DNA of 64,000 bases from NCBI RefSeq assembly GCF_025998175.1, contig NZ_AP026695.1, forward strand, positions 1,618,581 to 1,682,580. The letters are read 5' to 3'. Below, piece by piece: positions 1-64,000 of this stretch. This stretch comes from Nitrosopumilus zosterae (GTDB taxonomy: Archaea > Thermoproteota > Nitrososphaeria > Nitrososphaerales > Nitrosopumilaceae). The position numbers and the translations under genes are program-made. The notes below the pieces were generated by a model. It was not told where the DNA came from. It saw nothing but the letters and a program-made list of their open reading frames with translations, and made no database searches. Position 1 is the first letter of the stretch; each line of letters begins with the position of its first letter.

Positions 1-78
1 ATCTAAAAGACGTTTAGTTAATGCTTGACCTAATGAACCTGTTCCTCCAGTTATTAAGATCTTTTTATCTTCAAACAT
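1..78 (-). CDS. Nucleotide-sugar 4,6-dehydratase/epimerase, N-terminal fragment (runs off the left edge)
   Basis: The minus strand from base 78 reads ATG followed by 26 codons beginning MFEDKKILITGGTGSLG and then leaves the window. The TGGTGSLG stretch is the glycine-rich NAD(P)-binding turn of extended short-chain dehydrogenases. The spelling is close to that of UDP-N-acetylglucosamine 4,6-dehydratases of the PseB/CapD type, but a fragment this short does not fix the substrate. It points away from the window, so the surface-glycan locus continues leftward. It shares the strand with the 628-residue glycosyltransferase-like gene that precedes it (upstream) in transcription order. Confidence 0.75.
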   Translation of the reverse strand, partial: MFEDKKILITGGTGSLGQALTKRLLD

Positions 79-127
79 ATTTTATTGATAATGACTTTTC
101 TAAAAAACCTTACTTATTTTAATAATA

Positions 128-2014
128 TCAATATGATTTTAAAATTGACGCAAATTTTTCTGAAGCATTTCCACGATTATCAAGGAATTTTCTTACAAAA
201 TGATTTGCATTAACTTTTAATTCATCTTGGAATTCTTCATCAAATAATATTTTTTTTAGTTTGTTTTCCAAATCATCATTATTTGAAACTGTTAGAACTG
301 CATTATTTCGTACATGTTCATATTGAGGGATTTCTTCATTAAAATAAACATTCATTGTAGGTTTATCTAAAATCATTGATTCAAGAAGCATTGTTGGAGT
401 AGCATGAATTTCAGGAGATAGAACCATTACTACATCTGCACTATTAATTGTATCAATTACTGATGTCCACAAATAAACAGGGATGGAACTATCTAATTTT
501 GTTATTAATGATTTAATTTCTTCATTATGCGTTAATTGTATAGGATGTAGTTTTACAATGATTTTTACATTTTCAAATTTTTTAATTATTGACAATATTT
601 CTTTGATAGATTCATTGAATTGTATTTTGAGATTTGTATTAGATTGTCCATTAGTTTCATTAATTGGATTAGGAGCTAAAAGCAAAGTTTTTTCATATTT
701 ATCTTTAGTTTCTAACTTTGAACAAAAGTAGTCATCATGTCTTGGACTTCCAGTGACTATGATTCTTGATGGATCAATATGATATTCATTTATCAACCAC
801 TTTTTCTTCATTTCGCCCCATACCGCAATTTTATCTTTAAATGAAATATATTCAGATAAAATATCAAATCGCTTTGTTTTATCAATTCTTTCAATAAATC
901 CATGTTCAAGTAAAATGGAAGGAATTTTTTTATTATTAACTTCAAGGAAGGTTTTTTCTGTTTCGCCCATCTCATTTAGGGAAACAATGCACCTTAAATC
1001 AATTTTCTCAAAAACTTTTTTTGCACTAAGAACAAGTGATATATAAAAAGAAAGTCTTTCCGAATAGGTTTTCATGAAAACTTCTTTAATTATATTCCAA
1101 AAACTACATCCTTCAATTTGAAAGATATCATTAAAAATGTTAGAATTTTTCCATAGTTCATCAATTTTTTTTGAATAGAAATCAACTAAAAAAGGAATTT
1201 TTGCTTTTTCATCTTTATTCAAGACATCGTCTAACTTTAAAATTTTACATTTTGATTTTCTTATTACATCAACAGATTTTTTGCTCCAAATTGCTGATCT
1301 TCTTTGATTAATTAGAATTACATTTCCATCATAATTTTTCATTTCTTGAAAGAGTTTTGAAAATAATTGTGGATTAAATTCTAAAAAAACAATACTCTTT
1401 TTTTTAGAATTTTTAAGATCAAACCAAAAACTGAAGAAAAAAGCACTAAATGTTTCTAACAAATTTTTTATTTTAAGATATTTTTTTCGTGATAAAGTAA
1501 ATGTTAGAGGAATTTTACCTACATTATATTTAGCAGTGATTTTGTCCCAAAGAAGATCTTTTTTGATTTTGTTTTCAAAAAATTCGGTTTCAATATTTTT
1601 TCCCTTGGTGATTGTTTCAATTAATTTTGATAATTGACTTGTCGCAACAATTTTGGTAGGTTTTTCTTTTTCAATTATTTTTTTAATTATAAGAAGATCA
1701 ATTAAATTTGGCATAAGATATGATAGAAATTCATGTGAATCAAAAATTTTTAATAGATTTACTCCTTCTAAACTACAATTATCAATAGAAATTTTTGAAT
1801 GCCATGACAAAAATTCTGCGATTTGATCAAATATTTTTAATCGTTCATTCAAGCTAAGAAAATCATCGGCTATTTGATGATCAATTTTTTGAGATTGGAG
1901 TTTTTGATGAACATCTATATTAAATGAAAAAATTTTTGCATCATTAATTTTTAATAAATCTTGCGGAATAACACGTAAATCTGAAATATTATTAAGAAAG
2001 ATGAATTTTGTCAA
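128..2014 (-). CDS. Putative GT-B-like surface-polysaccharide glycosyltransferase
   Basis: A 628-residue soluble protein. The C-terminal third looks like the nucleotide-sugar-binding half of a GT-B fold: LLLAPNP, then VKLHPIQ, then SADVVMVLSPEIHATPTM (about residues 515-550) and a 'LLESMILDKPTMNVYF' segment, resembling capsule-synthesis and CDP-glycerol transferase-like proteins. The N-terminal half is lysine-rich and not recognisable. An HGFIE motif at about residue 370 recalls the LLEHG/HG motif of these families. No signal peptide or clear membrane segment is seen. Neighbours are all sugar or glycan genes. The exact donor, acceptor and family number cannot be given. Confidence 0.6.
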   Translation of the reverse strand: MTKFIFLNNISDLRVIPQDLLKINDAKIFSFNIDVHQKLQSQKIDHQIADDFLSLNERLKIFDQIAEFLSWHSKISIDNCSLEGVNLLKIFDSHEFLSYLMPNLIDLLIIKKIIEKEKPTKIVATSQLSKLIETITKGKNIETEFFENKIKKDLLWDKITAKYNVGKIPLTFTLSRKKYLKIKNLLETFSAFFFSFWFDLKNSKKKSIVFLEFNPQLFSKLFQEMKNYDGNVILINQRRSAIWSKKSVDVIRKSKCKILKLDDVLNKDEKAKIPFLVDFYSKKIDELWKNSNIFNDIFQIEGCSFWNIIKEVFMKTYSERLSFYISLVLSAKKVFEKIDLRCIVSLNEMGETEKTFLEVNNKKIPSILLEHGFIERIDKTKRFDILSEYISFKDKIAVWGEMKKKWLINEYHIDPSRIIVTGSPRHDDYFCSKLETKDKYEKTLLLAPNPINETNGQSNTNLKIQFNESIKEILSIIKKFENVKIIVKLHPIQLTHNEEIKSLITKLDSSIPVYLWTSVIDTINSADVVMVLSPEIHATPTMLLESMILDKPTMNVYFNEEIPQYEHVRNNAVLTVSNNDDLENKLKKILFDEEFQDELKVNANHFVRKFLDNRGNASEKFASILKSY

Positions 2015-2131
2015 GATAATTATCGTTATGATTTTTCATAATTATTTAACTATAGCTTATAATTTGTTAGGCAAAATAAATTTGAGCTATTTAAAAAATA
2101 GCCATATTCTAATAGAAAATATCCACAACAT

Positions 2132-3136
2132 TTAGTTAATTACGATAAAATTTCTTTTAATTCTATCATTAGATAATTTATCATATGCATACTTTGTAAA
2201 ACCAACAAGAGTATATCCATTAGGCTCATAAAGCAAATCTATAATTCGGAATTTTTCTTTCAAGTTTAATGATTCATAAAAGGATAATGAAAGATTAGAT
2301 TTTAATTTTTGCGATACGTTAGTTTGCGGAATAGATAATTTTTTTTCAGTTTTTATACTAGAATCAAAAAGTAAACCCTGAGTACTTTCGGTGATTCCAA
2401 AAATAGAGTATCCATAAAGATTGGTTTTTTTAAATAATTTGTCTATATCATTGAAGTCATAAAGAAATTCATTTGTATGCAAAAGTGAATCAACGATCAA
2501 AGTATCTTCTTCTTTTTTATTTTTAAAATTTAGATTCCAACCATAATCAAATTTATTTAATTCAAGATCTCTAACTAATTCAATTCCTAAATCATAATTG
2601 GATTTTTCTTTACCTAATAAAATAGAAATCATCTCTTTGTTCAGCATTCTTTTATGACCACCTAATTTTCCATACAAATAAAGAAAAATTATACCATCGT
2701 CTTTCAATGTTTTAGTTAACATTTGCAACCCCTTACTTGGGTTTGAAAGATGGTGTAATACTCCCATGCACAAAACAATATCAAATTTTCCAAGATTCTC
2801 AACACCAGTCATGATATTGTGTTTTTGAAATTGAATATTTTTTGTGTTTTTTTTATTTTTTAATTCATTTGCTATTTCTAATGATTTTTCAGAAATGTCT
2901 ATTCCAAGAAAATTGCATTTCTTAAAAAATTGTGCAACATTTGTAATTCGATGTCCACTGCCAGAACCAGCATCTAAAATATTTTTTTCTTCTAACTTTA
3001 TTTTACTTTCCATTTCAAATATTCGTAAGAGATTCAATAATTCATTTGTTTGAGCAGCATCAGTTGAGGGAGATGGATAGGGATATTTTTTGTACATATT
3101 CTCAACTTTTTGGGTAATTGTATCATCTTTAGTCAT
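2132..3136 (-). CDS. Class I SAM-dependent methyltransferase
   Basis: A 334-residue protein with a textbook class I methyltransferase core: motif I ILDAGSGSGHRI at about residues 53-64, an acidic LGIDIS after strand 2, and FDIVLCMGVLHHLSNP at about 118-133, followed by the post-motif loop with 'DDGIIFLYLYG'. A short N-terminal KYPYPSP element precedes the core; similar YPYP leaders occur in other methyltransferases. The C-terminal 150 residues are unassigned and may bind substrate. In this locus it probably O- or N-methylates a surface sugar, which is inference from context only. It is divergent from the NadE-like gene that starts about 75 bases away. Confidence 0.75.
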   Translation of the reverse strand: MTKDDTITQKVENMYKKYPYPSPSTDAAQTNELLNLLRIFEMESKIKLEEKNILDAGSGSGHRITNVAQFFKKCNFLGIDISEKSLEIANELKNKKNTKNIQFQKHNIMTGVENLGKFDIVLCMGVLHHLSNPSKGLQMLTKTLKDDGIIFLYLYGKLGGHKRMLNKEMISILLGKEKSNYDLGIELVRDLELNKFDYGWNLNFKNKKEEDTLIVDSLLHTNEFLYDFNDIDKLFKKTNLYGYSIFGITESTQGLLFDSSIKTEKKLSIPQTNVSQKLKSNLSLSFYESLNLKEKFRIIDLLYEPNGYTLVGFTKYAYDKLSNDRIKRNFIVIN

Positions 3137-3210
3137 GAAATATTTCCTCTTTGATAGTAAAAGAATTTTTTCGTCACATATTTAATTAATCATTATTGAA
3201 TAATAATCAA

Positions 3211-4185
3211 ATGGAGTTAAATGAGGAATTTCTTAAAATCAAAGATTTAGAAAAAACAACAGATAAAATTTGTGAATTTATCAAAGATGAAATTTCTAAT
3301 AAATTTCAGAAAAAAGGTGCAATTGTAGGTCTAAGTGGAGGAGTTGATTCTGCTGTCACTATGGCACTTTGTGCTAAATCTTTAGGTTATGAACAAATTT
3401 TAGGTTTAATCATGCCAGAAAAAGAATCAAGTTCTTCTAGTCAATTACTTGCAAAAGAAGTTGCTAAAAAATTTAATGTTGAAACAAAAATAATAGACAT
3501 TACTCAAATTTTAGAATCTTTTGGAGTTTATGATATCAAAGAGCAAATTGTAAAGGAGAAATTTCCAAAATTTAATATTGAATGTAAATATAGAGTAATT
3601 GTTCCTCCTAAATCAAAAAATATTGTTGGAATTCCGTTCTTGGAAATACTTGATGAAAACAATGAACGTCATAAATTAAAAATATCTTCTTCAGATTTTC
3701 TTACACTAACTGCTGCTACGTCAATTAAGCATAGAGTACGAATGACAATGTTATATTTTCATGCAGAAAAAAATAATTTCTCTGTAGTAGGAACCACAAA
3801 TAAATCTGAATATCAACAAGGCTATTTTGTAAAATATGGTGATGGGGGTTCCGATATTGAACCTTTAGTAAATCTCTATAAATCTCAAATTTATCAATTA
3901 GGAGAGTTTTTAAAAGTTCCCAATCAAATATTGTCTAAGGAAGCATCACCAGATGTTTGGAGTTTTTCAACCACTGATGAAGAGTTTTTTTACAGTGTTC
4001 CATATCAGATAGTTGATTTAATTTTATATGCACGAGAAAATAAGTTGTCTATAAAAGATATTCAGAAAATTTCGGATTTGTCCAAAGAGGATATTGAAAG
4101 TTTAGTTAAAATTCAAAACATAAAGCAAGTAAAAAGTCAACATATGAGAGAAATTCCTCATAGTTGGATGCCTGACTTTACTTAA
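3211..4185 (+). CDS. NadE-family ATP-dependent amide ligase (NAD synthase-like paralogue)
   Basis: The PP-loop GLSGGVDSAVT (about residues 40-50), the 'RVRMTMLYFHAEKNN' helix, VVGTTNKSEYQQGYFVKYGDGG and 'LYKSQIYQLGEFLKVP' are the diagnostic blocks of ammonia-dependent NAD synthetase. The family adenylates a carboxylate and replaces the AMP with ammonia. About 60 extra residues (EILDENNERHKLKIS region) sit between the PP-loop half and the second ATP-binding block, where normal NadE is more compact. Because it lies inside a glycan locus beside an ACP/ligase module, amidation of a sugar acid is a plausible alternative to NAD synthesis (inference). ATG at 3211 is chosen; an in-frame TTG at 3196 would add five residues. 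Confidence 0.7.
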   Translation: MELNEEFLKIKDLEKTTDKICEFIKDEISNKFQKKGAIVGLSGGVDSAVTMALCAKSLGYEQILGLIMPEKESSSSSQLLAKEVAKKFNVETKIIDITQILESFGVYDIKEQIVKEKFPKFNIECKYRVIVPPKSKNIVGIPFLEILDENNERHKLKISSSDFLTLTAATSIKHRVRMTMLYFHAEKNNFSVVGTTNKSEYQQGYFVKYGDGGSDIEPLVNLYKSQIYQLGEFLKVPNQILSKEASPDVWSFSTTDEEFFYSVPYQIVDLILYARENKLSIKDIQKISDLSKEDIESLVKIQNIKQVKSQHMREIPHSWMPDFT

Positions 4186-4227
4186 TAGATAATAATCAGA
4201 GAATTTTTGAAAAATTAAGAAAACTAA

Positions 4228-5298
4228 ATGATTGAAATTAATAAAGATAAGCATACTGAAAGTCACAATCCATTAGTTAGTATAATTATTCTCAATTATA
4301 ATGCAGGAAATTTACTTGTGGATTGTATAAATTCTATTCAAAAATCCACTTATACTAATTTTGAAATAATATTAGTTGATAATGTTTCAAAAGACAATAG
4401 TCATATTATTTGTAAAGAAAAATTTCCCACTATAAAATTAATAGAAAATTCTGAAAATTTAGGATATTGTGAAGGCAATAATGTAGGGTTAAGAAAAGCA
4501 AATGGAGAATTCATGATGGTTTTAAATCCAGATACTATTGTAGATTCCCAATGGTTAGAAGAATTGTTAAATGCTTATCAAACTAATGGTGAGGGAATTT
4601 ATCAGCCAAAATTTTTAGCTATAACGGATCATTCTATGTTGTTAAGTACTGGAAATATGATACAAATTTTTGGTTTTGGATTTTCTCGCTCTAAGGGCAA
4701 TATGGATAAAAAACAATTTGAAAATATAGAAAAAATTGATTATGTGTCTGGAACATGTCTTTTTACTTCAAAAAAGGTTCTGAAAAAAATTGGATTGTTT
4801 GATCCTTTTTTATTTGCATTTCATGATGATTTAGAATTATGCTGGCGCGCTGCATTAATCAAAATAAATTCTTTCTATGTTCCAAAATCAATTGTGTATC
4901 ATCCCATTGAAGGAACTAGTTTCAAATGGAGTCCATTAAAATTCAAGTTAATGGAGAGAAATAGAAAGTATTGTCTACTTACACTATATGATCGTAAAAC
5001 ATTGCTCAAAATGATTCCTGGATTATTTTTAGTAGACATAGCTGTATTTTTTTTCTATTTAAAGAAAGGATTAGTGAAAATGAAAATTTCAGCAGATGTT
5101 GAAATTCTTCAAAATTTTAAAATTATTAACCAAAAGTATTCCCAAAATCAAAAAATAAAAATCATTTCAGATAAAGAAATAATTCAACATCTAAAAAACA
5201 AAGTAGATGTTCCTAATTGGATAGTAGATACTAAAACTAATCATTTTTTCAATAGTTTCCTCAATAGAATATCAAAAATCACAAGAATGATAATCTAA
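4228..5298 (+). CDS. GT2 family glycosyltransferase (rhamnosyltransferase-like)
   Basis: A 356-residue GT-A fold enzyme. It opens with VSIIILNYNAGNLLVDCINSI, then 'EIILVDNVSKDNS' and SENLGYCEGNNVGLR, the standard GT2 N-terminal blocks. MMVLNPDTIVD (about residues 93-103) supplies the metal-binding DxD-type position, and FAFHDDLELCWRA near residue 190 is the catalytic-base ED/DD region typical of rhamnosyl-type GT2 enzymes. A hydrophobic stretch, MIPGLFLVDIAVFFFYL (about residues 259-275), suggests membrane association. It transfers a sugar from a nucleotide donor to a growing glycan; the sugar is unknown. The stop codon overlaps that of the convergent acpS gene (shared CTAA at 5295-5298). Confidence 0.85.
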   Translation: MIEINKDKHTESHNPLVSIIILNYNAGNLLVDCINSIQKSTYTNFEIILVDNVSKDNSHIICKEKFPTIKLIENSENLGYCEGNNVGLRKANGEFMMVLNPDTIVDSQWLEELLNAYQTNGEGIYQPKFLAITDHSMLLSTGNMIQIFGFGFSRSKGNMDKKQFENIEKIDYVSGTCLFTSKKVLKKIGLFDPFLFAFHDDLELCWRAALIKINSFYVPKSIVYHPIEGTSFKWSPLKFKLMERNRKYCLLTLYDRKTLLKMIPGLFLVDIAVFFFYLKKGLVKMKISADVEILQNFKIINQKYSQNQKIKIISDKEIIQHLKNKVDVPNWIVDTKTNHFFNSFLNRISKITRMII

Positions 5299-5654
5299 CA
5301 ATTCAAAGAATTTTTTTTGGATATAACAACTGCTATGGCATTTTGTTTTTCATGGCTTACAGAAACAAGAAAATTGTAAGAAGGATCTTTTGATAAAGAA
5401 ACTATAGGTTTAGAATCTAAATGATCAGTGATAATATCTAGAAAATCTATTTTTTTGTTTATTGATTTTATCACAGATTCCTTGATAGCAAATTTTACAG
5501 CAAATGATTGGGATGAATTTTTATTATTTAAACAATAGTCAATTTCAGATAAATGGAAAATTTTTTTATAAAAAATTTCATTGTCTTGATATGGTTTTTC
5601 TTTAAATCGTTCAATTTCTATTATATCTATACCAATTCCAATATTTTCAAGCAT
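5295..5654 (-). CDS. acpS: Holo-[acyl-carrier-protein] synthase (4'-phosphopantetheinyl transferase, AcpS type)
   Basis: A 119-residue protein, the usual AcpS length. The N-terminal GIGIDIIEIERF carries the first metal-binding Asp, and SFAVKFAIKESVIKSI matches the conserved W/F-x-x-K-E-x-x-x-K helix with the second acidic ligand. The tail 'VSVSHEKQNAIAVVI' matches the family's SISHe-x-x-x-A-A-V-V strand. It moves phosphopantetheine from CoA to a carrier-protein serine. It is transcribed divergently from the ACP gene whose start is 38 bases away, so enzyme and substrate are encoded back to back. Carrier proteins and AcpS are rare in archaea, which lack bacterial fatty acid synthesis. Confidence 0.9.
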   Translation of the reverse strand: MLENIGIGIDIIEIERFKEKPYQDNEIFYKKIFHLSEIDYCLNNKNSSQSFAVKFAIKESVIKSINKKIDFLDIITDHLDSKPIVSLSKDPSYNFLVSVSHEKQNAIAVVISKKNSLNC

Positions 5655-5691
5655 ATAGAAAATATCGAGAAGGTTTATTTATTATCTATTG

Positions 5692-5952
5692 ATGTTCGCA
5701 AATGTTATGAGTAATGATAAATTAAAGAAAATGATTAAAGAAATTTTTTTTGAAATATTTCCAAATTTAGTTGAAGATGATTTTGCCTGGGGGAAAAAGC
5801 AAAATGAATATGAAAATTGGGATTCATTTGCTCAATTAAACCTAATAACTTTTGCAGAAGCAAAATTTAACATTACATTTTCTTTAGATGAATCAATTGA
5901 AATAAAATCTGCAAATGATCTTCTAAAGTCAATACAATCACATTTAACATGA
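5692..5952 (+). CDS. Acyl carrier protein
   Basis: A small acidic carrier protein (86 residues from this ATG). The phosphopantetheine site is the serine of WDSFAQLN (residue 45), corresponding to the DS(L) motif of ACP and DltC-type carriers, with the downstream amphipathic helix ending in LLKSIQSHL. A GAGAAGG run at 5667-5673 could serve as a ribosome binding site. An in-frame TTG lies one codon upstream and a further ATG at 5707 is also possible. The gene overlaps the next, the AMP-ligase, by ATGA, so the two are almost certainly co-translated. The likely role is to hold an acyl or aminoacyl group activated by that ligase. Confidence 0.88.
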   Translation: MFANVMSNDKLKKMIKEIFFEIFPNLVEDDFAWGKKQNEYENWDSFAQLNLITFAEAKFNITFSLDESIEIKSANDLLKSIQSHLT

Positions 5953-7388
5953 ATATTATTAATTTTCTCAAAAAAAATGTAGAAAAATACCCTACAAAAA
6001 TTGCTATAATTGATGAGGATGCAAGTATAACTTTTCAGAAACTTTATGAAGAAGTTCAAAAATTTTCAACATCCATTTCATTTTTAAATGAAAAAGACGT
6101 TATTAGTCTTATTTCAGATAATTCAATTTCATTTGTTATTTCATATTTAGGAATAATTAATGCAGGAAAGTTAGTTCATCTAATTCCACCTGAAATTTTT
6201 GAGAGTAATCTATCTACTCAATTAGAAGCATCCAATTCAGGAGCCATTATTTGTTCCAAATTAAATAAAAAGAGTTTTTTAGAAAATCAATCAATAAAAA
6301 TTCCAATTTATGGAATAGAGGAAGTTCTATCAAACCAAGAAAAAATTTCAGATATCAAAAAAAATAATGACTTGGCATATCTGATTTACACTTCTGGAAC
6401 AACATCAGATCCAAAAGGTGTTGCAGTATCTCATAAAATGATAGATTTTACTACCAAAAATATTGTAAAGGTTTTAGGATATTCGGATTCAGATATTGAT
6501 CTTTTGCCCTTACCACTTCATCATTCTTTTGGATTAGGATGTGTTCATACTTCATTATATACAGGATCAACACTTGTTTTATTAAAAAATGCAAGTAATT
6601 TAGAATTTATGTTTGAGACATTAAAAAAATTTAAAGTAACAACATTTGCAGCCATTCCAGCAACTTTAACAAAAATATTAAAATTTGATAGAAATCTATT
6701 GGAGAGTTATTTTTCAAATATTCGATTAATAATTACCAATAGTACATCAATTCCTAAAAACACTGTACAAAATTTTAAACATATTTTAGTAAATGGAAAT
6801 TTAGCAACATATTATGGATTAACTGAAGCATCACGTTCTTCTTTTATGATATTTGATGAAAAAAATGATAGGGATGAGTCTGTAGGAAAAGCTGCACCTA
6901 AAGTAGAGATAAAGATTGTTAATGATGAAAAAAATGAATCAAACTTGGGTGAAATTTGGATTAAAGGCGATAATGTGATTAAAAACTATTGGAGAAATTA
7001 TGAAGCTGATAAAAATTTGATTGATGGATGGTTACGAACAGGAGACATTGGGTATTTTGATGAAGAGAAATATCTTTTTCTAAAAGGACGTAATGATGAT
7101 ATAATTAACATTGGGGGGGAGAAAGTTTCACCACTAGAAATTGAAGAAAGCGTAAAAGAAATTTTAGGGGTAGATGACGTTGCGGCATTTGGTATAATGC
7201 ATGAAATTTTTGGTCAAACAATTAAGATTAATGTAGTTAAGGCAAAAGATTCCGATTTGAGCAAGTCTCAAATTTTGAGTCACTGCATAAAAAATCTTGA
7301 AAAATATAAAATCCCATCAAAAATTGATTTTGTTGAGAGAATTCCTAAAACAGACTACGGAAAAGTTAAACGTTTTATGCTAAAATAA
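5949..7388 (+). CDS. AMP-forming acyl/aryl ligase of the ANL superfamily, ACP-loading
   Basis: A 479-residue adenylating enzyme. YLIYTSGTTSDPKGVAVSH (about residues 144-162) is the AMP-binding P-loop, YYGLTEASRSS the A5 motif, GWLRTGDIGYF the A7 motif, and LKGRNDDIINIGGEKVSP the hinge A8 motif. The catalytic lysine is Lys472 in DYGKVKR near the C-terminus. Length and order resemble DltA-type and O-antigen-locus ligases. It should activate a carboxylic acid as acyl-AMP and pass it to the ACP encoded just upstream (4-base overlap). The substrate is unknown. Its low GC matches its neighbours, so no separate origin is evident from composition. Confidence 0.87.
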   Translation: MNIINFLKKNVEKYPTKIAIIDEDASITFQKLYEEVQKFSTSISFLNEKDVISLISDNSISFVISYLGIINAGKLVHLIPPEIFESNLSTQLEASNSGAIICSKLNKKSFLENQSIKIPIYGIEEVLSNQEKISDIKKNNDLAYLIYTSGTTSDPKGVAVSHKMIDFTTKNIVKVLGYSDSDIDLLPLPLHHSFGLGCVHTSLYTGSTLVLLKNASNLEFMFETLKKFKVTTFAAIPATLTKILKFDRNLLESYFSNIRLIITNSTSIPKNTVQNFKHILVNGNLATYYGLTEASRSSFMIFDEKNDRDESVGKAAPKVEIKIVNDEKNESNLGEIWIKGDNVIKNYWRNYEADKNLIDGWLRTGDIGYFDEEKYLFLKGRNDDIINIGGEKVSPLEIEESVKEILGVDDVAAFGIMHEIFGQTIKINVVKAKDSDLSKSQILSHCIKNLEKYKIPSKIDFVERIPKTDYGKVKRFMLK

Positions 7389-7399
7389 CTATAGACATC

Positions 7400-7930
7400 A
7401 TGATTAATTCCAAGAATTTTAGAGATAATGAACAAGAATTAATGGATTATTACGGATATGTAGGATTTGGGGGAAGGATAAAAATTCGAATAAAATTTCT
7501 AAAGAGTTGGATTTTTCATTCTTTGGCTTATTCATCACCTTTACCCTCATGGTCAATTAAATTTCAAAGGATGCGAGGAGTGAAGATCGGAGAAAATTGC
7601 CATATTTCTCCATATGTCTTAATAGATCTATTACATCCAGAGTTAATCAAAATTGAAGATAATGTAACAATTAGTTCTAATTCAATGATATTTGCTCATG
7701 TAAATCCCTCAGCAAATGATTTTTTAAAAAAACATGGTTATCCCAGAACAATCAAATCTGTGATTGTTAAAAAAGGTGCAGTAATCAGTGTTGGATGTAT
7801 AATAATTGCAGGAGTAACAATAGGAGAAAACGCAATAGTTGGTGCTGGGAGTGTTGTAACTCAGGATGTGCCAGATTATTGTGTCGTGGTAGGAAATCCA
7901 GCAAGAGTAGTAAAAAAAATTGATCATTAA
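7400..7930 (+). CDS. Left-handed beta-helix (hexapeptide) acyltransferase
   Basis: A 176-residue protein whose middle and C-terminal part is made of hexapeptide turns: VKIGENCHIS, IKIEDNVTIS, VIVKKGAVISVGCIIIAGVTIGENAIVGAGSVVT, ending in the family's 'PDYCVVVGNPARVVKKI'. This is the maltose/galactoside/colanic acid acetyltransferase group. A histidine in the FAHVNPS loop could be the catalytic base. It begins 12 bases after the AMP-ligase, so it is a natural candidate for transferring the ACP-bound acyl group to a sugar hydroxyl or amine; acetyl-CoA is the usual donor in this family, so that remains inference. Confidence 0.85.
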   Translation: MINSKNFRDNEQELMDYYGYVGFGGRIKIRIKFLKSWIFHSLAYSSPLPSWSIKFQRMRGVKIGENCHISPYVLIDLLHPELIKIEDNVTISSNSMIFAHVNPSANDFLKKHGYPRTIKSVIVKKGAVISVGCIIIAGVTIGENAIVGAGSVVTQDVPDYCVVVGNPARVVKKIDH

Positions 7931-7985
7931 TAAATTTCATTAGTAAAAACAATTAAAATAAAACACATTTATCATATTTTATTTA

Positions 7986-8546
7986 TTGAAATTTGTGGGT
8001 TTTACTTTTAAAAGATTATCAATTCCAGAAGTTATTCTAGTTGAACCAAAATTATATTCAGACAGCAGAGGTTTTTTCTATGAAAGTTTTAAAGAATCAG
8101 ATTTTTTTTCAAATGAAATAACAAAATTTGTACAAGATAATGTCTCACATTCAATTAATGGAGTAATCAGAGGTTTGCATTATCAAATAAATCCAAAACC
8201 TCAAGCAAAATTAGTAAGTGTATTTAATGGAAAAATTTTTGATGTTGCAGTAGATATCAGAAAAAAATCTCCAACATATGGAAGATGGGTAGCTGAAATT
8301 CTTTCAGACGAGAATCACAGATCATTATATGTTCCAGAAGGATTTGCTCATGGATTTTGTGTTATGAGTAAAGAAGCAGATGTGTTTTATAAGGTAAGCA
8401 ATGAACATTCACCAGAAAACGAACGTGGAATAATTTGGAATGATCCAACATTAAACATTCCATGGTCAGTAAAAAAACCAATTATTTCAGATAAAGACAG
8501 CAAGTTACCATTACTAGAAGAAACCGAAAATAATTTTATTTACTAA
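7986..8546 (+). CDS. rfbC: dTDP-4-dehydrorhamnose 3,5-epimerase
   Basis: A 186-residue cupin-fold epimerase. RGFFYESF at the start, then GVIRGLHYQINPKPQAKLVSV with the catalytic histidine, 'FDVAVDIRKKSPTYGRW', the LYVPEGFAHGF strand and VFYKVSNEHSPENERGI with the conserved tyrosine are all present. It converts dTDP-4-keto-6-deoxyglucose to dTDP-4-keto-rhamnose. TTG is the only start that gives the usual N-terminus. It leads the run rfbC-rfbB-rfbD, while rfbA lies about 11 kb downstream. Confidence 0.95.
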   Translation: MKFVGFTFKRLSIPEVILVEPKLYSDSRGFFYESFKESDFFSNEITKFVQDNVSHSINGVIRGLHYQINPKPQAKLVSVFNGKIFDVAVDIRKKSPTYGRWVAEILSDENHRSLYVPEGFAHGFCVMSKEADVFYKVSNEHSPENERGIIWNDPTLNIPWSVKKPIISDKDSKLPLLEETENNFIY

Positions 8547-8588
8547 AAAATACATTAGAGTTAAATAATTAATTCCTAATTCGTAAAT

Positions 8589-9590
8589 ATGAAAATTTTA
8601 GTTTGTGGAGGAGCAGGATTTATTGGGAGTGCATTTATTAGAAATCATTTTAACAATCACCCAAAAGATGAAATAATAAATTTAGATTCACTTACAATAG
8701 GTTCGAATTTACTAAATCTGAAACAAATTGGACAAAATCAAAATTACCAATTTTTTAAAGAAGATATAAAAAATCAAGAAATTGTAAATAAATTAGCAAA
8801 CGATGTAGATGTCATAGTTAATTTTGCAGCTGAATCTCATGTAGATAGAAGCATTGCAAATCCAAAACCATTCATAGAAACAAATATTCTTGGAACATAT
8901 TCTTTATTAGAAGCTACAAAAAAATACAACAAATTATTCATTCATGTTTCAACTGATGAAGTTTATGGGGATGCAGAAGATTTAGATTCATTTACTGAGA
9001 AATCTTTGATTAAGCCTAGTAATCCTTATTCAGCTACAAAAGCATCTGCAGATCATTTAGTTGCCGCATATCATAGAACATATAACATAAAATGCATTAC
9101 TACACGATGTACCAATAATTTTGGTCCTTTCCAATTCCCAGAAAAATTGATTCCTAAAACAATTATTAGAGCTAAAAAGAATCTGAAGGTTCCATTGTAT
9201 GGAGACGGAAACCAAATTAGAAGTTGGATCTATGTATATGATCATGTACAAGCAATTGACGATCTAATTTTAAGAGGTGTTCATGGTCAGGAATATAATA
9301 TTACTGCATGGAATGAAATTTCAAACAAAATAATCGTAGAAAAAATTCTAAAATTTCTTGGAAAATCGGATGATTTGATTGAACATGTTAAAGATAGACC
9401 AGGTCATGATAGAAGATATTCGATAGATGCCGCAAAAATTCAAAATGAAATTGGATGGAAACCAAAACATGAATTTGAGCAGGCTCTTAATGAAACAGTT
9501 GAATGGTATGAACAAAATCAGGAATGGTGGGAGCCATTAGTTGATGATAATTCTTTACATTCACAACCATGGACTCTTACCTGTAAATGA
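8589..9590 (+). CDS. rfbB: dTDP-glucose 4,6-dehydratase
   Basis: A 333-residue extended SDR. GGAGFIGSAFIRNH is the NAD-binding turn; VNFAAESHVDRSI, VSTDEVYGD (with the catalytic Thr-Asp-Glu triplet of dehydratases), 'YSATKASADHLVAAY' with the YxxxK pair, and CTNNFGPFQFPEKLIP are family signatures. It makes dTDP-4-keto-6-deoxyglucose from dTDP-glucose. The last four bases (ATGA) are the start of rfbD, indicating one operon with translational coupling. Confidence 0.95.
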   Translation: MKILVCGGAGFIGSAFIRNHFNNHPKDEIINLDSLTIGSNLLNLKQIGQNQNYQFFKEDIKNQEIVNKLANDVDVIVNFAAESHVDRSIANPKPFIETNILGTYSLLEATKKYNKLFIHVSTDEVYGDAEDLDSFTEKSLIKPSNPYSATKASADHLVAAYHRTYNIKCITTRCTNNFGPFQFPEKLIPKTIIRAKKNLKVPLYGDGNQIRSWIYVYDHVQAIDDLILRGVHGQEYNITAWNEISNKIIVEKILKFLGKSDDLIEHVKDRPGHDRRYSIDAAKIQNEIGWKPKHEFEQALNETVEWYEQNQEWWEPLVDDNSLHSQPWTLTCK

Positions 9591-10477
9591 CTAAAATTTT
9601 AGTGACTGGATCAACTGGGCTTGTTGGAAGACAAGTAGTAAGGGATCTTGTTAGGAAAAATTATGAAGTCTATGCTTGTTATAATAGAATAAAACCAGAA
9701 TTTGGCATTCCTGTAAATCTAGATCTTTCAAAAACAGACAAAATAATCAGTGTTTTACACAGCATAAATCCAAATATAATAATTCATCTTGCAGCTATCA
9801 CAGATTTAGAAAAATGTGAAATTCAAAGAGAACAAGCAGTTTTAATCAACACGGATTCAACTAGAATTCTGGCTAGAGAGTCAACAAAACTAGGTGCATT
9901 TTTTATTTATGTTTCAACAGATTATGTTTTTGATGGGACAGAAGGATATAGAAAAGAAGACGATATAACTAATCCACTAAATATTTATGGAAAATCAAAA
10001 TTGGATGGCGAAATTGCTATAAGGGATTCAACATCAAAATATGCTATAATTAGAACTAGTACACCATTTGGATTACATTCAACAAAAAAAAGTTTTCCTT
10101 TATGGATTAAGGAGAATCTTGAAGGGGGAAAAGAAACATCTGTGTTAATTGATCAATTCACATCACCAACATATGTACCAAATCTTTCAAAAATGATCAT
10201 AGAAGTAACACTAAAACAGATTATTGGTATCATTCATTTAGCTGGAGCTACAAGAATTTCTAGATATGAATTTGCCATAATGATTGCAGAAAAGCTTGAT
10301 CTTGATAAATCATTACTAAAACCAATAAAAATTCAAGACATGAATTGGAAAGCTACAAGACCAAAAGACTCATCTCTAGATATTTCAAAAGCTAAAAAAA
10401 TTTTGATGAACAAACCTGAAGAAATTGAATATGCCTTAGAAAATTTTATTTATGAAATAAAAAATCTTAAAAATTAA
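9587..10477 (+). CDS. rfbD: dTDP-4-dehydrorhamnose reductase
   Basis: A 296-residue SDR. VTGSTGLVGRQVV is the cofactor turn, VSTDYVFDG carries the Thr/Asp-Tyr block, and 'NIYGKSKLDGEIAI' gives the YxxxK catalytic pair, as in RmlD. The enzyme performs the last reduction to dTDP-L-rhamnose. It overlaps rfbB by four bases. The following convergent gene is a membrane-anchored GT2 enzyme on the other strand, separated by a 47-base AT-rich gap. Confidence 0.92.
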   Translation: MTKILVTGSTGLVGRQVVRDLVRKNYEVYACYNRIKPEFGIPVNLDLSKTDKIISVLHSINPNIIIHLAAITDLEKCEIQREQAVLINTDSTRILARESTKLGAFFIYVSTDYVFDGTEGYRKEDDITNPLNIYGKSKLDGEIAIRDSTSKYAIIRTSTPFGLHSTKKSFPLWIKENLEGGKETSVLIDQFTSPTYVPNLSKMIIEVTLKQIIGIIHLAGATRISRYEFAIMIAEKLDLDKSLLKPIKIQDMNWKATRPKDSSLDISKAKKILMNKPEEIEYALENFIYEIKNLKN

Positions 10478-10524
10478 AAAATATTGAATATTTATTTATA
10501 AGAATTTGAAAAAGATTTTCAGTA

Positions 10525-11409
10525 TTAATTTTGTCTGTTTTCCCTAACAACATTTACTATGGAATAAAGAATTGTAGCTGTAATTAATAAAATTGTGCCT
10601 AAGATCACCCCTCCAATACCAATAAGAGCAATATTTGTCATCACTACTCGTTCTTCAGAATAGATTTGCATAGTCCAAGCTCCAAAAATTAATCCCAAAA
10701 TAAGAAAACATAATCCTGTCACTCCATAATACAAAAGAGGTCGTTCAATGGCTACATGTTTTACTGTACTCATAACAACTGAAGTTCCATGAGATATTGG
10801 TTCTTGAGAATGAGTATTATTTTCATAAGAAATAGTAATAGGAATTTCAGTTATCCTCATATTCTTTTTTGAAGCTTTAATGAGAATTTCTGTAGAAATT
10901 CCCATGCCTGATTCAGTGGGAAAAATTTGATCAATCACATTTTTTTTATATGCTCTGAAACCACTTTGTGAATCAGTTATCTTAGAACCCGTCATCACGT
11001 TAGTAAGTCCAGTGATTGTTTTAATGCCAATTTTTCTGTATGTTGGTAAACCTTTTGTTGTTCCAAGAAATCTTGAACCTATTACAATGTCTGCTTTATT
11101 ATCATAGATTGGTTTTAACATTGAGTCAATTTCAGATATTTGATGTTGTCCATCTGCATCAAAAGTTACCAAAACATCACCTTCAATTTTTTTTGATTCA
11201 TTAAAAATAGTTTTTATTGCAGAGCCATATCCCATGTTTTTGTCATGTTTTACAACATGAACGCCCATTAATGATGCAATTACAGATGTCATATCTGATG
11301 AACCATCATCACACACAATAATTTGGGCATATTTTTGCTTTAATTTTGCAATAATTGATCCTATATTTCTTTCTTCATTAAATGCAGGAATTCCAATTAT
11401 TACTTTCAA
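10525..11409 (-). CDS. Dolichyl-phosphate sugar synthase-like GT2 glycosyltransferase with C-terminal membrane anchor
   Basis: A 294-residue protein. GIPAFNEERNIGSII and 'IIVCDDGSSDMTSV' open a GT2 domain, VLVTFDADGQHQ gives the DxD metal site, and IGSRFLG and TDSQSGFRAYKK are blocks of the DPM1-like group. After about residue 215 come two hydrophobic segments (LCFLILGLIFGAWTM and IALIGIGGVILGTILLIT), placing the enzyme at the cytoplasmic face of the membrane. It probably loads a sugar onto a dolichol/polyprenyl phosphate carrier that GT-C enzymes such as the one at 14.1 kb could use. Confidence 0.87.
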   Translation of the reverse strand: MKVIIGIPAFNEERNIGSIIAKLKQKYAQIIVCDDGSSDMTSVIASLMGVHVVKHDKNMGYGSAIKTIFNESKKIEGDVLVTFDADGQHQISEIDSMLKPIYDNKADIVIGSRFLGTTKGLPTYRKIGIKTITGLTNVMTGSKITDSQSGFRAYKKNVIDQIFPTESGMGISTEILIKASKKNMRITEIPITISYENNTHSQEPISHGTSVVMSTVKHVAIERPLLYYGVTGLCFLILGLIFGAWTMQIYSEERVVMTNIALIGIGGVILGTILLITATILYSIVNVVRENRQN

Positions 11410-11525
11410 ATTATGATAGTTTCTTTTGATTGGTTATTTAAGGAGTGGCAATCTAAAATGCATAGAAACCTCATATCAAGTATTATTTTGTGGTTAATTT
11501 TTTAATATGAATATTCTCAACAAAG

Positions 11526-13016
11526 ATGAAAATGAAATTATTATTTTGGATCAATGTATTTATGTTACATTTTGGATTATCTTATTATTTAAAGCAAAAA
11601 CTTGATGCAGAATTTACTGCCATTATTGATACTCCCAATAAGCCGAAACAAATGTTTCTTAATCAAAAAATAGTTGATTTTAGAAAAACATGGTATTTTC
11701 ACGATCATATTAAAAAAACAACAGTAAATCCAGATCTAGAATATTTATCAAGTTTTGAAAAAAAATATCATATTGATTTATGGAAACTGGCATTAAACGA
11801 AAGGCATTTTTATAGATTCAATAATTTTTATAAATTTACGACCAATGAAATTTTGAAATTTTTAGAACAAGAGTGTAAATTATTTGAACAAATTTTGGAT
11901 GAAGTTAAACCAGATTATTTTTTGACATACGATCCACCATTTCATCATCAAAAATTATTAATGGATTTATGTAAAGCCAAAGGTATCAAGGTCTTATGTA
12001 TTTTCATATCAAGATATAAAGATAAAAGCATTATTGCTGAAAGCGGTAGTACTTTTGATTTACCTCGAAATTTAGACATGATAGAATTGAATGAATCAGA
12101 GAAAAATGGACTAGATGAAATAATGAATGAATCTAGTTATAATGCGTTAACAAAAAAATGGACAAATGAAAGAAATGTTTCAACATCAAACAAACTCAAA
12201 GCTTTGACAGATTATGTACTATTTTCTGATTCCAAAAATACACAATCAAATTTTACTTATTATGGGAGAAATAAATTAAAAGTTATTCAAGATACCATTT
12301 CATTTTACATAAAGCGTGAATGGAGATCAAGATACTTGGAGAAAAATCTTAAAAAAGTAGTTGATTTAGATATTCCATTTGTGTATTATCCTCTCAATAT
12401 TGATGCTGAATTAACTATTCTTCATTATGCTCCTTTTTTTACTAATCAAATTGAAATTATCAGACACATAGCAAAATCTCTTCCAGTTGATCATATGTTA
12501 TATGTTAAGGAACATATTCATGCTGTCTTTAGAGGATGGAGAGAAACAAGTCAATATAAGGAATTAATTGAAATTCCGAATGTTGTTGTAATTCATCCTT
12601 CTTATTCTTCAAATGAGTTAGTTAAAAATAGTAAATTGGTGATTACTATCAGGGGAACTGCAACCATTGATGCAGCATATCAAAACAAACCTTCAATAAT
12701 TTTTGGCGATATGGCACACGATATGTTACCATCAGTTTACAAAATTGAAAATCTTAGAGATTTACCTGAATTGATAAAAACCGCATTAAGGACACCAATT
12801 AATTCAGTGTATATTAACAAATATCTTAAGTTAATGAAAGAGAGAACTTTTGATTTTAATTGGTGGGATTATGAAAATAAAAGAAATAATCAATTTTATT
12901 CAGGAAATATTCTTTCTGATGTTGAATATCAAGAAAACGATGTAAAAGAATTTTTTGATAATAATAAAGAAATATTTGAAACATTAGCAAACGCGCATTT
13001 ATCAAAAATCGAATGA
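11526..13016 (+). CDS. Capsule-synthesis-like glycosyltransferase, paralogue A
   Basis: A 496-residue protein paralogous to the 527-residue one at 23.2 kb. Both carry a Y-F/Y-P-L block with acidic residues (VYYPLNIDAELTILHYAPFF here), then SLPVDHMLYVKEHIHA, VVVIHPSYSSNELVKNSKLVITIRGTATIDAAYQNKPSIIFGD. This is the pattern of capsular polysaccharide synthesis proteins of the KpsC/KpsS-like (Capsule_synth) group. The N-terminal half is shared too (FYRFNNFYKFT against FYRFWTHFHKFT). Here the usual HP of the KEHP motif is HI. Donor and acceptor are unknown. An alternative ATG lies two codons downstream. Confidence 0.7.
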   Translation: MKMKLLFWINVFMLHFGLSYYLKQKLDAEFTAIIDTPNKPKQMFLNQKIVDFRKTWYFHDHIKKTTVNPDLEYLSSFEKKYHIDLWKLALNERHFYRFNNFYKFTTNEILKFLEQECKLFEQILDEVKPDYFLTYDPPFHHQKLLMDLCKAKGIKVLCIFISRYKDKSIIAESGSTFDLPRNLDMIELNESEKNGLDEIMNESSYNALTKKWTNERNVSTSNKLKALTDYVLFSDSKNTQSNFTYYGRNKLKVIQDTISFYIKREWRSRYLEKNLKKVVDLDIPFVYYPLNIDAELTILHYAPFFTNQIEIIRHIAKSLPVDHMLYVKEHIHAVFRGWRETSQYKELIEIPNVVVIHPSYSSNELVKNSKLVITIRGTATIDAAYQNKPSIIFGDMAHDMLPSVYKIENLRDLPELIKTALRTPINSVYINKYLKLMKERTFDFNWWDYENKRNNQFYSGNILSDVEYQENDVKEFFDNNKEIFETLANAHLSKIE

Positions 13017-13052
13017 ATTAATTTACTTTAACAAGAATATTAATTATGAAAA

Positions 13053-13979
13053 TTATTTTTCTAAAATAAATAAAAGATAGGGACTTTTTTCAAATTTAAA
13101 GGATTCTTGGCTAAAAAGTAGTGGTTTAAACAATTTAAAAAATATATCAACCCAAGGTTTTTTGATTTGTAACCGTTTTTCTGGGGATAATGCATCATTC
13201 ATTTGTATTAAAAGATGAGCTATTGGTCTTAATCCAATATTCCATAAATCTAAAATGAACTCATTAGGATAGACATTTCTAGTTTCTTTAATTTTAAACC
13301 CTGCTTTTTTAAATAATTTAATCCATTCATCATAAGTTTTCAGTCCTTTGTATGAATCTCGTCGTTGCCTATCAAGAATGTCAATGGCTTCTTTGGAAAA
13401 TAAATTATCTAGTTTATCTAAGGTTTCATGATGATATGGAGTCATAATTTGTAATACTAGTGTTCCATCAGGGCGAAGTATACGATACAAATCCGCAATT
13501 AAAAAATCTATAGTTTCAACCCAATATATCGAATTACTATAAATTGTTTTAAAGAAGTTATCTTCAAACGGTAGTTTCTTGTTGTTGTCATGCAGTATCA
13601 AATTTTTATAAATATTTAATGTTGCAGCTTTGTTTAGTAAAGTTTGTTTCCAATCAGTCCCATAATCAATTTGACTTTTTGGAGGAGAAATAATTTCTGG
13701 AGAATAATTTGGATCAAAGGCATCATAAATATCAACAAACGAATCATGTGAAAATTTTTCAGCTTGTGTAGATTTGAAATAATCAAAATTATCTGAAAAA
13801 GTACCTCCTAAATGAGTAAACATGTACATACCATCACCACAACTAAGATCTAAAGAAGGAGATTCAAATTTTATATCTTCCATAATGCCGCTTTTGAATG
13901 CTAGCAAAAGGCCATTTTCAGGCCTAAGCCAGAAAAGCTTAAGGAATTTTAACAATTTTTCTTCATAATTTTTATTCAA
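13053..13979 (-). CDS. SAM-dependent methyltransferase
   Basis: A 308-residue protein with a class I methyltransferase core: SPSLDLSCGDGMYMF (motif I, about residues 36-50), 'LPFEDNFFKTIYSNSIYWV' (motif IV region with the D-x-x-F turn), and ILRPDGTLVLQIMTP (motif VI). The region between motif I and motif IV is longer than usual, with an insertion rich in aromatic residues that may form a lid. It is convergent with the capsule-like gene and divergent from the GT-C gene. The substrate is not known; a sugar or lipid-linked glycan is likely from context. Confidence 0.75.
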   Translation of the reverse strand: MNKNYEEKLLKFLKLFWLRPENGLLLAFKSGIMEDIKFESPSLDLSCGDGMYMFTHLGGTFSDNFDYFKSTQAEKFSHDSFVDIYDAFDPNYSPEIISPPKSQIDYGTDWKQTLLNKAATLNIYKNLILHDNNKKLPFEDNFFKTIYSNSIYWVETIDFLIADLYRILRPDGTLVLQIMTPYHHETLDKLDNLFSKEAIDILDRQRRDSYKGLKTYDEWIKLFKKAGFKIKETRNVYPNEFILDLWNIGLRPIAHLLIQMNDALSPEKRLQIKKPWVDIFFKLFKPLLFSQESFKFEKSPYLLFILEK

Positions 13980-14109
13980 TTACTCTACATCAAGATTCCA
14001 AATTAGCATGCATATTAATTCACTGTTAAGGTAAAATTGGATATAAAATCTAATAATAACAAAAGGGATAGGATATGTTTTTAGAATATCTTAATCCAAA
14101 AATATCAAC

Positions 14110-15636
14110 ATGATGAGTTTAAAATTAATTAAGAATGATATAAAAATTTCATTTTTAACCATTTTTCTAGCAGGATTAGGAATTAAATTATTTTATTTTC
14201 CTTATGATTTACCGTTGATTATTGATGGAATGGATAATTTTACATATGCTACTGCCATTAATTTTTACGGACATTTACCAACTGAATGGACTCCAATAAA
14301 CAATGGATGGCCAATATTTGTTTCTTTTTGGTTTTCAATATTTGATTTAGAAAATTCGTTGCAGTATATGCAATTACAAAGAATAATTTCAGTTATTCTA
14401 TCATCTATGATTACAATTCCAGTTTATTATTTATGTAAAAATTATTTTAACAAAAAAATCGCTCTAGTTGGTGCAGCGATTATTTCATTTGATCCTAGGA
14501 TTATACTTAACTCGTTTTTGGGTATTACAGAACCATTATTCATATTATTAGGAATTTCATCGTTAGTAATTTTCTTAAAATATGAAAGAAAGCTAATGTT
14601 TATTTCATTTATTTTGGCATCATTTTGTACAATTGTTAGATCTGAAGGACTTTTTCTATTTTTTACATTAACTATTTTATTTTTTATTAAAAATAAAATT
14701 TCAAAGGAAATTTTAAGGACATATCTTCCATGCTTGTTGATTTTTATGATGATATTAATTCCTGTAATAAACTACAGAATTGAAGTTGTAGGATATGATG
14801 GAATATTTCAAAGAGCCATCATAGGAACAGATCAGATTATCGCAATTTCAAATAGTGATAAAAATTCAGAAATTATTGATGGAATTGGTCTTTTTATAAA
14901 ATATTTAGGTTGGATAATGATTCCAAACTTTTTATTATTTTTCCCATTTGGAGTAATTCAGTATTTCAGAAATAGAACAAAAGAAACAAACTTTATCATG
15001 ATTTTTTCAATAGTTTGCAGCATACCAATTATGTATGCTTATATCGTTCAGGCACAAGATACTAGATATCTCTACTTTTTGTTTCCTATTTTTTCGTTAG
15101 TATCACTTTATTCTGTTAAAACTTTTATTTCCAAGATTGCAAATAAAAATACAGCATTAGTAGTAATCATAATTGGAATTTTTATTAGTTCAATAGGGTT
15201 TTATGAATTTTTAAAGACTGACAGAGAGATTGAAAGAGAAAATTATGAGATTTCAAAAATTATTTCTGAAAAAGTCTCAGGAGTTAATTTTCATCCTTCT
15301 CAGACACAATACATAAGAGTTGGCGAATTACCAACCAAATGGCCTTTTGACTTTAATGATGATAAGCACAAAATAAAAATTATTTCTACAAATAATGAAA
15401 ATGATTTAGAAGAGTATATTCTAAAAAACGATAGTGAATTAACACACTTAATTGTGGATGAAAATTCAAAACTCCCAAAATTTTTACAAGACGTGTATTA
15501 TAATGAAGAAAAATTCAAGTATTTAGATAAAGTGTTTGATTCTAAAGATTTTAATTTCAATCAACATCTAAAATTATTTGAAATAAACTTTGAGAATTTT
15601 AATTCTAAGATTAATCAAGAGGAATTATCACAATAA
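14110..15636 (+). CDS. GT-C type membrane glycosyltransferase (ArnT/PMT-like)
   Basis: A 508-residue polytopic membrane protein with roughly ten hydrophobic segments between residues 12 and 365, followed by a soluble tail of about 140 residues. The first extracytoplasmic loop holds an acidic IDGMDNFTYA near residue 40, the position of the catalytic aspartate in dolichyl-phosphate-dependent GT-C enzymes; 'NSFLGITEPLFIL' and IVRSEGLFLF fit the same family. It should use a lipid-phosphate sugar and act on the outer face of the membrane, working with a DPM1-like synthase such as the one at 10.5 kb. It is not AglB, since no WWDYG motif is seen. Confidence 0.75.
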   Translation: MMSLKLIKNDIKISFLTIFLAGLGIKLFYFPYDLPLIIDGMDNFTYATAINFYGHLPTEWTPINNGWPIFVSFWFSIFDLENSLQYMQLQRIISVILSSMITIPVYYLCKNYFNKKIALVGAAIISFDPRIILNSFLGITEPLFILLGISSLVIFLKYERKLMFISFILASFCTIVRSEGLFLFFTLTILFFIKNKISKEILRTYLPCLLIFMMILIPVINYRIEVVGYDGIFQRAIIGTDQIIAISNSDKNSEIIDGIGLFIKYLGWIMIPNFLLFFPFGVIQYFRNRTKETNFIMIFSIVCSIPIMYAYIVQAQDTRYLYFLFPIFSLVSLYSVKTFISKIANKNTALVVIIIGIFISSIGFYEFLKTDREIERENYEISKIISEKVSGVNFHPSQTQYIRVGELPTKWPFDFNDDKHKIKIISTNNENDLEEYILKNDSELTHLIVDENSKLPKFLQDVYYNEEKFKYLDKVFDSKDFNFNQHLKLFEINFENFNSKINQEELSQ

Positions 15637-15646
15637 ACTGATATAA

Positions 15647-16651
15647 TCAAGCGGTTCCTGCATCCCAAGGAAGATATTCGCCTTTCAATCTTTGTTCCCA
15701 TCTGTGAATGTCTTCTTGAACCATAATCTTTACAAGATCATTAAATTTGGTTTTAGGTTTCCAGCCTAATTTTCGCTTAGCTTTAGAATAATCACCTTGG
15801 AGGTTGTTAACATCAAATGGTCTAAGATTTTTTTTACTTGTAGAAATATGTTTTTTAGAAATGTTGGCTATTTCGCAGGCTTTTTCAGCAAATTCCTTAA
15901 CAGAATGGGATTCATTTGTGGCCATCACATAGTCGTCTGGATTTTTTACTTGTAAAGACTTCCAAATTCCCTCAACATATTCAGGTGCATATCCCCAATC
16001 TCTTTTGGCTGAAATATTTCCCAATTCCAGCTTTGTTGAAATTCCAAGAGAAATTTTGGCTACTTCGTTTGAAATTTTTCTCGTAACAAATTCTAATCCG
16101 CGTAAAGGTGATTCATGATTAAATAAAATTCCATTAACTGCATATAGATCATATGCTTCACGATATAGTTTTGTTTGCCAGTAAGCATATAATTTTGAAA
16201 TTGCATATGGACTTGAAGGCATAAATGGTGTAGATTCGTTTTTTATTGATGATTTCTCAGAACCGAACATTTCACTAGAGGATGCCTGATAAAATTTAAT
16301 TTTTTTATTGAATTTTAGAATTTCATCCAATACCCTTACTGTACCAAAACCGGTAACATCGCTAGTGTATAGAGGTTGATCAAATGAAGCGCCAACAAAA
16401 CTTTGTGCAGCTAAATGATAGATTTCTGTTGGGTTTGATTCTTCGAAAGCATGATAAATTGAAGTTGAATCTAATACATCAGCTGGAATTAATTTGATTT
16501 TATTAGCGATTTTAAGATAATACAATCTCCAGAAATTACTAGAAGATTGTCTTCTAAAAGTGCCAAAAACAGTATATCCTTTTTTCAATAAGAAATGTGC
16601 TAGATATGCACCATCCTGACCGGTAATTCCAGTAATTAAAGCTCTAGTCAC
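15647..16651 (-). CDS. gmd: GDP-mannose 4,6-dehydratase
   Basis: A 334-residue SDR starting at GTG with ALITGITGQDGAYLAHFLL, the Gmd cofactor turn. YHLAAQSFVGASFDQP, YQASSSEMFG (Ser/Glu catalytic block), 'PYAISKLYAYW' (YxxxK) and NGILFNHESPLRG are Gmd signatures, as is RDWGYAPEYV for GDP binding. It makes GDP-4-keto-6-deoxymannose, the precursor of GDP-fucose, GDP-rhamnose or perosamine. No perosamine aminotransferase lies nearby. The SDR at 16.7 kb, divergent from it, is a candidate for the next step. Confidence 0.93.
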   Translation of the reverse strand: MTRALITGITGQDGAYLAHFLLKKGYTVFGTFRRQSSSNFWRLYYLKIANKIKLIPADVLDSTSIYHAFEESNPTEIYHLAAQSFVGASFDQPLYTSDVTGFGTVRVLDEILKFNKKIKFYQASSSEMFGSEKSSIKNESTPFMPSSPYAISKLYAYWQTKLYREAYDLYAVNGILFNHESPLRGLEFVTRKISNEVAKISLGISTKLELGNISAKRDWGYAPEYVEGIWKSLQVKNPDDYVMATNESHSVKEFAEKACEIANISKKHISTSKKNLRPFDVNNLQGDYSKAKRKLGWKPKTKFNDLVKIMVQEDIHRWEQRLKGEYLPWDAGTA

Positions 16652-16744
16652 ACATTACCACTTCATAGTTACTTTTTAAAACTATATAATAAATCAATAA
16701 AAAGAGAAATTGAAATATTGCATTAAATAAGATAAATTATAATT

Positions 16745-17629
16745 TTGGATGAAATACTCGTAACAGGAATTACTGGATTTATTGGCAATCATCTTGTTCC
16801 TGAACTATCTAAAAACTATAAAATTTTAGGCATATCAAAAAATAAAAAAAAATCTACAAAAAATTTCAAATTAAGAACTATGGATATTACAAAATCGGAT
16901 TTTATATCACGTATTCCTTTTTCTAAAATTGTTCACATGGCAGCTTATAGTGATGTAAATTATTGCAATCTAAACCCAACAAAATGTTTTGAATTAAATG
17001 TTAAATCAACACAGAAAATGTTGGAAGTTGCAAGAAAAAATGATTCTAGTTTCATTTTTCTTAGTTCTAGTCATGTATATGGAACTCCACAAAAACTTCC
17101 ACTTTCAGAAAAAGATCCTTGTTATCCTTTAACTCATTATGCTGCCAGTAAAAAAATGAGTGAAATATTGTGTGAAACATATTCACAAACTTATGATTTA
17201 GATATTAGAATTGCAAGAATTTTTTCTGTATATGGGCCAAAAAGCCCAAAATCAAATCTTGTTTTTAATATTATGAATCAAATGATTAATAATTCAAAAA
17301 TAAAATTAGGAAATACTTCTCCTAAACGAGATTTTATTTTTATTAGTGATGTAATCAATGGTTTGATAAAAATTATAAATTCAAAGAGAAAAGGATTCCA
17401 GACATATAATATTGGTAGTGGTAACAGCACTTCGGTTAAAGAAATAGTTAAAACTTGTTTGAAAATACATGGTAAAAATTTAGAATTGATTTCTTCTAAA
17501 GAAAAAATTAGGAAAAATGAAATATCAGATATCTATGCCAATATTACTAAGATGAAGTCAGAATTTAATTGGAAACCTCAAGTTTCATTAAAGAGGGGTT
17601 TAGAAATTACATATAATTATTATAATTAA
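16745..17629 (+). CDS. NAD-dependent epimerase/dehydratase (possible GDP-4-keto-6-deoxymannose reductase)
   Basis: A 294-residue extended SDR with TTG start. TGITGFIGNHLVPEL is the cofactor turn, VHMAAYSDVNYCNLNP and 'FLSSSHVYGTPQKLPL' carry the Ser block, and HYAASKKMSEILCE supplies YxxxK. PKRDFIFISDVINGLI is the substrate-binding arginine block. The gene is divergent from gmd, 93 bases away, which makes a reductase step on the Gmd product plausible (Rmd-like). The sequence alone does not separate that from a UDP-sugar 4-epimerase. Confidence 0.8.
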   Translation: MDEILVTGITGFIGNHLVPELSKNYKILGISKNKKKSTKNFKLRTMDITKSDFISRIPFSKIVHMAAYSDVNYCNLNPTKCFELNVKSTQKMLEVARKNDSSFIFLSSSHVYGTPQKLPLSEKDPCYPLTHYAASKKMSEILCETYSQTYDLDIRIARIFSVYGPKSPKSNLVFNIMNQMINNSKIKLGNTSPKRDFIFISDVINGLIKIINSKRKGFQTYNIGSGNSTSVKEIVKTCLKIHGKNLELISSKEKIRKNEISDIYANITKMKSEFNWKPQVSLKRGLEITYNYYN

Positions 17630-17710
17630 CTAATAATATTACAAAATCATTAACCAGAAATATAGTATAATGAACTAAAAAGATAAATTGTTTAATAGAA
17701 AAATGGCTAT

Positions 17711-18145
17711 ATGAAAATTGAAAGATTACTACCTACAGCAAATCTCAATACAGTAAGAGATGGGAGAGGTGGGATTTTTACATTTATTCCTAAAGATCCA
17801 ATTGTAGAATTTAATTTTAATTATATTAAAGCAGGAAAAATCCGTGGAAATCATTTTCATCCAGAATTTGACGAATATTTTCTAATTACTGAAGGGGAAG
17901 GAGTTCTTGTCACAAAAGAAGATGAATCAGAAGAAGAATTTATTTTTTTGAGTAAAGGTCAATGCACACATACACCAAAAGGTACAAAACATGTTTTCAT
18001 AGCAATAACTGATTGTATAGCAGTTGCAATGTTGACAAAAAAATGGGAGAATTGTCAAAATCCCATAATTCATGTAAATATGGGAATGGGTAAAGGTGAT
18101 CATGGAGATCCTTTATCTCCTTATTTTAAATCAAAAAAACTATAA
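17711..18145 (+). CDS. Cupin-domain sugar-modifying protein
   Basis: A 144-residue single cupin. GKIRGNHFHPEFDEYFLITEGEG is cupin motif 1, holding the two histidines and the acidic ligand; 'GQCTHTPKGTKHVFIAI' is motif 2 with the third histidine. Related cupins in glycan loci act as sugar isomerases, epimerases or assembly factors (CapF C-terminal domain, WxcM/FdtA-like). The substrate is unknown. The stop at 18145 is followed after one base by the oxidoreductase start, so the two are likely one unit. Confidence 0.72.
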   Translation: MKIERLLPTANLNTVRDGRGGIFTFIPKDPIVEFNFNYIKAGKIRGNHFHPEFDEYFLITEGEGVLVTKEDESEEEFIFLSKGQCTHTPKGTKHVFIAITDCIAVAMLTKKWENCQNPIIHVNMGMGKGDHGDPLSPYFKSKKL

Positions 18146-18146
18146 A

Positions 18147-19139
18147 ATGACTTTAAAAATTGGTTTGATTGGTTGTTCAAGAGTTGCAAAAAATAAAATC
18201 ATTCCTGCAGTACACTTTTCAGATTTTATTTCCATAAATGCTGTTGGAAGTAGAACAAACTCAAAAGCAAAACAATATTCAAAAGAAATTGGTTGTAAAA
18301 CATATGGAAATTATGAAGATGTAATTGCTTCAGATATTGATTGTGTATACATTTCATTACCAGATGGATTACATGAAAAATGGGCAATTAAAGCTGCAGA
18401 AGCGGGATTGCACATACTATGTGAAAAATCATCAACAACATCATATGAATCTGCAAAAAATATTATTAATGCGTGTAAATTATACAATACGCGTATTTTA
18501 GAATGTTTTTCATTTAGATTTCATCCACAACACAAAAAAGTATTACAGTTAATTGAAAAGAATGAGTTAGGAAAAATTTATAATTTTATTGGGAATTTTG
18601 GATATCCAAAACCTGATAATGAAAATATTAGATTAAAAAAGGAATTAGGTGGCGGAATATTAAATGATGCCTGTTGTTATCCTATTTGTGCAAGCAGGAT
18701 TATTTTTAATGAAGAACCAATTGGAGTTATGAGTAATTTGATAATGGATCCCATAGTAGATATTGATATCAGTGCAAGCGTGTTTCTGATGTATAAAGAC
18801 AAAAATGCATATGCTGAATCAGGATTTGATAGAAATTTCAAATCTAATTATGAAGTTTGGGGTTCAAAAGGAAATATCATGTTAAATCGGGCCTATGCAG
18901 TTCCAAATAATTTTGAAACACAAATCTATTTTACAAAAAATGATAATACTGAAACTATCAAAATAGATGCAGTTGATCAAACATTCTTAATGCTTAAAAC
19001 ATTTTATGAAGAGATATTCAAATTTAAAAAAAGTAGTTTCAATTTTGAAGAGGATTTATTAAAACAAGCTAAAATTTTAGAGGCCGCAAGATTATCGAGT
19101 AAAAAGAAAAAAATTATCTATTTGGATGAGATCGATTAG
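18147..19139 (+). CDS. Gfo/Idh/MocA family sugar oxidoreductase
   Basis: A 330-residue protein counted from the ATG at 18147, chosen because KIGLIGCSRVAKNKIIP is the family's N-terminal Rossmann turn. The longer reading from 18096 would overlap the cupin gene. HILCEKSSTTSYESA is the EKP-type motif, with serine in place of proline, and 'GGGILNDACCYPICASRIIF' is the C-terminal-domain block with the usual catalytic Asp/Tyr region. It oxidises or reduces a sugar with NAD(P). It probably acts with the preceding cupin, two bases upstream. Confidence 0.85.
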   Translation: MTLKIGLIGCSRVAKNKIIPAVHFSDFISINAVGSRTNSKAKQYSKEIGCKTYGNYEDVIASDIDCVYISLPDGLHEKWAIKAAEAGLHILCEKSSTTSYESAKNIINACKLYNTRILECFSFRFHPQHKKVLQLIEKNELGKIYNFIGNFGYPKPDNENIRLKKELGGGILNDACCYPICASRIIFNEEPIGVMSNLIMDPIVDIDISASVFLMYKDKNAYAESGFDRNFKSNYEVWGSKGNIMLNRAYAVPNNFETQIYFTKNDNTETIKIDAVDQTFLMLKTFYEEIFKFKKSSFNFEEDLLKQAKILEAARLSSKKKKIIYLDEID

Positions 19140-19167
19140 TTAAAAATTATTTTGTATAAATTGACAA

Positions 19168-20148
19168 TTAGCTAGTTAATTCATCATAAAGTTTAATGAC
19201 TTTTTGAATTTCAATTTCTGCATTGTATTTTTTAAAAATTTCATTTCTAAGTTTTTTCCCTAAATCAAGACGTACACTTTCATCTTCTAAATAATAAATT
19301 TGATTAACTAGATCTTCTTTAGTTTTACCAATACATACATAATCATTTTGAAAATCTATGTTCCCTACTGGTGTTGTAATAATTGGCATCTGACAAGCAG
19401 CAGCCTCAACAAATTTTGTTTTTGATCCAAGATAATATGCATAATCAGGATAAGGTGCTAGTAAAACGCTACAAGTTCTAAGTGTTTCAATGTAATTGTT
19501 AACTTTTCCAGTAAAAGTGGTATTTTTAAATTTTAAACCATTTCGAAAATATTTATCAGCAGGTCCAATAAACACAAAATCAATATTTTGAAATTTTTTA
19601 ACTATAAATTTTATCATATCAAACCCAAAATAATTTAATTTTCCAGGTAGAAAAGGTCCTACTAAAGCAATTTTCAAGGATTTGCAATTGGTAGGAATGT
19701 AACTTTCGGGAAAAACAGCATTTCTTACGATTGTAGAATTTTGAATATTTTTTACTTTTTCATAAATATTCTCTCCAGCACAAATAATATGTTTAGAATT
19801 TTGAAATATTTTTGTCTCAAGTTTTTTATAATGATAAGATTTTGCTTTAAAAGCCCATCTGCGCCATGAATGAAAAGGATAGCCATATGACATATGTGCT
19901 GAATAAACATATTCGAGTCCATGTGCATCAACAATATATGGAATATTTTCAAGGAATCGTCCACTATGTTGTTGAGCATGAACTAGATTATTGGAGAGTT
20001 TAGAAACTTTAGTTTCATCAAAGTCATCAATTAATTCAATATCTAAAAATCCTTTTCTTTTAAGCGCTTTAATTTCCCAATGAGCCCTATTTCCACTTGC
20101 ATTAATACCATCAATTTTGTGCTCAGTGATCATAGAAACTTTAGTCAT
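19168..20148 (-). CDS. GT4-like glycosyltransferase
   Basis: A 326-residue GT-B protein. The N-terminal domain shows 'NSKHIICAGENIYEKV' and NSTIVRNAVFP (the NG/N-A-V linker motif); the C-terminal domain shows ALVGPFLPGKLNYFG, DFVFIGPADKYF, 'TFTGKVNNYIETLRTC' and LLAPYPDYAYYLGSKTKFVEAAACQMPIITT, the E-x7-E donor-binding region. It lacks signals of secretion. It is convergent with the sugar oxidoreductase. The donor sugar cannot be predicted. Confidence 0.82.
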   Translation of the reverse strand: MTKVSMITEHKIDGINASGNRAHWEIKALKRKGFLDIELIDDFDETKVSKLSNNLVHAQQHSGRFLENIPYIVDAHGLEYVYSAHMSYGYPFHSWRRWAFKAKSYHYKKLETKIFQNSKHIICAGENIYEKVKNIQNSTIVRNAVFPESYIPTNCKSLKIALVGPFLPGKLNYFGFDMIKFIVKKFQNIDFVFIGPADKYFRNGLKFKNTTFTGKVNNYIETLRTCSVLLAPYPDYAYYLGSKTKFVEAAACQMPIITTPVGNIDFQNDYVCIGKTKEDLVNQIYYLEDESVRLDLGKKLRNEIFKKYNAEIEIQKVIKLYDELTS

Positions 20149-20304
20149 TTTTCTTCATCTTTGTATTTTTAATTAAAATCTTTTTAATAACGATAAAAAA
20201 ATCATATGAAAAAATGATTTTCTAAATTATGTACTATATTAAAAATAATTACCATAAATCAGTTTTTCAATCTTTATTTAGAAGACTTATTCAGAGAAGA
20301 ATTA

Positions 20305-20694
20305 ATGAAGGAAGGTTGGGCAAGACGTCGTTGGTGGGAATTCAGACAAGGGCATAGTGTATATCTAATTTTTGTATTAACGTTCATTAATTTTATTTTA
20401 ATTGCATATAGATTATTAATTGAACGTGTTATATTTTTTAAAGAATTAATTCCAGAGTTATGGATTTTTGCTGTAATGTTCATAATTTTTTATATCCCAG
20501 CTGCTACATTAATTGGTTATTGGCATAGAAAAACTCAATTACGAGTTGAAACAACTCTAGTCCAACAACAAAATCCTGTATTAGCTAGAATGATTAGGAC
20601 ATTATTAGATGTACAAACTGGGAAGGCATCAGAAGAAGAGATTGCAGAATTTAGGAAAATGTTAAACAACATAGAAAAAAGATTGGGAAGTTAA
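20305..20694 (+). CDS. Small two-helix membrane protein, tandem copy 1
   Basis: A 129-residue protein of unknown function. After a basic, tryptophan-rich N-terminus (ARRRWWEFRQGHSVYL) come two hydrophobic segments, about residues 22-42 and 52-72, then a soluble charged tail ending DVQTGKASEEEIAEFRKM. It and the gene two bases downstream are paralogues: both share the WW-x-x-R-x-GHS-x-YL start, NFILI-x-Y, IFY-P, IG-x-WH-x-KTQ and the tail. The reading frame stays open upstream of 20305 but has no usable start codon. The pair could be a membrane-anchored regulatory or scaffolding component of the glycan machinery; no function is established. Confidence 0.75.
   Translation: MKEGWARRRWWEFRQGHSVYLIFVLTFINFILIAYRLLIERVIFFKELIPELWIFAVMFIIFYIPAATLIGYWHRKTQLRVETTLVQQQNPVLARMIRTLLDVQTGKASEEEIAEFRKMLNNIEKRLGS
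20589..20657 (+). repeat. 69-base exact direct repeat, copy 1
   Basis: These 69 bases, encoding the MIRTLLDVQTGKASEEEIA tail of the first small membrane protein, are identical to 20986-21054 in the second one. The flanking parts of the two genes differ at many positions, so the identity stands out. Gene conversion, recent recombination or strong nucleotide-level constraint could each explain it. Confidence 0.9.
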
Positions 20695-20695
20695 A

Positions 20696-21097
20696 ATGAA
20701 TCTTAAGAAAAATTTCTTGAGAAAGCTTTGGTGGGATGGAAGGATGGGGCATTCAAACTACCTCATGTTTTTTTTAGCATTTGTAAATTTTATTTTAATT
20801 ACATATAGCTTCTTAATTGAAGGAAATGAAATATTTGAACAATATATATCAGATTTAGGATTATTTACAGTAATTTTTCTGATATTTTATTTTCCAGTTT
20901 CCATATTAATTGGTAGATGGCATACAAAAACTCAGATTAGTGTTGAAATGACTATGAAAATGAATGAAGATCCAATAATGGCAAAAATGATTAGGACATT
21001 ATTAGATGTACAAACTGGGAAGGCATCAGAAGAAGAGATTGCAGAATTTAGGAAGATAGTTGCAGAAATTGAAAAACAAGATATTAATGAATTTTGA
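20696..21097 (+). CDS. Small two-helix membrane protein, tandem copy 2
   Basis: A 133-residue paralogue of the preceding gene, starting after one spacer base (TAA-A-ATG). The N-terminus keeps the layout but not the sequence: KLWWDGRMGHSNYLMFFLAFVNFILI, then a second segment GLFTVIFLIFYFPVSILIG, then WHTKTQISVEMT. The tail MIRTLLDVQTGKASEEEIAEF is identical to copy 1 at the base level. It was not recognised as a named family. Being upstream of rfbA and inside the glycan locus, it could act in membrane anchoring of that machinery (inference). Confidence 0.75.
   Translation: MNLKKNFLRKLWWDGRMGHSNYLMFFLAFVNFILITYSFLIEGNEIFEQYISDLGLFTVIFLIFYFPVSILIGRWHTKTQISVEMTMKMNEDPIMAKMIRTLLDVQTGKASEEEIAEFRKIVAEIEKQDINEF
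20986..21054 (+). repeat. 69-base exact direct repeat, copy 2
   Basis: Identical to 20589-20657, at a spacing of 397 bases, inside the 3' part of the second tandem membrane-protein gene. Confidence 0.9.
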
Positions 21098-21190
21098 ATA
21101 GTTATTTGAGATTTGGGCGTGTTAAAAAAAATCAATATTAAGTCAATTATTTTCAGATTACTTAAATTAGAAGAAAAATCTTCATCAAGA

Positions 21191-22246
21191 ATGAAAGGGA
21201 TTATTTTACATGGAGGTCATGGAACAAGATTACGACCTCTTACACACACGGGTCCAAAACAATTGTTACCAATAGCAAATAAACCAATGTCTAATTATTG
21301 TGTAGAAACATTAATTCAAGCGGGTATACATGATATTGTCTTTATAGTTGGCGGTGTTGGTTCAGAAAAAGTAAATGAATTTTATGGTAATGGTGAAAAA
21401 TTTGGTGCTAAATTTTCATACATAGAACAAGATTTCCCTAAAGGAATAGCTCATGCAATTTCACTATGTCAAGAGTTTATTGATGGAGAAAAATTTGTGG
21501 TTTTTCTAGGAGATAATATAATCAATAAAGATATTAGTAAATTTATTTCTGATTTTAAAACATCTAATTCATTTGCATCATTGTTATTATGTGAAGTTGA
21601 AAACCCCTCACAATTTGGAATTGCCGAAATAAAAAATAATAAAATAATTAACATTACAGAAAAACCAAAAAACCCTTCATCTAATCTTGCAGTTACTGGA
21701 ATTTACTGTTTAACACCACATATCTTTGAAGTAATAAAAAAATTGACGCCATCCTGGAGAAATGAATTAGAAATAGCGGATGCACTTCAAATCTTAATTA
21801 AAGAAGATAAAGAGGTAACATTTGAAATGATTACAGATTTTTGGAAAGATACAGGTACTCCAAAGGACATAATTGAAGCAAATAGAAAAATTCTTGAAAA
21901 TATGGAAGGGTTTCAAAAAGGAGAAAAAGAAGAGGGTGTAAAAATTACAGGAAAAGTTATGATTGATGAAGGTGTAAAAATTGAAAATGGGGTAAAAATT
22001 ACAGGTCCTGTGATTATTGGAAAAAATTGTATTATTGGAGAAAATTCTGAAATTAAAGGAAATACAAGCATTGGAGAAAATTCTGAAATTAAAGGATGCG
22101 TAATTTCTGATTCCATCATCATGTCAAATTGTGTACTTGAAGGGAAATTTGAAATAAAAAATAGTATAATTGGATCAAACTCCAGAATTCAAAAAAATCA
22201 AGATAAAAAATTTCTTTTAGGAGAAGGTTCTCAAATATCAATATAG
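21191..22246 (+). CDS. rfbA: Glucose-1-phosphate thymidylyltransferase-like sugar nucleotidyltransferase with beta-helix tail
   Basis: A 351-residue protein from the ATG at 21191, where the family normally starts: MKGIILHGGHGTRLRPLTH, the nucleotide-binding signature with histidine in place of the usual alanine before GG. GPKQLLPIANKPM, VVFLGDNII (Asp of the metal site), 'GIAEIKNNKIINITEKPKNP' and DFWKDTGTPKDI follow. After about residue 230 there is a hexapeptide left-handed beta-helix with repeated IGENSEIKG turns. It should make dTDP-glucose for the rfbB-C-D genes upstream. The in-frame extension back to 21113 is unlikely to be translated. Confidence 0.82.
   Translation: MKGIILHGGHGTRLRPLTHTGPKQLLPIANKPMSNYCVETLIQAGIHDIVFIVGGVGSEKVNEFYGNGEKFGAKFSYIEQDFPKGIAHAISLCQEFIDGEKFVVFLGDNIINKDISKFISDFKTSNSFASLLLCEVENPSQFGIAEIKNNKIINITEKPKNPSSNLAVTGIYCLTPHIFEVIKKLTPSWRNELEIADALQILIKEDKEVTFEMITDFWKDTGTPKDIIEANRKILENMEGFQKGEKEEGVKITGKVMIDEGVKIENGVKITGPVIIGKNCIIGENSEIKGNTSIGENSEIKGCVISDSIIMSNCVLEGKFEIKNSIIGSNSRIQKNQDKKFLLGEGSQISI
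22034..22096 (+). repeat. Intragenic 27-base exact repeat in the beta-helix tail of rfbA
   Basis: The 27 bases at 22034-22060 recur exactly at 22070-22096, a 36-base period encoding IGENSEIKG twice. Just upstream, two near-identical GTAAAAATTACAGG units (21939 and 21991 areas) encode VKITG twice. This indicates growth of the helix by in-frame tandem duplication. Confidence 0.9.
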
Positions 22247-22291
22247 ATGGAGAAATCATAAAAGGATGGTTTTGAATATAGGACTAAAGAA

Positions 22292-23122
22292 TTGAATTTA
22301 CTAGGAATAGATTTTGAAGATTGGTATCATCCTCAATTAGTAGAGCCTTTTGTACCTGATGCAAAAAAGATTCCAACAATGTTCAAAGGATTAGATAAAA
22401 TTTTAGAATTATTAAGAAAGTACGATATCAAAGCAACATTTTTTCTTGTTGGGGAATTACTTAGTTCAAATCCAGAAATACTTGACAAAATTTTAGCTGA
22501 TCAACATGAAATTGGATTTCATACTATGAAACATACAAGGCTAGATGTTCCAAATTTTAAACCTATTTTTAAAGAAGAAATCAAAGAATTCAATAAAATT
22601 ACATCTGGAAAATCAATAGGATTCAGAGCTCCAACATTTTCCATTAATGAGAAAAGTTCTTGGGTTATTGATGAATTAGCAGATAATAACTACAAATATG
22701 ATAGTAGTATAATTCCTGCTAAAACTAACTTATATGGAATTCCAAAAGCAGAAAAATCACCTTATAAAATTACTAGTGAAAATTTAGATAAAAATGATGA
22801 AAAAGGCTCTTTGATAGAATTTCCTTTATTAGTTACAAAATTCTTAGGTAAGACCATACCAGCTGCAGGAGGATTTTATTTGAGAAGTCTTCCATTAAAA
22901 ATTATAAAAAATGCAATAAAATCTTATGAAAGAAATGAAATACCATCAAGTTTTTATATACATTCATGGGAATTAACTCCTGAATTTATCCCAAAAATAA
23001 AATTACCTATAAAAAATCGATTCATCACATTTCATAAAATAGAAAAAACATTTTCTAAAATGGAAAATCTTTTTAATGAATTTGATTTTACATCGTTCAA
23101 TTCATATTTCAAAAAAATTTAA
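22292..23122 (+). CDS. Polysaccharide deacetylase (NodB homology, carbohydrate esterase 4)
   Basis: A 276-residue protein with TTG start. LGIDFEDWYHPQLV carries the catalytic and metal aspartates at the N-terminus, 'KATFFLVGELL' is motif 1, HEIGFHTMKHTRLD is the H-x-x-x-H metal motif, GFRAPTFSINEKSSW is motif 3 and FYIHSWELTP is the last histidine block. This arrangement is like the PEP-CTERM/WbmS-like deacetylase group. It removes N-acetyl groups from a polysaccharide or its precursor. No signal peptide is visible, so cytoplasmic action on a lipid-linked intermediate is likely. Confidence 0.85.
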   Translation: MNLLGIDFEDWYHPQLVEPFVPDAKKIPTMFKGLDKILELLRKYDIKATFFLVGELLSSNPEILDKILADQHEIGFHTMKHTRLDVPNFKPIFKEEIKEFNKITSGKSIGFRAPTFSINEKSSWVIDELADNNYKYDSSIIPAKTNLYGIPKAEKSPYKITSENLDKNDEKGSLIEFPLLVTKFLGKTIPAAGGFYLRSLPLKIIKNAIKSYERNEIPSSFYIHSWELTPEFIPKIKLPIKNRFITFHKIEKTFSKMENLFNEFDFTSFNSYFKKI

Positions 23123-23169
23123 TCATTAATTTTTATTTATTAAACTAGTTTGAATTCACAACACATATC

Positions 23170-24753
23170 TTGAATATATATAAAAACTCCAATATGGAAA
23201 AAAATAATCTTCAGAAGAACATTCAAAAGGAATTAGATCAAGAAAAAGATGTAATTTTAGTTTGGTTAGATTTTGGACCATATTCGTATATTAATTTGGC
23301 CATAATTTCTGAATTAAACAAACTAAAGAAATTTGATTTTATAGGAATTGTGACTACACAACAAGATCTGAGTTTTTTTCAAAATCAAAAATTCATCACA
23401 TTTAAAAAATTATACTATTATCCTAAATGTTATATCGGTAAAACAACATATAATTTAGAAAATTTAAAGAGATACGAAAATGAGTTTGGATTATATCTTT
23501 GGTTAGATATTTTTTCTGAAAGAAGTTTTTACAGATTTTGGACACATTTTCATAAATTTACACGGGAAGAAATTCTAATAATCATAGAAAATTCGATTGA
23601 ATTTTTTATCAATATTCTAGAAAAATATAAACCAAAAAAAATTCTCATGCAACAAGCAGGTGAAAATGTATCTAATTTACTTCTGTATAGAATTGCCAAA
23701 AAAATAGATATTGAAACTTTAATGCCTATAAATTTACATTTAAGAAATCGAATCCATATTTCGAATAATTTTACGAGTAATGAAATTTCAGAAATATTTT
23801 TGAAAGCAAAAACAAAATATGTGAATCAAGCAAAAAAATACGATAAAGAATTTTTGAAAGCAAGTGATCATACTGTTACTTTAAAAACAGTAGCTGATTT
23901 CGATTCAAGCATACCAACATTTTCTAAAAAAATCAAACATTATATCAGAAGATTATCAAATGAGTTAGAACCTACATACAACAATAGAGGTAAAACAAAA
24001 TCCAATATGCTGATTTATAGAATAAAAAATTACTTTGAAATAAAGAAAAGAAAACTGTTCTTGGATAACAATTCAAGTAAAATAATTAAAGATGAGAAAT
24101 TTTTCTATTTTCCACTTCAAAGTGAACCTGAAGCAACAATTCTAGCATTTTCTCCATTTTTTAGTAACCAAATTGCTTTAATTGAAACAATTGTAAAAGC
24201 TATTCCAATTGATTCAATTTTATATGTAAAAGAACATCCAACTCAAAAAGAAAAATTTTGGAGATCAGTTAAAGATTATCAGAAAATTTTAGATATTCCT
24301 AATGTAAAATTAATTCATCCAGATGTAAATTCATTAAAAGTTGTAGAAAAGAGTCAAGGGATAATATGTATTTCAGGTTCAACAGGATTTGAGGCATTAT
24401 TCTATAAAAAACCTGTAATAATTTTTGGCGATGAACATTATGAAAAATTATCAATGGTAACAAAAATTAGCAACATTAGTAATTTATCTCAAGAAATTAA
24501 AAGCGCTATAGATAATTTTGAGTTTAATGAAAATGAATTGAATATTTTTATTAGAACTTTGAATGAATGTTCATTATCTATACCATATGCTTCAATAATG
24601 AAAGAAGGAGTCTTTTTATCATCAATTCAACGAAATGGTGAAAATTTCAATGTAACAAATACATATTTTCAAAAATTTGTTAAGAGGTATGAAACAGAAT
24701 TTAAATTGATTTCGAAGGAAATCTTAACTAGATTTTCTGAAACCAGTCAATAA
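23170..24753 (+). CDS. Capsule-synthesis-like glycosyltransferase, paralogue B
   Basis: A 527-residue paralogue of the protein at 11.5 kb. FYFPLQSEPEATILAFSPFFSNQIALIE, 'SILYVKEHPTQKEKFWR', VKLIHPDVNSLKVVEKSQGIICISGSTGFEALFYKKPVIIFGDEHY make the C-terminal half. KEHP and SGSTG-E match the classical capsule-synthesis motifs better than paralogue A, which has KEHI and RGTAT. The N-terminal half (VILVWLDFGPYSY, FYRFWTHFHKFT) is an unassigned acceptor domain. TTG at 23170 and ATG at 23194 are both possible starts. Confidence 0.75.
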   Translation: MNIYKNSNMEKNNLQKNIQKELDQEKDVILVWLDFGPYSYINLAIISELNKLKKFDFIGIVTTQQDLSFFQNQKFITFKKLYYYPKCYIGKTTYNLENLKRYENEFGLYLWLDIFSERSFYRFWTHFHKFTREEILIIIENSIEFFINILEKYKPKKILMQQAGENVSNLLLYRIAKKIDIETLMPINLHLRNRIHISNNFTSNEISEIFLKAKTKYVNQAKKYDKEFLKASDHTVTLKTVADFDSSIPTFSKKIKHYIRRLSNELEPTYNNRGKTKSNMLIYRIKNYFEIKKRKLFLDNNSSKIIKDEKFFYFPLQSEPEATILAFSPFFSNQIALIETIVKAIPIDSILYVKEHPTQKEKFWRSVKDYQKILDIPNVKLIHPDVNSLKVVEKSQGIICISGSTGFEALFYKKPVIIFGDEHYEKLSMVTKISNISNLSQEIKSAIDNFEFNENELNIFIRTLNECSLSIPYASIMKEGVFLSSIQRNGENFNVTNTYFQKFVKRYETEFKLISKEILTRFSETSQ

Positions 24754-24785
24754 TTTAATATTCTATGTAAAAAGTCATCAGTTAC

Positions 24786-25769
24786 TTGAAAATAGCTGTT
24801 ATAGGATATGGTTCTATAGGAAAGAGACATGTTCAGAATTTATTATCAATTCCAGATACAGAAATAATTATTTGCACTAAACAAAAAATAAAAAATCCGT
24901 CTACAAAAAATGTTAAAATTGTTAAATCCATTTCTGATTGTATAAAAGAAAAGCCTAAAGTTGGAATAATTGCAAATGAATCTAGTTTTCACATTCAAAT
25001 AGCCATGAAACTAGCAAAATCCGGGATGGATTTATTTATTGAAAAACCATTATCAAATTCATTTTTTGGAACAAAAGAATTGGTTAGAATAATTAAAAAA
25101 AAGAAGATTATTACACAAATGGGATGTCAATTTCGCTTTCATAGATGTATAAAGGAAATTAAACATATGATATCCACCTGCAAACTGGGAAAAGTAATCT
25201 CAGTCAGTGCCGAATGTGGATCGTTTTTACCTGAGTGGCATCCTCATGAAGACTATACAAAAAGCTATGCAGCTAGAGAGGATTTAGGAGGCGGAGTAGT
25301 ACTAACAAATATTCACGAAATAGATTATCTTTATTGGTTTTTTGGGGATGTATCTAAAGTATTTTCAATCACTGGTAAGTTTAGCGAGTTAAAAATTTCT
25401 GCAGATGATCTTTGTGTTGGAATATTGCAATTTAAAAATAAAGTAATTGCAGAACTACATTTAGATTATTTTCAAAAGCCAGATTTTAGAAGTTGTAAAA
25501 TAATTGGAACAAAGGGAACGGTGATTTGGGATTCTGATACAAATAATGTAATGTTCTATGATAATAAAAAAAACAAATGGGTTAAAATCTTAAAATGGAC
25601 AAGGTATGATAGGAACTCGATGTTTAAAGAGGAAATAATACATTTCTTACATTGTGTGAAAAAAAGAGAAACAACAATCAATCCAGTTGAGAAAGATGGA
25701 GTAAATACATTGAAAATTGCTCTTTCCATAATAAAGTCCTCAAAATCAAGGAGAGTAGTAAAGACATGA
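24786..25769 (+). CDS. Gfo/Idh/MocA family oxidoreductase
   Basis: A 327-residue enzyme with TTG start. KIAVIGYGSIGKRHVQNL is the Rossmann turn, DLFIEKPLSNSF is the conserved EKP motif and 'LGGGVVLTNIHEIDYLYWFFGDV' holds the H-x-x-D catalytic block. It overlaps the following SDR by ATGA. An oxidoreductase of this family next to an SDR and a CMP-sugar synthetase is also seen in flagellin-glycosylation (ptm) loci of bacteria that make legionaminic acid, so a role in supplying the amino-sugar precursor is plausible but inferred. Confidence 0.87.
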   Translation: MKIAVIGYGSIGKRHVQNLLSIPDTEIIICTKQKIKNPSTKNVKIVKSISDCIKEKPKVGIIANESSFHIQIAMKLAKSGMDLFIEKPLSNSFFGTKELVRIIKKKKIITQMGCQFRFHRCIKEIKHMISTCKLGKVISVSAECGSFLPEWHPHEDYTKSYAAREDLGGGVVLTNIHEIDYLYWFFGDVSKVFSITGKFSELKISADDLCVGILQFKNKVIAELHLDYFQKPDFRSCKIIGTKGTVIWDSDTNNVMFYDNKKNKWVKILKWTRYDRNSMFKEEIIHFLHCVKKRETTINPVEKDGVNTLKIALSIIKSSKSRRVVKT

Positions 25770-26587
25770 AGGAGAATTTGAGTCAAAAATTATTTGATCT
25801 TTCTAACAAAGTAATAGTTCTAACAGGAAGTGCAGGGCGTTTAGGTTCAAATTTTGCACATATTCTTGGAGATGCTGGGGCAAATCTTATCTTAGTAGAT
25901 ATAGATTACAAAAAGAATGAAAAAATAGAGAAAATTATATCTAAAAAATTTGGAATTAAAACAATTTGCTCTAATGCAGATATAACAAAAAAAGCAGAAT
26001 TAGAAGAACTTTGTAAGTTATCCGTTAAGAAGTTTGGAAGGATAGATGGACTCGTAAATAATGCATTTTACAGCCCACGAACAAATATAAAAAATTCAGC
26101 AATGAAATTTGAAGAATATCAGTCAGATTTATGGAATGATGTGGTTTCAGTAAATTTAACAGGAGTTTTTCTTTGTTGCCAAATATTTGGAAAAATTATG
26201 TCAAAACAAAAAACTCAAAGTTCTATTGTAAATATATCATCAATATATGGAATTAATGGTGCAGATCAAAGAATTTATGGTAAAAGTAAATTAAATTCTC
26301 CACCATCTTACGCTGCAACAAAAGGAGCGATAGTAAACTTTACTAGATATTTAGCAGCGTATTGGAATAAAAAAAATATTCGTGTAAATACAATGACATT
26401 AGGTGGAGTATTAGACGAGTCATATATGGATAAAAAATTTATTAAAAATTACTCAGAAAAAACGATAATTGGAAGAATGGCAAATAGTGACGAATATAAT
26501 GGAGCATTATTATTTTTGTTATCTAATGCATCGTCATATATGACTGGAGCGAATCTCGTGTTAGATGGTGGATGGAGTGCATGGTAA
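25766..26587 (+). CDS. Short-chain dehydrogenase/reductase (PtmA-like)
   Basis: A 273-residue classical SDR: LTGSAGRLGSNFAHIL cofactor turn, NNAFYSPR (the NNAG position, alanine-phenylalanine here), VNISSIYGING with the catalytic serine, SYAATKGAIVNFTRYLAAYW with YxxxK, and the C-terminal 'SYMTGANLVLDGGWSAW'. It resembles the SDR annotated as flagellin modification protein PtmA. It is coupled to the preceding oxidoreductase by a 4-base overlap. Its TAA stop directly abuts the stop of the convergent cytidylyltransferase. Confidence 0.87.
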   Translation: MKENLSQKLFDLSNKVIVLTGSAGRLGSNFAHILGDAGANLILVDIDYKKNEKIEKIISKKFGIKTICSNADITKKAELEELCKLSVKKFGRIDGLVNNAFYSPRTNIKNSAMKFEEYQSDLWNDVVSVNLTGVFLCCQIFGKIMSKQKTQSSIVNISSIYGINGADQRIYGKSKLNSPPSYAATKGAIVNFTRYLAAYWNKKNIRVNTMTLGGVLDESYMDKKFIKNYSEKTIIGRMANSDEYNGALLFLLSNASSYMTGANLVLDGGWSAW

Positions 26588-27286
26588 TTAAGATGGGATT
26601 AATTTTTGTTTTATCATCATTTCAGCTAATCTAAATTCAATTTCAGTATCAATCATGTGACCACATTCAAGAGGTATTTCAAGGGGTAGAGATTTGGGCA
26701 AAATTGGATTTTTATATTTTAAAAATTGAGCAACATCATAAACAAATAATCCATTGAGTTGGTAGACAATGGGGGCTTCCTGTCTACTTTTTGGTCGATT
26801 TTTTAATTTTTTACAAAGTCGAAGAAATCCTGATAAATCTTTTTCCATCATATTGAAATATGGATTGAAATGCTGTCTGTAAACTCCATAAACAGCATTT
26901 GGTTTTTTATTTTTCAGAAGATCAATTGCCTTTTTCATATCCGATATTCTAATGAAGGGTACAGTACAGTCTCTATTTACTAAAACATCAAATTGATAAT
27001 CTAGTTGTCTGAGTTGTTTAATTCCATGAAGCATTACATCTGCAAAACCAGTAGAATCAGATGCGAGATTTTTTGGACGCTTAAATGGAACTTCAGCGCC
27101 ATATTTTTTTGAAATTTTTGCAATTTCAGGATCTTCAGTAGATACAATCACATGATTGAAAAGTCTAGATTCAAGAGCAGATTCAATAGCATAAGCAATT
27201 AGAGGTTTTTTATTTAATAAACGAATATTTTTCCTAGGGACACCCTTTGAACCTCCTCTAGCACCTATAAAGCAAATAGTTTTCAA
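26588..27286 (-). CDS. Acylneuraminate cytidylyltransferase (CMP-nonulosonate synthetase)
   Basis: A 232-residue protein starting at a TTG whose product begins KTICFIGARGGSKGVPRKNIRLL, the nucleotide-binding signature of CMP-sialate and CMP-legionaminate synthetases. The longer frame back to 27343 would add 19 residues of unrelated sequence. 'HVIVSTEDPEIAKISKKYGAEV', PFKRPKNLASDST and VNRDCTVPFIRISD follow in family order. It activates a nonulosonic acid with CTP, working with NeuB and NeuC encoded 1-4 kb away on the other strand. Whether the sugar is sialic, legionaminic or another acid is not decided by this sequence. Confidence 0.87.
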   Translation of the reverse strand: MKTICFIGARGGSKGVPRKNIRLLNKKPLIAYAIESALESRLFNHVIVSTEDPEIAKISKKYGAEVPFKRPKNLASDSTGFADVMLHGIKQLRQLDYQFDVLVNRDCTVPFIRISDMKKAIDLLKNKKPNAVYGVYRQHFNPYFNMMEKDLSGFLRLCKKLKNRPKSRQEAPIVYQLNGLFVYDVAQFLKYKNPILPKSLPLEIPLECGHMIDTEIEFRLAEMMIKQKLIPS

Positions 27287-27447
27287 AATTTCTATTTCAC
27301 TAAACTTTTGTGTGTTAAATAAATTACTAGTTAGAGAAATCAAGGAAAAAAGGCATGAAAGTAATCATTAAAAATTAATGAACTTTACACAAATATGAAG
27401 ATTAATCAGATAAGATTAAAAATGGAATTTCTTTCTATGAAATATTT

Positions 27448-28338
27448 ATGGATAAAATTCAAAAACGGGCTCTTACCAAAGAGTTAAAGAATAAATCAGT
27501 TCTTGTAACTGGTGGAGCTGGAAGTATAGGTTCAGTATTAGTTGAAACACTTCTTGAATTTCCAGTTCAATCTGTAAGAGTTTTAGATATTGATGAATAT
27601 GCTTTGGCAAAATTAGGTAAAAAATTAAAGGATTCCAGATTAAGGATTTTGCTTGGAAGTATTTTGGATCAAGATAGAGTAGACATGGCAGCAGACGGAA
27701 TCGATATTGTATTTCATCTTGCTGCAATCAAGAATATCGAAATTTCGGAATTTAATCCAATTGAGACAATTGATACTAACGTAAACGGAACTGCAAATAT
27801 AATTAAAATGCTGATCAAAAAAAGACCTTCAAAATTTATTAATATCAGTACGGATAAAGCAGCCGATGCTTCTACTCTTTATGGAAATACAAAACAACTT
27901 GGAGAAAGACTTGCAAGTTGGGCTGGTGTTCATATCAAAGGAACGAAATCAGCAACGGTTAGATTTGGAAATGTAATTGAATCAAGAGGAAATGTTTTTG
28001 AAGTTTGGAACGAAGAAAAGAAAAACAACAAGCCTTTATCTATAACAGAGCCTTCAATGAAAAGATATTTTATCCATTCAGATGAAGTGATAGATTTTAT
28101 TCTAAAATGTCTGTTAATGGCAAAAGCAGGCGAAGTTTTTATCCCAAAAATGCAATCTTTTAATATAAAAAAATTAGCAGATGATATTTCAAAATCTCAA
28201 AAAGTTATTGGACTTAGACGGGGGGAAAAATTAGAAGAGATTTTGTTGAACAATGAAGAAAAATCCAGAGCTGTGGAAAAAAGTAACATGTGGATTATCA
28301 AACCATATGAAAAAATAGTAAAAAATAAGATGGACTAG
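27448..28338 (+). CDS. UDP-sugar 4,6-dehydratase of the soluble CapD/PseB/LegB type
   Basis: A 296-residue extended SDR. VLVTGGAGSIGSVLVETL is the cofactor turn, 'FHLAAIKNIEISEFNPIE' with Lys-Asn, ISTDKAADASTLYGNTKQLGERL with the Asp-Lys and YxxxK pairs, and VRFGNVIESRGNVFEVW are signatures of UDP-GlcNAc 4,6-dehydratases and CapD. No membrane segments, unlike the long FlaA1/WbpM forms. It precedes neuB by 36 bases. With NeuC and NeuB it would fit a legionaminic acid route, but the needed aminotransferase and acetyltransferase are not in the window. Confidence 0.85.
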   Translation: MDKIQKRALTKELKNKSVLVTGGAGSIGSVLVETLLEFPVQSVRVLDIDEYALAKLGKKLKDSRLRILLGSILDQDRVDMAADGIDIVFHLAAIKNIEISEFNPIETIDTNVNGTANIIKMLIKKRPSKFINISTDKAADASTLYGNTKQLGERLASWAGVHIKGTKSATVRFGNVIESRGNVFEVWNEEKKNNKPLSITEPSMKRYFIHSDEVIDFILKCLLMAKAGEVFIPKMQSFNIKKLADDISKSQKVIGLRRGEKLEEILLNNEEKSRAVEKSNMWIIKPYEKIVKNKMD

Positions 28339-28374
28339 ATTAAATTAATACATAACAAGAATGGTAACCAAATA

Positions 28375-29406
28375 TTGAAAGATATTAAAATTGGAAATCG
28401 AATAATAGGTGAACATCATCCAGTTTTTGTAATTGCCGAAGCAGGAATAAACCACAATGGTTCACTTTTAATTGCTAAAAAATTAGTGGATATGGCAAAA
28501 AAAGCAGGTGCTGACTGCATTAAATTTCAAACTCACATAACAGAAGAAGAAATGACAAAGACAAAAATTTTACCAGGAAAGATTTCAAAAAAACCGCTAT
28601 GGGACATAATTAAGAGTTGTGAATTGAATGTAGATGAAGAAAAGAAATTAAATGAGTATTGCAAAAAAAGAAAAATTATTTTTTTATCTACACCATTTTC
28701 TATTCCTGCAATAGATAGACTAGAAAAAATTAAAATGCCAGCATATAAAATTGGTTCAGGTGAATTAACAAATTTGCCATTTTTAAAAGCTATTGCACAA
28801 ACTAAGAAACCAGTAATTCTTTCAACAGGAATGTCTGAATTAAGTGAAATTAAAGAAACAGTGAAATTATTTAAAAAATCAAAAATACCATTAGCTATTC
28901 TTCAAACAACATCAGAATATCCATGTGATTATAAAGATGTTAATTTACTAGTTATAGATAATTATAAAAAATTATTTAATTTACCGGTTGGAATTTCAGA
29001 TCATTCATTGGGAATTTATACGGTTTTAGGAGCTGTAGCCAGAGGAGCATGTATAGTTGAAAAACACATAACACTAGATAAAAAAATGCCGGGTCCGGAT
29101 CAGAAAATATCATTGGAATTTAATGAATTAAAAGAATTAGTTAAAGGATGTAGAGCAATTAAACTTGCATTAGGAAGCACTAAAAAAATTCTTAAAGGCG
29201 AATTAGAAGTTTTAAACTTTGCAAGAGAATCAGTAGTAACTAAAGAAAAAATATCCAAGGGGGAAATATTCACTGAGGCAAATTTGATAACAAAAAGGCC
29301 TAACACTGGAGAAATTCCTGCAAAAAATTTCTACATGATTCTTGGAAAAAAGGCTAAAAAAGACATTCAAAAAAATAAACAGCTGAAATTTAGTGATATA
29401 GTTTGA
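28375..29406 (+). CDS. neuB: N-acetylneuraminate/nonulosonate synthase
   Basis: A 343-residue protein with the TIM-barrel NeuB domain, PVFVIAEAGINHNGSLLIAKKLVD, DCIKFQTH, 'STPFSIPAIDRLEKIKMP', YKIGSGELTNLP, VGISDHSLGIYT and EKHITLDKKMPGPDQKIS, followed from about residue 285 by the SAF/antifreeze-like domain (VTKEKISKGEIFT to the end). It condenses phosphoenolpyruvate with a six-carbon acetamido sugar. TTG start. The stop overlaps the start of neuC (TTGA at 29403-29406), so they are translationally coupled. Confidence 0.93.
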   Translation: MKDIKIGNRIIGEHHPVFVIAEAGINHNGSLLIAKKLVDMAKKAGADCIKFQTHITEEEMTKTKILPGKISKKPLWDIIKSCELNVDEEKKLNEYCKKRKIIFLSTPFSIPAIDRLEKIKMPAYKIGSGELTNLPFLKAIAQTKKPVILSTGMSELSEIKETVKLFKKSKIPLAILQTTSEYPCDYKDVNLLVIDNYKKLFNLPVGISDHSLGIYTVLGAVARGACIVEKHITLDKKMPGPDQKISLEFNELKELVKGCRAIKLALGSTKKILKGELEVLNFARESVVTKEKISKGEIFTEANLITKRPNTGEIPAKNFYMILGKKAKKDIQKNKQLKFSDIV

Positions 29407-30545
29407 GGAAAAAAATTTTATTTGTAACTGAACGTAGAGCAGATTATTCAAAACTACGTCCAGTTATTAATGAAATAAAAAAATCAAAAAAATTTGATTA
29501 CTATTTAGTTGTAACAGGAAGTCATCTATTAAAAAAACACGGCTACACAATTAATGAGATCAAGAATGATGGATTTCATATATACAAAAAATTCAAAATG
29601 TTTGAAGAAAATGATGATGATTCCCCAGCAACAATGACCATGGCTTTTGGCAAAGCAGTTATCAATTTAACCAAAATAATAAAATCGTTAAAACCAGATT
29701 TAATTTTCTCAGGTTTTGATATTGGCGCTAATTTTGCAGCTGCAATTATAGGCGCACACATGAATATTCACGTTGCTCATTTAGAAGGAGGAGAGATAAC
29801 AGGAACAATAGACGAATCAATAAGACATGCAATTTCTAAATTTGCTCATATTCATTTTACAAGTAATACGCAAGCAACAAAAAGACTAATCAAAATGGGG
29901 GAATTGCCAAAAAATATTTTTACAGTAGGAAATCCATCATTAGACGTAATAAAATCTATAAAATTTATTCCCAAGAAAAAATTGGAAGATGAGTTTAACA
30001 TTAATTTGGAAAAACCGTTATTATTGGTTGTTCAACATACTGTAACAACAGAAATTAATAAAATTGACAAGTATTTCTCAGAGACAATAAATGCAATTAA
30101 AGATACAAACATTCAAACCATAATTATTTCAGGAAATGTAGATGCAGGTTCACAAAAAATTAAAAAAATTATCAAAAATTCAAATATATCAAATTATGAA
30201 AACTTACCATTCATCAAATACATTAGTTTACTGTACTATTCTTCAGCAATAATAGGTAATTCTAGTAGTGGAATAATGGAAGCGCCATTTTTACATATTC
30301 CTTCTATCAATATTGGTACACGTCAAGAAGGGAGAGGAAAAACAAAAAGTATCATAAATGTAAAATATGATAAAAATAAAATCAAAATGGCAATCAATAA
30401 GGTATTAACAGACAAAAAATTCTTAAATTCAATTAAAAAACAAAAAAATCAACACGGTAATGGAATAGCATCTAAGAAAATAATTCAAATTTTAGAAAAA
30501 TTAAATTTTGAAAATATATCAATTCAAAAAAAATTAGCATATTAA
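29403..30545 (+). CDS. neuC: Hydrolysing UDP-N-acetylglucosamine (or bacillosamine) 2-epimerase
   Basis: A 380-residue GT-B-like epimerase. ILFVTERRADYSKLRPVI is the NeuC/LegG N-terminus, 'SGFDIGANFAAAIIGAHM', AHLEGGEITGTIDESIRHAISKFAHIHF and IIGNSSSGIMEAPFLHIP with the conserved Glu and His residues follow. It frees ManNAc or a 2,4-diacetamido analogue from the UDP-sugar as substrate for NeuB. The TTG start overlaps the neuB stop by four bases. Confidence 0.9.
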   Translation: MRKKILFVTERRADYSKLRPVINEIKKSKKFDYYLVVTGSHLLKKHGYTINEIKNDGFHIYKKFKMFEENDDDSPATMTMAFGKAVINLTKIIKSLKPDLIFSGFDIGANFAAAIIGAHMNIHVAHLEGGEITGTIDESIRHAISKFAHIHFTSNTQATKRLIKMGELPKNIFTVGNPSLDVIKSIKFIPKKKLEDEFNINLEKPLLLVVQHTVTTEINKIDKYFSETINAIKDTNIQTIIISGNVDAGSQKIKKIIKNSNISNYENLPFIKYISLLYYSSAIIGNSSSGIMEAPFLHIPSINIGTRQEGRGKTKSIINVKYDKNKIKMAINKVLTDKKFLNSIKKQKNQHGNGIASKKIIQILEKLNFENISIQKKLAY

Positions 30546-30570
30546 AATAACCATATTCACAACAAATTTT

Positions 30571-31398
30571 ATGACTAAAATACTTGTTACAGGTTCTAAA
30601 GGATTTATTGGAAAACAAGTTGTTGAGCACTTGAAATCAAGTGATATTATTTCCGATTCAATTGATTCAAAACGAGTTGATTTAAAAAATATTGAAGAGG
30701 TGATGAAACTTAACAAATCAGATATAGTCATACATTTAGGTGGAAAAACAATAAAAGGATTAGAATGGAACGAATATTTTTACAATAATGTTATTGGGAC
30801 ATTAAATATTTTAGAATATTGTATTAAAAAAAATATTAAAAAAATGATTTTTGTAAGTAGTTATGTTTATGGAAATCCTAAATATTCTCCAATTGATGAA
30901 AAACATCCGATATTACCACATAATGCATATACAAGAAGCAAATATCTTGCAGAACAATTATGTGAATTTTTTGCCAAAAATTCTGATCTTAATGTAATTA
31001 TTTTAAGACCATTCAATATTTTTGGTAAAACATTACCAAAAGGTTTTCTTATTTCGAATTTGTTAAAATCAATTAAAACTAATGAGAAAATTACAATTGT
31101 CAATAAAAATAGTAGAAGAGATTTTTTACATGTTGATGATCTAACAGATGTGATTTTAAAGATAAAAGATTATGACTGTAAATTTGAGATTTTCAATATT
31201 GGTTCAGGAAAATCATATTCATTTAATGAAATTATTGAAAAAATAGAGAAAATAAAGAAAATTAAACTCAATGTACAATATGAAGAGGACAAAGAAAATT
31301 TTATTGAAGATATTGTAGCAGATATATCTAAACTCAAAAATAAAATAAAATGGAATCCAATGATATCATTTGATGAAGGTTTACAAAAATGCAAATAA
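30571..31398 (+). CDS. NAD-dependent nucleotide-sugar epimerase
   Basis: A 275-residue extended SDR. VTGSKGFIGKQVVEHL is the cofactor turn, 'VIHLGGKTIKGLEW', VSSYVYGNPKYSPIDE with the serine, and AYTRSKYLAEQLCE with YxxxK. The substrate block is RRDFLHVDDLTDVI. It is shorter than RfbB or GalE. It follows neuC by 25 bases on the same strand and may epimerise or reduce a nucleotide sugar used in the same glycan; the substrate is not determined. Confidence 0.82.
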   Translation: MTKILVTGSKGFIGKQVVEHLKSSDIISDSIDSKRVDLKNIEEVMKLNKSDIVIHLGGKTIKGLEWNEYFYNNVIGTLNILEYCIKKNIKKMIFVSSYVYGNPKYSPIDEKHPILPHNAYTRSKYLAEQLCEFFAKNSDLNVIILRPFNIFGKTLPKGFLISNLLKSIKTNEKITIVNKNSRRDFLHVDDLTDVILKIKDYDCKFEIFNIGSGKSYSFNEIIEKIEKIKKIKLNVQYEEDKENFIEDIVADISKLKNKIKWNPMISFDEGLQKCK

Positions 31399-31415
31399 TT
31401 AAAAAACGATCATAT

Positions 31416-32438
31416 TCATGAATGTAATAATTTTTCATACAAACTTAGATATTTTTTACCAATATTTGGCCAATCATACTTTTGGACTTGTTTAAAAGCA
31501 GACTCAGAAATTTGTTCTAGTTTAATTGGATTGTTCAAGATAGACACTATTTCTCTTAATAATTTTGCAGGATTTTCCGGTTCAATTAAAATCCCTGTTT
31601 TATTATTTTCAAACAATTCTACATTTCCACCAATATTTGTAGCGATAACTGGAGTTTGGCATGCCATTGCTTCAAGTAATGTAGCACTAATTCCTTCAGC
31701 AAGAGAAGGCTGAATCAATAATTTAGATCCACGAATCAAAGGAATTGTTTTTTCTTTAGGCTGATAACCTAAATAATGAATATTTGCATGATTTTTGGTA
31801 ACTTCTACTACAGATTCTTTTTCGGGTCCGTTTCCTATTATCAATAAATTAATATCATCAGGTAATTCATCTGCCATTTTAAGAATTGTCAATATTCCTT
31901 TTTCTTTTGATAAACGTCCTGCAAAAATTATTTGTTTTTCATATCTAGTATCAATCCCAGGTGGTAATGAAGAAATATCTATTGCATTTGGGATAAAAGA
32001 TACCTTTGAACCTAATTTACTATAATATTCAAATGCTTCTTTAGAACCTGCAGTAACAGCATCTGCCCATTCAAAAGCATTTCTTTCATATTTCGTAGAA
32101 AAAGTTGAACTAGTTTTACCATGTAACATTCCAATTTGCTGACTGTAAATTCCATGTATGGTTAAGATTTTTTTTCCAGAAACATTTTTCATTGCTAATG
32201 CTCCAATTGGATGTTGTGCATGAACGATATCATAATTTTTCATTAGTTTTGCTTTAAAAAAAGACGATATCAAAAAACTAGGATTTCTTAATTTTTTGAT
32301 TGGAATTATAGGAGTATTTTCTGAAGAAAGTACATCTACACAATGGCCATTTTCTTTAAGAAATTTTATTAAATCTCTAACATGTTGTGCTACTCCGCCA
32401 ATTCCTTTTAGTGTAGGCGAGATGATGAGAATTTTCAC
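31416..32438 (-). CDS. GT4 family glycosyltransferase
   Basis: A 340-residue GT-B enzyme. GIGGVAQHVRDLIKFLKENGH is the N-terminal acceptor-loop block, 'AVTAGSKEAFEYY', FIPNAIDIS (the linker), IIFAGRLSKEKGILTIL and LIQPSLAEGISATLLEAMACQTPVIAT with the E-x7-E donor site complete the family pattern. It is the last gene of the surface-glycan region; the following genes on the right have visibly higher GC and housekeeping functions. Confidence 0.9.
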   Translation of the reverse strand: MKILIISPTLKGIGGVAQHVRDLIKFLKENGHCVDVLSSENTPIIPIKKLRNPSFLISSFFKAKLMKNYDIVHAQHPIGALAMKNVSGKKILTIHGIYSQQIGMLHGKTSSTFSTKYERNAFEWADAVTAGSKEAFEYYSKLGSKVSFIPNAIDISSLPPGIDTRYEKQIIFAGRLSKEKGILTILKMADELPDDINLLIIGNGPEKESVVEVTKNHANIHYLGYQPKEKTIPLIRGSKLLIQPSLAEGISATLLEAMACQTPVIATNIGGNVELFENNKTGILIEPENPAKLLREIVSILNNPIKLEQISESAFKQVQKYDWPNIGKKYLSLYEKLLHS

Positions 32439-32490
32439 AAAACAAAATTAGTTGTGGACCTTTTAAGGTCTTGGATTAAAAATCAGAATT

Positions 32491-34155
32491 TTACATAGTT
32501 GCTTGTGCAGCATCATGGAACATCTGGCTCTTTGCACAGCCAGCAGCAAGTTCATCACCTGCTCCACGTCTCATAAGACCACGATAAAGACCGTCTTCCA
32601 GTTTGACGCCTTCGCGTTCTTCCCATTCCTCTACAGTAATGGAATATTTCTTTTGGATTCTATCTCGATACCATTCTGGAATTACATTGAATGCACAAAA
32701 TGGAACGATTCTGAGATCTGGAGTTAGATAGTGAATATCACATCTTTGCAGTCTTTCCAAATCTTCGTTGTATTTGTCTTGAAAGTGCATCATACCAAGG
32801 AATAATCCCTTGACGTGCCAAGATCCTACTGAATCAAATGATCTCTTCATCAAAATATTACCGAACATCTTTGCCAAATCCAGTCCAGCTGGCTGTTTCT
32901 TTGTATCAACAAAACCTTTGAGTTTTCTTACAACTTCAAGCATTGTAAAGTACTTGTTTTTGCCAGAGCGAATCTCTTCTGCTTTGTCTTCAAATAGTTC
33001 TAGCATTCCCTGAATGTCACAGAATTTGGTTAATGGGACAAACTTCTTTGTGTCTGCATCTTCAAAGATGTATGTTCCTGCACCACATGCGAAGTGGATT
33101 GATAATTCGTATTTTGGTTTGCTAGAGAATGCTTCAATTACGTTAGTCAGTGGCATGCAACTTGGAACTGGGAACCAGTCATCTACAGTTACCTCGCCGT
33201 TTGTTTGCTCTTCAATTCTTTGAACACAGTCAGGAACTGTGATTCGATATTTTTCACGTTCGGATTTACCCATTCTTCCAGTTAGGGAGACAGGTTGGAA
33301 ATTAACAGCGTGGACTACATCCATGTTCTTTTGAGCATATCTGATAATTCCTCCTAGTTCATGATCATTAATTGATTTGATTACTGTTGGAACAAATACT
33401 ACAGTAGTACCTGTCTTTCTGCAACTATCTAGTGCATATGGAATCTCCCAGTGGTTTTTAGGATTTGTTCTTGCAGTTACACCATCAAAGGAAAGATACA
33501 AGTTGTTACAACCAGCTAGTCTTACTTCTCTTGCTGCTTCTGGATCCATTGCATGTCTAATTCCATTAGTGTTCATCTGGATATGGTCAACGCCTTCCTC
33601 TTTCATAATTTTGATAACATCAGCGATATCTTCTCTGAGCATTGGTTCACCACCAGTGATTTGCATAGAGTTTCCTGGAATTGGTCTTTCAGCTCGCAAA
33701 GTCTTCATCATTGCTCTGACTTGGGTATGATCTGGCTCGTACATGTAAGCGCCTTCAAGACCTTTCTTTACATAAAAGAAGCAATACCAACATGTTAAAT
33801 CACATCTGTTAGTTACAATCATGTTTGCAAGTCCACTGTGAGATAGGTGGTTTGAGCATAATCCGCAGTTATTTGGACAGGAACATTTGTCAATCATTAC
33901 GTTTGGAGAATGAGCGCCTTTTCCATCCATCCAGTATGTACTGAATTTCTTGTACATTTCATAAGAGCCAAAGTACAATTCCTCACATTCACCGTGAGTT
34001 GGACAGACTTTGGACATGAAGACCTTGTTATCTCGCTCAAAGACTTCGGCATCCAGAATCATGTTACAGTCTGGACAGATACTTTGAGTGAATCTAATTG
34101 TGGATTTTTTACCTAAATTTTTACTTGATTGATTGGATATCTGAATTAGTGCCAT
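32491..34155 (-). CDS. Radical SAM protein, tetraether lipid synthase (Tes)-like
   Basis: A 554-residue protein. The 4Fe-4S radical SAM motif CX3CX2C is Cys118, Cys122, Cys125 (NRCDLTCWYC), followed by 'MQITGGEPMLRED' for SAM binding. Extra cysteine clusters fit auxiliary clusters: SICPDC and KVCPTHGEC near the N-terminus, CSCPNNCGLC at 91-100, and C-terminal CGAG, FCDIQG, RCDIHYLTPDLRIVPFC. The N-terminal CPxC-to-CPTHG layout and AVNFQPVSLTGR recall the MJ0619/Tes family, which joins two archaeols into GDGT; thaumarchaeal membranes are GDGT-based. Codon use is richer in GC than the genes to the left. Family assignment is from remembered motifs, so methyltransferase-type MJ0619 relatives are an alternative. 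Confidence 0.7.
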   Translation of the reverse strand: MALIQISNQSSKNLGKKSTIRFTQSICPDCNMILDAEVFERDNKVFMSKVCPTHGECEELYFGSYEMYKKFSTYWMDGKGAHSPNVMIDKCSCPNNCGLCSNHLSHSGLANMIVTNRCDLTCWYCFFYVKKGLEGAYMYEPDHTQVRAMMKTLRAERPIPGNSMQITGGEPMLREDIADVIKIMKEEGVDHIQMNTNGIRHAMDPEAAREVRLAGCNNLYLSFDGVTARTNPKNHWEIPYALDSCRKTGTTVVFVPTVIKSINDHELGGIIRYAQKNMDVVHAVNFQPVSLTGRMGKSEREKYRITVPDCVQRIEEQTNGEVTVDDWFPVPSCMPLTNVIEAFSSKPKYELSIHFACGAGTYIFEDADTKKFVPLTKFCDIQGMLELFEDKAEEIRSGKNKYFTMLEVVRKLKGFVDTKKQPAGLDLAKMFGNILMKRSFDSVGSWHVKGLFLGMMHFQDKYNEDLERLQRCDIHYLTPDLRIVPFCAFNVIPEWYRDRIQKKYSITVEEWEEREGVKLEDGLYRGLMRRGAGDELAAGCAKSQMFHDAAQATM

Positions 34156-34182
34156 ACCTGTTATCGGAATTCTTCTGAAATA

Positions 34183-34190
34183 CTATATAA
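34183..34190 (-). promoter_or_regulatory. TATA-like promoter element for the radical SAM gene
   Basis: TTATATAG on the minus strand is centred about 31 bases before the ATG at 34155. This spacing would give a leaderless or nearly leaderless transcript, common in this phylum. Confidence 0.45.
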
Positions 34191-34240
34191 TGCATTTCAT
34201 ACTAGCCCCCGTGTGGAATTTAGTAATCACGCATACCTGA

Positions 34241-34248
34241 TTTAAATA
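34241..34248 (+). promoter_or_regulatory. TATA-like promoter element for the TrmB gene
   Basis: TTTAAATA lies 26-33 bases before the ATG at 34274. It and the divergent element at 34183 share one 118-base intergenic region, where a regulator such as TrmB could bind both promoters. Confidence 0.45.
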
Positions 34249-34273
34249 CCAAAACGAGTCGACTAGATCGCAT

Positions 34274-35041
34274 ATGAGCATATCTGATAAAACAAGAAAG
34301 GCATTAGAAAAAATCGGTCTTACAAGTTACGAGATCAGAACATTTTCAGCATTACTCAAAGCTGGAGAGTTAACGGCATCCGACCTTAGTCAGAAATCAG
34401 GAGTGCCATATTCGAAAATTTACGAAGTACTAGGAACTCTGGAAGATAAAGGTTGGATTGGATCAGACGATTCTAGACCAACGAAATATTTTGCAAAGTC
34501 GCCATCTACGGGACTGGAAACAACAAAACAGAAAATGGAGACAGATTTTTCGCAGAACCAAAGTGTGATTTTAAATGAATTAGTTCCATTGTATGAAAAA
34601 AGTGGCACAAGTGAAAGACCAGACATTTGGGTATTGTCAGGTGCAATAAACATTGCAGCAAAAATTCTAGAGATGGTAGATACGTGCAGAAATGAGGTGA
34701 TGATTGCATTGCCAGAAGCTGGAGTAGAACTAGTAAAGCAGGCATTGCCAAAACTTAGATCATTACATGATAAAGGAGTAGAAATTACAATTCTCACCTC
34801 AGATAAAATGGATAAAGAATCAATCAAGGCAATCAAAAGAGTTGCAACTGTAAAAATTAAGAAGGGTTTGTTTGGAGGGGGAATAATTTCTGATAAAAGA
34901 TATGTTGTTATTTTATTGGGTCCAGAAATTGGTGGTGCAAACACTTCAGATGTTGTAGCAATTTGGGCAGATCATGCGGGATTGGCAGGATTTGCGCGTC
35001 AATACTTTGAATATTTATTAAAAGATTCCAAGGTGATATAG
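34274..35041 (+). CDS. TrmB family transcriptional regulator
   Basis: A 255-residue protein with an N-terminal winged helix (LTSYEIRTFSALLKAGELTASDLSQKSGVPYSKIYEVLGTLEDKGWI, written in family spelling; recognition helix around SGVPYSKIYEVL at about residues 42-53) and a C-terminal PLD-like effector domain (DIWVLSGAINI, 'EVMIALPEAG', VEITILTSD). TrmB proteins bind sugars or other small ligands and control metabolic genes; here the ligand is unknown. It is divergent from the radical SAM gene and one base ahead of the DtxR-type gene, suggesting one small regulatory operon. Confidence 0.88.
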   Translation: MSISDKTRKALEKIGLTSYEIRTFSALLKAGELTASDLSQKSGVPYSKIYEVLGTLEDKGWIGSDDSRPTKYFAKSPSTGLETTKQKMETDFSQNQSVILNELVPLYEKSGTSERPDIWVLSGAINIAAKILEMVDTCRNEVMIALPEAGVELVKQALPKLRSLHDKGVEITILTSDKMDKESIKAIKRVATVKIKKGLFGGGIISDKRYVVILLGPEIGGANTSDVVAIWADHAGLAGFARQYFEYLLKDSKVI

Positions 35042-35042
35042 T

Positions 35043-35498
35043 ATGGATGCATTAAGTGATGACGAAGAGACTCTCTTTGTAGGAACTGCAGAAGCAGAAC
35101 ATGTAGAGATGTATCTCAAGGCAATCTGGCATATCAAGGAAAGAGGAGAGGATGTCAAGATTAGCACCATTGCTAAAATGCTCAATGTCAGGCAACCAAG
35201 TGTTGTTCAGATGCTCAAGAAATTAAACAGCAAGAATCTTGTAAATTACAACAAGGCAGGTGTGAAACTTACAGAGGATGGCGAAAGAATAGGTGCAAGC
35301 ATGATGAGAAATAGCAGATTACTAGAGGTACTAATGGACAGTGCATTAAAAGTTGAAATTGATGAGGAGATGGTTTGCGGTATTGAACACCACATGAAAA
35401 AACAATTCACAGATGCATTGTGTACCATGTTAAACCACCCAAGGAAATGCCCACATGATCATGAAATTCCTATGGGCGAATGTTGTAAAGCAGCATAA
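35043..35498 (+). CDS. DtxR/MntR family metal-dependent repressor
   Basis: A 151-residue protein. An N-terminal winged helix (EHVEMYLKAIWHIKERGED, then VKISTIAKMLNVRQPSVVQMLKKL, recognition helix at RQPSVVQML) leads to the dimerisation and metal domain (CGIEHHMKKQFTDALC, 'HPRKCPHDHEIPMGECC'), whose Cys, Glu, His set is the usual Fe/Mn site. No SH3-like third domain. It starts one base after trmB. It probably regulates metal transport genes elsewhere. Confidence 0.9.
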   Translation: MDALSDDEETLFVGTAEAEHVEMYLKAIWHIKERGEDVKISTIAKMLNVRQPSVVQMLKKLNSKNLVNYNKAGVKLTEDGERIGASMMRNSRLLEVLMDSALKVEIDEEMVCGIEHHMKKQFTDALCTMLNHPRKCPHDHEIPMGECCKAA

Positions 35499-35547
35499 GT
35501 GAAATCATATCCCAAAAGATATATCATCTTAGAAATTGAATTGAATC

Positions 35548-35712
35548 ATGGCATGTTTTTGCGGTTGTGAAACATATGAAAAGTATGAGGATGGATTCAA
35601 GATTGCATGTGTAAAATGTGGACACGGTCCTCAAAATCACGATGAAGAATTCAGAGCTGCTGCAAGAAAGAATGAATCACAAAGCCAGAAACGTGATGTA
35701 GATTTCGGATAG
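35548..35712 (+). CDS. 54-residue zinc-ribbon-like small protein
   Basis: ATG at 35548 opens a 54-residue frame ending TAG at 35712, with no start/stop conflict with neighbours. Three cysteines at the N-terminus (CFCGC) and a CVKCGHG pair at about residues 21-27 form a CxC/CxxC zinc-ribbon-like set; the tail is hydrophilic. It follows the DtxR-type gene by 49 bases on the same strand, and its stop abuts the stop of the convergent YjbQ gene. The function is unknown; small one-finger proteins of this kind are often nucleic-acid or protein binding. Confidence 0.7.
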   Translation: MACFCGCETYEKYEDGFKIACVKCGHGPQNHDEEFRAAARKNESQSQKRDVDFG

Positions 35713-36132
35713 TTATTCGCCAATAATTTTAACTAATACTCGCTTTGGTCTTTTACCGTCAAATTCTCCATAGAAAATTTCTTCCCACGGTCCAAAATCC
35801 AATTTTCCGTTAGTTATTGCAATTACAACTTCTCTTCCCATAACTTGTCTTTTTAGATGAGCATCTGCATTGTCTTCTCCTGTTTTGTTGTGATCATAAT
35901 GGTTTGTTGGCTCGTGTGGAGCTAATCCTTCCAACCATTTTTCATAATCATGGAGCAAACCACCTTCATTGTCATTAATAAAAACACTAGCAGTGATATG
36001 CATGGCATTTACAAGGCACAGTCCTTCCTTGACTTTGCTTTTTACAACAAGATCTCTAACGTCATTTGTAATGTTTACAAATGCTCTACGTGTTTTAACT
36101 TCAAACGTGAGATATTCTGTTAGAGATTTCAT
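35713..36132 (-). CDS. YjbQ family protein (UPF0047)
   Basis: A 139-residue protein from the ATG at 36132 (an in-frame GTG at 36144 is possible). '[22 protein letters not shown]' and [40 protein letters not shown], then [17 protein letters not shown], are the conserved blocks of this family, with its histidine and aspartate cluster. Members have been linked to thiamine-phosphate synthesis activity (secondary), and crystal structures show a trimeric metal site, but the physiological role is unsettled. Confidence 0.92.
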
Positions 36133-36216
36133 ATTTTTTGACACAGATTAAACATTAAAAACCTAAGGCAGGCTCAGAACTCAAGATCCTCATCATCAAT
36201 CAAAGGGATAGGTTCA

Positions 36217-37467
36217 TCACTGCCTGCATGCATATTTTAGGCAGATTCCTATTGAGTCTTTCAAGAAGCTTGGTGAACTACCACACAAAAATTGTGTGAC
36301 TTCTTCCTGCTTCCTTGACCTCATTAAGATCTCTGCAGGCGTTACTTTCCGCAGTTCCTGCGGTAGTTTATCTTGTTTAAATATTTTCAACCCTTTTTGC
36401 AAGATGTTGATACTTGCATTATAGTCTCTGTTCAAGATCAAATTGCATTTGTTGCATCTGTGAATTCTCACAGCTAAACTTTTTGGCACTTTATTGCCGC
36501 ATCTTGAACAGTCTACGGTTGTATTTTTAGATGATACTTCAACTAACAGTTTGCATTTGTATTCCAATTTTTGCAAAAATAATCCCCAACTTGAATCCAT
36601 TATACTTCTGGCTAATCTGTGATTTTTTACCATGTTTAGCTTTTCTAATTTTTCAACAAATACGACGTCATTGTTTTTTGCATATTGTGCAGAGAGTTTG
36701 TGTTGAAAATCTTTTCTTTGATTTACTATCTTTTCATGAATCTTTTGCATTCTGAGAATTGCTTTTAGCCTGTTGTTTGATCCCTTCTTTCTTCTGGACA
36801 CCTTTCTCTGCACTCTTGCAAGCGGCTTTAGCATCTTTTTGAGGTTTAATGGATTTGGTGTGGAGTAACCATCTGAATCATATGTGAATGACTTTATGCC
36901 GACATCAATCCCAACAGCTTTCGCAAATGAGATTTTTGGAATATAGATCAGTGATTCTTCAACATCAACAGTTATGCAAACATGCCATTTTCCTGATTTT
37001 GATTTTGTAATTATAACTTGTTTTATGTTTGTATTATCTGGAAATTCCCTATGTTTTCTGATTTCTACATACCCAATCTTTGAGAGATACAATAATGTTT
37101 TATCCCCATGTGTCTCTATCTTGTAACCTGACTGGTTGTATGTGAATGTTTTAAATTCATTATATCTTGCAAATTTTAATTGTCCTATCTTGTGGCCTTT
37201 TTTGCTTAATTCAATGAGGGCTTTTTCAGATCCTTCAATTTGTGTCGATACCATTTGAAGCATTTTAGAATGATAGTTGTAAAGCCATGGTTCTGATTGC
37301 TTTAATTCTGTTAGAATGTAATTCATGTCGTTTCTACTAAGAAATGATTTTTGGGTTTGTTCTACAAATTTGTTGTATAACCACCTACACACTGCCAAGT
37401 TGTTTTGTAATTTGTATTCTTGGTTAGAATTTGGATATAGTCTAAATTTGTAATTTCGAATTGGCAT
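36217..37467 (-). CDS. tnpB: TnpB, RNA-guided nuclease of an IS605-type element (OrfB), no tnpA nearby
   Basis: A full-length 416-residue TnpB. YKFRLYPNSNQEYKL is the N-terminal signature. The RuvC residues are all there: Asp188 in GIDVGIKS, Glu272 in FVEKLEKL and Asp348 in LNRDYNASINI. The zinc knuckle is Cys320, Cys323, Cys338, Cys341. The family cuts DNA at transposon-excised sites guided by an omega RNA from the element's end. No Y1 transposase (tnpA) is encoded within several kb, so it is a solo or IS1341-like copy. The gene lies between YjbQ and a conserved hypothetical gene, with composition like its surroundings. Confidence 0.93.
   Translation of the reverse strand: MPIRNYKFRLYPNSNQEYKLQNNLAVCRWLYNKFVEQTQKSFLSRNDMNYILTELKQSEPWLYNYHSKMLQMVSTQIEGSEKALIELSKKGHKIGQLKFARYNEFKTFTYNQSGYKIETHGDKTLLYLSKIGYVEIRKHREFPDNTNIKQVIITKSKSGKWHVCITVDVEESLIYIPKISFAKAVGIDVGIKSFTYDSDGYSTPNPLNLKKMLKPLARVQRKVSRRKKGSNNRLKAILRMQKIHEKIVNQRKDFQHKLSAQYAKNNDVVFVEKLEKLNMVKNHRLARSIMDSSWGLFLQKLEYKCKLLVEVSSKNTTVDCSRCGNKVPKSLAVRIHRCNKCNLILNRDYNASINILQKGLKIFKQDKLPQELRKVTPAEILMRSRKQEEVTQFLCGSSPSFLKDSIGICLKYACRQ
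36220..36244 (-). repeat. Inverted repeat at the 3' end of tnpB
   Basis: CTGCCT at 36220-36225 and AGGCAG at 36239-36244 can form a 6-bp stem with a 13-base loop, covering the last codons of tnpB. A related GGCAGGC lies further downstream near 36167. Transposon right ends and omega-RNA scaffolds of this family lie in just this position, so it could be part of either. Confidence 0.4.
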
Positions 37468-37634
37468 TATCTATTTTTGGCGTTATTGAATTTAAAACAT
37501 CTATGATAGAAACGAAGTAAATCTTAGCTCAACTCAGATAATTTGTACGTAAAAGATACAACTCACATATCAAGTTAGATCAAAACGACTTTTTTCCATA
37601 ATATTATAAATGGCTAAGAGTTCAATCTTTCAAA

Positions 37635-38051
37635 ATGGTTGCAATTGATACTCCTGCTTCATTGGAAAGTTTTAGAAGATTTATCATTTCAAGTACCTGT
37701 AAATCTTATGCACCACGAAGCTATTTGGAGGATTCAGAGGTATTTGCAGAAAGAGAAGATAATCTGGGTGCAATTTATGTTGAAGCAGCCGATAAAGTGA
37801 CTTTGAAAAAAATAAGAGACATCACATTTGTCAATGCAAGAGATATTCTAGGAATAATCTATAATTCAAAAAGTGGAAATACATCTTTGAAATGGCGTCA
37901 GTTAAGACGAAACAACGGAAAGGTTTCAGGAGAAGCTTCAGCAAATTCTCTTACAAATCTTGCAGAATCAGGTGTCCTTACTTTGGATTGGGTTGAAAAT
38001 TATCTAAAGAAAAAAACAGAAGAGACAAAGACAAACGAAGTCACAAGCTAA
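37635..38051 (+). CDS. Conserved hypothetical protein
   Basis: A 138-residue soluble protein, not recognised. The N-terminal half has a mixed alpha/beta look (RRFIISSTCKSYAPRSYLED, 'DILGIIYNSKSGNTSLKW'), the C-terminal half is charged and ends in a lysine/glutamate tail (KKKTEETKTNEVTS). No cysteine cluster, signal peptide or membrane segment is present. It precedes pelota by 32 bases on the same strand and could share its transcript. Function is not claimed. Confidence 0.7.
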   Translation: MVAIDTPASLESFRRFIISSTCKSYAPRSYLEDSEVFAEREDNLGAIYVEAADKVTLKKIRDITFVNARDILGIIYNSKSGNTSLKWRQLRRNNGKVSGEASANSLTNLAESGVLTLDWVENYLKKKTEETKTNEVTS

Positions 38052-38083
38052 ACTCTTTTCTTTTTGTAGATTAGAATACTATC

Positions 38084-39124
38084 ATGATTACAAAGACTAT
38101 TGATGAGAATTCAATTTCGGTTATGCCAGAAGATTCTGATGACCTTTTGAATCTACGTCGAATAATTAAGAAAGATGACAAAGTAATAGGCGATACAACA
38201 AGGGTCCTAAAACAGGACAAGGACTATTCTAGACCAGATAAAGGTGAAAGGATCAAAGTCAGAATTGCATTAACTGTGGAAAAAATTTCTCTAGATGATG
38301 TATTGGATAGGTTAAGAGTTGGAGGGACAATTTATGAATCAAGTAATGAGGCAGTGCCTCATGGATCACACCATTCGTTTATTCTGAAAATAAATGACGG
38401 AATAACAATTTCAAAGAAAAAATGGTCACCCATAGAGAAGAAACTTTTAGAATCAAATAGTCAAAATGGTTTTGTACTTGTAGCCATTGATACTGCTGAT
38501 TGCGGAATTGCAAGACTGAAAGGAACTCATCTAGAATTTATGCCAAATATTTATTCAGGCTCTGGAGGTAAAAGATACAAGACAAATTTCAATATTGAAA
38601 AATTCTTTGAACAAGTACAACAAGCAATATTTTCTATTTCTAAAAAAGAAGATTTGATAATAATTTTTGGTCCTGGTGAAACAAAGAAAAGATTTGCAAA
38701 TTTTATTGAAAAATCTCAAAAATTCAAAATCAAAGTTGTAGAGGGAATTGATTCTGGCGGAGAAGATGGAATTTACACATTTACAAAATCTAAAGCAATG
38801 CAGAAGATAATGTCAGATAGCAAATTAGCCAAGGCCTCAACAATAATTGATGAGGTAATGCTTCTTGCAAATAAAAAAAGTAACAAATTCACTATGGGAT
38901 TTGAAGAAACTTTTAAGACAAATCAGATGGGGGCAGTTGAATCTCTGGTGTTCTCAGATAGAATCATACAGGAAAATGATGAACAAAAGATCATGGATTT
39001 TCTCAATGATGCTGAGAATAAAGGTGTAAAGATTTACAGTGTTGATTCATCTACAGACATTGGATTAAGAGTTACTGGTTTGGGTGGAATAGTTTCATTG
39101 TTACGATATGCAATAGAAACCTAA
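38084..39124 (+). CDS. pelA: Pelota (Dom34) mRNA surveillance factor
   Basis: A 346-residue protein in eRF1-like layout: an Sm-like N-terminal domain (SISVMPEDSDDLLNLRRII, then 'VKVRIALTVEKI' type strand, HHSFILKINDGITISKKKW), a middle domain ('FVLVAIDTADCGIARLKG', GSGGKRYKTN) without the GGQ motif of eRF1, and a C-terminal domain (FGFEETFKTNQMGAVESLV-type block). It frees stalled ribosomes with aEF1A or ABCE1. Its stop shares CTAA with the convergent cutA stop. Confidence 0.93.
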   Translation: MITKTIDENSISVMPEDSDDLLNLRRIIKKDDKVIGDTTRVLKQDKDYSRPDKGERIKVRIALTVEKISLDDVLDRLRVGGTIYESSNEAVPHGSHHSFILKINDGITISKKKWSPIEKKLLESNSQNGFVLVAIDTADCGIARLKGTHLEFMPNIYSGSGGKRYKTNFNIEKFFEQVQQAIFSISKKEDLIIIFGPGETKKRFANFIEKSQKFKIKVVEGIDSGGEDGIYTFTKSKAMQKIMSDSKLAKASTIIDEVMLLANKKSNKFTMGFEETFKTNQMGAVESLVFSDRIIQENDEQKIMDFLNDAENKGVKIYSVDSSTDIGLRVTGLGGIVSLLRYAIET

Positions 39125-39432
39125 TTGGTAGATTCAATCAACCAGTTAAGATATGATTTGTTGAGCGAGGAAACGGTTAGTTCGGCTATCTCTGGGACTT
39201 TATATGGATGAGTTTCCAAAATTTTCTTTTTTAATAGTTTCTTGTTTTTTGTCACAGTTTTGAAAATTGCAATGTATTCAGATGAGTTTTCAATTTTTCC
39301 CTTCCAAGAATAAATTGATGAGATTTTTGAAACATTGACACATGCAACAGTCTTATTTTTTACAAGTTCATTTGCAATTTTTGAAATTGATTTTTTATCA
39401 GGATATGTTGAGACAATTATTACTGGTTTCAT
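39121..39432 (-). CDS. cutA: CutA1 divalent cation tolerance protein
   Basis: A 103-residue trimer-forming protein of PII-like fold: PVIIVSTYPDKKSISKIANEL, 'VACVNVSKISSIYSWKGKIE', EYIAIFKTVTKN and ETHPYKVPEIAEL are the standard blocks. Named for copper tolerance in bacteria, the real role is unresolved. It is convergent with pelota (4-base overlap) and divergent from the membrane protease gene, whose start falls 44 bases away if the TTG at 39476 is used. Confidence 0.93.
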   Translation of the reverse strand: MKPVIIVSTYPDKKSISKIANELVKNKTVACVNVSKISSIYSWKGKIENSSEYIAIFKTVTKNKKLLKKKILETHPYKVPEIAELTVSSLNKSYLNWLIESTN

Positions 39433-39475
39433 AGTAACCGATAAATGTACGTTCTTTAAAAAATTAACAATTAGT

Positions 39476-40672
39476 TTGGAACTTGATTTTATTACTCAGA
39501 ATTCGATCATCTATGTCTTAATTGCATGGGTTGTGATAGTGATTATCGCAAAAGCTCTAAAAGTAGAAAAATATGGTTTTGAAATAAAGGCGTACAGTCT
39601 AGTATACAAAAACAAGGGAGTTAATGTAGTTCTGAATAAAGTTCTAAGCAGGACTAAAAGAGGAATAAGAGTTTTTGCTGATACGAGTGTAATTGCAGGG
39701 TTTGTTATGATGGGATTTGCATTTTGGTTTTTGCTAAATAATGTTTCAAACTTTTTTGTTGCACAAGATGAATTCTCAGAATTAACAGTACTTATTCCAG
39801 GAATCACTTTAACGTCGGCATCATCAATTGCATTCTTTTTACTTTCAATCCCAATAGTTCTAGTAGTTCATGAAGGAGCGCACGGAATAGTGGCAGCATT
39901 AGAAAAAATAAAAATCAAGACAGGTGGCTTTGCAATATTTATCGCAATGTTCGCAGGATTTGTAGAACCAGATGAGGAAGAATTTGAAAAAGCGAAAAAG
40001 ATTTCAAAGTTAAGGGTTATCGGTGCAGGAGCTACGGCAAATGTAATTTTTGCATTTGGTTTGGGGTTGATTTTATTGACAAACCCATTTTTTGCAATGG
40101 TTTTGCCTGAACCTCTTCTAACTATATTCTATGAATTACCAAGTGGCGTTTTGATTCTTTCAATAATTGAAAATTCGGGAGCTGAGCAAGCAGGGTTATT
40201 GGCAAATGACATCATCACATCCATTAATGGAATACAGATCTACAGTCCGGCGGATTTTCCCAGTTTGAGTCCGGGTGAAACAGCAAGTGTTTCGGTAATT
40301 AGAGACGGTCAGGAATTAGATTTTGGTGTTGAAATTATTCCATCACCCGAAGATCCTGAAAGAGGATTAATTGGAATTATGAGAGATAATACATTTGCTT
40401 ACAAACCATTAATGAATTTCATAGAATGGAATGATCCCAATGTTTCAATGTTTTTGTTATGGTTATGGATGATTTCATTTTTCATAGGAATCATCAATAT
40501 GCTTCCTCTTCCAATATTAGATGGTGGAAAATTTATCCATACAATAATTGATAAAAAAATATCAGACAAATCAGTTAATATTGTAATGTGGGGAATTTAC
40601 GCATTCACATTTGTTCTGTTTGGGCTTAACATTGCTTTATCATATATGAAATCTGGCTGGTTTACAATTTAG
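39476..40672 (+). CDS. Site-2-protease-like membrane metalloprotease (M50) with PDZ domain
   Basis: A 398-residue polytopic protein. LVVHEGAHGIVAALE carries the HExxH zinc motif inside a membrane segment, and 'NMLPLPILDGGKF' carries the second metal ligand (LDG). Between them is a PDZ domain (SGAEQAGLLANDIITSINGI, 'GETASVSVIRDGQELDF'). It cleaves membrane proteins within the bilayer. The TTG at 39476 is taken as start because translation from 39335 would run through the divergent cutA gene and give an implausible N-terminus. Confidence 0.88.
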   Translation: MELDFITQNSIIYVLIAWVVIVIIAKALKVEKYGFEIKAYSLVYKNKGVNVVLNKVLSRTKRGIRVFADTSVIAGFVMMGFAFWFLLNNVSNFFVAQDEFSELTVLIPGITLTSASSIAFFLLSIPIVLVVHEGAHGIVAALEKIKIKTGGFAIFIAMFAGFVEPDEEEFEKAKKISKLRVIGAGATANVIFAFGLGLILLTNPFFAMVLPEPLLTIFYELPSGVLILSIIENSGAEQAGLLANDIITSINGIQIYSPADFPSLSPGETASVSVIRDGQELDFGVEIIPSPEDPERGLIGIMRDNTFAYKPLMNFIEWNDPNVSMFLLWLWMISFFIGIINMLPLPILDGGKFIHTIIDKKISDKSVNIVMWGIYAFTFVLFGLNIALSYMKSGWFTI

Positions 40673-40715
40673 AAATCACCTAAAGAATCATTAATGTAAA
40701 AACAATAACAAGTGT

Positions 40716-41630
40716 ATGATCTGCGATAAATGTGAAAATCCAGCAGTATACACACGAAAATATTCAGGACAAAAATTATGCTCAGTTTGTTTCTCAAACT
40801 CCATTGTAAGAAAAACAGCCAAAACTATTTCAAAACATAATATGATAAAATACAATGAACTAGTAGCAGTTGCAGTATCTGGCGGAAAGGATTCCTTAGC
40901 ATTACTAAAAATTATTCATGAAATGGCATTAACACATAATTTTAGAATAATTGCAGTTACGATAGACGAGGGAATTCCAGGATACAGGAATGAAGCTCTG
41001 GAAATTGTTGAAAAATTTTGTGAGAAATTAAATGTAAAACACAAAGTTTACTCTTACAAAGACTTGTTTGAATTAACATTGGATGAAGCATTAGAATTAA
41101 GAGAAAATGAAAAAACTTCTTCCTGTTCAATTTGCGGTATTTTAAGAAGACGTGCAATTGATTTTGCAGCAAAAGATGTTGGAGCTGATGTTATTGCAAC
41201 AGGCCACAATCTAGATGACACATTACAAACATTTATCATAAACATGCTTTCAGGAGACACAACAAAGATTGGATGGATGGATCCTGATACATCTTCAAAT
41301 TCTTTAAGAAAGATAAAACCATTTTGTGAGATATATGAATCTGAAATAGTATTTTATGCATTTACAAATGACATTCCATTTCAATCAGAGCCTTGCCCAC
41401 ACATGAATGAAGGGATCAGGACAGATATTCGTGAATTTCTAAATTCTCTAGAAAACCAGCACAGTGGAATTAAAAATAATTTGTATCAATCAATTCTCAA
41501 AGTTTCTCAAAGTGTAAAGACTTTGAATTCAAAAGAAAAAACAGTTTGTGAAAAGTGTGGAACTGAATGTACTGGTAAGATATGCTCAGTTTGCAACATG
41601 GTTTTAAAACTGAAAGAAAATCAAACCTAA
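40716..41630 (+). CDS. tRNA 2-thiolation protein of the TtuA/Ncs6 family
   Basis: A 304-residue protein. An N-terminal four-cysteine zinc finger (CDKCENPAVYTRKYSGQKLCSVC spread over residues 3-25), the PP-loop VAVSGGKDSLALL, a CSICGILRR cysteine pair for the iron-sulfur cluster, ATGHNLDDTLQTF, and a C-terminal zinc finger (CEKCGTECTGKICSVC). This arrangement is the TtuA/Ncs6 group, which adds sulfur to tRNA position 34 or 54. The gene ends 32 bases before the SRP RNA. Confidence 0.87.
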   Translation: MICDKCENPAVYTRKYSGQKLCSVCFSNSIVRKTAKTISKHNMIKYNELVAVAVSGGKDSLALLKIIHEMALTHNFRIIAVTIDEGIPGYRNEALEIVEKFCEKLNVKHKVYSYKDLFELTLDEALELRENEKTSSCSICGILRRRAIDFAAKDVGADVIATGHNLDDTLQTFIINMLSGDTTKIGWMDPDTSSNSLRKIKPFCEIYESEIVFYAFTNDIPFQSEPCPHMNEGIRTDIREFLNSLENQHSGIKNNLYQSILKVSQSVKTLNSKEKTVCEKCGTECTGKICSVCNMVLKLKENQT

Positions 41631-41633
41631 TGC

Positions 41634-41643
41634 AAATATAACA
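41634..41643 (+). promoter_or_regulatory. TATA-like element before SRP RNA
   Basis: AAATATAACA, 20-29 bases before the 5' end proposed for the SRP RNA. The spacing fits an archaeal TATA box. Confidence 0.4.
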
Positions 41644-41662
41644 TACTTTCTTTAGAAAAAAC

Positions 41663-41978
41663 GGTAGTAGGTAGGATTAGGGTGCCAGCCGTGCCCTGTT
41701 CTGAAACCGGCTATATGCAGAGATCAGCAACTGTTGGGTAAATCTCTAGATGGGTAATTCCCGCTTGGTGTGCGGAAATGAAATCACGCCGAGGCGGGTG
41801 GTTGCAGGACTAGAAATATCCGAAGGGATAACTTCTAAGACCGAACCATCGAAAGGGATGAGGTCCGGGAGGGAGCAATCCTAAGGTGGAGCATCCACGC
41901 TTCCTCGTCAACGTGGCGGATCTTGTATGCCTTGAAATGGGGCTATTCGTCTAGACTGGAGCCAGCAGATCTACTACC
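41663..41978 (+). ncRNA. ffs: Signal recognition particle RNA (archaeal 7S RNA)
   Basis: About 316 bases of non-coding, markedly GC-richer sequence. GGTAGTAG at 41663 pairs with CTACTACC at 41971-41978, closing the molecule. The Alu-domain GTGCC/CCCTG and CTGAAACC region lies at the 5' end, and the S-domain shows GGTCCGGGAGGGAGCA then CCTAAGGTGGAGC, the helix 8 asymmetric loop that binds SRP54. Length and order match archaeal 7S RNA. The boundaries rest on the terminal pairing, so they may shift by a few bases. Confidence 0.9.
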
Positions 41979-42007
41979 TTTATAATTTAAATCAAAACTG
42001 CTACAGC

Positions 42008-42340
42008 ATGGAAGGAATCATCTCATTTGGAAATAAAAGAAATTATGAGGATTTTAAAAAACAAATTCCAAGTTCAGTGCTACCTCTTTTTGATTCCATT
42101 AGAGAATTTTGCTTTTCTTTAGGAGAAAATGTTGTTGAGGACATCAGGATGCATAGAGTGGTTTTTTGTAAATCAATTACTTTTAGATGGTTTGCAGATG
42201 TAGAACCTCAAAAAGAAGGAGTGATTATAAAAATTCAAAAAAACAGAAAAGAACCAATACATATTATTCAGATAAGCAAAGAGCAAAAAATTTCAGAGTT
42301 TGGAAATTTGATTAAAGAAGCATTTGAGAAAATTCACTAG
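42008..42340 (+). CDS. Small conserved hypothetical protein (DUF5655-like)
   Basis: A 110-residue soluble protein. The region 'MHRVVFCKSITFRWFADVEPQ' then GVIIKIQKNRKEPIHIIQISKE looks like a small alpha/beta domain similar to DUF5655, which is found in restriction and transport-associated proteins. The match is by memory of pattern only. Its stop codon overlaps that of acylphosphatase (CTAG, 42337-42340). Confidence 0.65.
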   Translation: MEGIISFGNKRNYEDFKKQIPSSVLPLFDSIREFCFSLGENVVEDIRMHRVVFCKSITFRWFADVEPQKEGVIIKIQKNRKEPIHIIQISKEQKISEFGNLIKEAFEKIH

Positions 42341-42615
42341 TATGCGACATCAAATTTTGTGAATTCCCCTGTGAATTTTTCATTTCGTATTTCTACATCT
42401 TCAACTATTGCATTTGCAGGCCCACCATGAGCCCATTCAACAAGTCTAGTAACTTTTTCTGTGTCTCCTTCTAAAATAGCCTCAACACGACCATCCTTCA
42501 AATTTTTAACCCACCCGTAAACATTATTTTGTTTTGCTTTAGCTTTTAATGTCTGACGAAAAAAAACCCCTTGTACTCTACCTGTTACAAAAATTCTAAT
42601 TCGTTGCTTTGACAT
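42337..42615 (-). CDS. acyP: Acylphosphatase
   Basis: A 92-residue protein of the normal length. IFVTGRVQGVFFRQTLKAKA holds the catalytic arginine (FFRQ), and 'YGWVKNLKDGRVEAILEG' the catalytic asparagine; WAHGGPANAIVEDVEI completes the family. It hydrolyses carboxyl-phosphate bonds such as acetyl phosphate and carbamoyl phosphate. It is convergent with the preceding hypothetical gene and is followed by rpl2 on the same strand. Confidence 0.95.
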   Translation of the reverse strand: MSKQRIRIFVTGRVQGVFFRQTLKAKAKQNNVYGWVKNLKDGRVEAILEGDTEKVTRLVEWAHGGPANAIVEDVEIRNEKFTGEFTKFDVAY

Positions 42616-42664
42616 TAAAGGTAGATTTTATAGAGTTATTAATCAATTTTAGGTTAAAGATAAA

Positions 42665-43399
42665 CTATCTTCTTTCTTTAATTCTAGCTCTACCAGTCTT
42701 TCTTGCAGCGATGCTACCTACCTTTGCACCAGGTGGGGCATCTCTTGAAACAGTTGAGCTTTGACCGACGTGTTGATGACGGCCACCACCGTGTGGGTGA
42801 ACATATGCTGCTTGAGCAACACCTCTGACAATTGGATACTTCTTTCCTTTAGCTTTAAAGCTACGCCATTTGTTACCTGCACTCATAAAGTGTCGTTCAC
42901 TAGCTCCGCCACCAGCAAGAGTGCCAATCATTGCTCTATTTTTTGGATTTAATGTGGTAAATCTTCCAGATGGTAGTTTAACAGTAACGCCCTCATCACC
43001 ATGAGAGAAAATAGTTGCGTTGGTGCCTGCTGACTTTACTATAGCGCCACCATCTCCAAAATGCTTTTCAATATTACATACAATTGTACCGTCAGGAATG
43101 TTTTGAACACTGATTACATTTCCTTTCTCAATCTTTGATTTTAATCCAAATTGTAAAGTCTCTCCTACTCTGGCTCCGAGAATTGCTGGAACGTACGAAA
43201 CAGAGCCATCCTCAAATCTGATTTTTGCTAAAGGTGCTTCTCGTCCACGTTCATGAACCAAATCAATAATTTTACCCTCATGTTGTTCTGCAAGTGGAAA
43301 ACGAGGATAATTTGCCTTGGAACCTACTTTACCAGTAGATGTAGACCTAAACTGCATTCCTCCGCGGCCACGTCTTCTTACTAATGGTCTCTTACCCAA
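42665..43399 (-). CDS. rpl2: 50S ribosomal protein L2 (uL2)
   Basis: A 244-residue uL2. LVRRRGRGGMQFRS at the start, 'IIDLVHERGREAPLAKIRFEDG', RFTTLNPKNRAMIGTLAGGGASERHFMSAGNKWRSFKAKGKKYPIVRGVAQ and VHPHGGGRHQHVGQSSTVSRDAPPGAKVGSIAARKTGR are the signature blocks, including the conserved HPHGGGRHQH peptidyl-transferase loop. No other ribosomal protein gene is beside it; it faces cdc48 head to head and sits apart from the usual S10 cluster. Confidence 0.97.
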   Translation of the reverse strand: MGKRPLVRRRGRGGMQFRSTSTGKVGSKANYPRFPLAEQHEGKIIDLVHERGREAPLAKIRFEDGSVSYVPAILGARVGETLQFGLKSKIEKGNVISVQNIPDGTIVCNIEKHFGDGGAIVKSAGTNATIFSHGDEGVTVKLPSGRFTTLNPKNRAMIGTLAGGGASERHFMSAGNKWRSFKAKGKKYPIVRGVAQAAYVHPHGGGRHQHVGQSSTVSRDAPPGAKVGSIAARKTGRARIKERR

Positions 43400-43424
43400 G
43401 TTGATCGTTTCCTACGTAAAGAGG

Positions 43425-43432
43425 ATTTTAAG
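43425..43432 (-). promoter_or_regulatory. TATA-like element for rpl2
   Basis: TTTTAAGC on the plus strand, GCTTAAAA on the minus, centred 30 bases before the rpl2 ATG at 43399. Confidence 0.4.
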
Positions 43433-43473
43433 CTTGTGATATCTATTGTAAGTTAAGAAAATTACCACAAAGG

Positions 43474-43480
43474 TATAAAA
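43474..43480 (+). promoter_or_regulatory. TATA box for cdc48
   Basis: TATAAAA lies 23-29 bases before the ATG at 43503. The spacing would put the transcription start at or just before the ATG. Confidence 0.55.
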
Positions 43481-43502
43481 ATTAGACAAAGGGCATTTCT
43501 GT

Positions 43503-45689
43503 ATGAGCCAAAGCGGTCTTTCTCTCAAAGTTCTCGAAGCATATACCAGAGATGTTGGGAGAGGCGTGGCAAGAATCGATTATGATTCTATGGATACTCT
43601 AAATGCCTCTACAGGCGATGTTATAGAAATAAAAGGTAAAAGAAGAACAGTTGCAAAATGCCTTCCTTTGTACCCATCTGATGAAGGAAAAGGAATTATT
43701 AGAATTGATGGACTCGGTAGAAATAATTCAGGAATTGCAATTGGAGATACAATTTCGGTTAGAAAAATAAAAGCAGTGGCTGCAGAAAAAATAGTAGTTG
43801 CTCCATTAGAAGCAATTCCTCCAATTGATGAAAGATATCTTGCAGATGCACTGGAGAGTGTTCCGTTGATTAAGGGCGATAATGTAATGGTTCCATATTT
43901 TGGTGGACGTTTAACTTTTCAAGTTATTGGAGTTACCCCTGCAGCTGATGCGGTTTTGGTTACTCAAAAAACTGTTTTCCATATTGCAGAAAAAGGAGAG
44001 ACATTGCGTGGAGTTCCACAAGTAACCTATGAAGATATTGGCGGTTTAACAGATGAGATTAAAAAAGTCAGAGAAATGATAGAGCTTCCATTAAGACATC
44101 CTGAAATTTTTGAAAAGTTGGGAATTGAAGCACCAAAAGGTGTGTTGCTGTATGGTCCACCAGGAACAGGTAAGACATTACTTGCAAAAGCAGTAGCAAA
44201 TGAAAGTAATGCACATTTTATCAGTATTTCAGGTCCAGAAATCATGAGCAAGTTTTACGGAGAGAGTGAAGCTAGATTAAGAGAAATTTTCAAAGAGGCA
44301 AGAGAGAAATCTCCATCAATTATCTTTGTTGATGAAATAGATTCTATTGCACCAAAAAGAGAAGAAGTTACTGGAGAAGTTGAAAGAAGAGTAGTTTCTC
44401 AAATGTTATCGTTAATGGATGGTCTAGAAGCTAGAGGAAAAGTAATTGTAATTTCTGCAACAAACAGGCCAAATGCAATTGATCCTGCACTTAGAAGACC
44501 TGGAAGATTTGACAGAGAAATTGAGATCAAAGTTCCAGACAAAAAAGGAAGAAAAGACATTCTTGCAATTCACAGTAGAAACATGCCACTATCAGACGAT
44601 GTCAATATAGATAAGATTTCAGCAGTAAGTCATGGCTATGTTGGAGCAGACTTGGAATATCTATGTAAAGAGGCTGCAATGAAATGTTTGAGAAGATTAT
44701 TACCTATTCTTAATTTAGAAGAAGAAAAAATTCCACCAGAAACTTTGGATAAACTAATTGTGAACAATGATGATTTCCTCAAAGCTTTGATTGAAGTAAC
44801 ACCATCCGGTATGAGAGAAGTTTTCATAGAGAATCCAGATGTAAAATGGGACGATGTTGGAGGATTGGAAGATGTCAAGCGTGAGCTGCAAGAAGCTGTT
44901 GAGTGGCCAATGAAATATCCTGGTCTTTACGATAAATTAGGACATACTATGCCAAGAGGGATCTTACTTCACGGTCCAAGTGGAACAGGCAAGACATTAC
45001 TTGCAAAAGCAGTAGCTACACAAAGTGAGGCAAACTTTGTTTCAGTTAGAGGTCCTGAGCTGCTATCAAAATGGGTAGGAGAATCAGAGAGAGGAATCAG
45101 AGAGATCTTCAAAAGAGCACGTCAGTCTGCACCATGTGTCATATTCTTTGACGAAATAGATTCGATTGCACCAATCAGAGGCGCAGGTGGAGAAACTGCA
45201 GTTACTGAAAGAGTTGTCAGTCAATTACTTACCGAATTAGACGGAATGGAAAATATGCATGGCGTTATTGTATTAGCTGCAACAAATAGAGCAGACATGA
45301 TAGATCCTGCATTACTAAGGCCAGGAAGATTTGATAAAATTATCCAGATTCCACTTCCAGATAAAGAAAGTAGAAAGAGTATCTTGAAAATTAATGCAGC
45401 AAAAATTCCAGTAATTGACGATGCAAGCGATCCTCAACACGTAGATATTGAGAAAATTGCCGATCTAACTGATGGACTCAGTGGTGCAGATACAGCATCC
45501 ATTGCAAACACTGCAGTATCTCTTGTTATTCACGAATTTTTAGATTCACATCCAGATGAAAAAGACATTGAAAAAACCACCATTGATGCAAAGGTAACTA
45601 TGAAGCACTTTGAGGAAGCAGTAAAAAAAGTCAGAGAGCAAAAAGATCTAAAGTTAGGTGAAAAACTAGTGGCATCCTATTACAGGTAG
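43503..45689 (+). CDS. Cdc48/VCP-type two-ring AAA ATPase
   Basis: A 728-residue protein with an N-terminal double-psi barrel substrate domain (residues 1 to about 170) and two AAA rings. D1 Walker A GPPGTGKT is at 218-225 and Walker B IIFVDEID at 273-280; D2 Walker A GPSGTGKT is at 491-498, with serine in place of the second proline. Both second-region-of-homology arginine fingers (RRPGRFD, LRPGRFD) are present. The C-terminus ends SYYR, which fits an HbYX motif used to dock on the 20S proteasome. It unfolds proteins for degradation. Confidence 0.96.
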
Positions 45690-45721
45690 TTTTAATAAAA
45701 TAACAAATCTAAGTCTCGTAA

Positions 45722-47011
45722 ATGTCAGAGTACAGAGGGTATGAAGGTAATTCGCTAGAATTCTTAAAGACAAATCAAATTGCAGTAGGGGATTCTGTCA
45801 AGATTACTGCTGATATCACTTATTCAGGCATAATAATGCCAAGGTACGAGCACAGTGACGATAAGCATATTGTTTTGAAATTAAAAAATGGATACAATAT
45901 TGGATTAGAAATTGCCAATATTGAAAAAATTGAGAAAAATCAAGTCACAGAAAAAATAATAGAAAAAGCTGAAAGTGTAGAAAAAACTGAAGGATTACCA
46001 AAAATTTTACTGTTATCAACTGGAGGAACAATTGCAAGTAAAATAGATTACAGAACAGGTTCGGTGACTCCTGTGTTAACAGCTACAGAATTAAATGCGT
46101 CTGTTCCCGAACTTGCAAAGATTGCAAATATAGATGCGGAGGTCTTATTTTCAGAATATTCTGAAAACATCATGCCAGAGCATTGGCTAAAAATTGCTGA
46201 AAAAATAAATGAATATTCTGAATCAGATTATTCAGGAATAATTATTGCACATGGCACAGATACGATGCACTATACATCATCCTTTCTTTCATTTGCACTA
46301 GCAGGATTTTCAATACCTATTGTACTTGTAGGTTCCCAACGATCTTCAGATCGTGCTTCATCAGATGCAGCATTAAATTTGATTGGAGCAACAAAATTTA
46401 TCACTACAAGTAATTCCAAAGGCGTCTATATTGTGATGCATCATGATGAAAATGATGAAACAATTGCATGCCACATAGGAACCAGAGTAAGAAAAAATCA
46501 CACTAGTAAAAGAGGTGCATTTCAAACAATTGGTGATGTTCCTGCATTCATAATTGCAGAAAATCAGATTCAGAAAAACATTAAAGAAGATTTTTTTAAA
46601 ACAAATGAATTTCAACCAAGAATCAATTTGGATACTAAAGTTGCGCTAGTAAAATATCATCCAGGATATGATTCAGATTTATTAGAAAAAATAATAGAGA
46701 TGGGATACAAAGGAATAATTTTTGAAGGAACAGGATTAGGCCATATTGGAAGAACAATGTATGATAGTGTAAAAAAAGCAAATGACAAAGGGATTTTTCT
46801 AGGTATGACTTCACAGTGCATTTATGGCAGAGTTAGAATGACAGTTTATGAAAGTGGTCGTGATTTACTTAATTTAGGCATAATTCCACTGGAAAATATG
46901 ATTCCAGAAGTTGCACTAGTAAAAGCAATGTGGGCTCTAGGAAACTCTCAAAATATTGAGCAAGTAAAAAAAACTATGCTTGAAAATATAGCATCAGAGA
47001 TATCAAATTAA
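45722..47011 (+). CDS. gatD: Glutamyl-tRNA(Gln) amidotransferase subunit D
   Basis: A 429-residue protein with an N-terminal barrel domain (residues 1 to about 80) and an asparaginase-like domain: LLLSTGGTIASKIDYRTGSV, 'IIIAHGTDTMHYTSSFLSFAL', VLVGSQRSSDRASSDAALN and IFEGTGLGHIG hold the catalytic Thr, Thr-Asp and Lys residues of the L-asparaginase fold. It supplies ammonia for the archaea-specific GatDE enzyme that converts Glu-tRNA(Gln) to Gln-tRNA(Gln). gatE starts four bases after its stop. Confidence 0.95.
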   Translation: MSEYRGYEGNSLEFLKTNQIAVGDSVKITADITYSGIIMPRYEHSDDKHIVLKLKNGYNIGLEIANIEKIEKNQVTEKIIEKAESVEKTEGLPKILLLSTGGTIASKIDYRTGSVTPVLTATELNASVPELAKIANIDAEVLFSEYSENIMPEHWLKIAEKINEYSESDYSGIIIAHGTDTMHYTSSFLSFALAGFSIPIVLVGSQRSSDRASSDAALNLIGATKFITTSNSKGVYIVMHHDENDETIACHIGTRVRKNHTSKRGAFQTIGDVPAFIIAENQIQKNIKEDFFKTNEFQPRINLDTKVALVKYHPGYDSDLLEKIIEMGYKGIIFEGTGLGHIGRTMYDSVKKANDKGIFLGMTSQCIYGRVRMTVYESGRDLLNLGIIPLENMIPEVALVKAMWALGNSQNIEQVKKTMLENIASEISN

Positions 47012-47015
47012 GAGG

Positions 47016-48938
47016 ATGTACAAGGTGTCAGAATTTTCTATTGACAGTATTGGATTAAAAGTAGGACTGGAAATTCATCAGCAACTAGCAACTAATAAAA
47101 AATTATTTTGTAATTGCAAACCAATTGAATCAGAAGAATATTCCATTAAATTTCAAAGAAAATTGCGTGCAGTTAAAAGTGAATTGGGAGAATATGATCC
47201 AGCAGCTTTATTTGAAAAATCAAAATCAAAAACAATAGTCTATTATGCAAATTCAGAAAGCAGTTGTTTGGTTGAACAGGATGAAGAACCACCACATAAT
47301 TTAGATAATAATGCAAAAGAACTTGCATTGATAATTGCAACATCACTTAATTCAAAAATCTTTAATGAAATTTATCCAATGAGAAAATCTGTAATTGATG
47401 GTTCAAATACAACGGGATTTCAACGAACCATGTTAATTTCACAAGGAGGAAAAATTGAAGTTAATGGTGAAACTATAGGCGTGCAATCAATTTGTCTTGA
47501 AGAAGATGCAGCAAAACTTCTTGGAGACAAAGGGGATATCAGAGAATACAGTTTAGATCGTCTAGGTGTTCCTCTGTTAGAGATTGCGTTAGATCCAGTA
47601 GAAGGAGATCCAAAAAAAATTAAAAATATTGCATTGGCTTTAGGTAGACTATTACGAAGTACTAAAAAGGTAACCAGAGGAATTGGATCAATTAGACAGG
47701 ATGTCAATGTTTCAGTTAAAGACGGAGGAGGAATAGTAGAAGTCAAAGGAGTTCAACAATTAGATCAATTAGAAAAAGTAGTAGAATTTGAGGCTAAAAG
47801 ACAGTATGGATTAGTAAAAATTGCTGAAAAACTGAAAAATTCAGATTTTAAAGGAATTTCAAAAAGCGAAAATGTTTTTGACATCACTGAAGATTGGAAA
47901 GGTTGTCAATCAAAAATTATTCAAAAAGCGTTAAAAGATAATTCAACAATCAAAGCAATTAAAATTGAAAATTTTTCTGGAATGTTTGGATACACACCAT
48001 TTGAAGGAGTCAGATTAGGAAAAGAAATCGGACAGTTGGTAAAGTTTTATGGTATTGGGGGAGTTTTCCATTCAGATGAATTACCAAATTATGGGATTGA
48101 GGAAAAAGATGTTTTGATTGTGAAAAATATTTTAAAAGTTAAACAAAATGATGCATTTTTAATTATTGCAGCGCCATCTTCAAAAATAGATTTTGTAATA
48201 GATTCAATTATCAGTAGACTGTTAGAAGCCAAAAATGGTGTTCCTGCAGAAACCAGATTAGCTACGCAGACAGGTGAAACAGTATTCTTAAGACCACGCC
48301 CAGGCGCATCAAGAATGTATCCTGAAACAGACATTCCACCAATTTCAGTTACAAATAAAGAATTAGAAAATGCCAAGAAAAATATTCCAAAATCATGGGA
48401 TGAATCTCTTTTAGAATTACAAAAAAAATATGAATTGAATCCCCAGCTTTCTGAGCAAATTTTTGATTCACGATACATGGAATTGTTTGAAAAAGTTATT
48501 GAACGAATTAAAATCAATCCTACGTTTGTTGCATCAATTTTATGTTCTACAATAACTAATTTAGAGAGAAATGGGATGAATTCTAAATTATTAACAGAAG
48601 AGAACATAATAAAATCATTTCAGCTGTTAGAAGAAGGAAAGATTGCAAAAGAATCAATTGAGATCATCTATGAGAGCATCATGTCAGGTAAATCGCAAAC
48701 AATTGATGAAGCATTGAAAAATGCATCGATAGAGGCTGTTGATGAAACAAAAGTAGAGCAAATCATCATAGACATTATTGAAAAAAATCAAGAAATAATT
48801 AAAAATCAAAAAGAACGATCAATTGGACCACTAATGGGAATTGTCATGAAGGAATTAAGAGGAAAAGCTTCGGGCGAAATAGTGAATAATCTTCTTTTAA
48901 AAAACATCAAGAAAAAATTAGAAAATATGGGATTATAA
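47016..48938 (+). CDS. gatE: Glutamyl-tRNA(Gln) amidotransferase subunit E
   Basis: A 640-residue GatB/E family protein. GLKVGLEIHQQLATNKKLFCNC, 'PMRKSVIDGSNTTGFQRTMLI', EEDAAKLLGDKGDIREYSLDRLGVPLLEIALDP and RGIGSIRQDVNVSV make the catalytic cradle, with an AspRS-like insert domain in the middle and a C-terminal GatB/Yqey tail domain (the 'KSIGPLMGIVMKELRGKASGE'-type end). It carries out the ATP-dependent transamidation with GatD. Its stop abuts the 3' end of the convergent tRNA-Leu. Confidence 0.95.
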   Translation: MYKVSEFSIDSIGLKVGLEIHQQLATNKKLFCNCKPIESEEYSIKFQRKLRAVKSELGEYDPAALFEKSKSKTIVYYANSESSCLVEQDEEPPHNLDNNAKELALIIATSLNSKIFNEIYPMRKSVIDGSNTTGFQRTMLISQGGKIEVNGETIGVQSICLEEDAAKLLGDKGDIREYSLDRLGVPLLEIALDPVEGDPKKIKNIALALGRLLRSTKKVTRGIGSIRQDVNVSVKDGGGIVEVKGVQQLDQLEKVVEFEAKRQYGLVKIAEKLKNSDFKGISKSENVFDITEDWKGCQSKIIQKALKDNSTIKAIKIENFSGMFGYTPFEGVRLGKEIGQLVKFYGIGGVFHSDELPNYGIEEKDVLIVKNILKVKQNDAFLIIAAPSSKIDFVIDSIISRLLEAKNGVPAETRLATQTGETVFLRPRPGASRMYPETDIPPISVTNKELENAKKNIPKSWDESLLELQKKYELNPQLSEQIFDSRYMELFEKVIERIKINPTFVASILCSTITNLERNGMNSKLLTEENIIKSFQLLEEGKIAKESIEIIYESIMSGKSQTIDEALKNASIEAVDETKVEQIIIDIIEKNQEIIKNQKERSIGPLMGIVMKELRGKASGEIVNNLLLKNIKKKLENMGL

Positions 48939-49023
48939 TGCGGGAAGTGGGATTTGAACCCACGAACTCCTAGAAGATAAGGATCTGAACCTTACACCGT
49001 TGACCAGGCTGGGTGACTCCCGC
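48939..49023 (-). tRNA. tRNA-Leu(CAG)
   Basis: On the minus strand GCGGGAG pairs with TTCCCGC for the acceptor stem, discriminator A. The D loop has AGCCTGGTC, the anticodon stem-loop is TAAGG-TTCAGAT-CCTTA giving anticodon CAG, a long variable arm (TCTTCTAGGAGTTC area) marks a class II tRNA, and the T arm is GTGGG-TTCAAAT-CCCAC. No intron and no encoded CCA. Confidence 0.96.
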
Positions 49024-49100
49024 ATTGTAAATTTTTGAAATCCAGAATAAGTTTCTTTATTATACCATAAAAAAAGTAATTTGATTAGTCAAGAAAGAAA

Positions 49101-49265
49101 ATGGAATTTAACGAAGTGTATTGTTCAAATTGTAAAAAAGTCCTTGGACAGTATAATGTAAAGTTCTACAATGATGAAAAAGTAAAGGAGTTATTGAATA
49201 CTACTCATTCTTCTCATATCAGAAACGGACATCAGATAAACATTAGAAAACTTGTAAAAGACTAG
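49101..49265 (+). CDS. 54-residue CxxC small protein
   Basis: ATG at 49101 opens a 54-residue frame with one CxxC pair (VYCSNCKKVLG), then a charged alpha/beta-looking segment ending QINIRKLVKD. The stop shares CTAG with that of the convergent HAD gene (49262-49265), a gene-end arrangement that recurs in this window and favours reality. A TATA-like CATAAAAAAA run lies about 26-35 bases upstream. Only two cysteines are present, so a metal site would need dimerisation. No function is known. Confidence 0.6.
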   Translation: MEFNEVYCSNCKKVLGQYNVKFYNDEKVKELLNTTHSSHIRNGHQINIRKLVKD

Positions 49266-49801
49266 ACAGATTTAATTTTTTCAACAGCTTCTGAAAGAAT
49301 TGAAATTCTGTGAATTTCATTTTCAGAAATGTGTTTATTCCATGGTTGAGAGTATAAGATTACTTGTTTTTTATTTTCAAGAAATTTTAGTGCATTAAGT
49401 GGTGAATCGTCTATAAAAACATCATAATCTAAATCGGCTTTCATAGGCCCATCAATTACAGATACATAATTATCAAAAGATATGTTATGATGATTAAGCC
49501 AATTTTTTACAAAAGAATCAGTCGAACGTTCTCTTGCAGTAACTATATCTACTTGACCAATTTCTAAAAGATTTTTTGTTACAGATGATAGATTCTCTTC
49601 AGTAGGAGGTATGGAATTCCAATTTTTCCAACAAGAGCTTAGTTCGGCATAGAAATCATATGGATTTATTTCATGATTCTTCCAAAAATCCCAATCAGTT
49701 ATGTCGTTTTTTGAGATTTTAGGTCTAATTGTATTATTATAATTTAACCAAGGAACTATTACATCAGCAAGCACGCCATCAACATCTAAAGCAATTTTCA
49801 T
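49262..49801 (-). CDS. HAD-superfamily phosphatase, 5'(3')-deoxyribonucleotidase-like
   Basis: A 179-residue HAD protein. IALDVDGVLADVIVPWL has the nucleophile and acid-base aspartates, 'VDIVTARERS' the Thr motif II, and YDVFIDDSPLNAL the motif IV acidic pair. The cap between motifs I and II is small, with DWDFWKNHEINPYDFYAEL, as in the NT5C family of 5'(3')-deoxyribonucleotidases. It lies five bases downstream of dnaJ on the same strand and may share its transcript. Confidence 0.82.
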   Translation of the reverse strand: MKIALDVDGVLADVIVPWLNYNNTIRPKISKNDITDWDFWKNHEINPYDFYAELSSCWKNWNSIPPTEENLSSVTKNLLEIGQVDIVTARERSTDSFVKNWLNHHNISFDNYVSVIDGPMKADLDYDVFIDDSPLNALKFLENKKQVILYSQPWNKHISENEIHRISILSEAVEKIKSV

Positions 49802-49805
49802 TTAT

Positions 49806-50891
49806 TTAGTCACTATCTTTTTGAAATTCTTCTAGAAGCTTTTTTTGATGCCTGCTAAGTTTTTGTGGAATATTGACTACAATTCGAACATATTGATCTC
49901 CTTTTCCTCGAGAATTGATATGTGTGACTCCCTTTCCCTTTAATTTGATTATAGTATTTGGTTGACTACCAGAATCGACTTTAATTTTTTCTGTTCCATC
50001 TAAAGTTGGAACGACGATTTCACATCCCAATGCCGCATCAATCATTGAGATATCTTGATCATAAAAAATATCTTTTCCGTCTCTTTTGAATTTTGAATGT
50101 GGTTGTACTCTTACTCGTACTATCAAATCTCCATTAGAGCCTCCTGGAACCTCATTTCCTTCATTTGGCACTGTGTAATCTCCAGAATCAATTCCTGGCG
50201 GAATTTCAAAAGTAATTTTTTTGTTACCTTTTTTCTTTCCTTGACCCTTACATTCATCACAAGGAATCTCAATAATTGAACCTTGACCATTACATGAAGA
50301 ACATGGTGCAGCTGTTACAAAAGAAGCAAAACCCATATTTCTTGTTTGTCTTATTTGTCCTTGACCATTACATGAAGAACATGTTTTTTTGTTAGTTCCT
50401 GGTTTGCAACCAGTTCCATTACAATTGTCACATTGAAGTTGTTTTTGCAAATCAATTTCCATTTTTTTTCCATGAAGAACATCTTCTAATGTGACTGAGG
50501 TTTCATAGAGAATATCAGAGCCCCTTTGTTGATTAAAGCCAAATCCACCTCCACCGCGACCAAATATGGATTCAAAAATAGAATCAAAGCCGCCTCCACC
50601 GCGACCAAATATATCACTAAAATCTCCACGAGCACCTTGAAAAATATCTTCGCTTGAATATCTTCCATCAACGCCAGCATGACCATGCTGATCGTAGAGT
50701 TGCTTCTTTGCAGGGTCTGAAAGAACAGCATAAGCTTCAGAAATTTCTTTGAAATGTTCCCCAGCGTCAGAAGACTTGTTACGATCCGGGTGGAATTTTA
50801 GAGCTAGTTTTCTATATTGTTTTTTTATTTCATCTGTAGAAGATGTTTTAGATACTCCTAAAACTTCATAGTAATCACGTTTTGCAGCCAT
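49806..50891 (-). CDS. dnaJ: Chaperone protein DnaJ
   Basis: A 361-residue type I DnaJ: J domain with HPD at residues 34-36, a Gly/Phe-rich linker ([23 protein letters not shown]), four CxxCxGxG zinc motifs ([32 protein letters not shown]), and the C-terminal substrate domains ([10 protein letters not shown], '[20 protein letters not shown]'). It stimulates DnaK. It follows dnaK by 48 bases in the grpE-dnaK-dnaJ order. The set is of bacterial origin, as is usual in mesophilic archaea. Confidence 0.97.
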
Positions 50892-50939
50892 GAATCATAC
50901 CTTTACAATAATTGTCGTATAAATGATTGAATTTGAATT

Positions 50940-52802
50940 TTAGTTAGTTTTGGTTTCATCAGTTGTGGATGACTCATTTGGTTGACTTTCGGCATTTTGT
51001 TGTTCTTCAGCACCAGCACTCTGTTGTCCCTCAGCGCCTGGAGGAGGTGAAGCATTTTTGTAAAGTTCTGTAGTTACTTCATTGACCAAAGATTGTAGTG
51101 CCTCAAGCTTGGGCTTTAGTTCACTTGGTTCTTTATCTAAAACTTCTTTGACTTCTTTTACCGCATCAGTAATTTTTATTCCCTGTTCTTGAGAGATTTT
51201 CTCCTTTAGATCATGATTGACCAATTTTTCTGTAGTGTAAATGTAACTTTCTGCTTCGTTTCTTAGATCAATTTTTTCCTTTTTCTTTTTATCTTCATCA
51301 GAGAATTTTTCTGCATCCTCTTTTAATTTTTCAATTTCTTCTTTGGATAATTTTGATGTAGATTCAATGGTAATCTTTGCTTCCTTCTGTGTACCAAGAT
51401 CCTTTGCAGTTACATTGATAATTCCATTTGCATCAATATCGAATTTTACTTCAATTTGAGGAATCCCTCTTGGAGCTGGCGGCAAATCAGTTAGATTAAA
51501 ACTTCCTAGTGAAACATTATCTGTTGCCATTGGACGCTCACCTTGAACAACATGAATTGTCACAGCTGTTTGATTATCAGCTGCAGTTGTGAAAACTTTA
51601 CTCTTAGAAGTTGGAATCGTTGTATTTCTTTCAATTAATGGCTCTCTCACACCGCCCAAAGTTTCTATTCCTAATGTTAGTGGAGTAACATCAAGTAAAA
51701 CTATGTCGCTGGTGACATCTCCAGCAATAATTCCTGCCTGAATTGCAGCTCCCATGGCAACTGCTTCCATAGGATCAACACCAGATTCAACTTCTTTACC
51801 TATTATTCCACTTACAAATTTTTTAACTAATGGAATTCTTGTAGGCCCACCAACCATGACAATTTTATTGATATCCGAATTCGAAAGTTTTGCATCTTCA
51901 AGTGCTTTCAGTATGGAAGGTTTACATCGATCAACTATTGGTCCAATTAACTCATCTAGTTTAGCTCTAGTCAATCTAAATTCAAGATTTTTTGCACCTG
52001 TTGAAGGATCATGAGAGATAAAGGGTAAATTAACATCAGTTTCCATTACTGTTGATAATTCAATTTTTGCTTTTTCCGATGCTTCTCTTATTCTAGTCAT
52101 TGCAGTAGTGTCTTGTGAAAGATCAACGCCTTCTTTCTTTTTGAATTCGTCAACAATGTAATCAATTAGGACTTTATCCATATCGGTTCCACCTAATTGA
52201 GTATCTCCTGATGTACTCATTACTTCAAAGACTCCTCCCCCCATTTCCATTATAGTAACATCTAGTGTACCGCCACCAAAATCAAAGACAAGAATTTTCA
52301 TATCTTCCTTGGCTTTATCCAACCCAAATGCCAAAGAAGCCGCGGTTGGTTCATTGATAATCCTAACTACATCTAATCCAGCTATTGTCCCAGCATCTTT
52401 AGTTGCTTGACGTTGGTTATCATCAAAATATGCAGGAACAGTAATCACTGCTTTCTCAACTGGTTCACCAATAAATGCCTCAGCGTCTTTTTTGATTTTT
52501 TGGAGAATAAATGACGAAATTTGTTGTGGTTTGTATTCTTTATCTAAAATTTTAAAAGTGTAATCAGTACCCATTTTCCTTTTAGCAGCAACAATAGTCC
52601 TGTCAGGATTAGTAACTGCCTGTCTTCTTGCAGGCTCACCAACCAAAAGTTCACCATCTTTTGAAAATGCTACAACTGATGGAAACGCTTTTCCTCCAAC
52701 AGTAGAACCTTCAGCAGCTGGAATAATTGATGGCTTGCCACCCATTATTACTGCAGCAGCAGAGTTACTTGTTCCTAAATCAATACCGATTATTTTAGCC
52801 AT
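50940..52802 (-). CDS. dnaK: Chaperone protein DnaK (Hsp70)
   Basis: A 620-residue Hsp70. [15 protein letters not shown], '[13 protein letters not shown]' and [16 protein letters not shown] are the three ATPase signatures; the substrate domain ([16 protein letters not shown]) and the lid with an unstructured acidic, glutamine-rich C-terminal tail ([17 protein letters not shown]) follow. It is six bases after grpE and ahead of dnaJ, on one strand. Confidence 0.98.
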
Positions 52803-52808
52803 TTTTTA

Positions 52809-53378
52809 TCATCCTTTTTTTGAAATTTCTACTAGTGTAGGCCTTATAACTCTCTCATGAGAAATATATCCTTTCCTGATCTCTTTTGTAATTGTGTTAT
52901 CATCTAAATCAGGATCATTAATAATTGAAATCGCTTCATGAAAATTTGGATTAAAGATTTCTCCTAACGCATCGATTGGAACAACATGATATTTTTTTAA
53001 TAAAGAATCCATATGTTTTAAAATAGAATCCAGACCATCTGAATTAATTTTATTGTTAGAAAAAACTTCTTTTGCTATAACAAAATCATCATAAATTTTC
53101 AGAAAATCCAATACAAATTCATCTATTTTTGCATTTACACCTTTTTCTATGTCAGATTGTGTTTTTCTATTAAGATTCTGAAAGTCAGCTAAAACGTGTT
53201 TTAATTTTTCTTCATATTCAGATACTTTTTCTTTTTCTGTATCTAATAATTTTGCTAGTTCTTCAACATTTGTCGATAAAGTTTGTGATTCTTCTGATTC
53301 ATCAGAATCGATTTCATTATCGGATTTAACATTTACTGGAATTTCATCAGAGTTAGTTTCACTTGTCAATTCAAACAA
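52809..53378 (-). CDS. grpE: Nucleotide exchange factor GrpE
   Basis: A 189-residue protein: acidic disordered N-terminus, long coiled coil (about residues 37-75: ELAKLLDTEKEKVSEYEEKL and onward to 'HVLADFQNLNRKTQSDIE'), and the C-terminal beta domain (NPNFHEAISIINDPDLDDNTITKEIRKGYISHERVIRP). It opens the DnaK nucleotide pocket. TTG start at 53378; an AGTATAAA-like element lies about 20 bases upstream. It leads the grpE-dnaK-dnaJ operon. Confidence 0.95.
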   Translation of the reverse strand: MFELTSETNSDEIPVNVKSDNEIDSDESEESQTLSTNVEELAKLLDTEKEKVSEYEEKLKHVLADFQNLNRKTQSDIEKGVNAKIDEFVLDFLKIYDDFVIAKEVFSNNKINSDGLDSILKHMDSLLKKYHVVPIDALGEIFNPNFHEAISIINDPDLDDNTITKEIRKGYISHERVIRPTLVEISKKG

Positions 53379-53404
53379 AATAGTAGTTTAGCTAATTTAT
53401 ACTA

Positions 53405-54544
53405 TTATTGAATTGTTTCGCATAAAGGATTAGCTTTGACGATGATTAATTCAGAACCTTGTTTAGTTTTTTCAATAATATCAAAATCGTTTTTTGAACA
53501 TGCTACAATAATTGTGGTTTTATCACTATGAAACAAATCAAAATTTGGATCTTCGTAGGCTTCAACATCACCAATATAATCACGCAATCTAGAAGTTAAA
53601 TTTTGCAGCATCTCTATTTTATCTCCACGCATTGCATGTTGATCAAGAGTCCAAGACAATGCAATTTTTGTTCTGCTTGCTTTGAGATCTTTCTTCTTCA
53701 AAGTTGCACGAATTTCATCTATTAATCGTTTGATATATCCATCAATTCCCTTTACGCTTCCATTAATAAGATACATTAGGGAATTTGCACCTTCAAATGA
53801 TGAACCTAATGCTTTTAGATCAAATAGACCGCTGACCATATTATCTAAAAAGATCTCCTGAAAATCATCTGAAGAAAGATCATGTTTAGTTACATCGTCT
53901 TGGGCATATTTACAAACTTCTAAAACACTACATAAACTAGAAAATCTAGATAATACGTTAATTGCATGAAAATGTTCTGATGATGAAATAGCTACAAATT
54001 TTTTCTCCTTTTTGCCTACGGTAAGTAAATCATGAAGTACAGGATCTTCCTTTCCATTAAAGGAGCCTATGATTTTCGGTTGATGATTTAGATCCTCTAA
54101 AGGATAATAAAAATAAGAGATGTGCTTTCCAGCCTCAAGACCTGTAACATGTTCAAGTAATGAAATATTTTCATTATTTCCACCAAACCCAGTTGGAAGA
54201 GTAAAGACTACAGAGCTGTTTTTCTTTAATGATGTTACTGCATCCTTGAATTTAGAGTGGATTTCAGTTTTGATGTCTTGTCCTGTTTTTCTAATTCTTG
54301 GTGTGAAGAAAAGATATTGTGCTTTGGAAATAGCCACGTCAATTGGCTCCATAGCTAATAGAGGTTCATCTTCTTTTAGTGATGCTACATTAGGATAAGT
54401 TTTAGCAATTTCCGCTTTCAATGATATTGCCGATGGTGTGGATTCGTCTATTATGTAGACATCTGCACCTTTAATTGCCATTTGTGATGCAATAGCATAT
54501 CCCTCAGTACTAAGACCATAAACGACAACTTTTGCTCCCCCCAT
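53405..54544 (-). CDS. Rossmann-fold nucleotide-sugar-dehydrogenase-like protein
   Basis: A 379-residue protein. The N-terminus VVVYGLSTEGYAIASQMAIKGADVYIIDE is a NAD(P)-binding turn of unusual spelling (GxSxxG), and 'VVFTLPTGFGGNNENISLLEHVTGLEAGKHISYFYYPL' resembles the central part of UDP-sugar dehydrogenases. No GGxC catalytic cysteine is evident. The C-terminal half (residues about 230-379) is unassigned. It starts upstream of grpE on the same strand, gap 26 bases. The resemblance is loose; its enzymatic status is unknown. Confidence 0.6.
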   Translation of the reverse strand: MGGAKVVVYGLSTEGYAIASQMAIKGADVYIIDESTPSAISLKAEIAKTYPNVASLKEDEPLLAMEPIDVAISKAQYLFFTPRIRKTGQDIKTEIHSKFKDAVTSLKKNSSVVFTLPTGFGGNNENISLLEHVTGLEAGKHISYFYYPLEDLNHQPKIIGSFNGKEDPVLHDLLTVGKKEKKFVAISSSEHFHAINVLSRFSSLCSVLEVCKYAQDDVTKHDLSSDDFQEIFLDNMVSGLFDLKALGSSFEGANSLMYLINGSVKGIDGYIKRLIDEIRATLKKKDLKASRTKIALSWTLDQHAMRGDKIEMLQNLTSRLRDYIGDVEAYEDPNFDLFHSDKTTIIVACSKNDFDIIEKTKQGSELIIVKANPLCETIQ

Positions 54545-54607
54545 TACATTTACACTAGTATTAGACTAAGAAAAACTTATTGAACTAACTCGAATTATGG
54601 AAATTAC

Positions 54608-55636
54608 TTGAAAATATGGATAGATATTCTCACTCCAAAACAATTATTGTTTTCTGAACCAATAATTGAAAAATTAGGAAAAAAACACAATATTTTATGT
54701 ACATCAAGAAACTATAACGAAGTTTCAAAATTAGCAAAAATACGTGATTTTGACCTCGTTTTTATTGGAAAACATGGTGGGAGTGACAAAAAAAGCAAGC
54801 TTCGAGCCAGTATTGATAGAATGGGAGAACTTTCCAGAAAAATTGATAATTTTTCACCAGATGTTGTAATTAGTTTTTGTTCTCCTGAAGCAGCGAGAAT
54901 TTCATTTGGTTTAGGAATCAAACATATAGCATTTTGTGATTCCCCACATGCTTCTGCAGTAATGCGATTAACATTGCCACTAATTCAAAAACTATTGATA
55001 CCCAGTATAATACCTAAAAATGAATTTTCTAAATATGGAATTGATAAAAAAGACATCACCTCATACAATGCCATAGATGCGGTTGTAACTATCAAAAGAA
55101 AAATTAATCAACAAAGATCATTACCATTTAAACAAACTAATAGGAAAAATATTTTGATTAGGGCTGAAGAAGAAGAAGCAGCATATGCTTCAAAATCAAG
55201 CAAGATAATTCCAATTATTAAACAAATTGTAAAAGAGCATGAAAAAGAAAACATTGTGATTTTAGGCAGATATACAAAACAGATTCAAAATATTCAAAAG
55301 ATAATTGGTAAAAAAGCCAAAGTTGTAAAAATGACATTTGATGGAAAATATTTACTGAGTAATACAGATATTTTTATAGGATCTGGGGGAACTATGACGG
55401 CTGAATCAGCATTAATGGGAATTCCAACAATTTCATATAATGCTGTTCCAAACATAATTGAAAATTTTTTAGTAAAAAAATATTTAGTTAAAAGGGAAAC
55501 AAATCCAAAGAAAATTTCTAGATATATCAAGAATGTTTTTGAATCATCAAACGCAGTTAATCAAAAAAGAGCAAAAAGAGTTGTAGAACAAATGGAAGAT
55601 CCCATTGAAAAACTAAATAAAATTATCAATGAATAA
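54608..55636 (+). CDS. DUF354 family predicted glycosyltransferase
   Basis: A 342-residue protein in GT-B layout. KIWIDILTPKQLLFSEPII at the N-terminus, 'HNILCTSRNYNEVSKLAKI', DVVISFCSPEAARISFGLGIKHIAFCDSPHA, and the C-terminal FIGSGGTMTAESALMGIPTISY are the conserved blocks of DUF354. These proteins are relatives of the MurG/UDP-GlcNAc 2-epimerase fold; the substrate is unknown. TTG start. A tRNA-Gln gene and another nucleotide-sugar dehydrogenase-like gene follow. Confidence 0.87.
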   Translation: MKIWIDILTPKQLLFSEPIIEKLGKKHNILCTSRNYNEVSKLAKIRDFDLVFIGKHGGSDKKSKLRASIDRMGELSRKIDNFSPDVVISFCSPEAARISFGLGIKHIAFCDSPHASAVMRLTLPLIQKLLIPSIIPKNEFSKYGIDKKDITSYNAIDAVVTIKRKINQQRSLPFKQTNRKNILIRAEEEEAAYASKSSKIIPIIKQIVKEHEKENIVILGRYTKQIQNIQKIIGKKAKVVKMTFDGKYLLSNTDIFIGSGGTMTAESALMGIPTISYNAVPNIIENFLVKKYLVKRETNPKKISRYIKNVFESSNAVNQKRAKRVVEQMEDPIEKLNKIINE

Positions 55637-55703
55637 TTAACTAATTTTAAGAGTCAAATTAAGATAAAAAGTTCATTAAGGGAATGAGAGTGCTCGATTT
55701 AGC

Positions 55704-55776
55704 AGCCCGGTAGTGTAGCGGTCAAGCATAGAGGCCTTTGAAGCCTTTGACCCCAGTTCGAGTCTGGGCCGGGCTA
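55704..55776 (+). tRNA. tRNA-Gln(TTG)
   Basis: AGCCCGG pairs with CCGGGCT for the acceptor stem, discriminator A. D loop GTGTAGCGGTCAAGCAT, anticodon arm AGGC-CTTTGAA-GCCT gives anticodon TTG (reads CAA). T arm CCCAG-TTCGAGT-CTGGG. In archaea it is charged with glutamate and corrected by GatDE, encoded 7-10 kb away. No intron or encoded CCA (ACCTT follows). Confidence 0.96.
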
Positions 55777-55841
55777 CCTTATTTTAAAACAGTATTCTTG
55801 TAACATGAATATAATATAGGTAGTTTTTCTGAAATTAAGTA

Positions 55842-56579
55842 ATGACAGATATCGTGTTAGGAATGGGTGAAGTAGGAGAGACATTATTTGATTTACTTGT
55901 AGAAAGGAATTTTGAATGTGTGGGAATTGATCTTGAAGAATCAAAATGCAAGAATTATTCAGAAAATACAGTAATTAAAAATCCAGAGTATCTTCATGTT
56001 TGTATTCCTGGAGAATTAACAGAGTTTGTAAACATTACAGTGAATTGGGTTGATAAGATAGAAGGTTTGAAAGGTGTCCTAGTTCATTCTACGGTAAAAC
56101 CGGGAACAACTAAAAACATTCAAACAAAAACTACAGTCCCTATTTTGTTTTCACCAGTTCGTGGAGTACATAGAAGATTTTTAGATGATATTAAAAAATA
56201 TACAAAATTTATTTCATCAGATCATAAACAAATAGATCCAAAAATTAAATCAGATGTGGAAAAAAGGTTTGAGAAAATTGATTGGATGTCCACTACTAAA
56301 ACTGCTGAACTTGCAAAGATATTAGTTGATACAACATATTATGGATGGTTGATTAATTATGCTCAGATTACAAAAATGATTTGTGATAAAGAGGGCGTTG
56401 ATTTTGATGAGATGTGGAAATTTGCAGATGAAATTCATGCGAATTTAGGCAACAGACCAAAAATGTATCCGGGAATCATTGGTGGGCATTGCGTAATACC
56501 AAATTTGAGTTTGGTTGAATATGAAAATTTGGATATTGTCAAAAAAGTTAACGAGTTATTTGAAAAGTCCAAAAATTAA
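55842..56579 (+). CDS. Short nucleotide-sugar 6-dehydrogenase-like protein
   Basis: A 245-residue protein with the layout of UDP-glucose/GDP-mannose dehydrogenases but cut short. VLGMGEVGETLFDLL is the NAD turn, 'VLVHSTVKPGTTKNI' and SPVRGVHRRFL continue it, TAELAKILVDTTY matches the central domain, and YPGIIGGHCVIPN keeps the catalytic-type cysteine (Cys217) of the GGHC motif. The C-terminal UDP-binding domain of about 150 residues is missing. It could act with a second subunit or on a different substrate. Confidence 0.72.
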   Translation: MTDIVLGMGEVGETLFDLLVERNFECVGIDLEESKCKNYSENTVIKNPEYLHVCIPGELTEFVNITVNWVDKIEGLKGVLVHSTVKPGTTKNIQTKTTVPILFSPVRGVHRRFLDDIKKYTKFISSDHKQIDPKIKSDVEKRFEKIDWMSTTKTAELAKILVDTTYYGWLINYAQITKMICDKEGVDFDEMWKFADEIHANLGNRPKMYPGIIGGHCVIPNLSLVEYENLDIVKKVNELFEKSKN

Positions 56580-56588
56580 TTAAATTTT

Positions 56589-57350
56589 CTAGAAATCTAA
56601 TTTTGTAAGCAGTTTTGAAGCAATAACAAATAGAATTGACGCTATACCTACAAGAATAATCATTTCAAAAATCACAAATTCAGTAATGTTTCCAAAAATC
56701 CCTGCTCTTATTACATCTACAAGATAAGTTAGCGGATTCAGATAGAATGCAGATTTTAGTGGTTCAGGAGCACCAGCAGCTGGATAAAATGCAGTACTTA
56801 CAAAAGCAAAAAACAGAAAAACAGTGTTAATTATTACATTAAATCCCTCACTTGAGCGTAATCTGGTAGAAATAATTGATGCCAACGAACCAAATAGAAC
56901 CGAGCCAGTAATTGCACCAAAAATAATTATTGGAATTGTAATTAATGAGAATTCTACCGATTCAAAAAATACTGGATAGCCAACAAGAGCTATCAAAGTT
57001 GCACTTACTAACCCAACTATTCCTATAGTACAGATGTTGCTAAGAATGTAATGACTTCTAGTAAAGGGACCAGACATTATTTGTTCAAACATTCCATGTC
57101 TTCTATCGTTCCAAATAATGATACCAGAAACTAAAGTACTATTCATGATGTTAAATCCAATCATACCTGATGCTAAAAATGCCGGATAATCAAGGTCTTT
57201 TGCTCCAAATGGAACTTGATTAATTAATGGTGCATATGCAAATCCTGCAACAAAAATGTAGATCAAAGGAAAAATAACCTGCCAAATTAGAAAGCCAGGA
57301 TTAAGAGAAATCGTGAGATTTCGGTTTACAAGTCTAACTATTGGATGCAT
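56589..57350 (-). CDS. ABC-2 type transporter permease
   Basis: A 253-residue membrane protein with about six hydrophobic segments. The region FLASGMIGFNIMNSTLVSGIIIWNDRRHGMFEQIMSGPFTRSHYILSN holds the conserved 'M-F-E-Q-I/L' and 'G-P' elements of ABC-2 permeases, and 'LNPLTYLVDVIRAGIFG' is the C-terminal signature. It starts inside the end of the ATP-binding gene (17-base overlap), so the two form one exporter operon. The substrate is unknown. Confidence 0.92.
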   Translation of the reverse strand: MHPIVRLVNRNLTISLNPGFLIWQVIFPLIYIFVAGFAYAPLINQVPFGAKDLDYPAFLASGMIGFNIMNSTLVSGIIIWNDRRHGMFEQIMSGPFTRSHYILSNICTIGIVGLVSATLIALVGYPVFFESVEFSLITIPIIIFGAITGSVLFGSLASIISTRLRSSEGFNVIINTVFLFFAFVSTAFYPAAGAPEPLKSAFYLNPLTYLVDVIRAGIFGNITEFVIFEMIILVGIASILFVIASKLLTKLDF

Positions 57351-58272
57351 TGTCTCTCATCATTTTTAAAAATATTTCTTCAAGATTTGTTGGGACGGCT
57401 GAAAGATCTTCAATTTCAATTGTGTTATCATTAAGTATTTTCAATACTTTTAACAAAACTAATTCAGATTGTTCCGAATGAATTATGATGTTGGTTCCAT
57501 TTTCATAATCAATTTTAAAATCAGAAATTCCAGTAAGAAGAGATGAAATGTTAGTTTGTTTTTCTGATAAATGAATTTTAATAGTTTTTTCTTTTCCAAA
57601 TTTTTTCTTCAGAGCATCAGGAGAGTCTACAGTAAGAATTCGACCTTTATCAATTATAGCTATTTCGTCACAAAGATATTCAGCTTCGGTTAGAATATGG
57701 GTTGTATAAAAAATTGTCAATCCTGTTTTTACTTTATTTTTTAAGTAATCCAATAGATTTCTTCTGGCACTTGGATCTAAACCTACGGTTGGCTCATCCA
57801 AAAATAATAATTCCATGTCATGCATAAATTCACGAGCAACCTGAATTCTCCTACGTTGACCAATTGAAAGATCTTCGTTTCGTTTTTTTCTAATCTCTAC
57901 AAGATCAAAATCTATCAAAAGTTGTTCCATTCTTTTTTTACGCTCAGTTTTTGGAACATTCCACATCATCCCATATTTATCAAGAGATTTTTCAACTGAT
58001 AAAGTAGGCTCGTAACTTGGTTGTTGCAGGACCACTCCTATTTTATGACGGACTTGAAGAGGATTTGCTACAGCATCAATTCCCAAAATAGAAAGATTTC
58101 CATTTGAAGGAGGAATTAGAGTTGTAAGAAGTTTGATCGTGGTGGATTTTCCAGCACCGTTAGGTCCCAAAAATCCAAAAACCTGTCCTGGTCGTACTAA
58201 TAGTTCAAGGTCTTTTACAGCATGAACTGAGCCATATGATTTTGAGAGATGTTTAACGTCAATGCAAGACAT
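57334..58272 (-). CDS. ABC transporter ATP-binding protein (DrrA/NodI type)
   Basis: A 312-residue ATPase. GFLGPNGAGKSTTIKLL is the Walker A, 'LSIGQRRRIQVAREFM' the ABC signature (S-x-G-Q), and LLFLDEPTVGLDPSA the Walker B; the H-loop is YTTHILTEAEYLCD. The C-terminal extension of about 80 residues (from about 230) is common in drug or lipid exporters. It pairs with the overlapping permease gene. A 212-base AT-rich gap to the next gene upstream (58273-58484) holds no other clear feature. Confidence 0.94.
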   Translation of the reverse strand: MSCIDVKHLSKSYGSVHAVKDLELLVRPGQVFGFLGPNGAGKSTTIKLLTTLIPPSNGNLSILGIDAVANPLQVRHKIGVVLQQPSYEPTLSVEKSLDKYGMMWNVPKTERKKRMEQLLIDFDLVEIRKKRNEDLSIGQRRRIQVAREFMHDMELLFLDEPTVGLDPSARRNLLDYLKNKVKTGLTIFYTTHILTEAEYLCDEIAIIDKGRILTVDSPDALKKKFGKEKTIKIHLSEKQTNISSLLTGISDFKIDYENGTNIIIHSEQSELVLLKVLKILNDNTIEIEDLSAVPTNLEEIFLKMMRDNASNS

Positions 58273-58484
58273 AAGAAAACTGCGATCATCCTATTAATTT
58301 AGTTAATGAGAAAAATTCTGTAAAAATGGAATTTGTAAGTACAAACCATGAAGAAACAGTCCGAAAAGATGTATGTTTGAATTTTAAAATTAAAAAATGA
58401 TGTGTAAAGCGATCTTTTTTTTAAAGTGAAAATTTTAGGAACTAGTGAAATTTTTATTAATACATCAAGTTTACAAAAAATGAA

Positions 58485-59882
58485 TTGTCTGAACTAGAAA
58501 ATTTAATGAGTAAATTACTTGAACTAAAACCAGAATTAACAAAAGAAGATGTTGAAGAACAGATTAAACTGAAAAAAGAGAAAATCGGTGCGGGATACTT
58601 GACTGATCAAGGGGCATTATTTTTGATTGCATCTGATTTTGGTGTCACTTTAGCTGAGCCACTAAAAGTTGAAATGAGTTTAAAAGATCTCTATGCTGGA
58701 GCAAAAGAAATTTCATTAGAGACTAGAGTTTTGAATCTTTCACCTGCAAAACAATTTTCAAGAAAAGATGGTTCTCCATTTTATCTTAGAACAATGACTG
58801 TATATGATGGAAATTCAACTGCAAGTGTAAAATTATGGGATGAAAAAGCAAACCTGCCTGGTGTTGAAAATCTAAAACCAGGAGATTTAATTAAAATCAT
58901 CAAGGCTTATGTTAAATCAGATTTTGATGGGTCTCCAACAATAAACATTGGTTCTGGTTCAAATATTGAAACAGCTGATAGAGAAAGCGAAATTCCAACT
59001 ATTGAATCCATTACAAAGGATGTTAGTGAATTGCAGGAAGGACAAAAAGATCTTGTTATTTCAGGCATGATTGATGGCGTAATCAGCGGAATGGAATTTA
59101 CTAATTCTCGAGGCCAGCCTGGAAAAGCACTCAGAATGCGACTGAAAGGAAAAGACGGAAGTGGAATGAGAGTAGTGCTTTGGGGTAAAGATGAATCATC
59201 AATTCCAAATATGATTTCCCAGTCTGCAAAAGTAAGATTGCTTGGTGTCAAAGTAAAATCAGGAAACCAAGGTTTAGAAATTCATGGAAATGATGCAACA
59301 ATTATCGAAATTGAAGGAGGAAAAGAAGCAGAGCCAGTAATTGCAAGAATTCTTTCCATGTCAACATCTGAGAATGGGAAGAATATGATTTTGGCAGTTG
59401 ATAATAAGAAGAATCTATACAATATCAGTGATTTTTCAAATTCAACCAGTATTTGTGCAGAAGGTGATGTGATAGAATGTATGCCATCAAAGATATATGG
59501 AAATTCAATTACGCTGGACGATAACTCGTTTGTAAGAAAATTAGACAATGATGAATCTATTCCATCATTGTCTCAGATTAGAACAAAAATCAACGATGTC
59601 AAAGTTGATGGAAATTACTGCATTGAAGCAATAATCTTAAAAGTTCCTGAAAGACGCGAAGTTCAAACAAAAACTGGAGAATCAATATCACTTTCAGAAA
59701 TGTTTGTAGAAGATGATACAGGTCAAATTTGGGTCAAAGGTTGGAGAAATCAAGCAAGACTAATTGACAAATGTGAATTAGGAGAAATTGTTTCAATCAC
59801 AGGATTAAATGCAAAAGCAGGTCTTGAAGGTAGAATTGAATTATTTGTAACTGCATTTTCTAAAATTACCAAGAAAAATTAA
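58485..59882 (+). CDS. RPA/SSB-like single-stranded-DNA-binding protein with several OB folds
   Basis: A 465-residue protein. After a short helical start come repeated OB-fold segments: TRVLNLSPAKQFSRKDGSPFYLRTMTVYDGN.ASVKLWDEKA, then 'LVISGMIDGVISGMEFTNSRG' with RMRLKGKDGSGMRVVLWGKDES, and a third one near the end (AIILKVPERREVQTKTGESISLSEMFVEDDTGQIWVKGWRNQA). Each carries the aromatic/basic strand pattern for ssDNA. No zinc finger is present. It is likely the main replication protein A. TTG start. The stop TTAA is shared with the convergent helicase gene. Confidence 0.85.
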   Translation: MSELENLMSKLLELKPELTKEDVEEQIKLKKEKIGAGYLTDQGALFLIASDFGVTLAEPLKVEMSLKDLYAGAKEISLETRVLNLSPAKQFSRKDGSPFYLRTMTVYDGNSTASVKLWDEKANLPGVENLKPGDLIKIIKAYVKSDFDGSPTINIGSGSNIETADRESEIPTIESITKDVSELQEGQKDLVISGMIDGVISGMEFTNSRGQPGKALRMRLKGKDGSGMRVVLWGKDESSIPNMISQSAKVRLLGVKVKSGNQGLEIHGNDATIIEIEGGKEAEPVIARILSMSTSENGKNMILAVDNKKNLYNISDFSNSTSICAEGDVIECMPSKIYGNSITLDDNSFVRKLDNDESIPSLSQIRTKINDVKVDGNYCIEAIILKVPERREVQTKTGESISLSEMFVEDDTGQIWVKGWRNQARLIDKCELGEIVSITGLNAKAGLEGRIELFVTAFSKITKKN

Positions 59883-62632
59883 GAATCCCAAAAACCTCTC
59901 GTTACAACATATTGTCTCTCTGCCTCGTAGATTTGTTTAAAGAGATGTTCTTCATCAACCATATTGCGTAAAATTCTTGCGGCAGTATCTGCGCCGACTC
60001 CATATCCAGACATTACAGTAATGGCAATTTTACCAAAATTTTCCACCAGAGATGAGACTTTCCAAGCACGATCATACTTGTGTTTTTCATCAGCAGATAG
60101 TTTTTTTCCTTCATGTTTTTTTCGAATAATTTTTGGAAGATCATAATCAGAGTGATAGGTGGCTGTGATTTGCCTTCCTTTACAATAAGGACAGATAAGG
60201 ATATTTTTTACTTCATGTGTTTCAACTAAACGCTCCCATTTACCACACCGGGCACAAATTAGGCGATGTTTTGTTTTCTGAAGGCGAGTTTTTACAAGAT
60301 CAAGAATGCCTTTATCAAGATTAGCAGGAGATGAGTAATATTTCGTTGTATGATCCAATATCGGCTCTGCTAATTTAGAAAATTGATCAACTTCTAACCA
60401 CTTTATATGAATTTCATTCTCACGAATTTTTTTTAATATTTTATCAGAGTTTTTAAGATCATATTTGTCATGAAACAATTCACGTAGTGCTTCACGTACA
60501 AGTGCAGTTTTGGAATATCGCTCATACAAAAATCGGGCAGATTTTCTTTCATAGATTGCTCCACGTCCCACGATGCCAAATTTTTTAGCAACACACCAAG
60601 TTCGCCAATTTATATTATGAGTTCCTGCTAAAGATGCACCAATAATAGAGTGTAGATCATAGTCATCTTTTATAACTTCAGTGAAAAGTTTTTCTGAAAT
60701 ACGTGATCTTGAAGATAAAACAATTCTATAACCATCAGAACGTGAATCAACTATTGAACCTAATAATGAAGAAAGAAATGAGGAAAGCAGAGTAGATAAA
60801 GTAGAATTGATTTTAGTTCCAAAACACGAATGAATTACTATTGAACCTTGAGATCTGCTTGATTCAACAACAATGTTATTTTCGTCAGGTATTATATCAA
60901 AATTTAATTTCTCAATAAGTTTATTGTTTAACACAAGAGAACCATTCTTTGTTTTACTACGGAATTCACCTACTTTTCTTGCAGTTTTATAATCAATAGG
61001 AATACTTTCACCTTCCCAGTAAGGTACAGTTATGCCACCTCCTCGAAAGGGCTCAACATTTACAGTGAATGATTTTTCATCGACGTTCAAAATTCTCCAC
61101 TGCGATCCTTTTAAAACAAAAATATTTCCAGAATCCCCAAAATCGCCAACAAATCTTTGATCTAATGATCCAATGATTTTTTTACCCACACTGTCAAAAA
61201 CTTTGAATTTTAAAATATCTGGAATCGTAGAAAGATTCTCAAAATAATATTTGAATGAACGTCCCTTCTTCCAAAAAGTCATTTTTGTTCGATCAAAAAA
61301 TATCAAATAATTGGAATCAAGCAAATCTAGCACATCTATAAGATCTTTGATTTGCAAATTCCTGAACGGATATGCTTTTGTAACTAAATCAAAAGCTTGT
61401 TCGATTGAAATTTCACCACATTGCATTGTCAGTCCAACTAAATGATGAGCTAAGACATCAAGTGAGCCATCATGAATTTTTTGTTCTTCAATTGAACCTT
61501 CTTTAATACGATCAAGTATTGCTTGTGCCTCAAATTCATCATCAGAATTATTAGTTATGATTAATCCTTGAGCTGACGCATCACGATTATGCCTGCTTCT
61601 TCCTATTCTTTGTACAAATTTTGAAACTTGTCTAGGCGAACCGTAATGAATTACTAATTCAACAGAACCAATATCCAGGCCTAATTCCAATGAAGAGGTA
61701 CAGACAACAATTCCACGTTTTCCTTCACGCAAAGTAGATTCAGTTTCCTCTCTAACCTCTTTTGAGAGTGAACCGTGATGTAATTCAATAGGGATTGAAG
61801 ATTTATCTTTCAAAATTGAAGCCAGAAATTCTGCCTCTCCTCTCGTATTAGTAAATAAAAGCACAGGGGAATCTAATTCTAACTCTAAAACATATTCAAC
61901 AATTTTTTCAGCAACATCAGAGATTGTGCCTTCCACATATTTTATTTCAACGTCATATTTTCGTACAGATGTATCTCTAATAATCTCACACTTTCTTTTA
62001 GTACCAACAACAAATTTTCCCGCTTCTTCAAAATTCCCTACTGTAGCAGATAAACCTATTTTTGTGAGAGGGAATTTAGAGTTAAATTCCAATCTTTCAA
62101 TACTAAGTGATAGTTGAGCGCCTCTTTCACTAGAAAGTAGTTCATGAACTTCATCAATTATTATCCATTCCAAATCAGATAATGCATCAAGCATTTTAAT
62201 TTGGGTCAAAAGTATGACAAGAGTTTCTGGTGTTGTGATTAGAATGTCTGGAGGATTGTCAGTGATTTTTTTCCTATCTTTTTGTGTTGTATCCCCATGC
62301 CGGATTTCAATAGACAGTTCATTTTCGTGGGCATATTTTGTAATTCTTCTAAAAACATCGCGATTTAATGCGCGCAGGGGAGTAATATAGAGAGCTTTGA
62401 TTTTGCCTTGTTTTTTTGATTTTTTCAAAATTGAAAAAATAGGAATGACAGAACATTCTGTTTTTCCGGAACCAGTTGGGGCAACAACTAGACAGTCTTT
62501 TTTTTGTAGAATAAAAGGTGAAGCTTGCTTCTGAATTTCAGTTAATTTAGAAAATCCAAATTTTGTAAATAAAGATTCAAGAATCTGATTTGTCTGTTGT
62601 GTTTCTTTGTAATCTTTCATAAGCAATAACAC
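59879..62632 (-). CDS. Lhr-type superfamily 2 DNA helicase
   Basis: A 917-residue helicase. Q-motif FTKFGFSKLTEIQKQASPF, Walker A APTGSGKTECSV, Walker B IIIDEVHELL, 'LSATVGNFEE' motif III, HHGSLSKEVREETE, and QRIGRSRHNRD motif VI are Lhr/Ski2-like signatures. A winged helix and beta-rich region follows (about 440-700), and a C-terminal four-cysteine zinc finger (CARCG.. CPYCKG) and HhH-type segment (YGVGADTAARILRNMV) close it. It unwinds RNA:DNA or DNA forks in repair. ATG at 62620 is also a possible start. Confidence 0.9.
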   Translation of the reverse strand: MLLLMKDYKETQQTNQILESLFTKFGFSKLTEIQKQASPFILQKKDCLVVAPTGSGKTECSVIPIFSILKKSKKQGKIKALYITPLRALNRDVFRRITKYAHENELSIEIRHGDTTQKDRKKITDNPPDILITTPETLVILLTQIKMLDALSDLEWIIIDEVHELLSSERGAQLSLSIERLEFNSKFPLTKIGLSATVGNFEEAGKFVVGTKRKCEIIRDTSVRKYDVEIKYVEGTISDVAEKIVEYVLELELDSPVLLFTNTRGEAEFLASILKDKSSIPIELHHGSLSKEVREETESTLREGKRGIVVCTSSLELGLDIGSVELVIHYGSPRQVSKFVQRIGRSRHNRDASAQGLIITNNSDDEFEAQAILDRIKEGSIEEQKIHDGSLDVLAHHLVGLTMQCGEISIEQAFDLVTKAYPFRNLQIKDLIDVLDLLDSNYLIFFDRTKMTFWKKGRSFKYYFENLSTIPDILKFKVFDSVGKKIIGSLDQRFVGDFGDSGNIFVLKGSQWRILNVDEKSFTVNVEPFRGGGITVPYWEGESIPIDYKTARKVGEFRSKTKNGSLVLNNKLIEKLNFDIIPDENNIVVESSRSQGSIVIHSCFGTKINSTLSTLLSSFLSSLLGSIVDSRSDGYRIVLSSRSRISEKLFTEVIKDDYDLHSIIGASLAGTHNINWRTWCVAKKFGIVGRGAIYERKSARFLYERYSKTALVREALRELFHDKYDLKNSDKILKKIRENEIHIKWLEVDQFSKLAEPILDHTTKYYSSPANLDKGILDLVKTRLQKTKHRLICARCGKWERLVETHEVKNILICPYCKGRQITATYHSDYDLPKIIRKKHEGKKLSADEKHKYDRAWKVSSLVENFGKIAITVMSGYGVGADTAARILRNMVDEEHLFKQIYEAERQYVVTRGFWDS

Positions 62633-62696
62633 CTACCAATCCAAGTGCAAATAATACAACAGTGATTATTGGAATTGAATCAAAGATTCCTGCCAT
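62577..62696 (-). CDS. 39-residue single-pass membrane microprotein
   Basis: ATG at 62696 opens a 39-residue frame ending TGA at 62577: an N-terminal IFDSIP, a hydrophobic stretch IITVVLFALGLVGVIAY (about residues 10-26) and a charged tail RLQRNTTDKSDS. It overlaps the first 44-56 bases of the Lhr helicase in another frame on the same strand. This is typical of an N-out microprotein, but the evidence is only its clean start, TM pattern and position between two genes. No function is known. Confidence 0.5.
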   Translation of the reverse strand: MAGIFDSIPIITVVLFALGLVGVIAYERLQRNTTDKSDS

Positions 62697-62719
62697 TAGA
62701 CAAACTTTACGATTGACCG

Positions 62720-63379
62720 TTAAATATCTTCAGAATTATTAGTTAGTCCCAAGGTATTGATTGAATATGAAAAGTACTGTTTATCAAATGCTGAGTAGAT
62801 TTGACCTTCAAATTTTGAGGATTTCTTAGAAAGATGGATTTTGATATGTGTAAAAGGATCAATGGCACTTTTCATATTTTCAACTTCTTGACCTTCAAGA
62901 ATTCTAATCATATTAGTAATTACAATTGGAATTTTATTATTAATTGCAAATTTTGATAGTTGATTCATGTATTTCATAAACAACGAATTTTTTTCAAATA
63001 TAGATTCTTCATTTTTGTATTCATATGAAAATAAATCAGTGATATTATCAATGACTATTAATGAGAAATGATTTTTTTTAAAATTATTAATTGATTTAAT
63101 TTGTTCCGAAGTATTTCTTATTCTAGAGACTGTAATTTTGTCAAGAAAATCAAATTCTATTTCAGATTGTTTTTGAATTTCCAAAATTCTTTCAGGTCTA
63201 AACCCTCCGGTAGTATCCAAATACAAAACATTTCCACCATTTTTGATTGAATTCATACATAATTGTAAGAGAAACTGAGTTTTTCCAGTCCCATTGCCAC
63301 CAAAAATATCAACAATTATGCCACCAGAAATTCCTCCAGACAAGAATTCATCTAATTTTTGTAAACCAGTAGAGATCAT
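62720..63379 (-). CDS. RecA/RadA-superfamily ATPase (RadB- or RadA-paralogue-like)
   Basis: A 219-residue protein from the ATG at 63379, where STGLQKLDEFLSGG begins the family-like core; the longer frame to 63424 adds a hydrophobic stretch that does not fit. Walker A is FGGNGTGKTQFLLQL and Walker B 'FSLIVIDNITDLF'; PIVITNMIRI resembles the RadB L2 neighbourhood. It lacks the N-terminal helix-hairpin-helix domain of RadA, so it is a RadB-type recombination mediator or a KaiC-like ATPase. It reads away from the Lsm gene. Confidence 0.8.
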   Translation of the reverse strand: MISTGLQKLDEFLSGGISGGIIVDIFGGNGTGKTQFLLQLCMNSIKNGGNVLYLDTTGGFRPERILEIQKQSEIEFDFLDKITVSRIRNTSEQIKSINNFKKNHFSLIVIDNITDLFSYEYKNEESIFEKNSLFMKYMNQLSKFAINNKIPIVITNMIRILEGQEVENMKSAIDPFTHIKIHLSKKSSKFEGQIYSAFDKQYFSYSINTLGLTNNSEDI

Positions 63380-63466
63380 TTGTGTAATTATTAGAAAAAG
63401 AAGAAAAAATTTAAGGAATTTCAATTTTCACAAAGGAGGTAAGGCTTTTATTCTAGAGAAAAAAGT

Positions 63467-63733
63467 TTGAAAACAAGTGAACAATTAGTGTCCCAATCAA
63501 ATAGTGCAAAAAGACCTCTAACAACTCTTCAAAAAAGTACAAAGAAGAAAGTTACAGTAAGACTGAAAAATGAAGTAGAGTACAAGGGAAAAATGGATAA
63601 TGTTGATTCATACATGAATCTGATTATGACTGATGCTGAAGAGCTTCATGATGGTAAAACAATTGCAAATTATGGAAGAGTAATCGTAAGAGGCAACAAC
63701 GTATTATTCATCAAACTAGAAAATGAACTCTAG
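63467..63733 (+). CDS. Sm-like (Lsm) RNA-binding protein
   Basis: An 88-residue protein. After an about 25-residue basic leader comes the Sm fold: Sm1 'KVTVRLKNEVEYKGKMDNVDSYMNLIM', with the D-x-x-M-N nucleotide loop, and Sm2 'NYGRVIVRGNNVLFIKL' with the RG-N motif. It forms heptamer rings that bind U-rich RNA. TTG start. It is followed by metK 16 bases downstream on the same strand. Confidence 0.92.
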   Translation: MKTSEQLVSQSNSAKRPLTTLQKSTKKKVTVRLKNEVEYKGKMDNVDSYMNLIMTDAEELHDGKTIANYGRVIVRGNNVLFIKLENEL

Positions 63734-63749
63734 TTAACAGTGTGATTTT

Positions 63750-64000
63750 ATGACCAATAGTTTTCTATTTACATCTGAATCAGTAACAGAAGGACATCCA
63801 GATAAAATATGTGACAATATTTCTGATGCATTCTTAGATGAGTTTCTAAAACAAGATCCAGATTCAAGAGTGGCAGTGGAGACAATGGTCACCACAGATT
63901 TTGTAGCAGTTGCAGGAGAGGTAACATCTAAAGCAAATTTTGATAAAAAAGCTCAAGAAGAATTAGTTAGAAAAACAATTAGGGATATCGGATATAACAA
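63750..64000 (+). CDS. metK: S-adenosylmethionine synthetase, bacterial type (5' part, runs off right edge)
   Basis: ATG at 63750 opens a frame that leaves the window after 83 codons. [25 protein letters not shown] is the bacterial/eukaryal-type MAT N-terminus with the conserved HPDK ATP loop, followed by '[20 protein letters not shown]'. Most archaea use a divergent archaeal MAT that lacks this motif, so this copy points to bacterial ancestry. It makes SAM for methylation and radical-SAM enzymes such as that at 32.5 kb. Confidence 0.93.

Follow-up and report, generated by a model that had tools for sequence, protein, structure and literature searches.

The window of DNA analysed here, 64 kb from Nitrosopumilus zosterae, harbours a compact cassette for an acyl carrier protein (ACP) and its putative partners, surrounded by dTDP-rhamnose, nonulosonate and glycosyltransferase genes. 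On the forward strand, a gene for a NadE-like ammonia-dependent amide ligase of the NF002048/PRK00876 subfamily (3196-4185) is followed by that of a family-2 glycosyltransferase (GT2; 4228-5298; PF00535, 99 bits). The gene of a 4'-phosphopantetheinyl transferase (AcpS, 119 residues) lies on the reverse strand (5295-5654), its 3' end overlapping that of the GT2 gene tail to tail. Divergently from it, the forward strand encodes the ACP (5689-5952), an adenylate-forming ligase of the ANL superfamily (5949-7388), the proposed loader of the ACP, and a left-handed beta-helix (hexapeptide) acyltransferase (7400-7930; PF00132, 46.5 bits), which is proposed to transfer the acyl group. Homologues of RfbC, RfbB and RfbD of the dTDP-6-deoxyhexose/rhamnose type, named from sequence and synteny, follow on the same strand (7986-10477) and are the likely acceptor pathway. 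A TATA-like element, TTTATTTATTAT (5674-5685, forward strand), lies where the AcpS and ACP genes diverge. It is identical in all six of the compared loci with an ANL ligase (type A, as opposed to type B with FkbH), and we infer that it acts as a promoter. All four open reading frames of the initial annotation (AcpS, ACP, ligase and acyltransferase) were found intact at their positions and proved to be conserved. The acyltransferase gene does start just after the ligase gene, but the gap is 11 bases and not 12.

AcpS contains the Pfam ACPS domain (PF01648, 51.9 bits with a cut-off of 25) and the Asp and Glu metal-binding motif, and its D10, K58 and E59 are identical in all 39 aligned AcpS sequences. 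Its score against the acpS equivalog TIGR00516 is 47.7, below the cut-off of 59.8. It is the sole PF01648 match in the whole genome, and no ACP was found there by Pfam profile search. The ACP itself matched none of the Pfam and NCBIfam profiles, including the PP-binding profile PF00550, whose HMM fails to detect this divergent group. Homologues from Woesearchaeota and Falkowbacteria do align with the ACP. In its AlphaFold model (pLDDT 93.8), the protein has a four-helix ACP fold (helices 3-17, 40-54, 60-65 and 69-80). When this model was compared to the PDB with Foldseek, the best matches among those listed were ACPs. GmACP3 of Geobacter metallireducens (PDB 2LML) was also among these matches; when the PDB was searched with the ACP sequence, no other entry scored below E=0.3 (GmACP3: E=1.8e-4, 25 bits). 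It likewise has a WDS motif, at 25% identity in a comparison of the ACP alone; its authors reportedly suggested a role in lipopolysaccharide. In our ACP the phosphopantetheine WDS motif is encoded by codons 5818-5826, and the serine at 5824-5826 is the predicted attachment site: W38, D39 and S40 are invariant across the type-A ACP alignment, and Ser40 begins helix 2 of the model. The serine had been correctly placed at the WDS site, but its numbering as Ser45 holds only for a start at 5692; starts at 5689 and 5707 would make it Ser46 and Ser40, respectively.

The ligase comprises both ANL domains (PF00501, 211 bits; PF13193, 45 bits). The TSGTT loop (T148-T152), the TGD motif (T364-D366) and the C-terminal K472 are invariant, the latter in six homologues, which bears out the complete A-motifs and catalytic lysine described before. 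H192 and R296 are invariant too. His192 lies in the A4 region (HSFGLG) and aligns with the FH of MenE and AAE3, as in CoA ligases, and Arg296 occupies the position of His319 in the oxalate ligase 5IE0, a residue that presumably contacts the substrate. Amino-acid-activating ANL enzymes normally carry an Asp in the A4 motif (FDxS); this Asp of DltA and NRPS A domains is missing in the ligase. An AlphaFold model of the ligase from six sequences was poor (pLDDT 60.9) and was therefore not used for a fold search or pocket analysis. The ACP and ligase genes are coupled by an ATGA overlap that is kept in loci L061, L065, L083 and L039. The acyltransferase combines the left-handed helix repeats with a catalytic His, H100, that is invariant in all homologues, including the distant FkbH-type ones.

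When the four-gene set was searched for in relatives, the cassette recurred in at least eight Nitrosopumilaceae genomes with its synteny kept. In the genome G112, the ACP and NadE genes show apparent frameshifts. Since it is syntenic in other genomes and its genes are under purifying selection (dN/dS of 0.07-0.25 compared to L061, the closest syntenic relative), chance can be ruled out. Strong type-A ACP matches were present in seven of 400 genomes of the class, all seven with AcpS (Fisher p=2e-7), and in these the ANL ligase adjoins the ACP wherever the contig continues. AcpS was found by profile search in 47 of the 400 genomes, and in 38 of these 47 it adjoins an ACP that has its own loader, either FkbH or an ANL ligase. 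Carrier proteins are usually said to be absent from archaea. The earlier statement that ACP and AcpS are rare in this domain stands, yet the counts reveal that they recur in the class, mostly with an FkbH loader, which points to a non-lipid role of carrier proteins in abundant ocean archaea.

The commoner cassette in the class consists of FkbH, ACP and AcpS with a homologous acyltransferase. Most relatives have the same GT2, AcpS, ACP and acyltransferase, but in them FkbH, a glyceryl loader, would take over the loading of the ACP from the ligase. The loader is thus an exchangeable part. The GT2-AcpS pair is kept in ANL- and FkbH-type cassettes alike, RfbB-like genes flank most cassettes of either type, and the tree unites their acyltransferases, with full support, in a single clade that excludes those of the soil type. 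Repeated loader swaps were considered because the ANL-type acyltransferases are not monophyletic in the tree. However, the AU test did not reject a single origin (p=0.287), and we therefore claim only one exchange. The genome of the window has no TIGR01686 (FkbH) match. In FkbH systems of tetronate and related polyketides, a discrete ACP is loaded with a small C3 acid by a dedicated enzyme (PMC3625739); in the window the ANL ligase replaces FkbH as the loader of a discrete ACP. Our literature search turned up nothing of use on FkbH, whether in ammonia-oxidising archaea or in O-antigen loci, nor on the context of GmACP3 or His319 of oxalyl-CoA synthetase.

The NadE-like protein matches NF002048 with 345 bits (cut-off 313), and a second NadE, of the housekeeping type, is encoded elsewhere in the genome. 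The subfamily occurs in five of 395 genomes of the class, all of which carry type-A cassettes (p=3e-10). Moreover, the protein scores 194-221 bits to the NadE of rhizobial operons, compared to 126 bits to the genome's own NadE. In the rhizobial asnB-ACP-ANL-nadE operon (S. meliloti pSymB), an ACP is followed by an ANL ligase and an NF002048 NadE, so that the three occur together as they do here. Because the subfamily tracks the type-A ACP exactly in archaea and is paired with an ACP in rhizobial operons, the NadE-like gene probably belongs to the carrier module, as judged from sequence, and this is more probable than the former idea that the enzyme modifies the same sugar. In archaea as well as in rhizobia, NF002048 proteins are linked to ACP chemistry, which suggests that their annotation as NAD synthase is mistaken and that a true substrate can be looked for.

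The rhizobial operons differ in containing AsnB, of which no homologue was found in the window, and in lacking AcpS and the acyltransferase. Their ligases have FDYG or FGYG where the archaeal ligase has HSFGLG, whereas an Arg after YGxTE is common to both. In the ligase tree, the archaeal, DPANN and CPR ligases, including the Woesearchaeal and Falkowbacterial ones, form a fully supported clade, and the rhizobial ligases stand on a long branch outside it. We therefore rejected a shared ancestry of the whole module and regard the rhizobial link as a recurrent pairing with NadE. In S. meliloti, the ligase SMb20650 is cotranscribed with the ACP SMb20651. In E. coli, with AcpS present, it acylates this ACP, and it fails to support the formation of long-chain acyl-CoA (PMC7232532). 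These two are very probably the ligase and ACP of the rhizobial operon; the match was made by replicon and gene order because the rhizobial record carries no gene names.

What we observe is the genes themselves, the way in which they are conserved, co-occur and keep their synteny, and the loader exchange. From this we consider it fairly probable that the cassette is a dedicated ACP pathway decorating a surface sugar; the catalytic steps and their order, as well as the acid and its acceptor, are putative. AcpS would turn the ACP into its holo form, and the ligase would adenylate a small polar carboxylic acid other than an alpha-amino acid and charge the ACP with it. Either the acid or the acyl group would probably receive a carboxamide from the NadE-like enzyme. 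From the ACP, the hexapeptide acyltransferase may then move the acyl group to a sugar, for which a 6-deoxyhexose, dTDP-activated or lipid-linked, is the most likely candidate. The acylated glycan would finally be exported, ending up on the S-layer or on a different surface protein. A dedicated four-gene set in a surface-glycan locus, as proposed initially, is upheld by synteny and by the lack of any other detected ACP or AcpS in the genome, while the transfer to a sugar is putative. No sequence feature names the acid, which we count against this explanation. The suggested 3-hydroxypropionyl or 4-hydroxybutyryl substrates found no support, and a ligase for free acids would argue mildly against both, since the cells already contain them as CoA esters. 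In Np. piranensis, a marine relative, no N-glycan was seen on the S-layer (PMC12153357), which would count against the pathway if this species carries the cassette.

Alternatively, the ACP, ligase and NadE could yield an altered acyl or amide compound, for instance a free amide or a small metabolite, with the acyltransferase being a separate, merely linked acetyl-CoA-dependent sugar O-acetyltransferase. The rhizobial operons have no internal acyltransferase, that of S. meliloti lies beside minCDE and not glycan genes, and among named proteins the acyltransferase comes closest to acetyltransferases. CoA donors are common among hexapeptide acyltransferases, so that it is from linkage that we take the ACP to be the donor. 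However, in almost every Nitrosopumilaceae cassette the acyltransferase gene lies directly 3' of the ligase gene or of the FkbH-ACP block, and no other gene of the cassette is as well conserved (dN/dS 0.07, compared to L061). We regard this alternative as unlikely.

It is quite improbable that the ligase is a CoA ligase, with the ACP/AcpS pair being a remnant or serving another purpose. Although the closest solved relatives of the ligase use CoA (oxalate, 2-succinylbenzoate and malonate ligases), the ACP is translationally coupled to the ligase and under purifying selection (dN/dS 0.23, compared to L061). ACP, AcpS and ligase moreover co-occur in archaea, Woesearchaeota and Falkowbacteria, and S. 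meliloti provides a precedent for ACP loading.

A Dlt-like pathway, in which a membrane MBOAT uses aminoacyl-ACP to acylate the cell exterior, had also been brought up. The Dlt pathway (DltA, DltB, DltC and DltD) likewise has a separate ANL ligase and carrier protein and acts on a surface polymer. In L061, the genes next after that of the acyltransferase encode an MBOAT and a protein resembling SGNH enzymes, and in L064 an extra ACP lies beside an MBOAT with 178 bits to DltB. In contrast, the genome of the window has no PF03062 (MBOAT) match, its acyltransferase is of the cytoplasmic type, and the ligase has His192 in place of the amino-acid-binding Asp; in addition, 15 of 27 MBOAT genomes are without AcpS. 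We therefore rejected membership in the Dlt system, which is very improbable here. A reduced fatty acid or polyketide pathway, of which ACP and AcpS are the usual marks, is hardly credible: only fragmentary thiolase-like matches (15 bits) and no convincing ketosynthase were found in the genome, and the cassette encodes no homologue of FabG, FabZ or an acyl-CoA reductase, so that with a single AcpS and no other ACP found the pair does not serve fatty acid synthesis.

Carrier-protein pathways of this kind are known from bacteria and scarcely described in archaea, and the cassette offers concrete enzymes for assay. The S-layer of ammonia-oxidising archaea has been implicated in ammonium capture (PMC12153357, PMC11153153), and its decoration therefore matters. 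It is conceivable, though rather doubtful, that the ACP serves as a general platform in these archaea, in which the loader is swapped while AcpS, ACP, glycosyltransferase and acyltransferase remain constant. If so, the loaders would be FkbH (glyceryl-derived), ANL with NadE (a carboxamide-bearing acid) and ANL with LuxE/LuxC, and the lineage of the window would make a nitrogen-bearing acyl group. Surface chemistry would then differ between close relatives through cassette exchange, plausibly driven by phage pressure or ammonium handling at the S-layer.

By published description, the flagellin glycosylation islands of Enterobacteriaceae and Aeromonas resemble the cassette in having an ACP and an AMP-dependent ligase, along with LuxE, LuxC and FabG, in a protein-glycan locus (PMC4875605, PMC7874193). 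In the window, NadE and the hexapeptide acyltransferase stand in for the Lux proteins, and the locus includes an AcpS gene. A search of the window for homologues of LuxC and LuxE found none, and LuxC gave only 20.1 bits, under the cut-off, elsewhere in the genome. A match on a Rahnella plasmid (L111), where ligases lie beside a ketosynthase-III-like gene, was discounted as another type of cluster. Among the archaeal relatives, L039, L045 and L085 have ACP-ANL with LuxE/LuxC. In L039 and L045, ACP and ligase occur without the acyltransferase or NadE of the cassette, which indicates that the two can serve another end enzyme and counts against the proposed pathway.

The four genes that the initial annotation had combined into a carrier-protein acylation pathway were all found at the positions assigned to them. 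The AcpS gene (5295-5654, minus strand; Pfam ACPS, 51.9 bits at a cut-off of 25) is divergent from the ACP gene (5689-5952, plus strand), which the gene of the ANL ligase (5949-7388, plus strand; both ANL domains) overlaps by ATGA. The hexapeptide acyltransferase gene follows after a gap of 11 bases (7400-7930, plus strand). Asp10, Lys58 and Glu59 of AcpS were the same in all 39 archaeal AcpS proteins of the alignment. As the ACP had no match among the Pfam and NCBIfam models, it was examined by structure. A confident AlphaFold model with six homologues as input (pLDDT 93.8) predicted a carrier fold of four helices that places the WDS serine at the beginning of helix 2. The Foldseek matches listed from the PDB were carrier proteins, including GmACP3 (2LML) and 4H2U, the carrier of a Bradyrhizobium glycine ligase. 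Comparison with L061, the closest syntenic relative, revealed purifying selection on all four genes (dN/dS of 0.16 for AcpS, 0.23 for the ACP, 0.25 for the ligase and 0.07 for the acyltransferase). The module is real, conserved and under selection. The short gap between the divergent AcpS and ACP genes contains a TATA-like sequence, TTTATTTATTAT (5674-5685), which is the same in six loci.

When searching 400 sampled genomes of the class, AcpS was found in 47. In 38 of these it adjoins an ACP and a dedicated loader, which is FkbH in 31 genomes and an ANL ligase, as in the window (type A), in seven (counting G321, whose contig stops after the ACP). AcpS was also present in 30 of the 34 genomes with FkbH above cut-off (Fisher p=7e-29), and the seven strong matches of the type-A ACP model (119-140 bits) all fell in AcpS genomes (p=2e-7). 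Three more type-A contigs (L080, L083 and L086) were found beyond this sample. The full order NadE-like gene (NadE2), GT2, AcpS (reverse), ACP, ligase and acyltransferase is shared by the window, L061, L065 and L083, and in L066 and L086 NadE2 lies downstream of the acyltransferase instead. One Woesearchaeota and one Falkowbacteria contig have the same order AcpS-ACP-ligase, in the former preceded by a NeuB-like gene and followed by LuxE/LuxC. In L066 (genome G112; 8278-12047 and upstream), a T-run of 9 instead of 8 shifts the frame of the ACP, and NadE2, GT2 and a large glycosyltransferase-like gene are likewise split, which points either to indels in the assembly or to decay of the cassette. 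In the archaeal loci L039, L045 and L085, ACP-ANL is accompanied by LuxE and LuxC homologues, like in bacterial flagellin glycosylation islands.

The commoner cassette has the order GT2, AcpS, MaoC-like hydratase, ACP, FkbH and acyltransferase. FkbH proteins transfer a glyceryl group from 1,3-bisphosphoglycerate to a discrete ACP (PMC3625739). GT2, AcpS and acyltransferase are homologous across both cassette types, and in our tree the acyltransferases of both form one fully supported clade separate from the soil-type ones, therefore the frame was kept while the loader changed. Judging from these comparisons, the loading enzyme is exchangeable within a conserved frame. A single loader exchange was not rejected by the AU test (p=0.287). 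The FkbH cassettes (31 of the 47 AcpS genomes; e.g. L034, L041, L052, L055 and L064) often contain the MaoC-like hydratase, and some also have a FabG-like reductase; together the two might process glyceryl-ACP further, e.g. towards lactyl-ACP. In L036 (G107) and L076 (G073) FkbH is spread over several ORFs with internal stops, suggesting cassette loss in some lineages or poor assembly. Acyltransferase-FkbH-ACP-AcpS also occurs in more distant genomes of the order (L031, L051 and L056). The neighbours of the FkbH set in L031 do not resemble glycan genes, and its role there may therefore be a different one.

The A4 motif of the ligase is HSFGLG, in which His192 lines up with the FH histidine found in the CoA ligases for oxalate and 2-succinylbenzoate; amino-acid-activating enzymes usually carry an Asp at the A4 position. 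Arg296, which follows YYGLTEAS, is invariant across the archaeal, Woesearchaeal and Falkowbacterial homologues, and the rhizobial ligases also have an Arg in this position. In the oxalate ligase 5IE0 the aligned residue is His319. These residues only hint at a small acid bearing a polar or acidic group as substrate. The hydroxy-acids put forward initially, 3-hydroxypropionate and 4-hydroxybutyrate, already occur as CoA esters in the cells of ammonia oxidisers, so a ligase for the free acids would not be expected.

In the pathway we propose, AcpS would generate holo-ACP, the ligase would load a small polar acid onto it, NadE would generate a carboxamide, either on the acid or on the acyl group, and the acyltransferase would pass the acyl group to a 6-deoxyhexose precursor, the acceptor being proposed because most cassettes, whether of type A or with FkbH, are flanked by RfbB-like genes. 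The ligase very likely loads the ACP, and the acyltransferase probably moves the group from ACP to sugar. The archaeal genome of the window (1.78 Mb, one contig) harbours glycosyltransferase genes around the cassette, RfbC/RfbB/RfbD homologues (7986-10477) and a sugar nucleotidyltransferase (21113-22246). A nonulosonate-type set of NeuB, a UDP-GlcNAc 2-epimerase homologue, a CMP-sugar type cytidylyltransferase and Polysacc_synt_2 (26588-30545) offers an alternative candidate acceptor sugar. The neighbouring genes support a surface-glycan setting, in which the S-layer would presumably be the final site of the glycan.

The NadE-like gene (3196-4185; NF002048, 345 bits, cut-off 313) is an extra copy, since a distinct, PRK13980-type NadE is encoded in the genome as well. 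NF002048 (E below 1e-60) was found in five of 395 genomes, all of them type-A carriers (p=2.7e-10), the copy in G112 being frameshift-split and slightly below cut-off. Only two genomes with the type-A ACP, L039 and L045, lack NF002048, and both have LuxE/LuxC. Searches of plasmid records by ligase and by NadE, run separately, led to the same rhizobial operon of asnB, ACP, ligase and nadE, which is also present on pSymB of S. meliloti 1021. This operon is common to the rhizobial plasmids L110, L112, L113, L114, L116 and L117, where nadE is annotated as NAD(+) synthase, probably a mis-annotation. The S. meliloti genes for the ligase SMb20650 and the ACP SMb20651 are cotranscribed; the ACP was acylated when SMb20650 and AcpS were co-expressed with it in E. 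coli, and SMb20650 did not support growth requiring long-chain acyl-CoA (PMC7232532). From replicon and gene order we take this to be the pSymB operon, whose record carries no gene names. Archaeal and rhizobial ligases form separate supported clades in our tree; the pairing with NadE is therefore recurrent and not one inherited block, which makes it stronger evidence of a functional tie. NadE is thus quite likely part of the same pathway as ligase and ACP. Against the earlier proposal that it could modify the sugar, this recurrent ACP-ligase-NadE pairing argues for a role in the acyl pathway. NadE could nevertheless amidate the sugar rather than the acyl group, as the N-glycan of the ammonia oxidiser Nitrososphaera viennensis, with proposed Hex(NAc)2(CONH2) units, provides a precedent for a carboxamide on a sugar (PMC12153357). 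Within the acyl pathway that we favour, a carboxamide on the acyl group itself is a tentative assignment.

Fatty acid synthesis was rejected, as the window's genome has a single AcpS, no Pfam-detectable ACP and only fragmentary ketosynthase matches of 14-15 bits, and the AcpS/ACP pair therefore looks dedicated to the module. A Dlt system was rejected for the lack of an MBOAT in the genome and of the Asp in the ligase.

Functionally, the module is similar both to the ACP/ligase sets found in flagellin glycosylation islands of bacteria (PMC4875605, PMC7874193) and to the ACP-ligase-NadE operon of rhizobia. However, it lacks the LuxC/LuxE of the former and the AsnB of the latter, and adds AcpS and the acyltransferase to the rhizobial set; by membership it is neither. 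It is a variant of a type known from bacteria, and it occurs in the archaea, in which ACPs are considered rare. No published description of it was found in the literature searched, which covered few of the subscription journals. In L061 an SGNH-like protein and a DltB-like MBOAT directly follow the acyltransferase (10988-13449), so membrane export-type acylation may have been added in some relatives. A second ACP lies next to such an MBOAT/SGNH-like pair in L064 (8946-13694), and the pairs of both loci might represent an archaeal version of Dlt-type export acylation.
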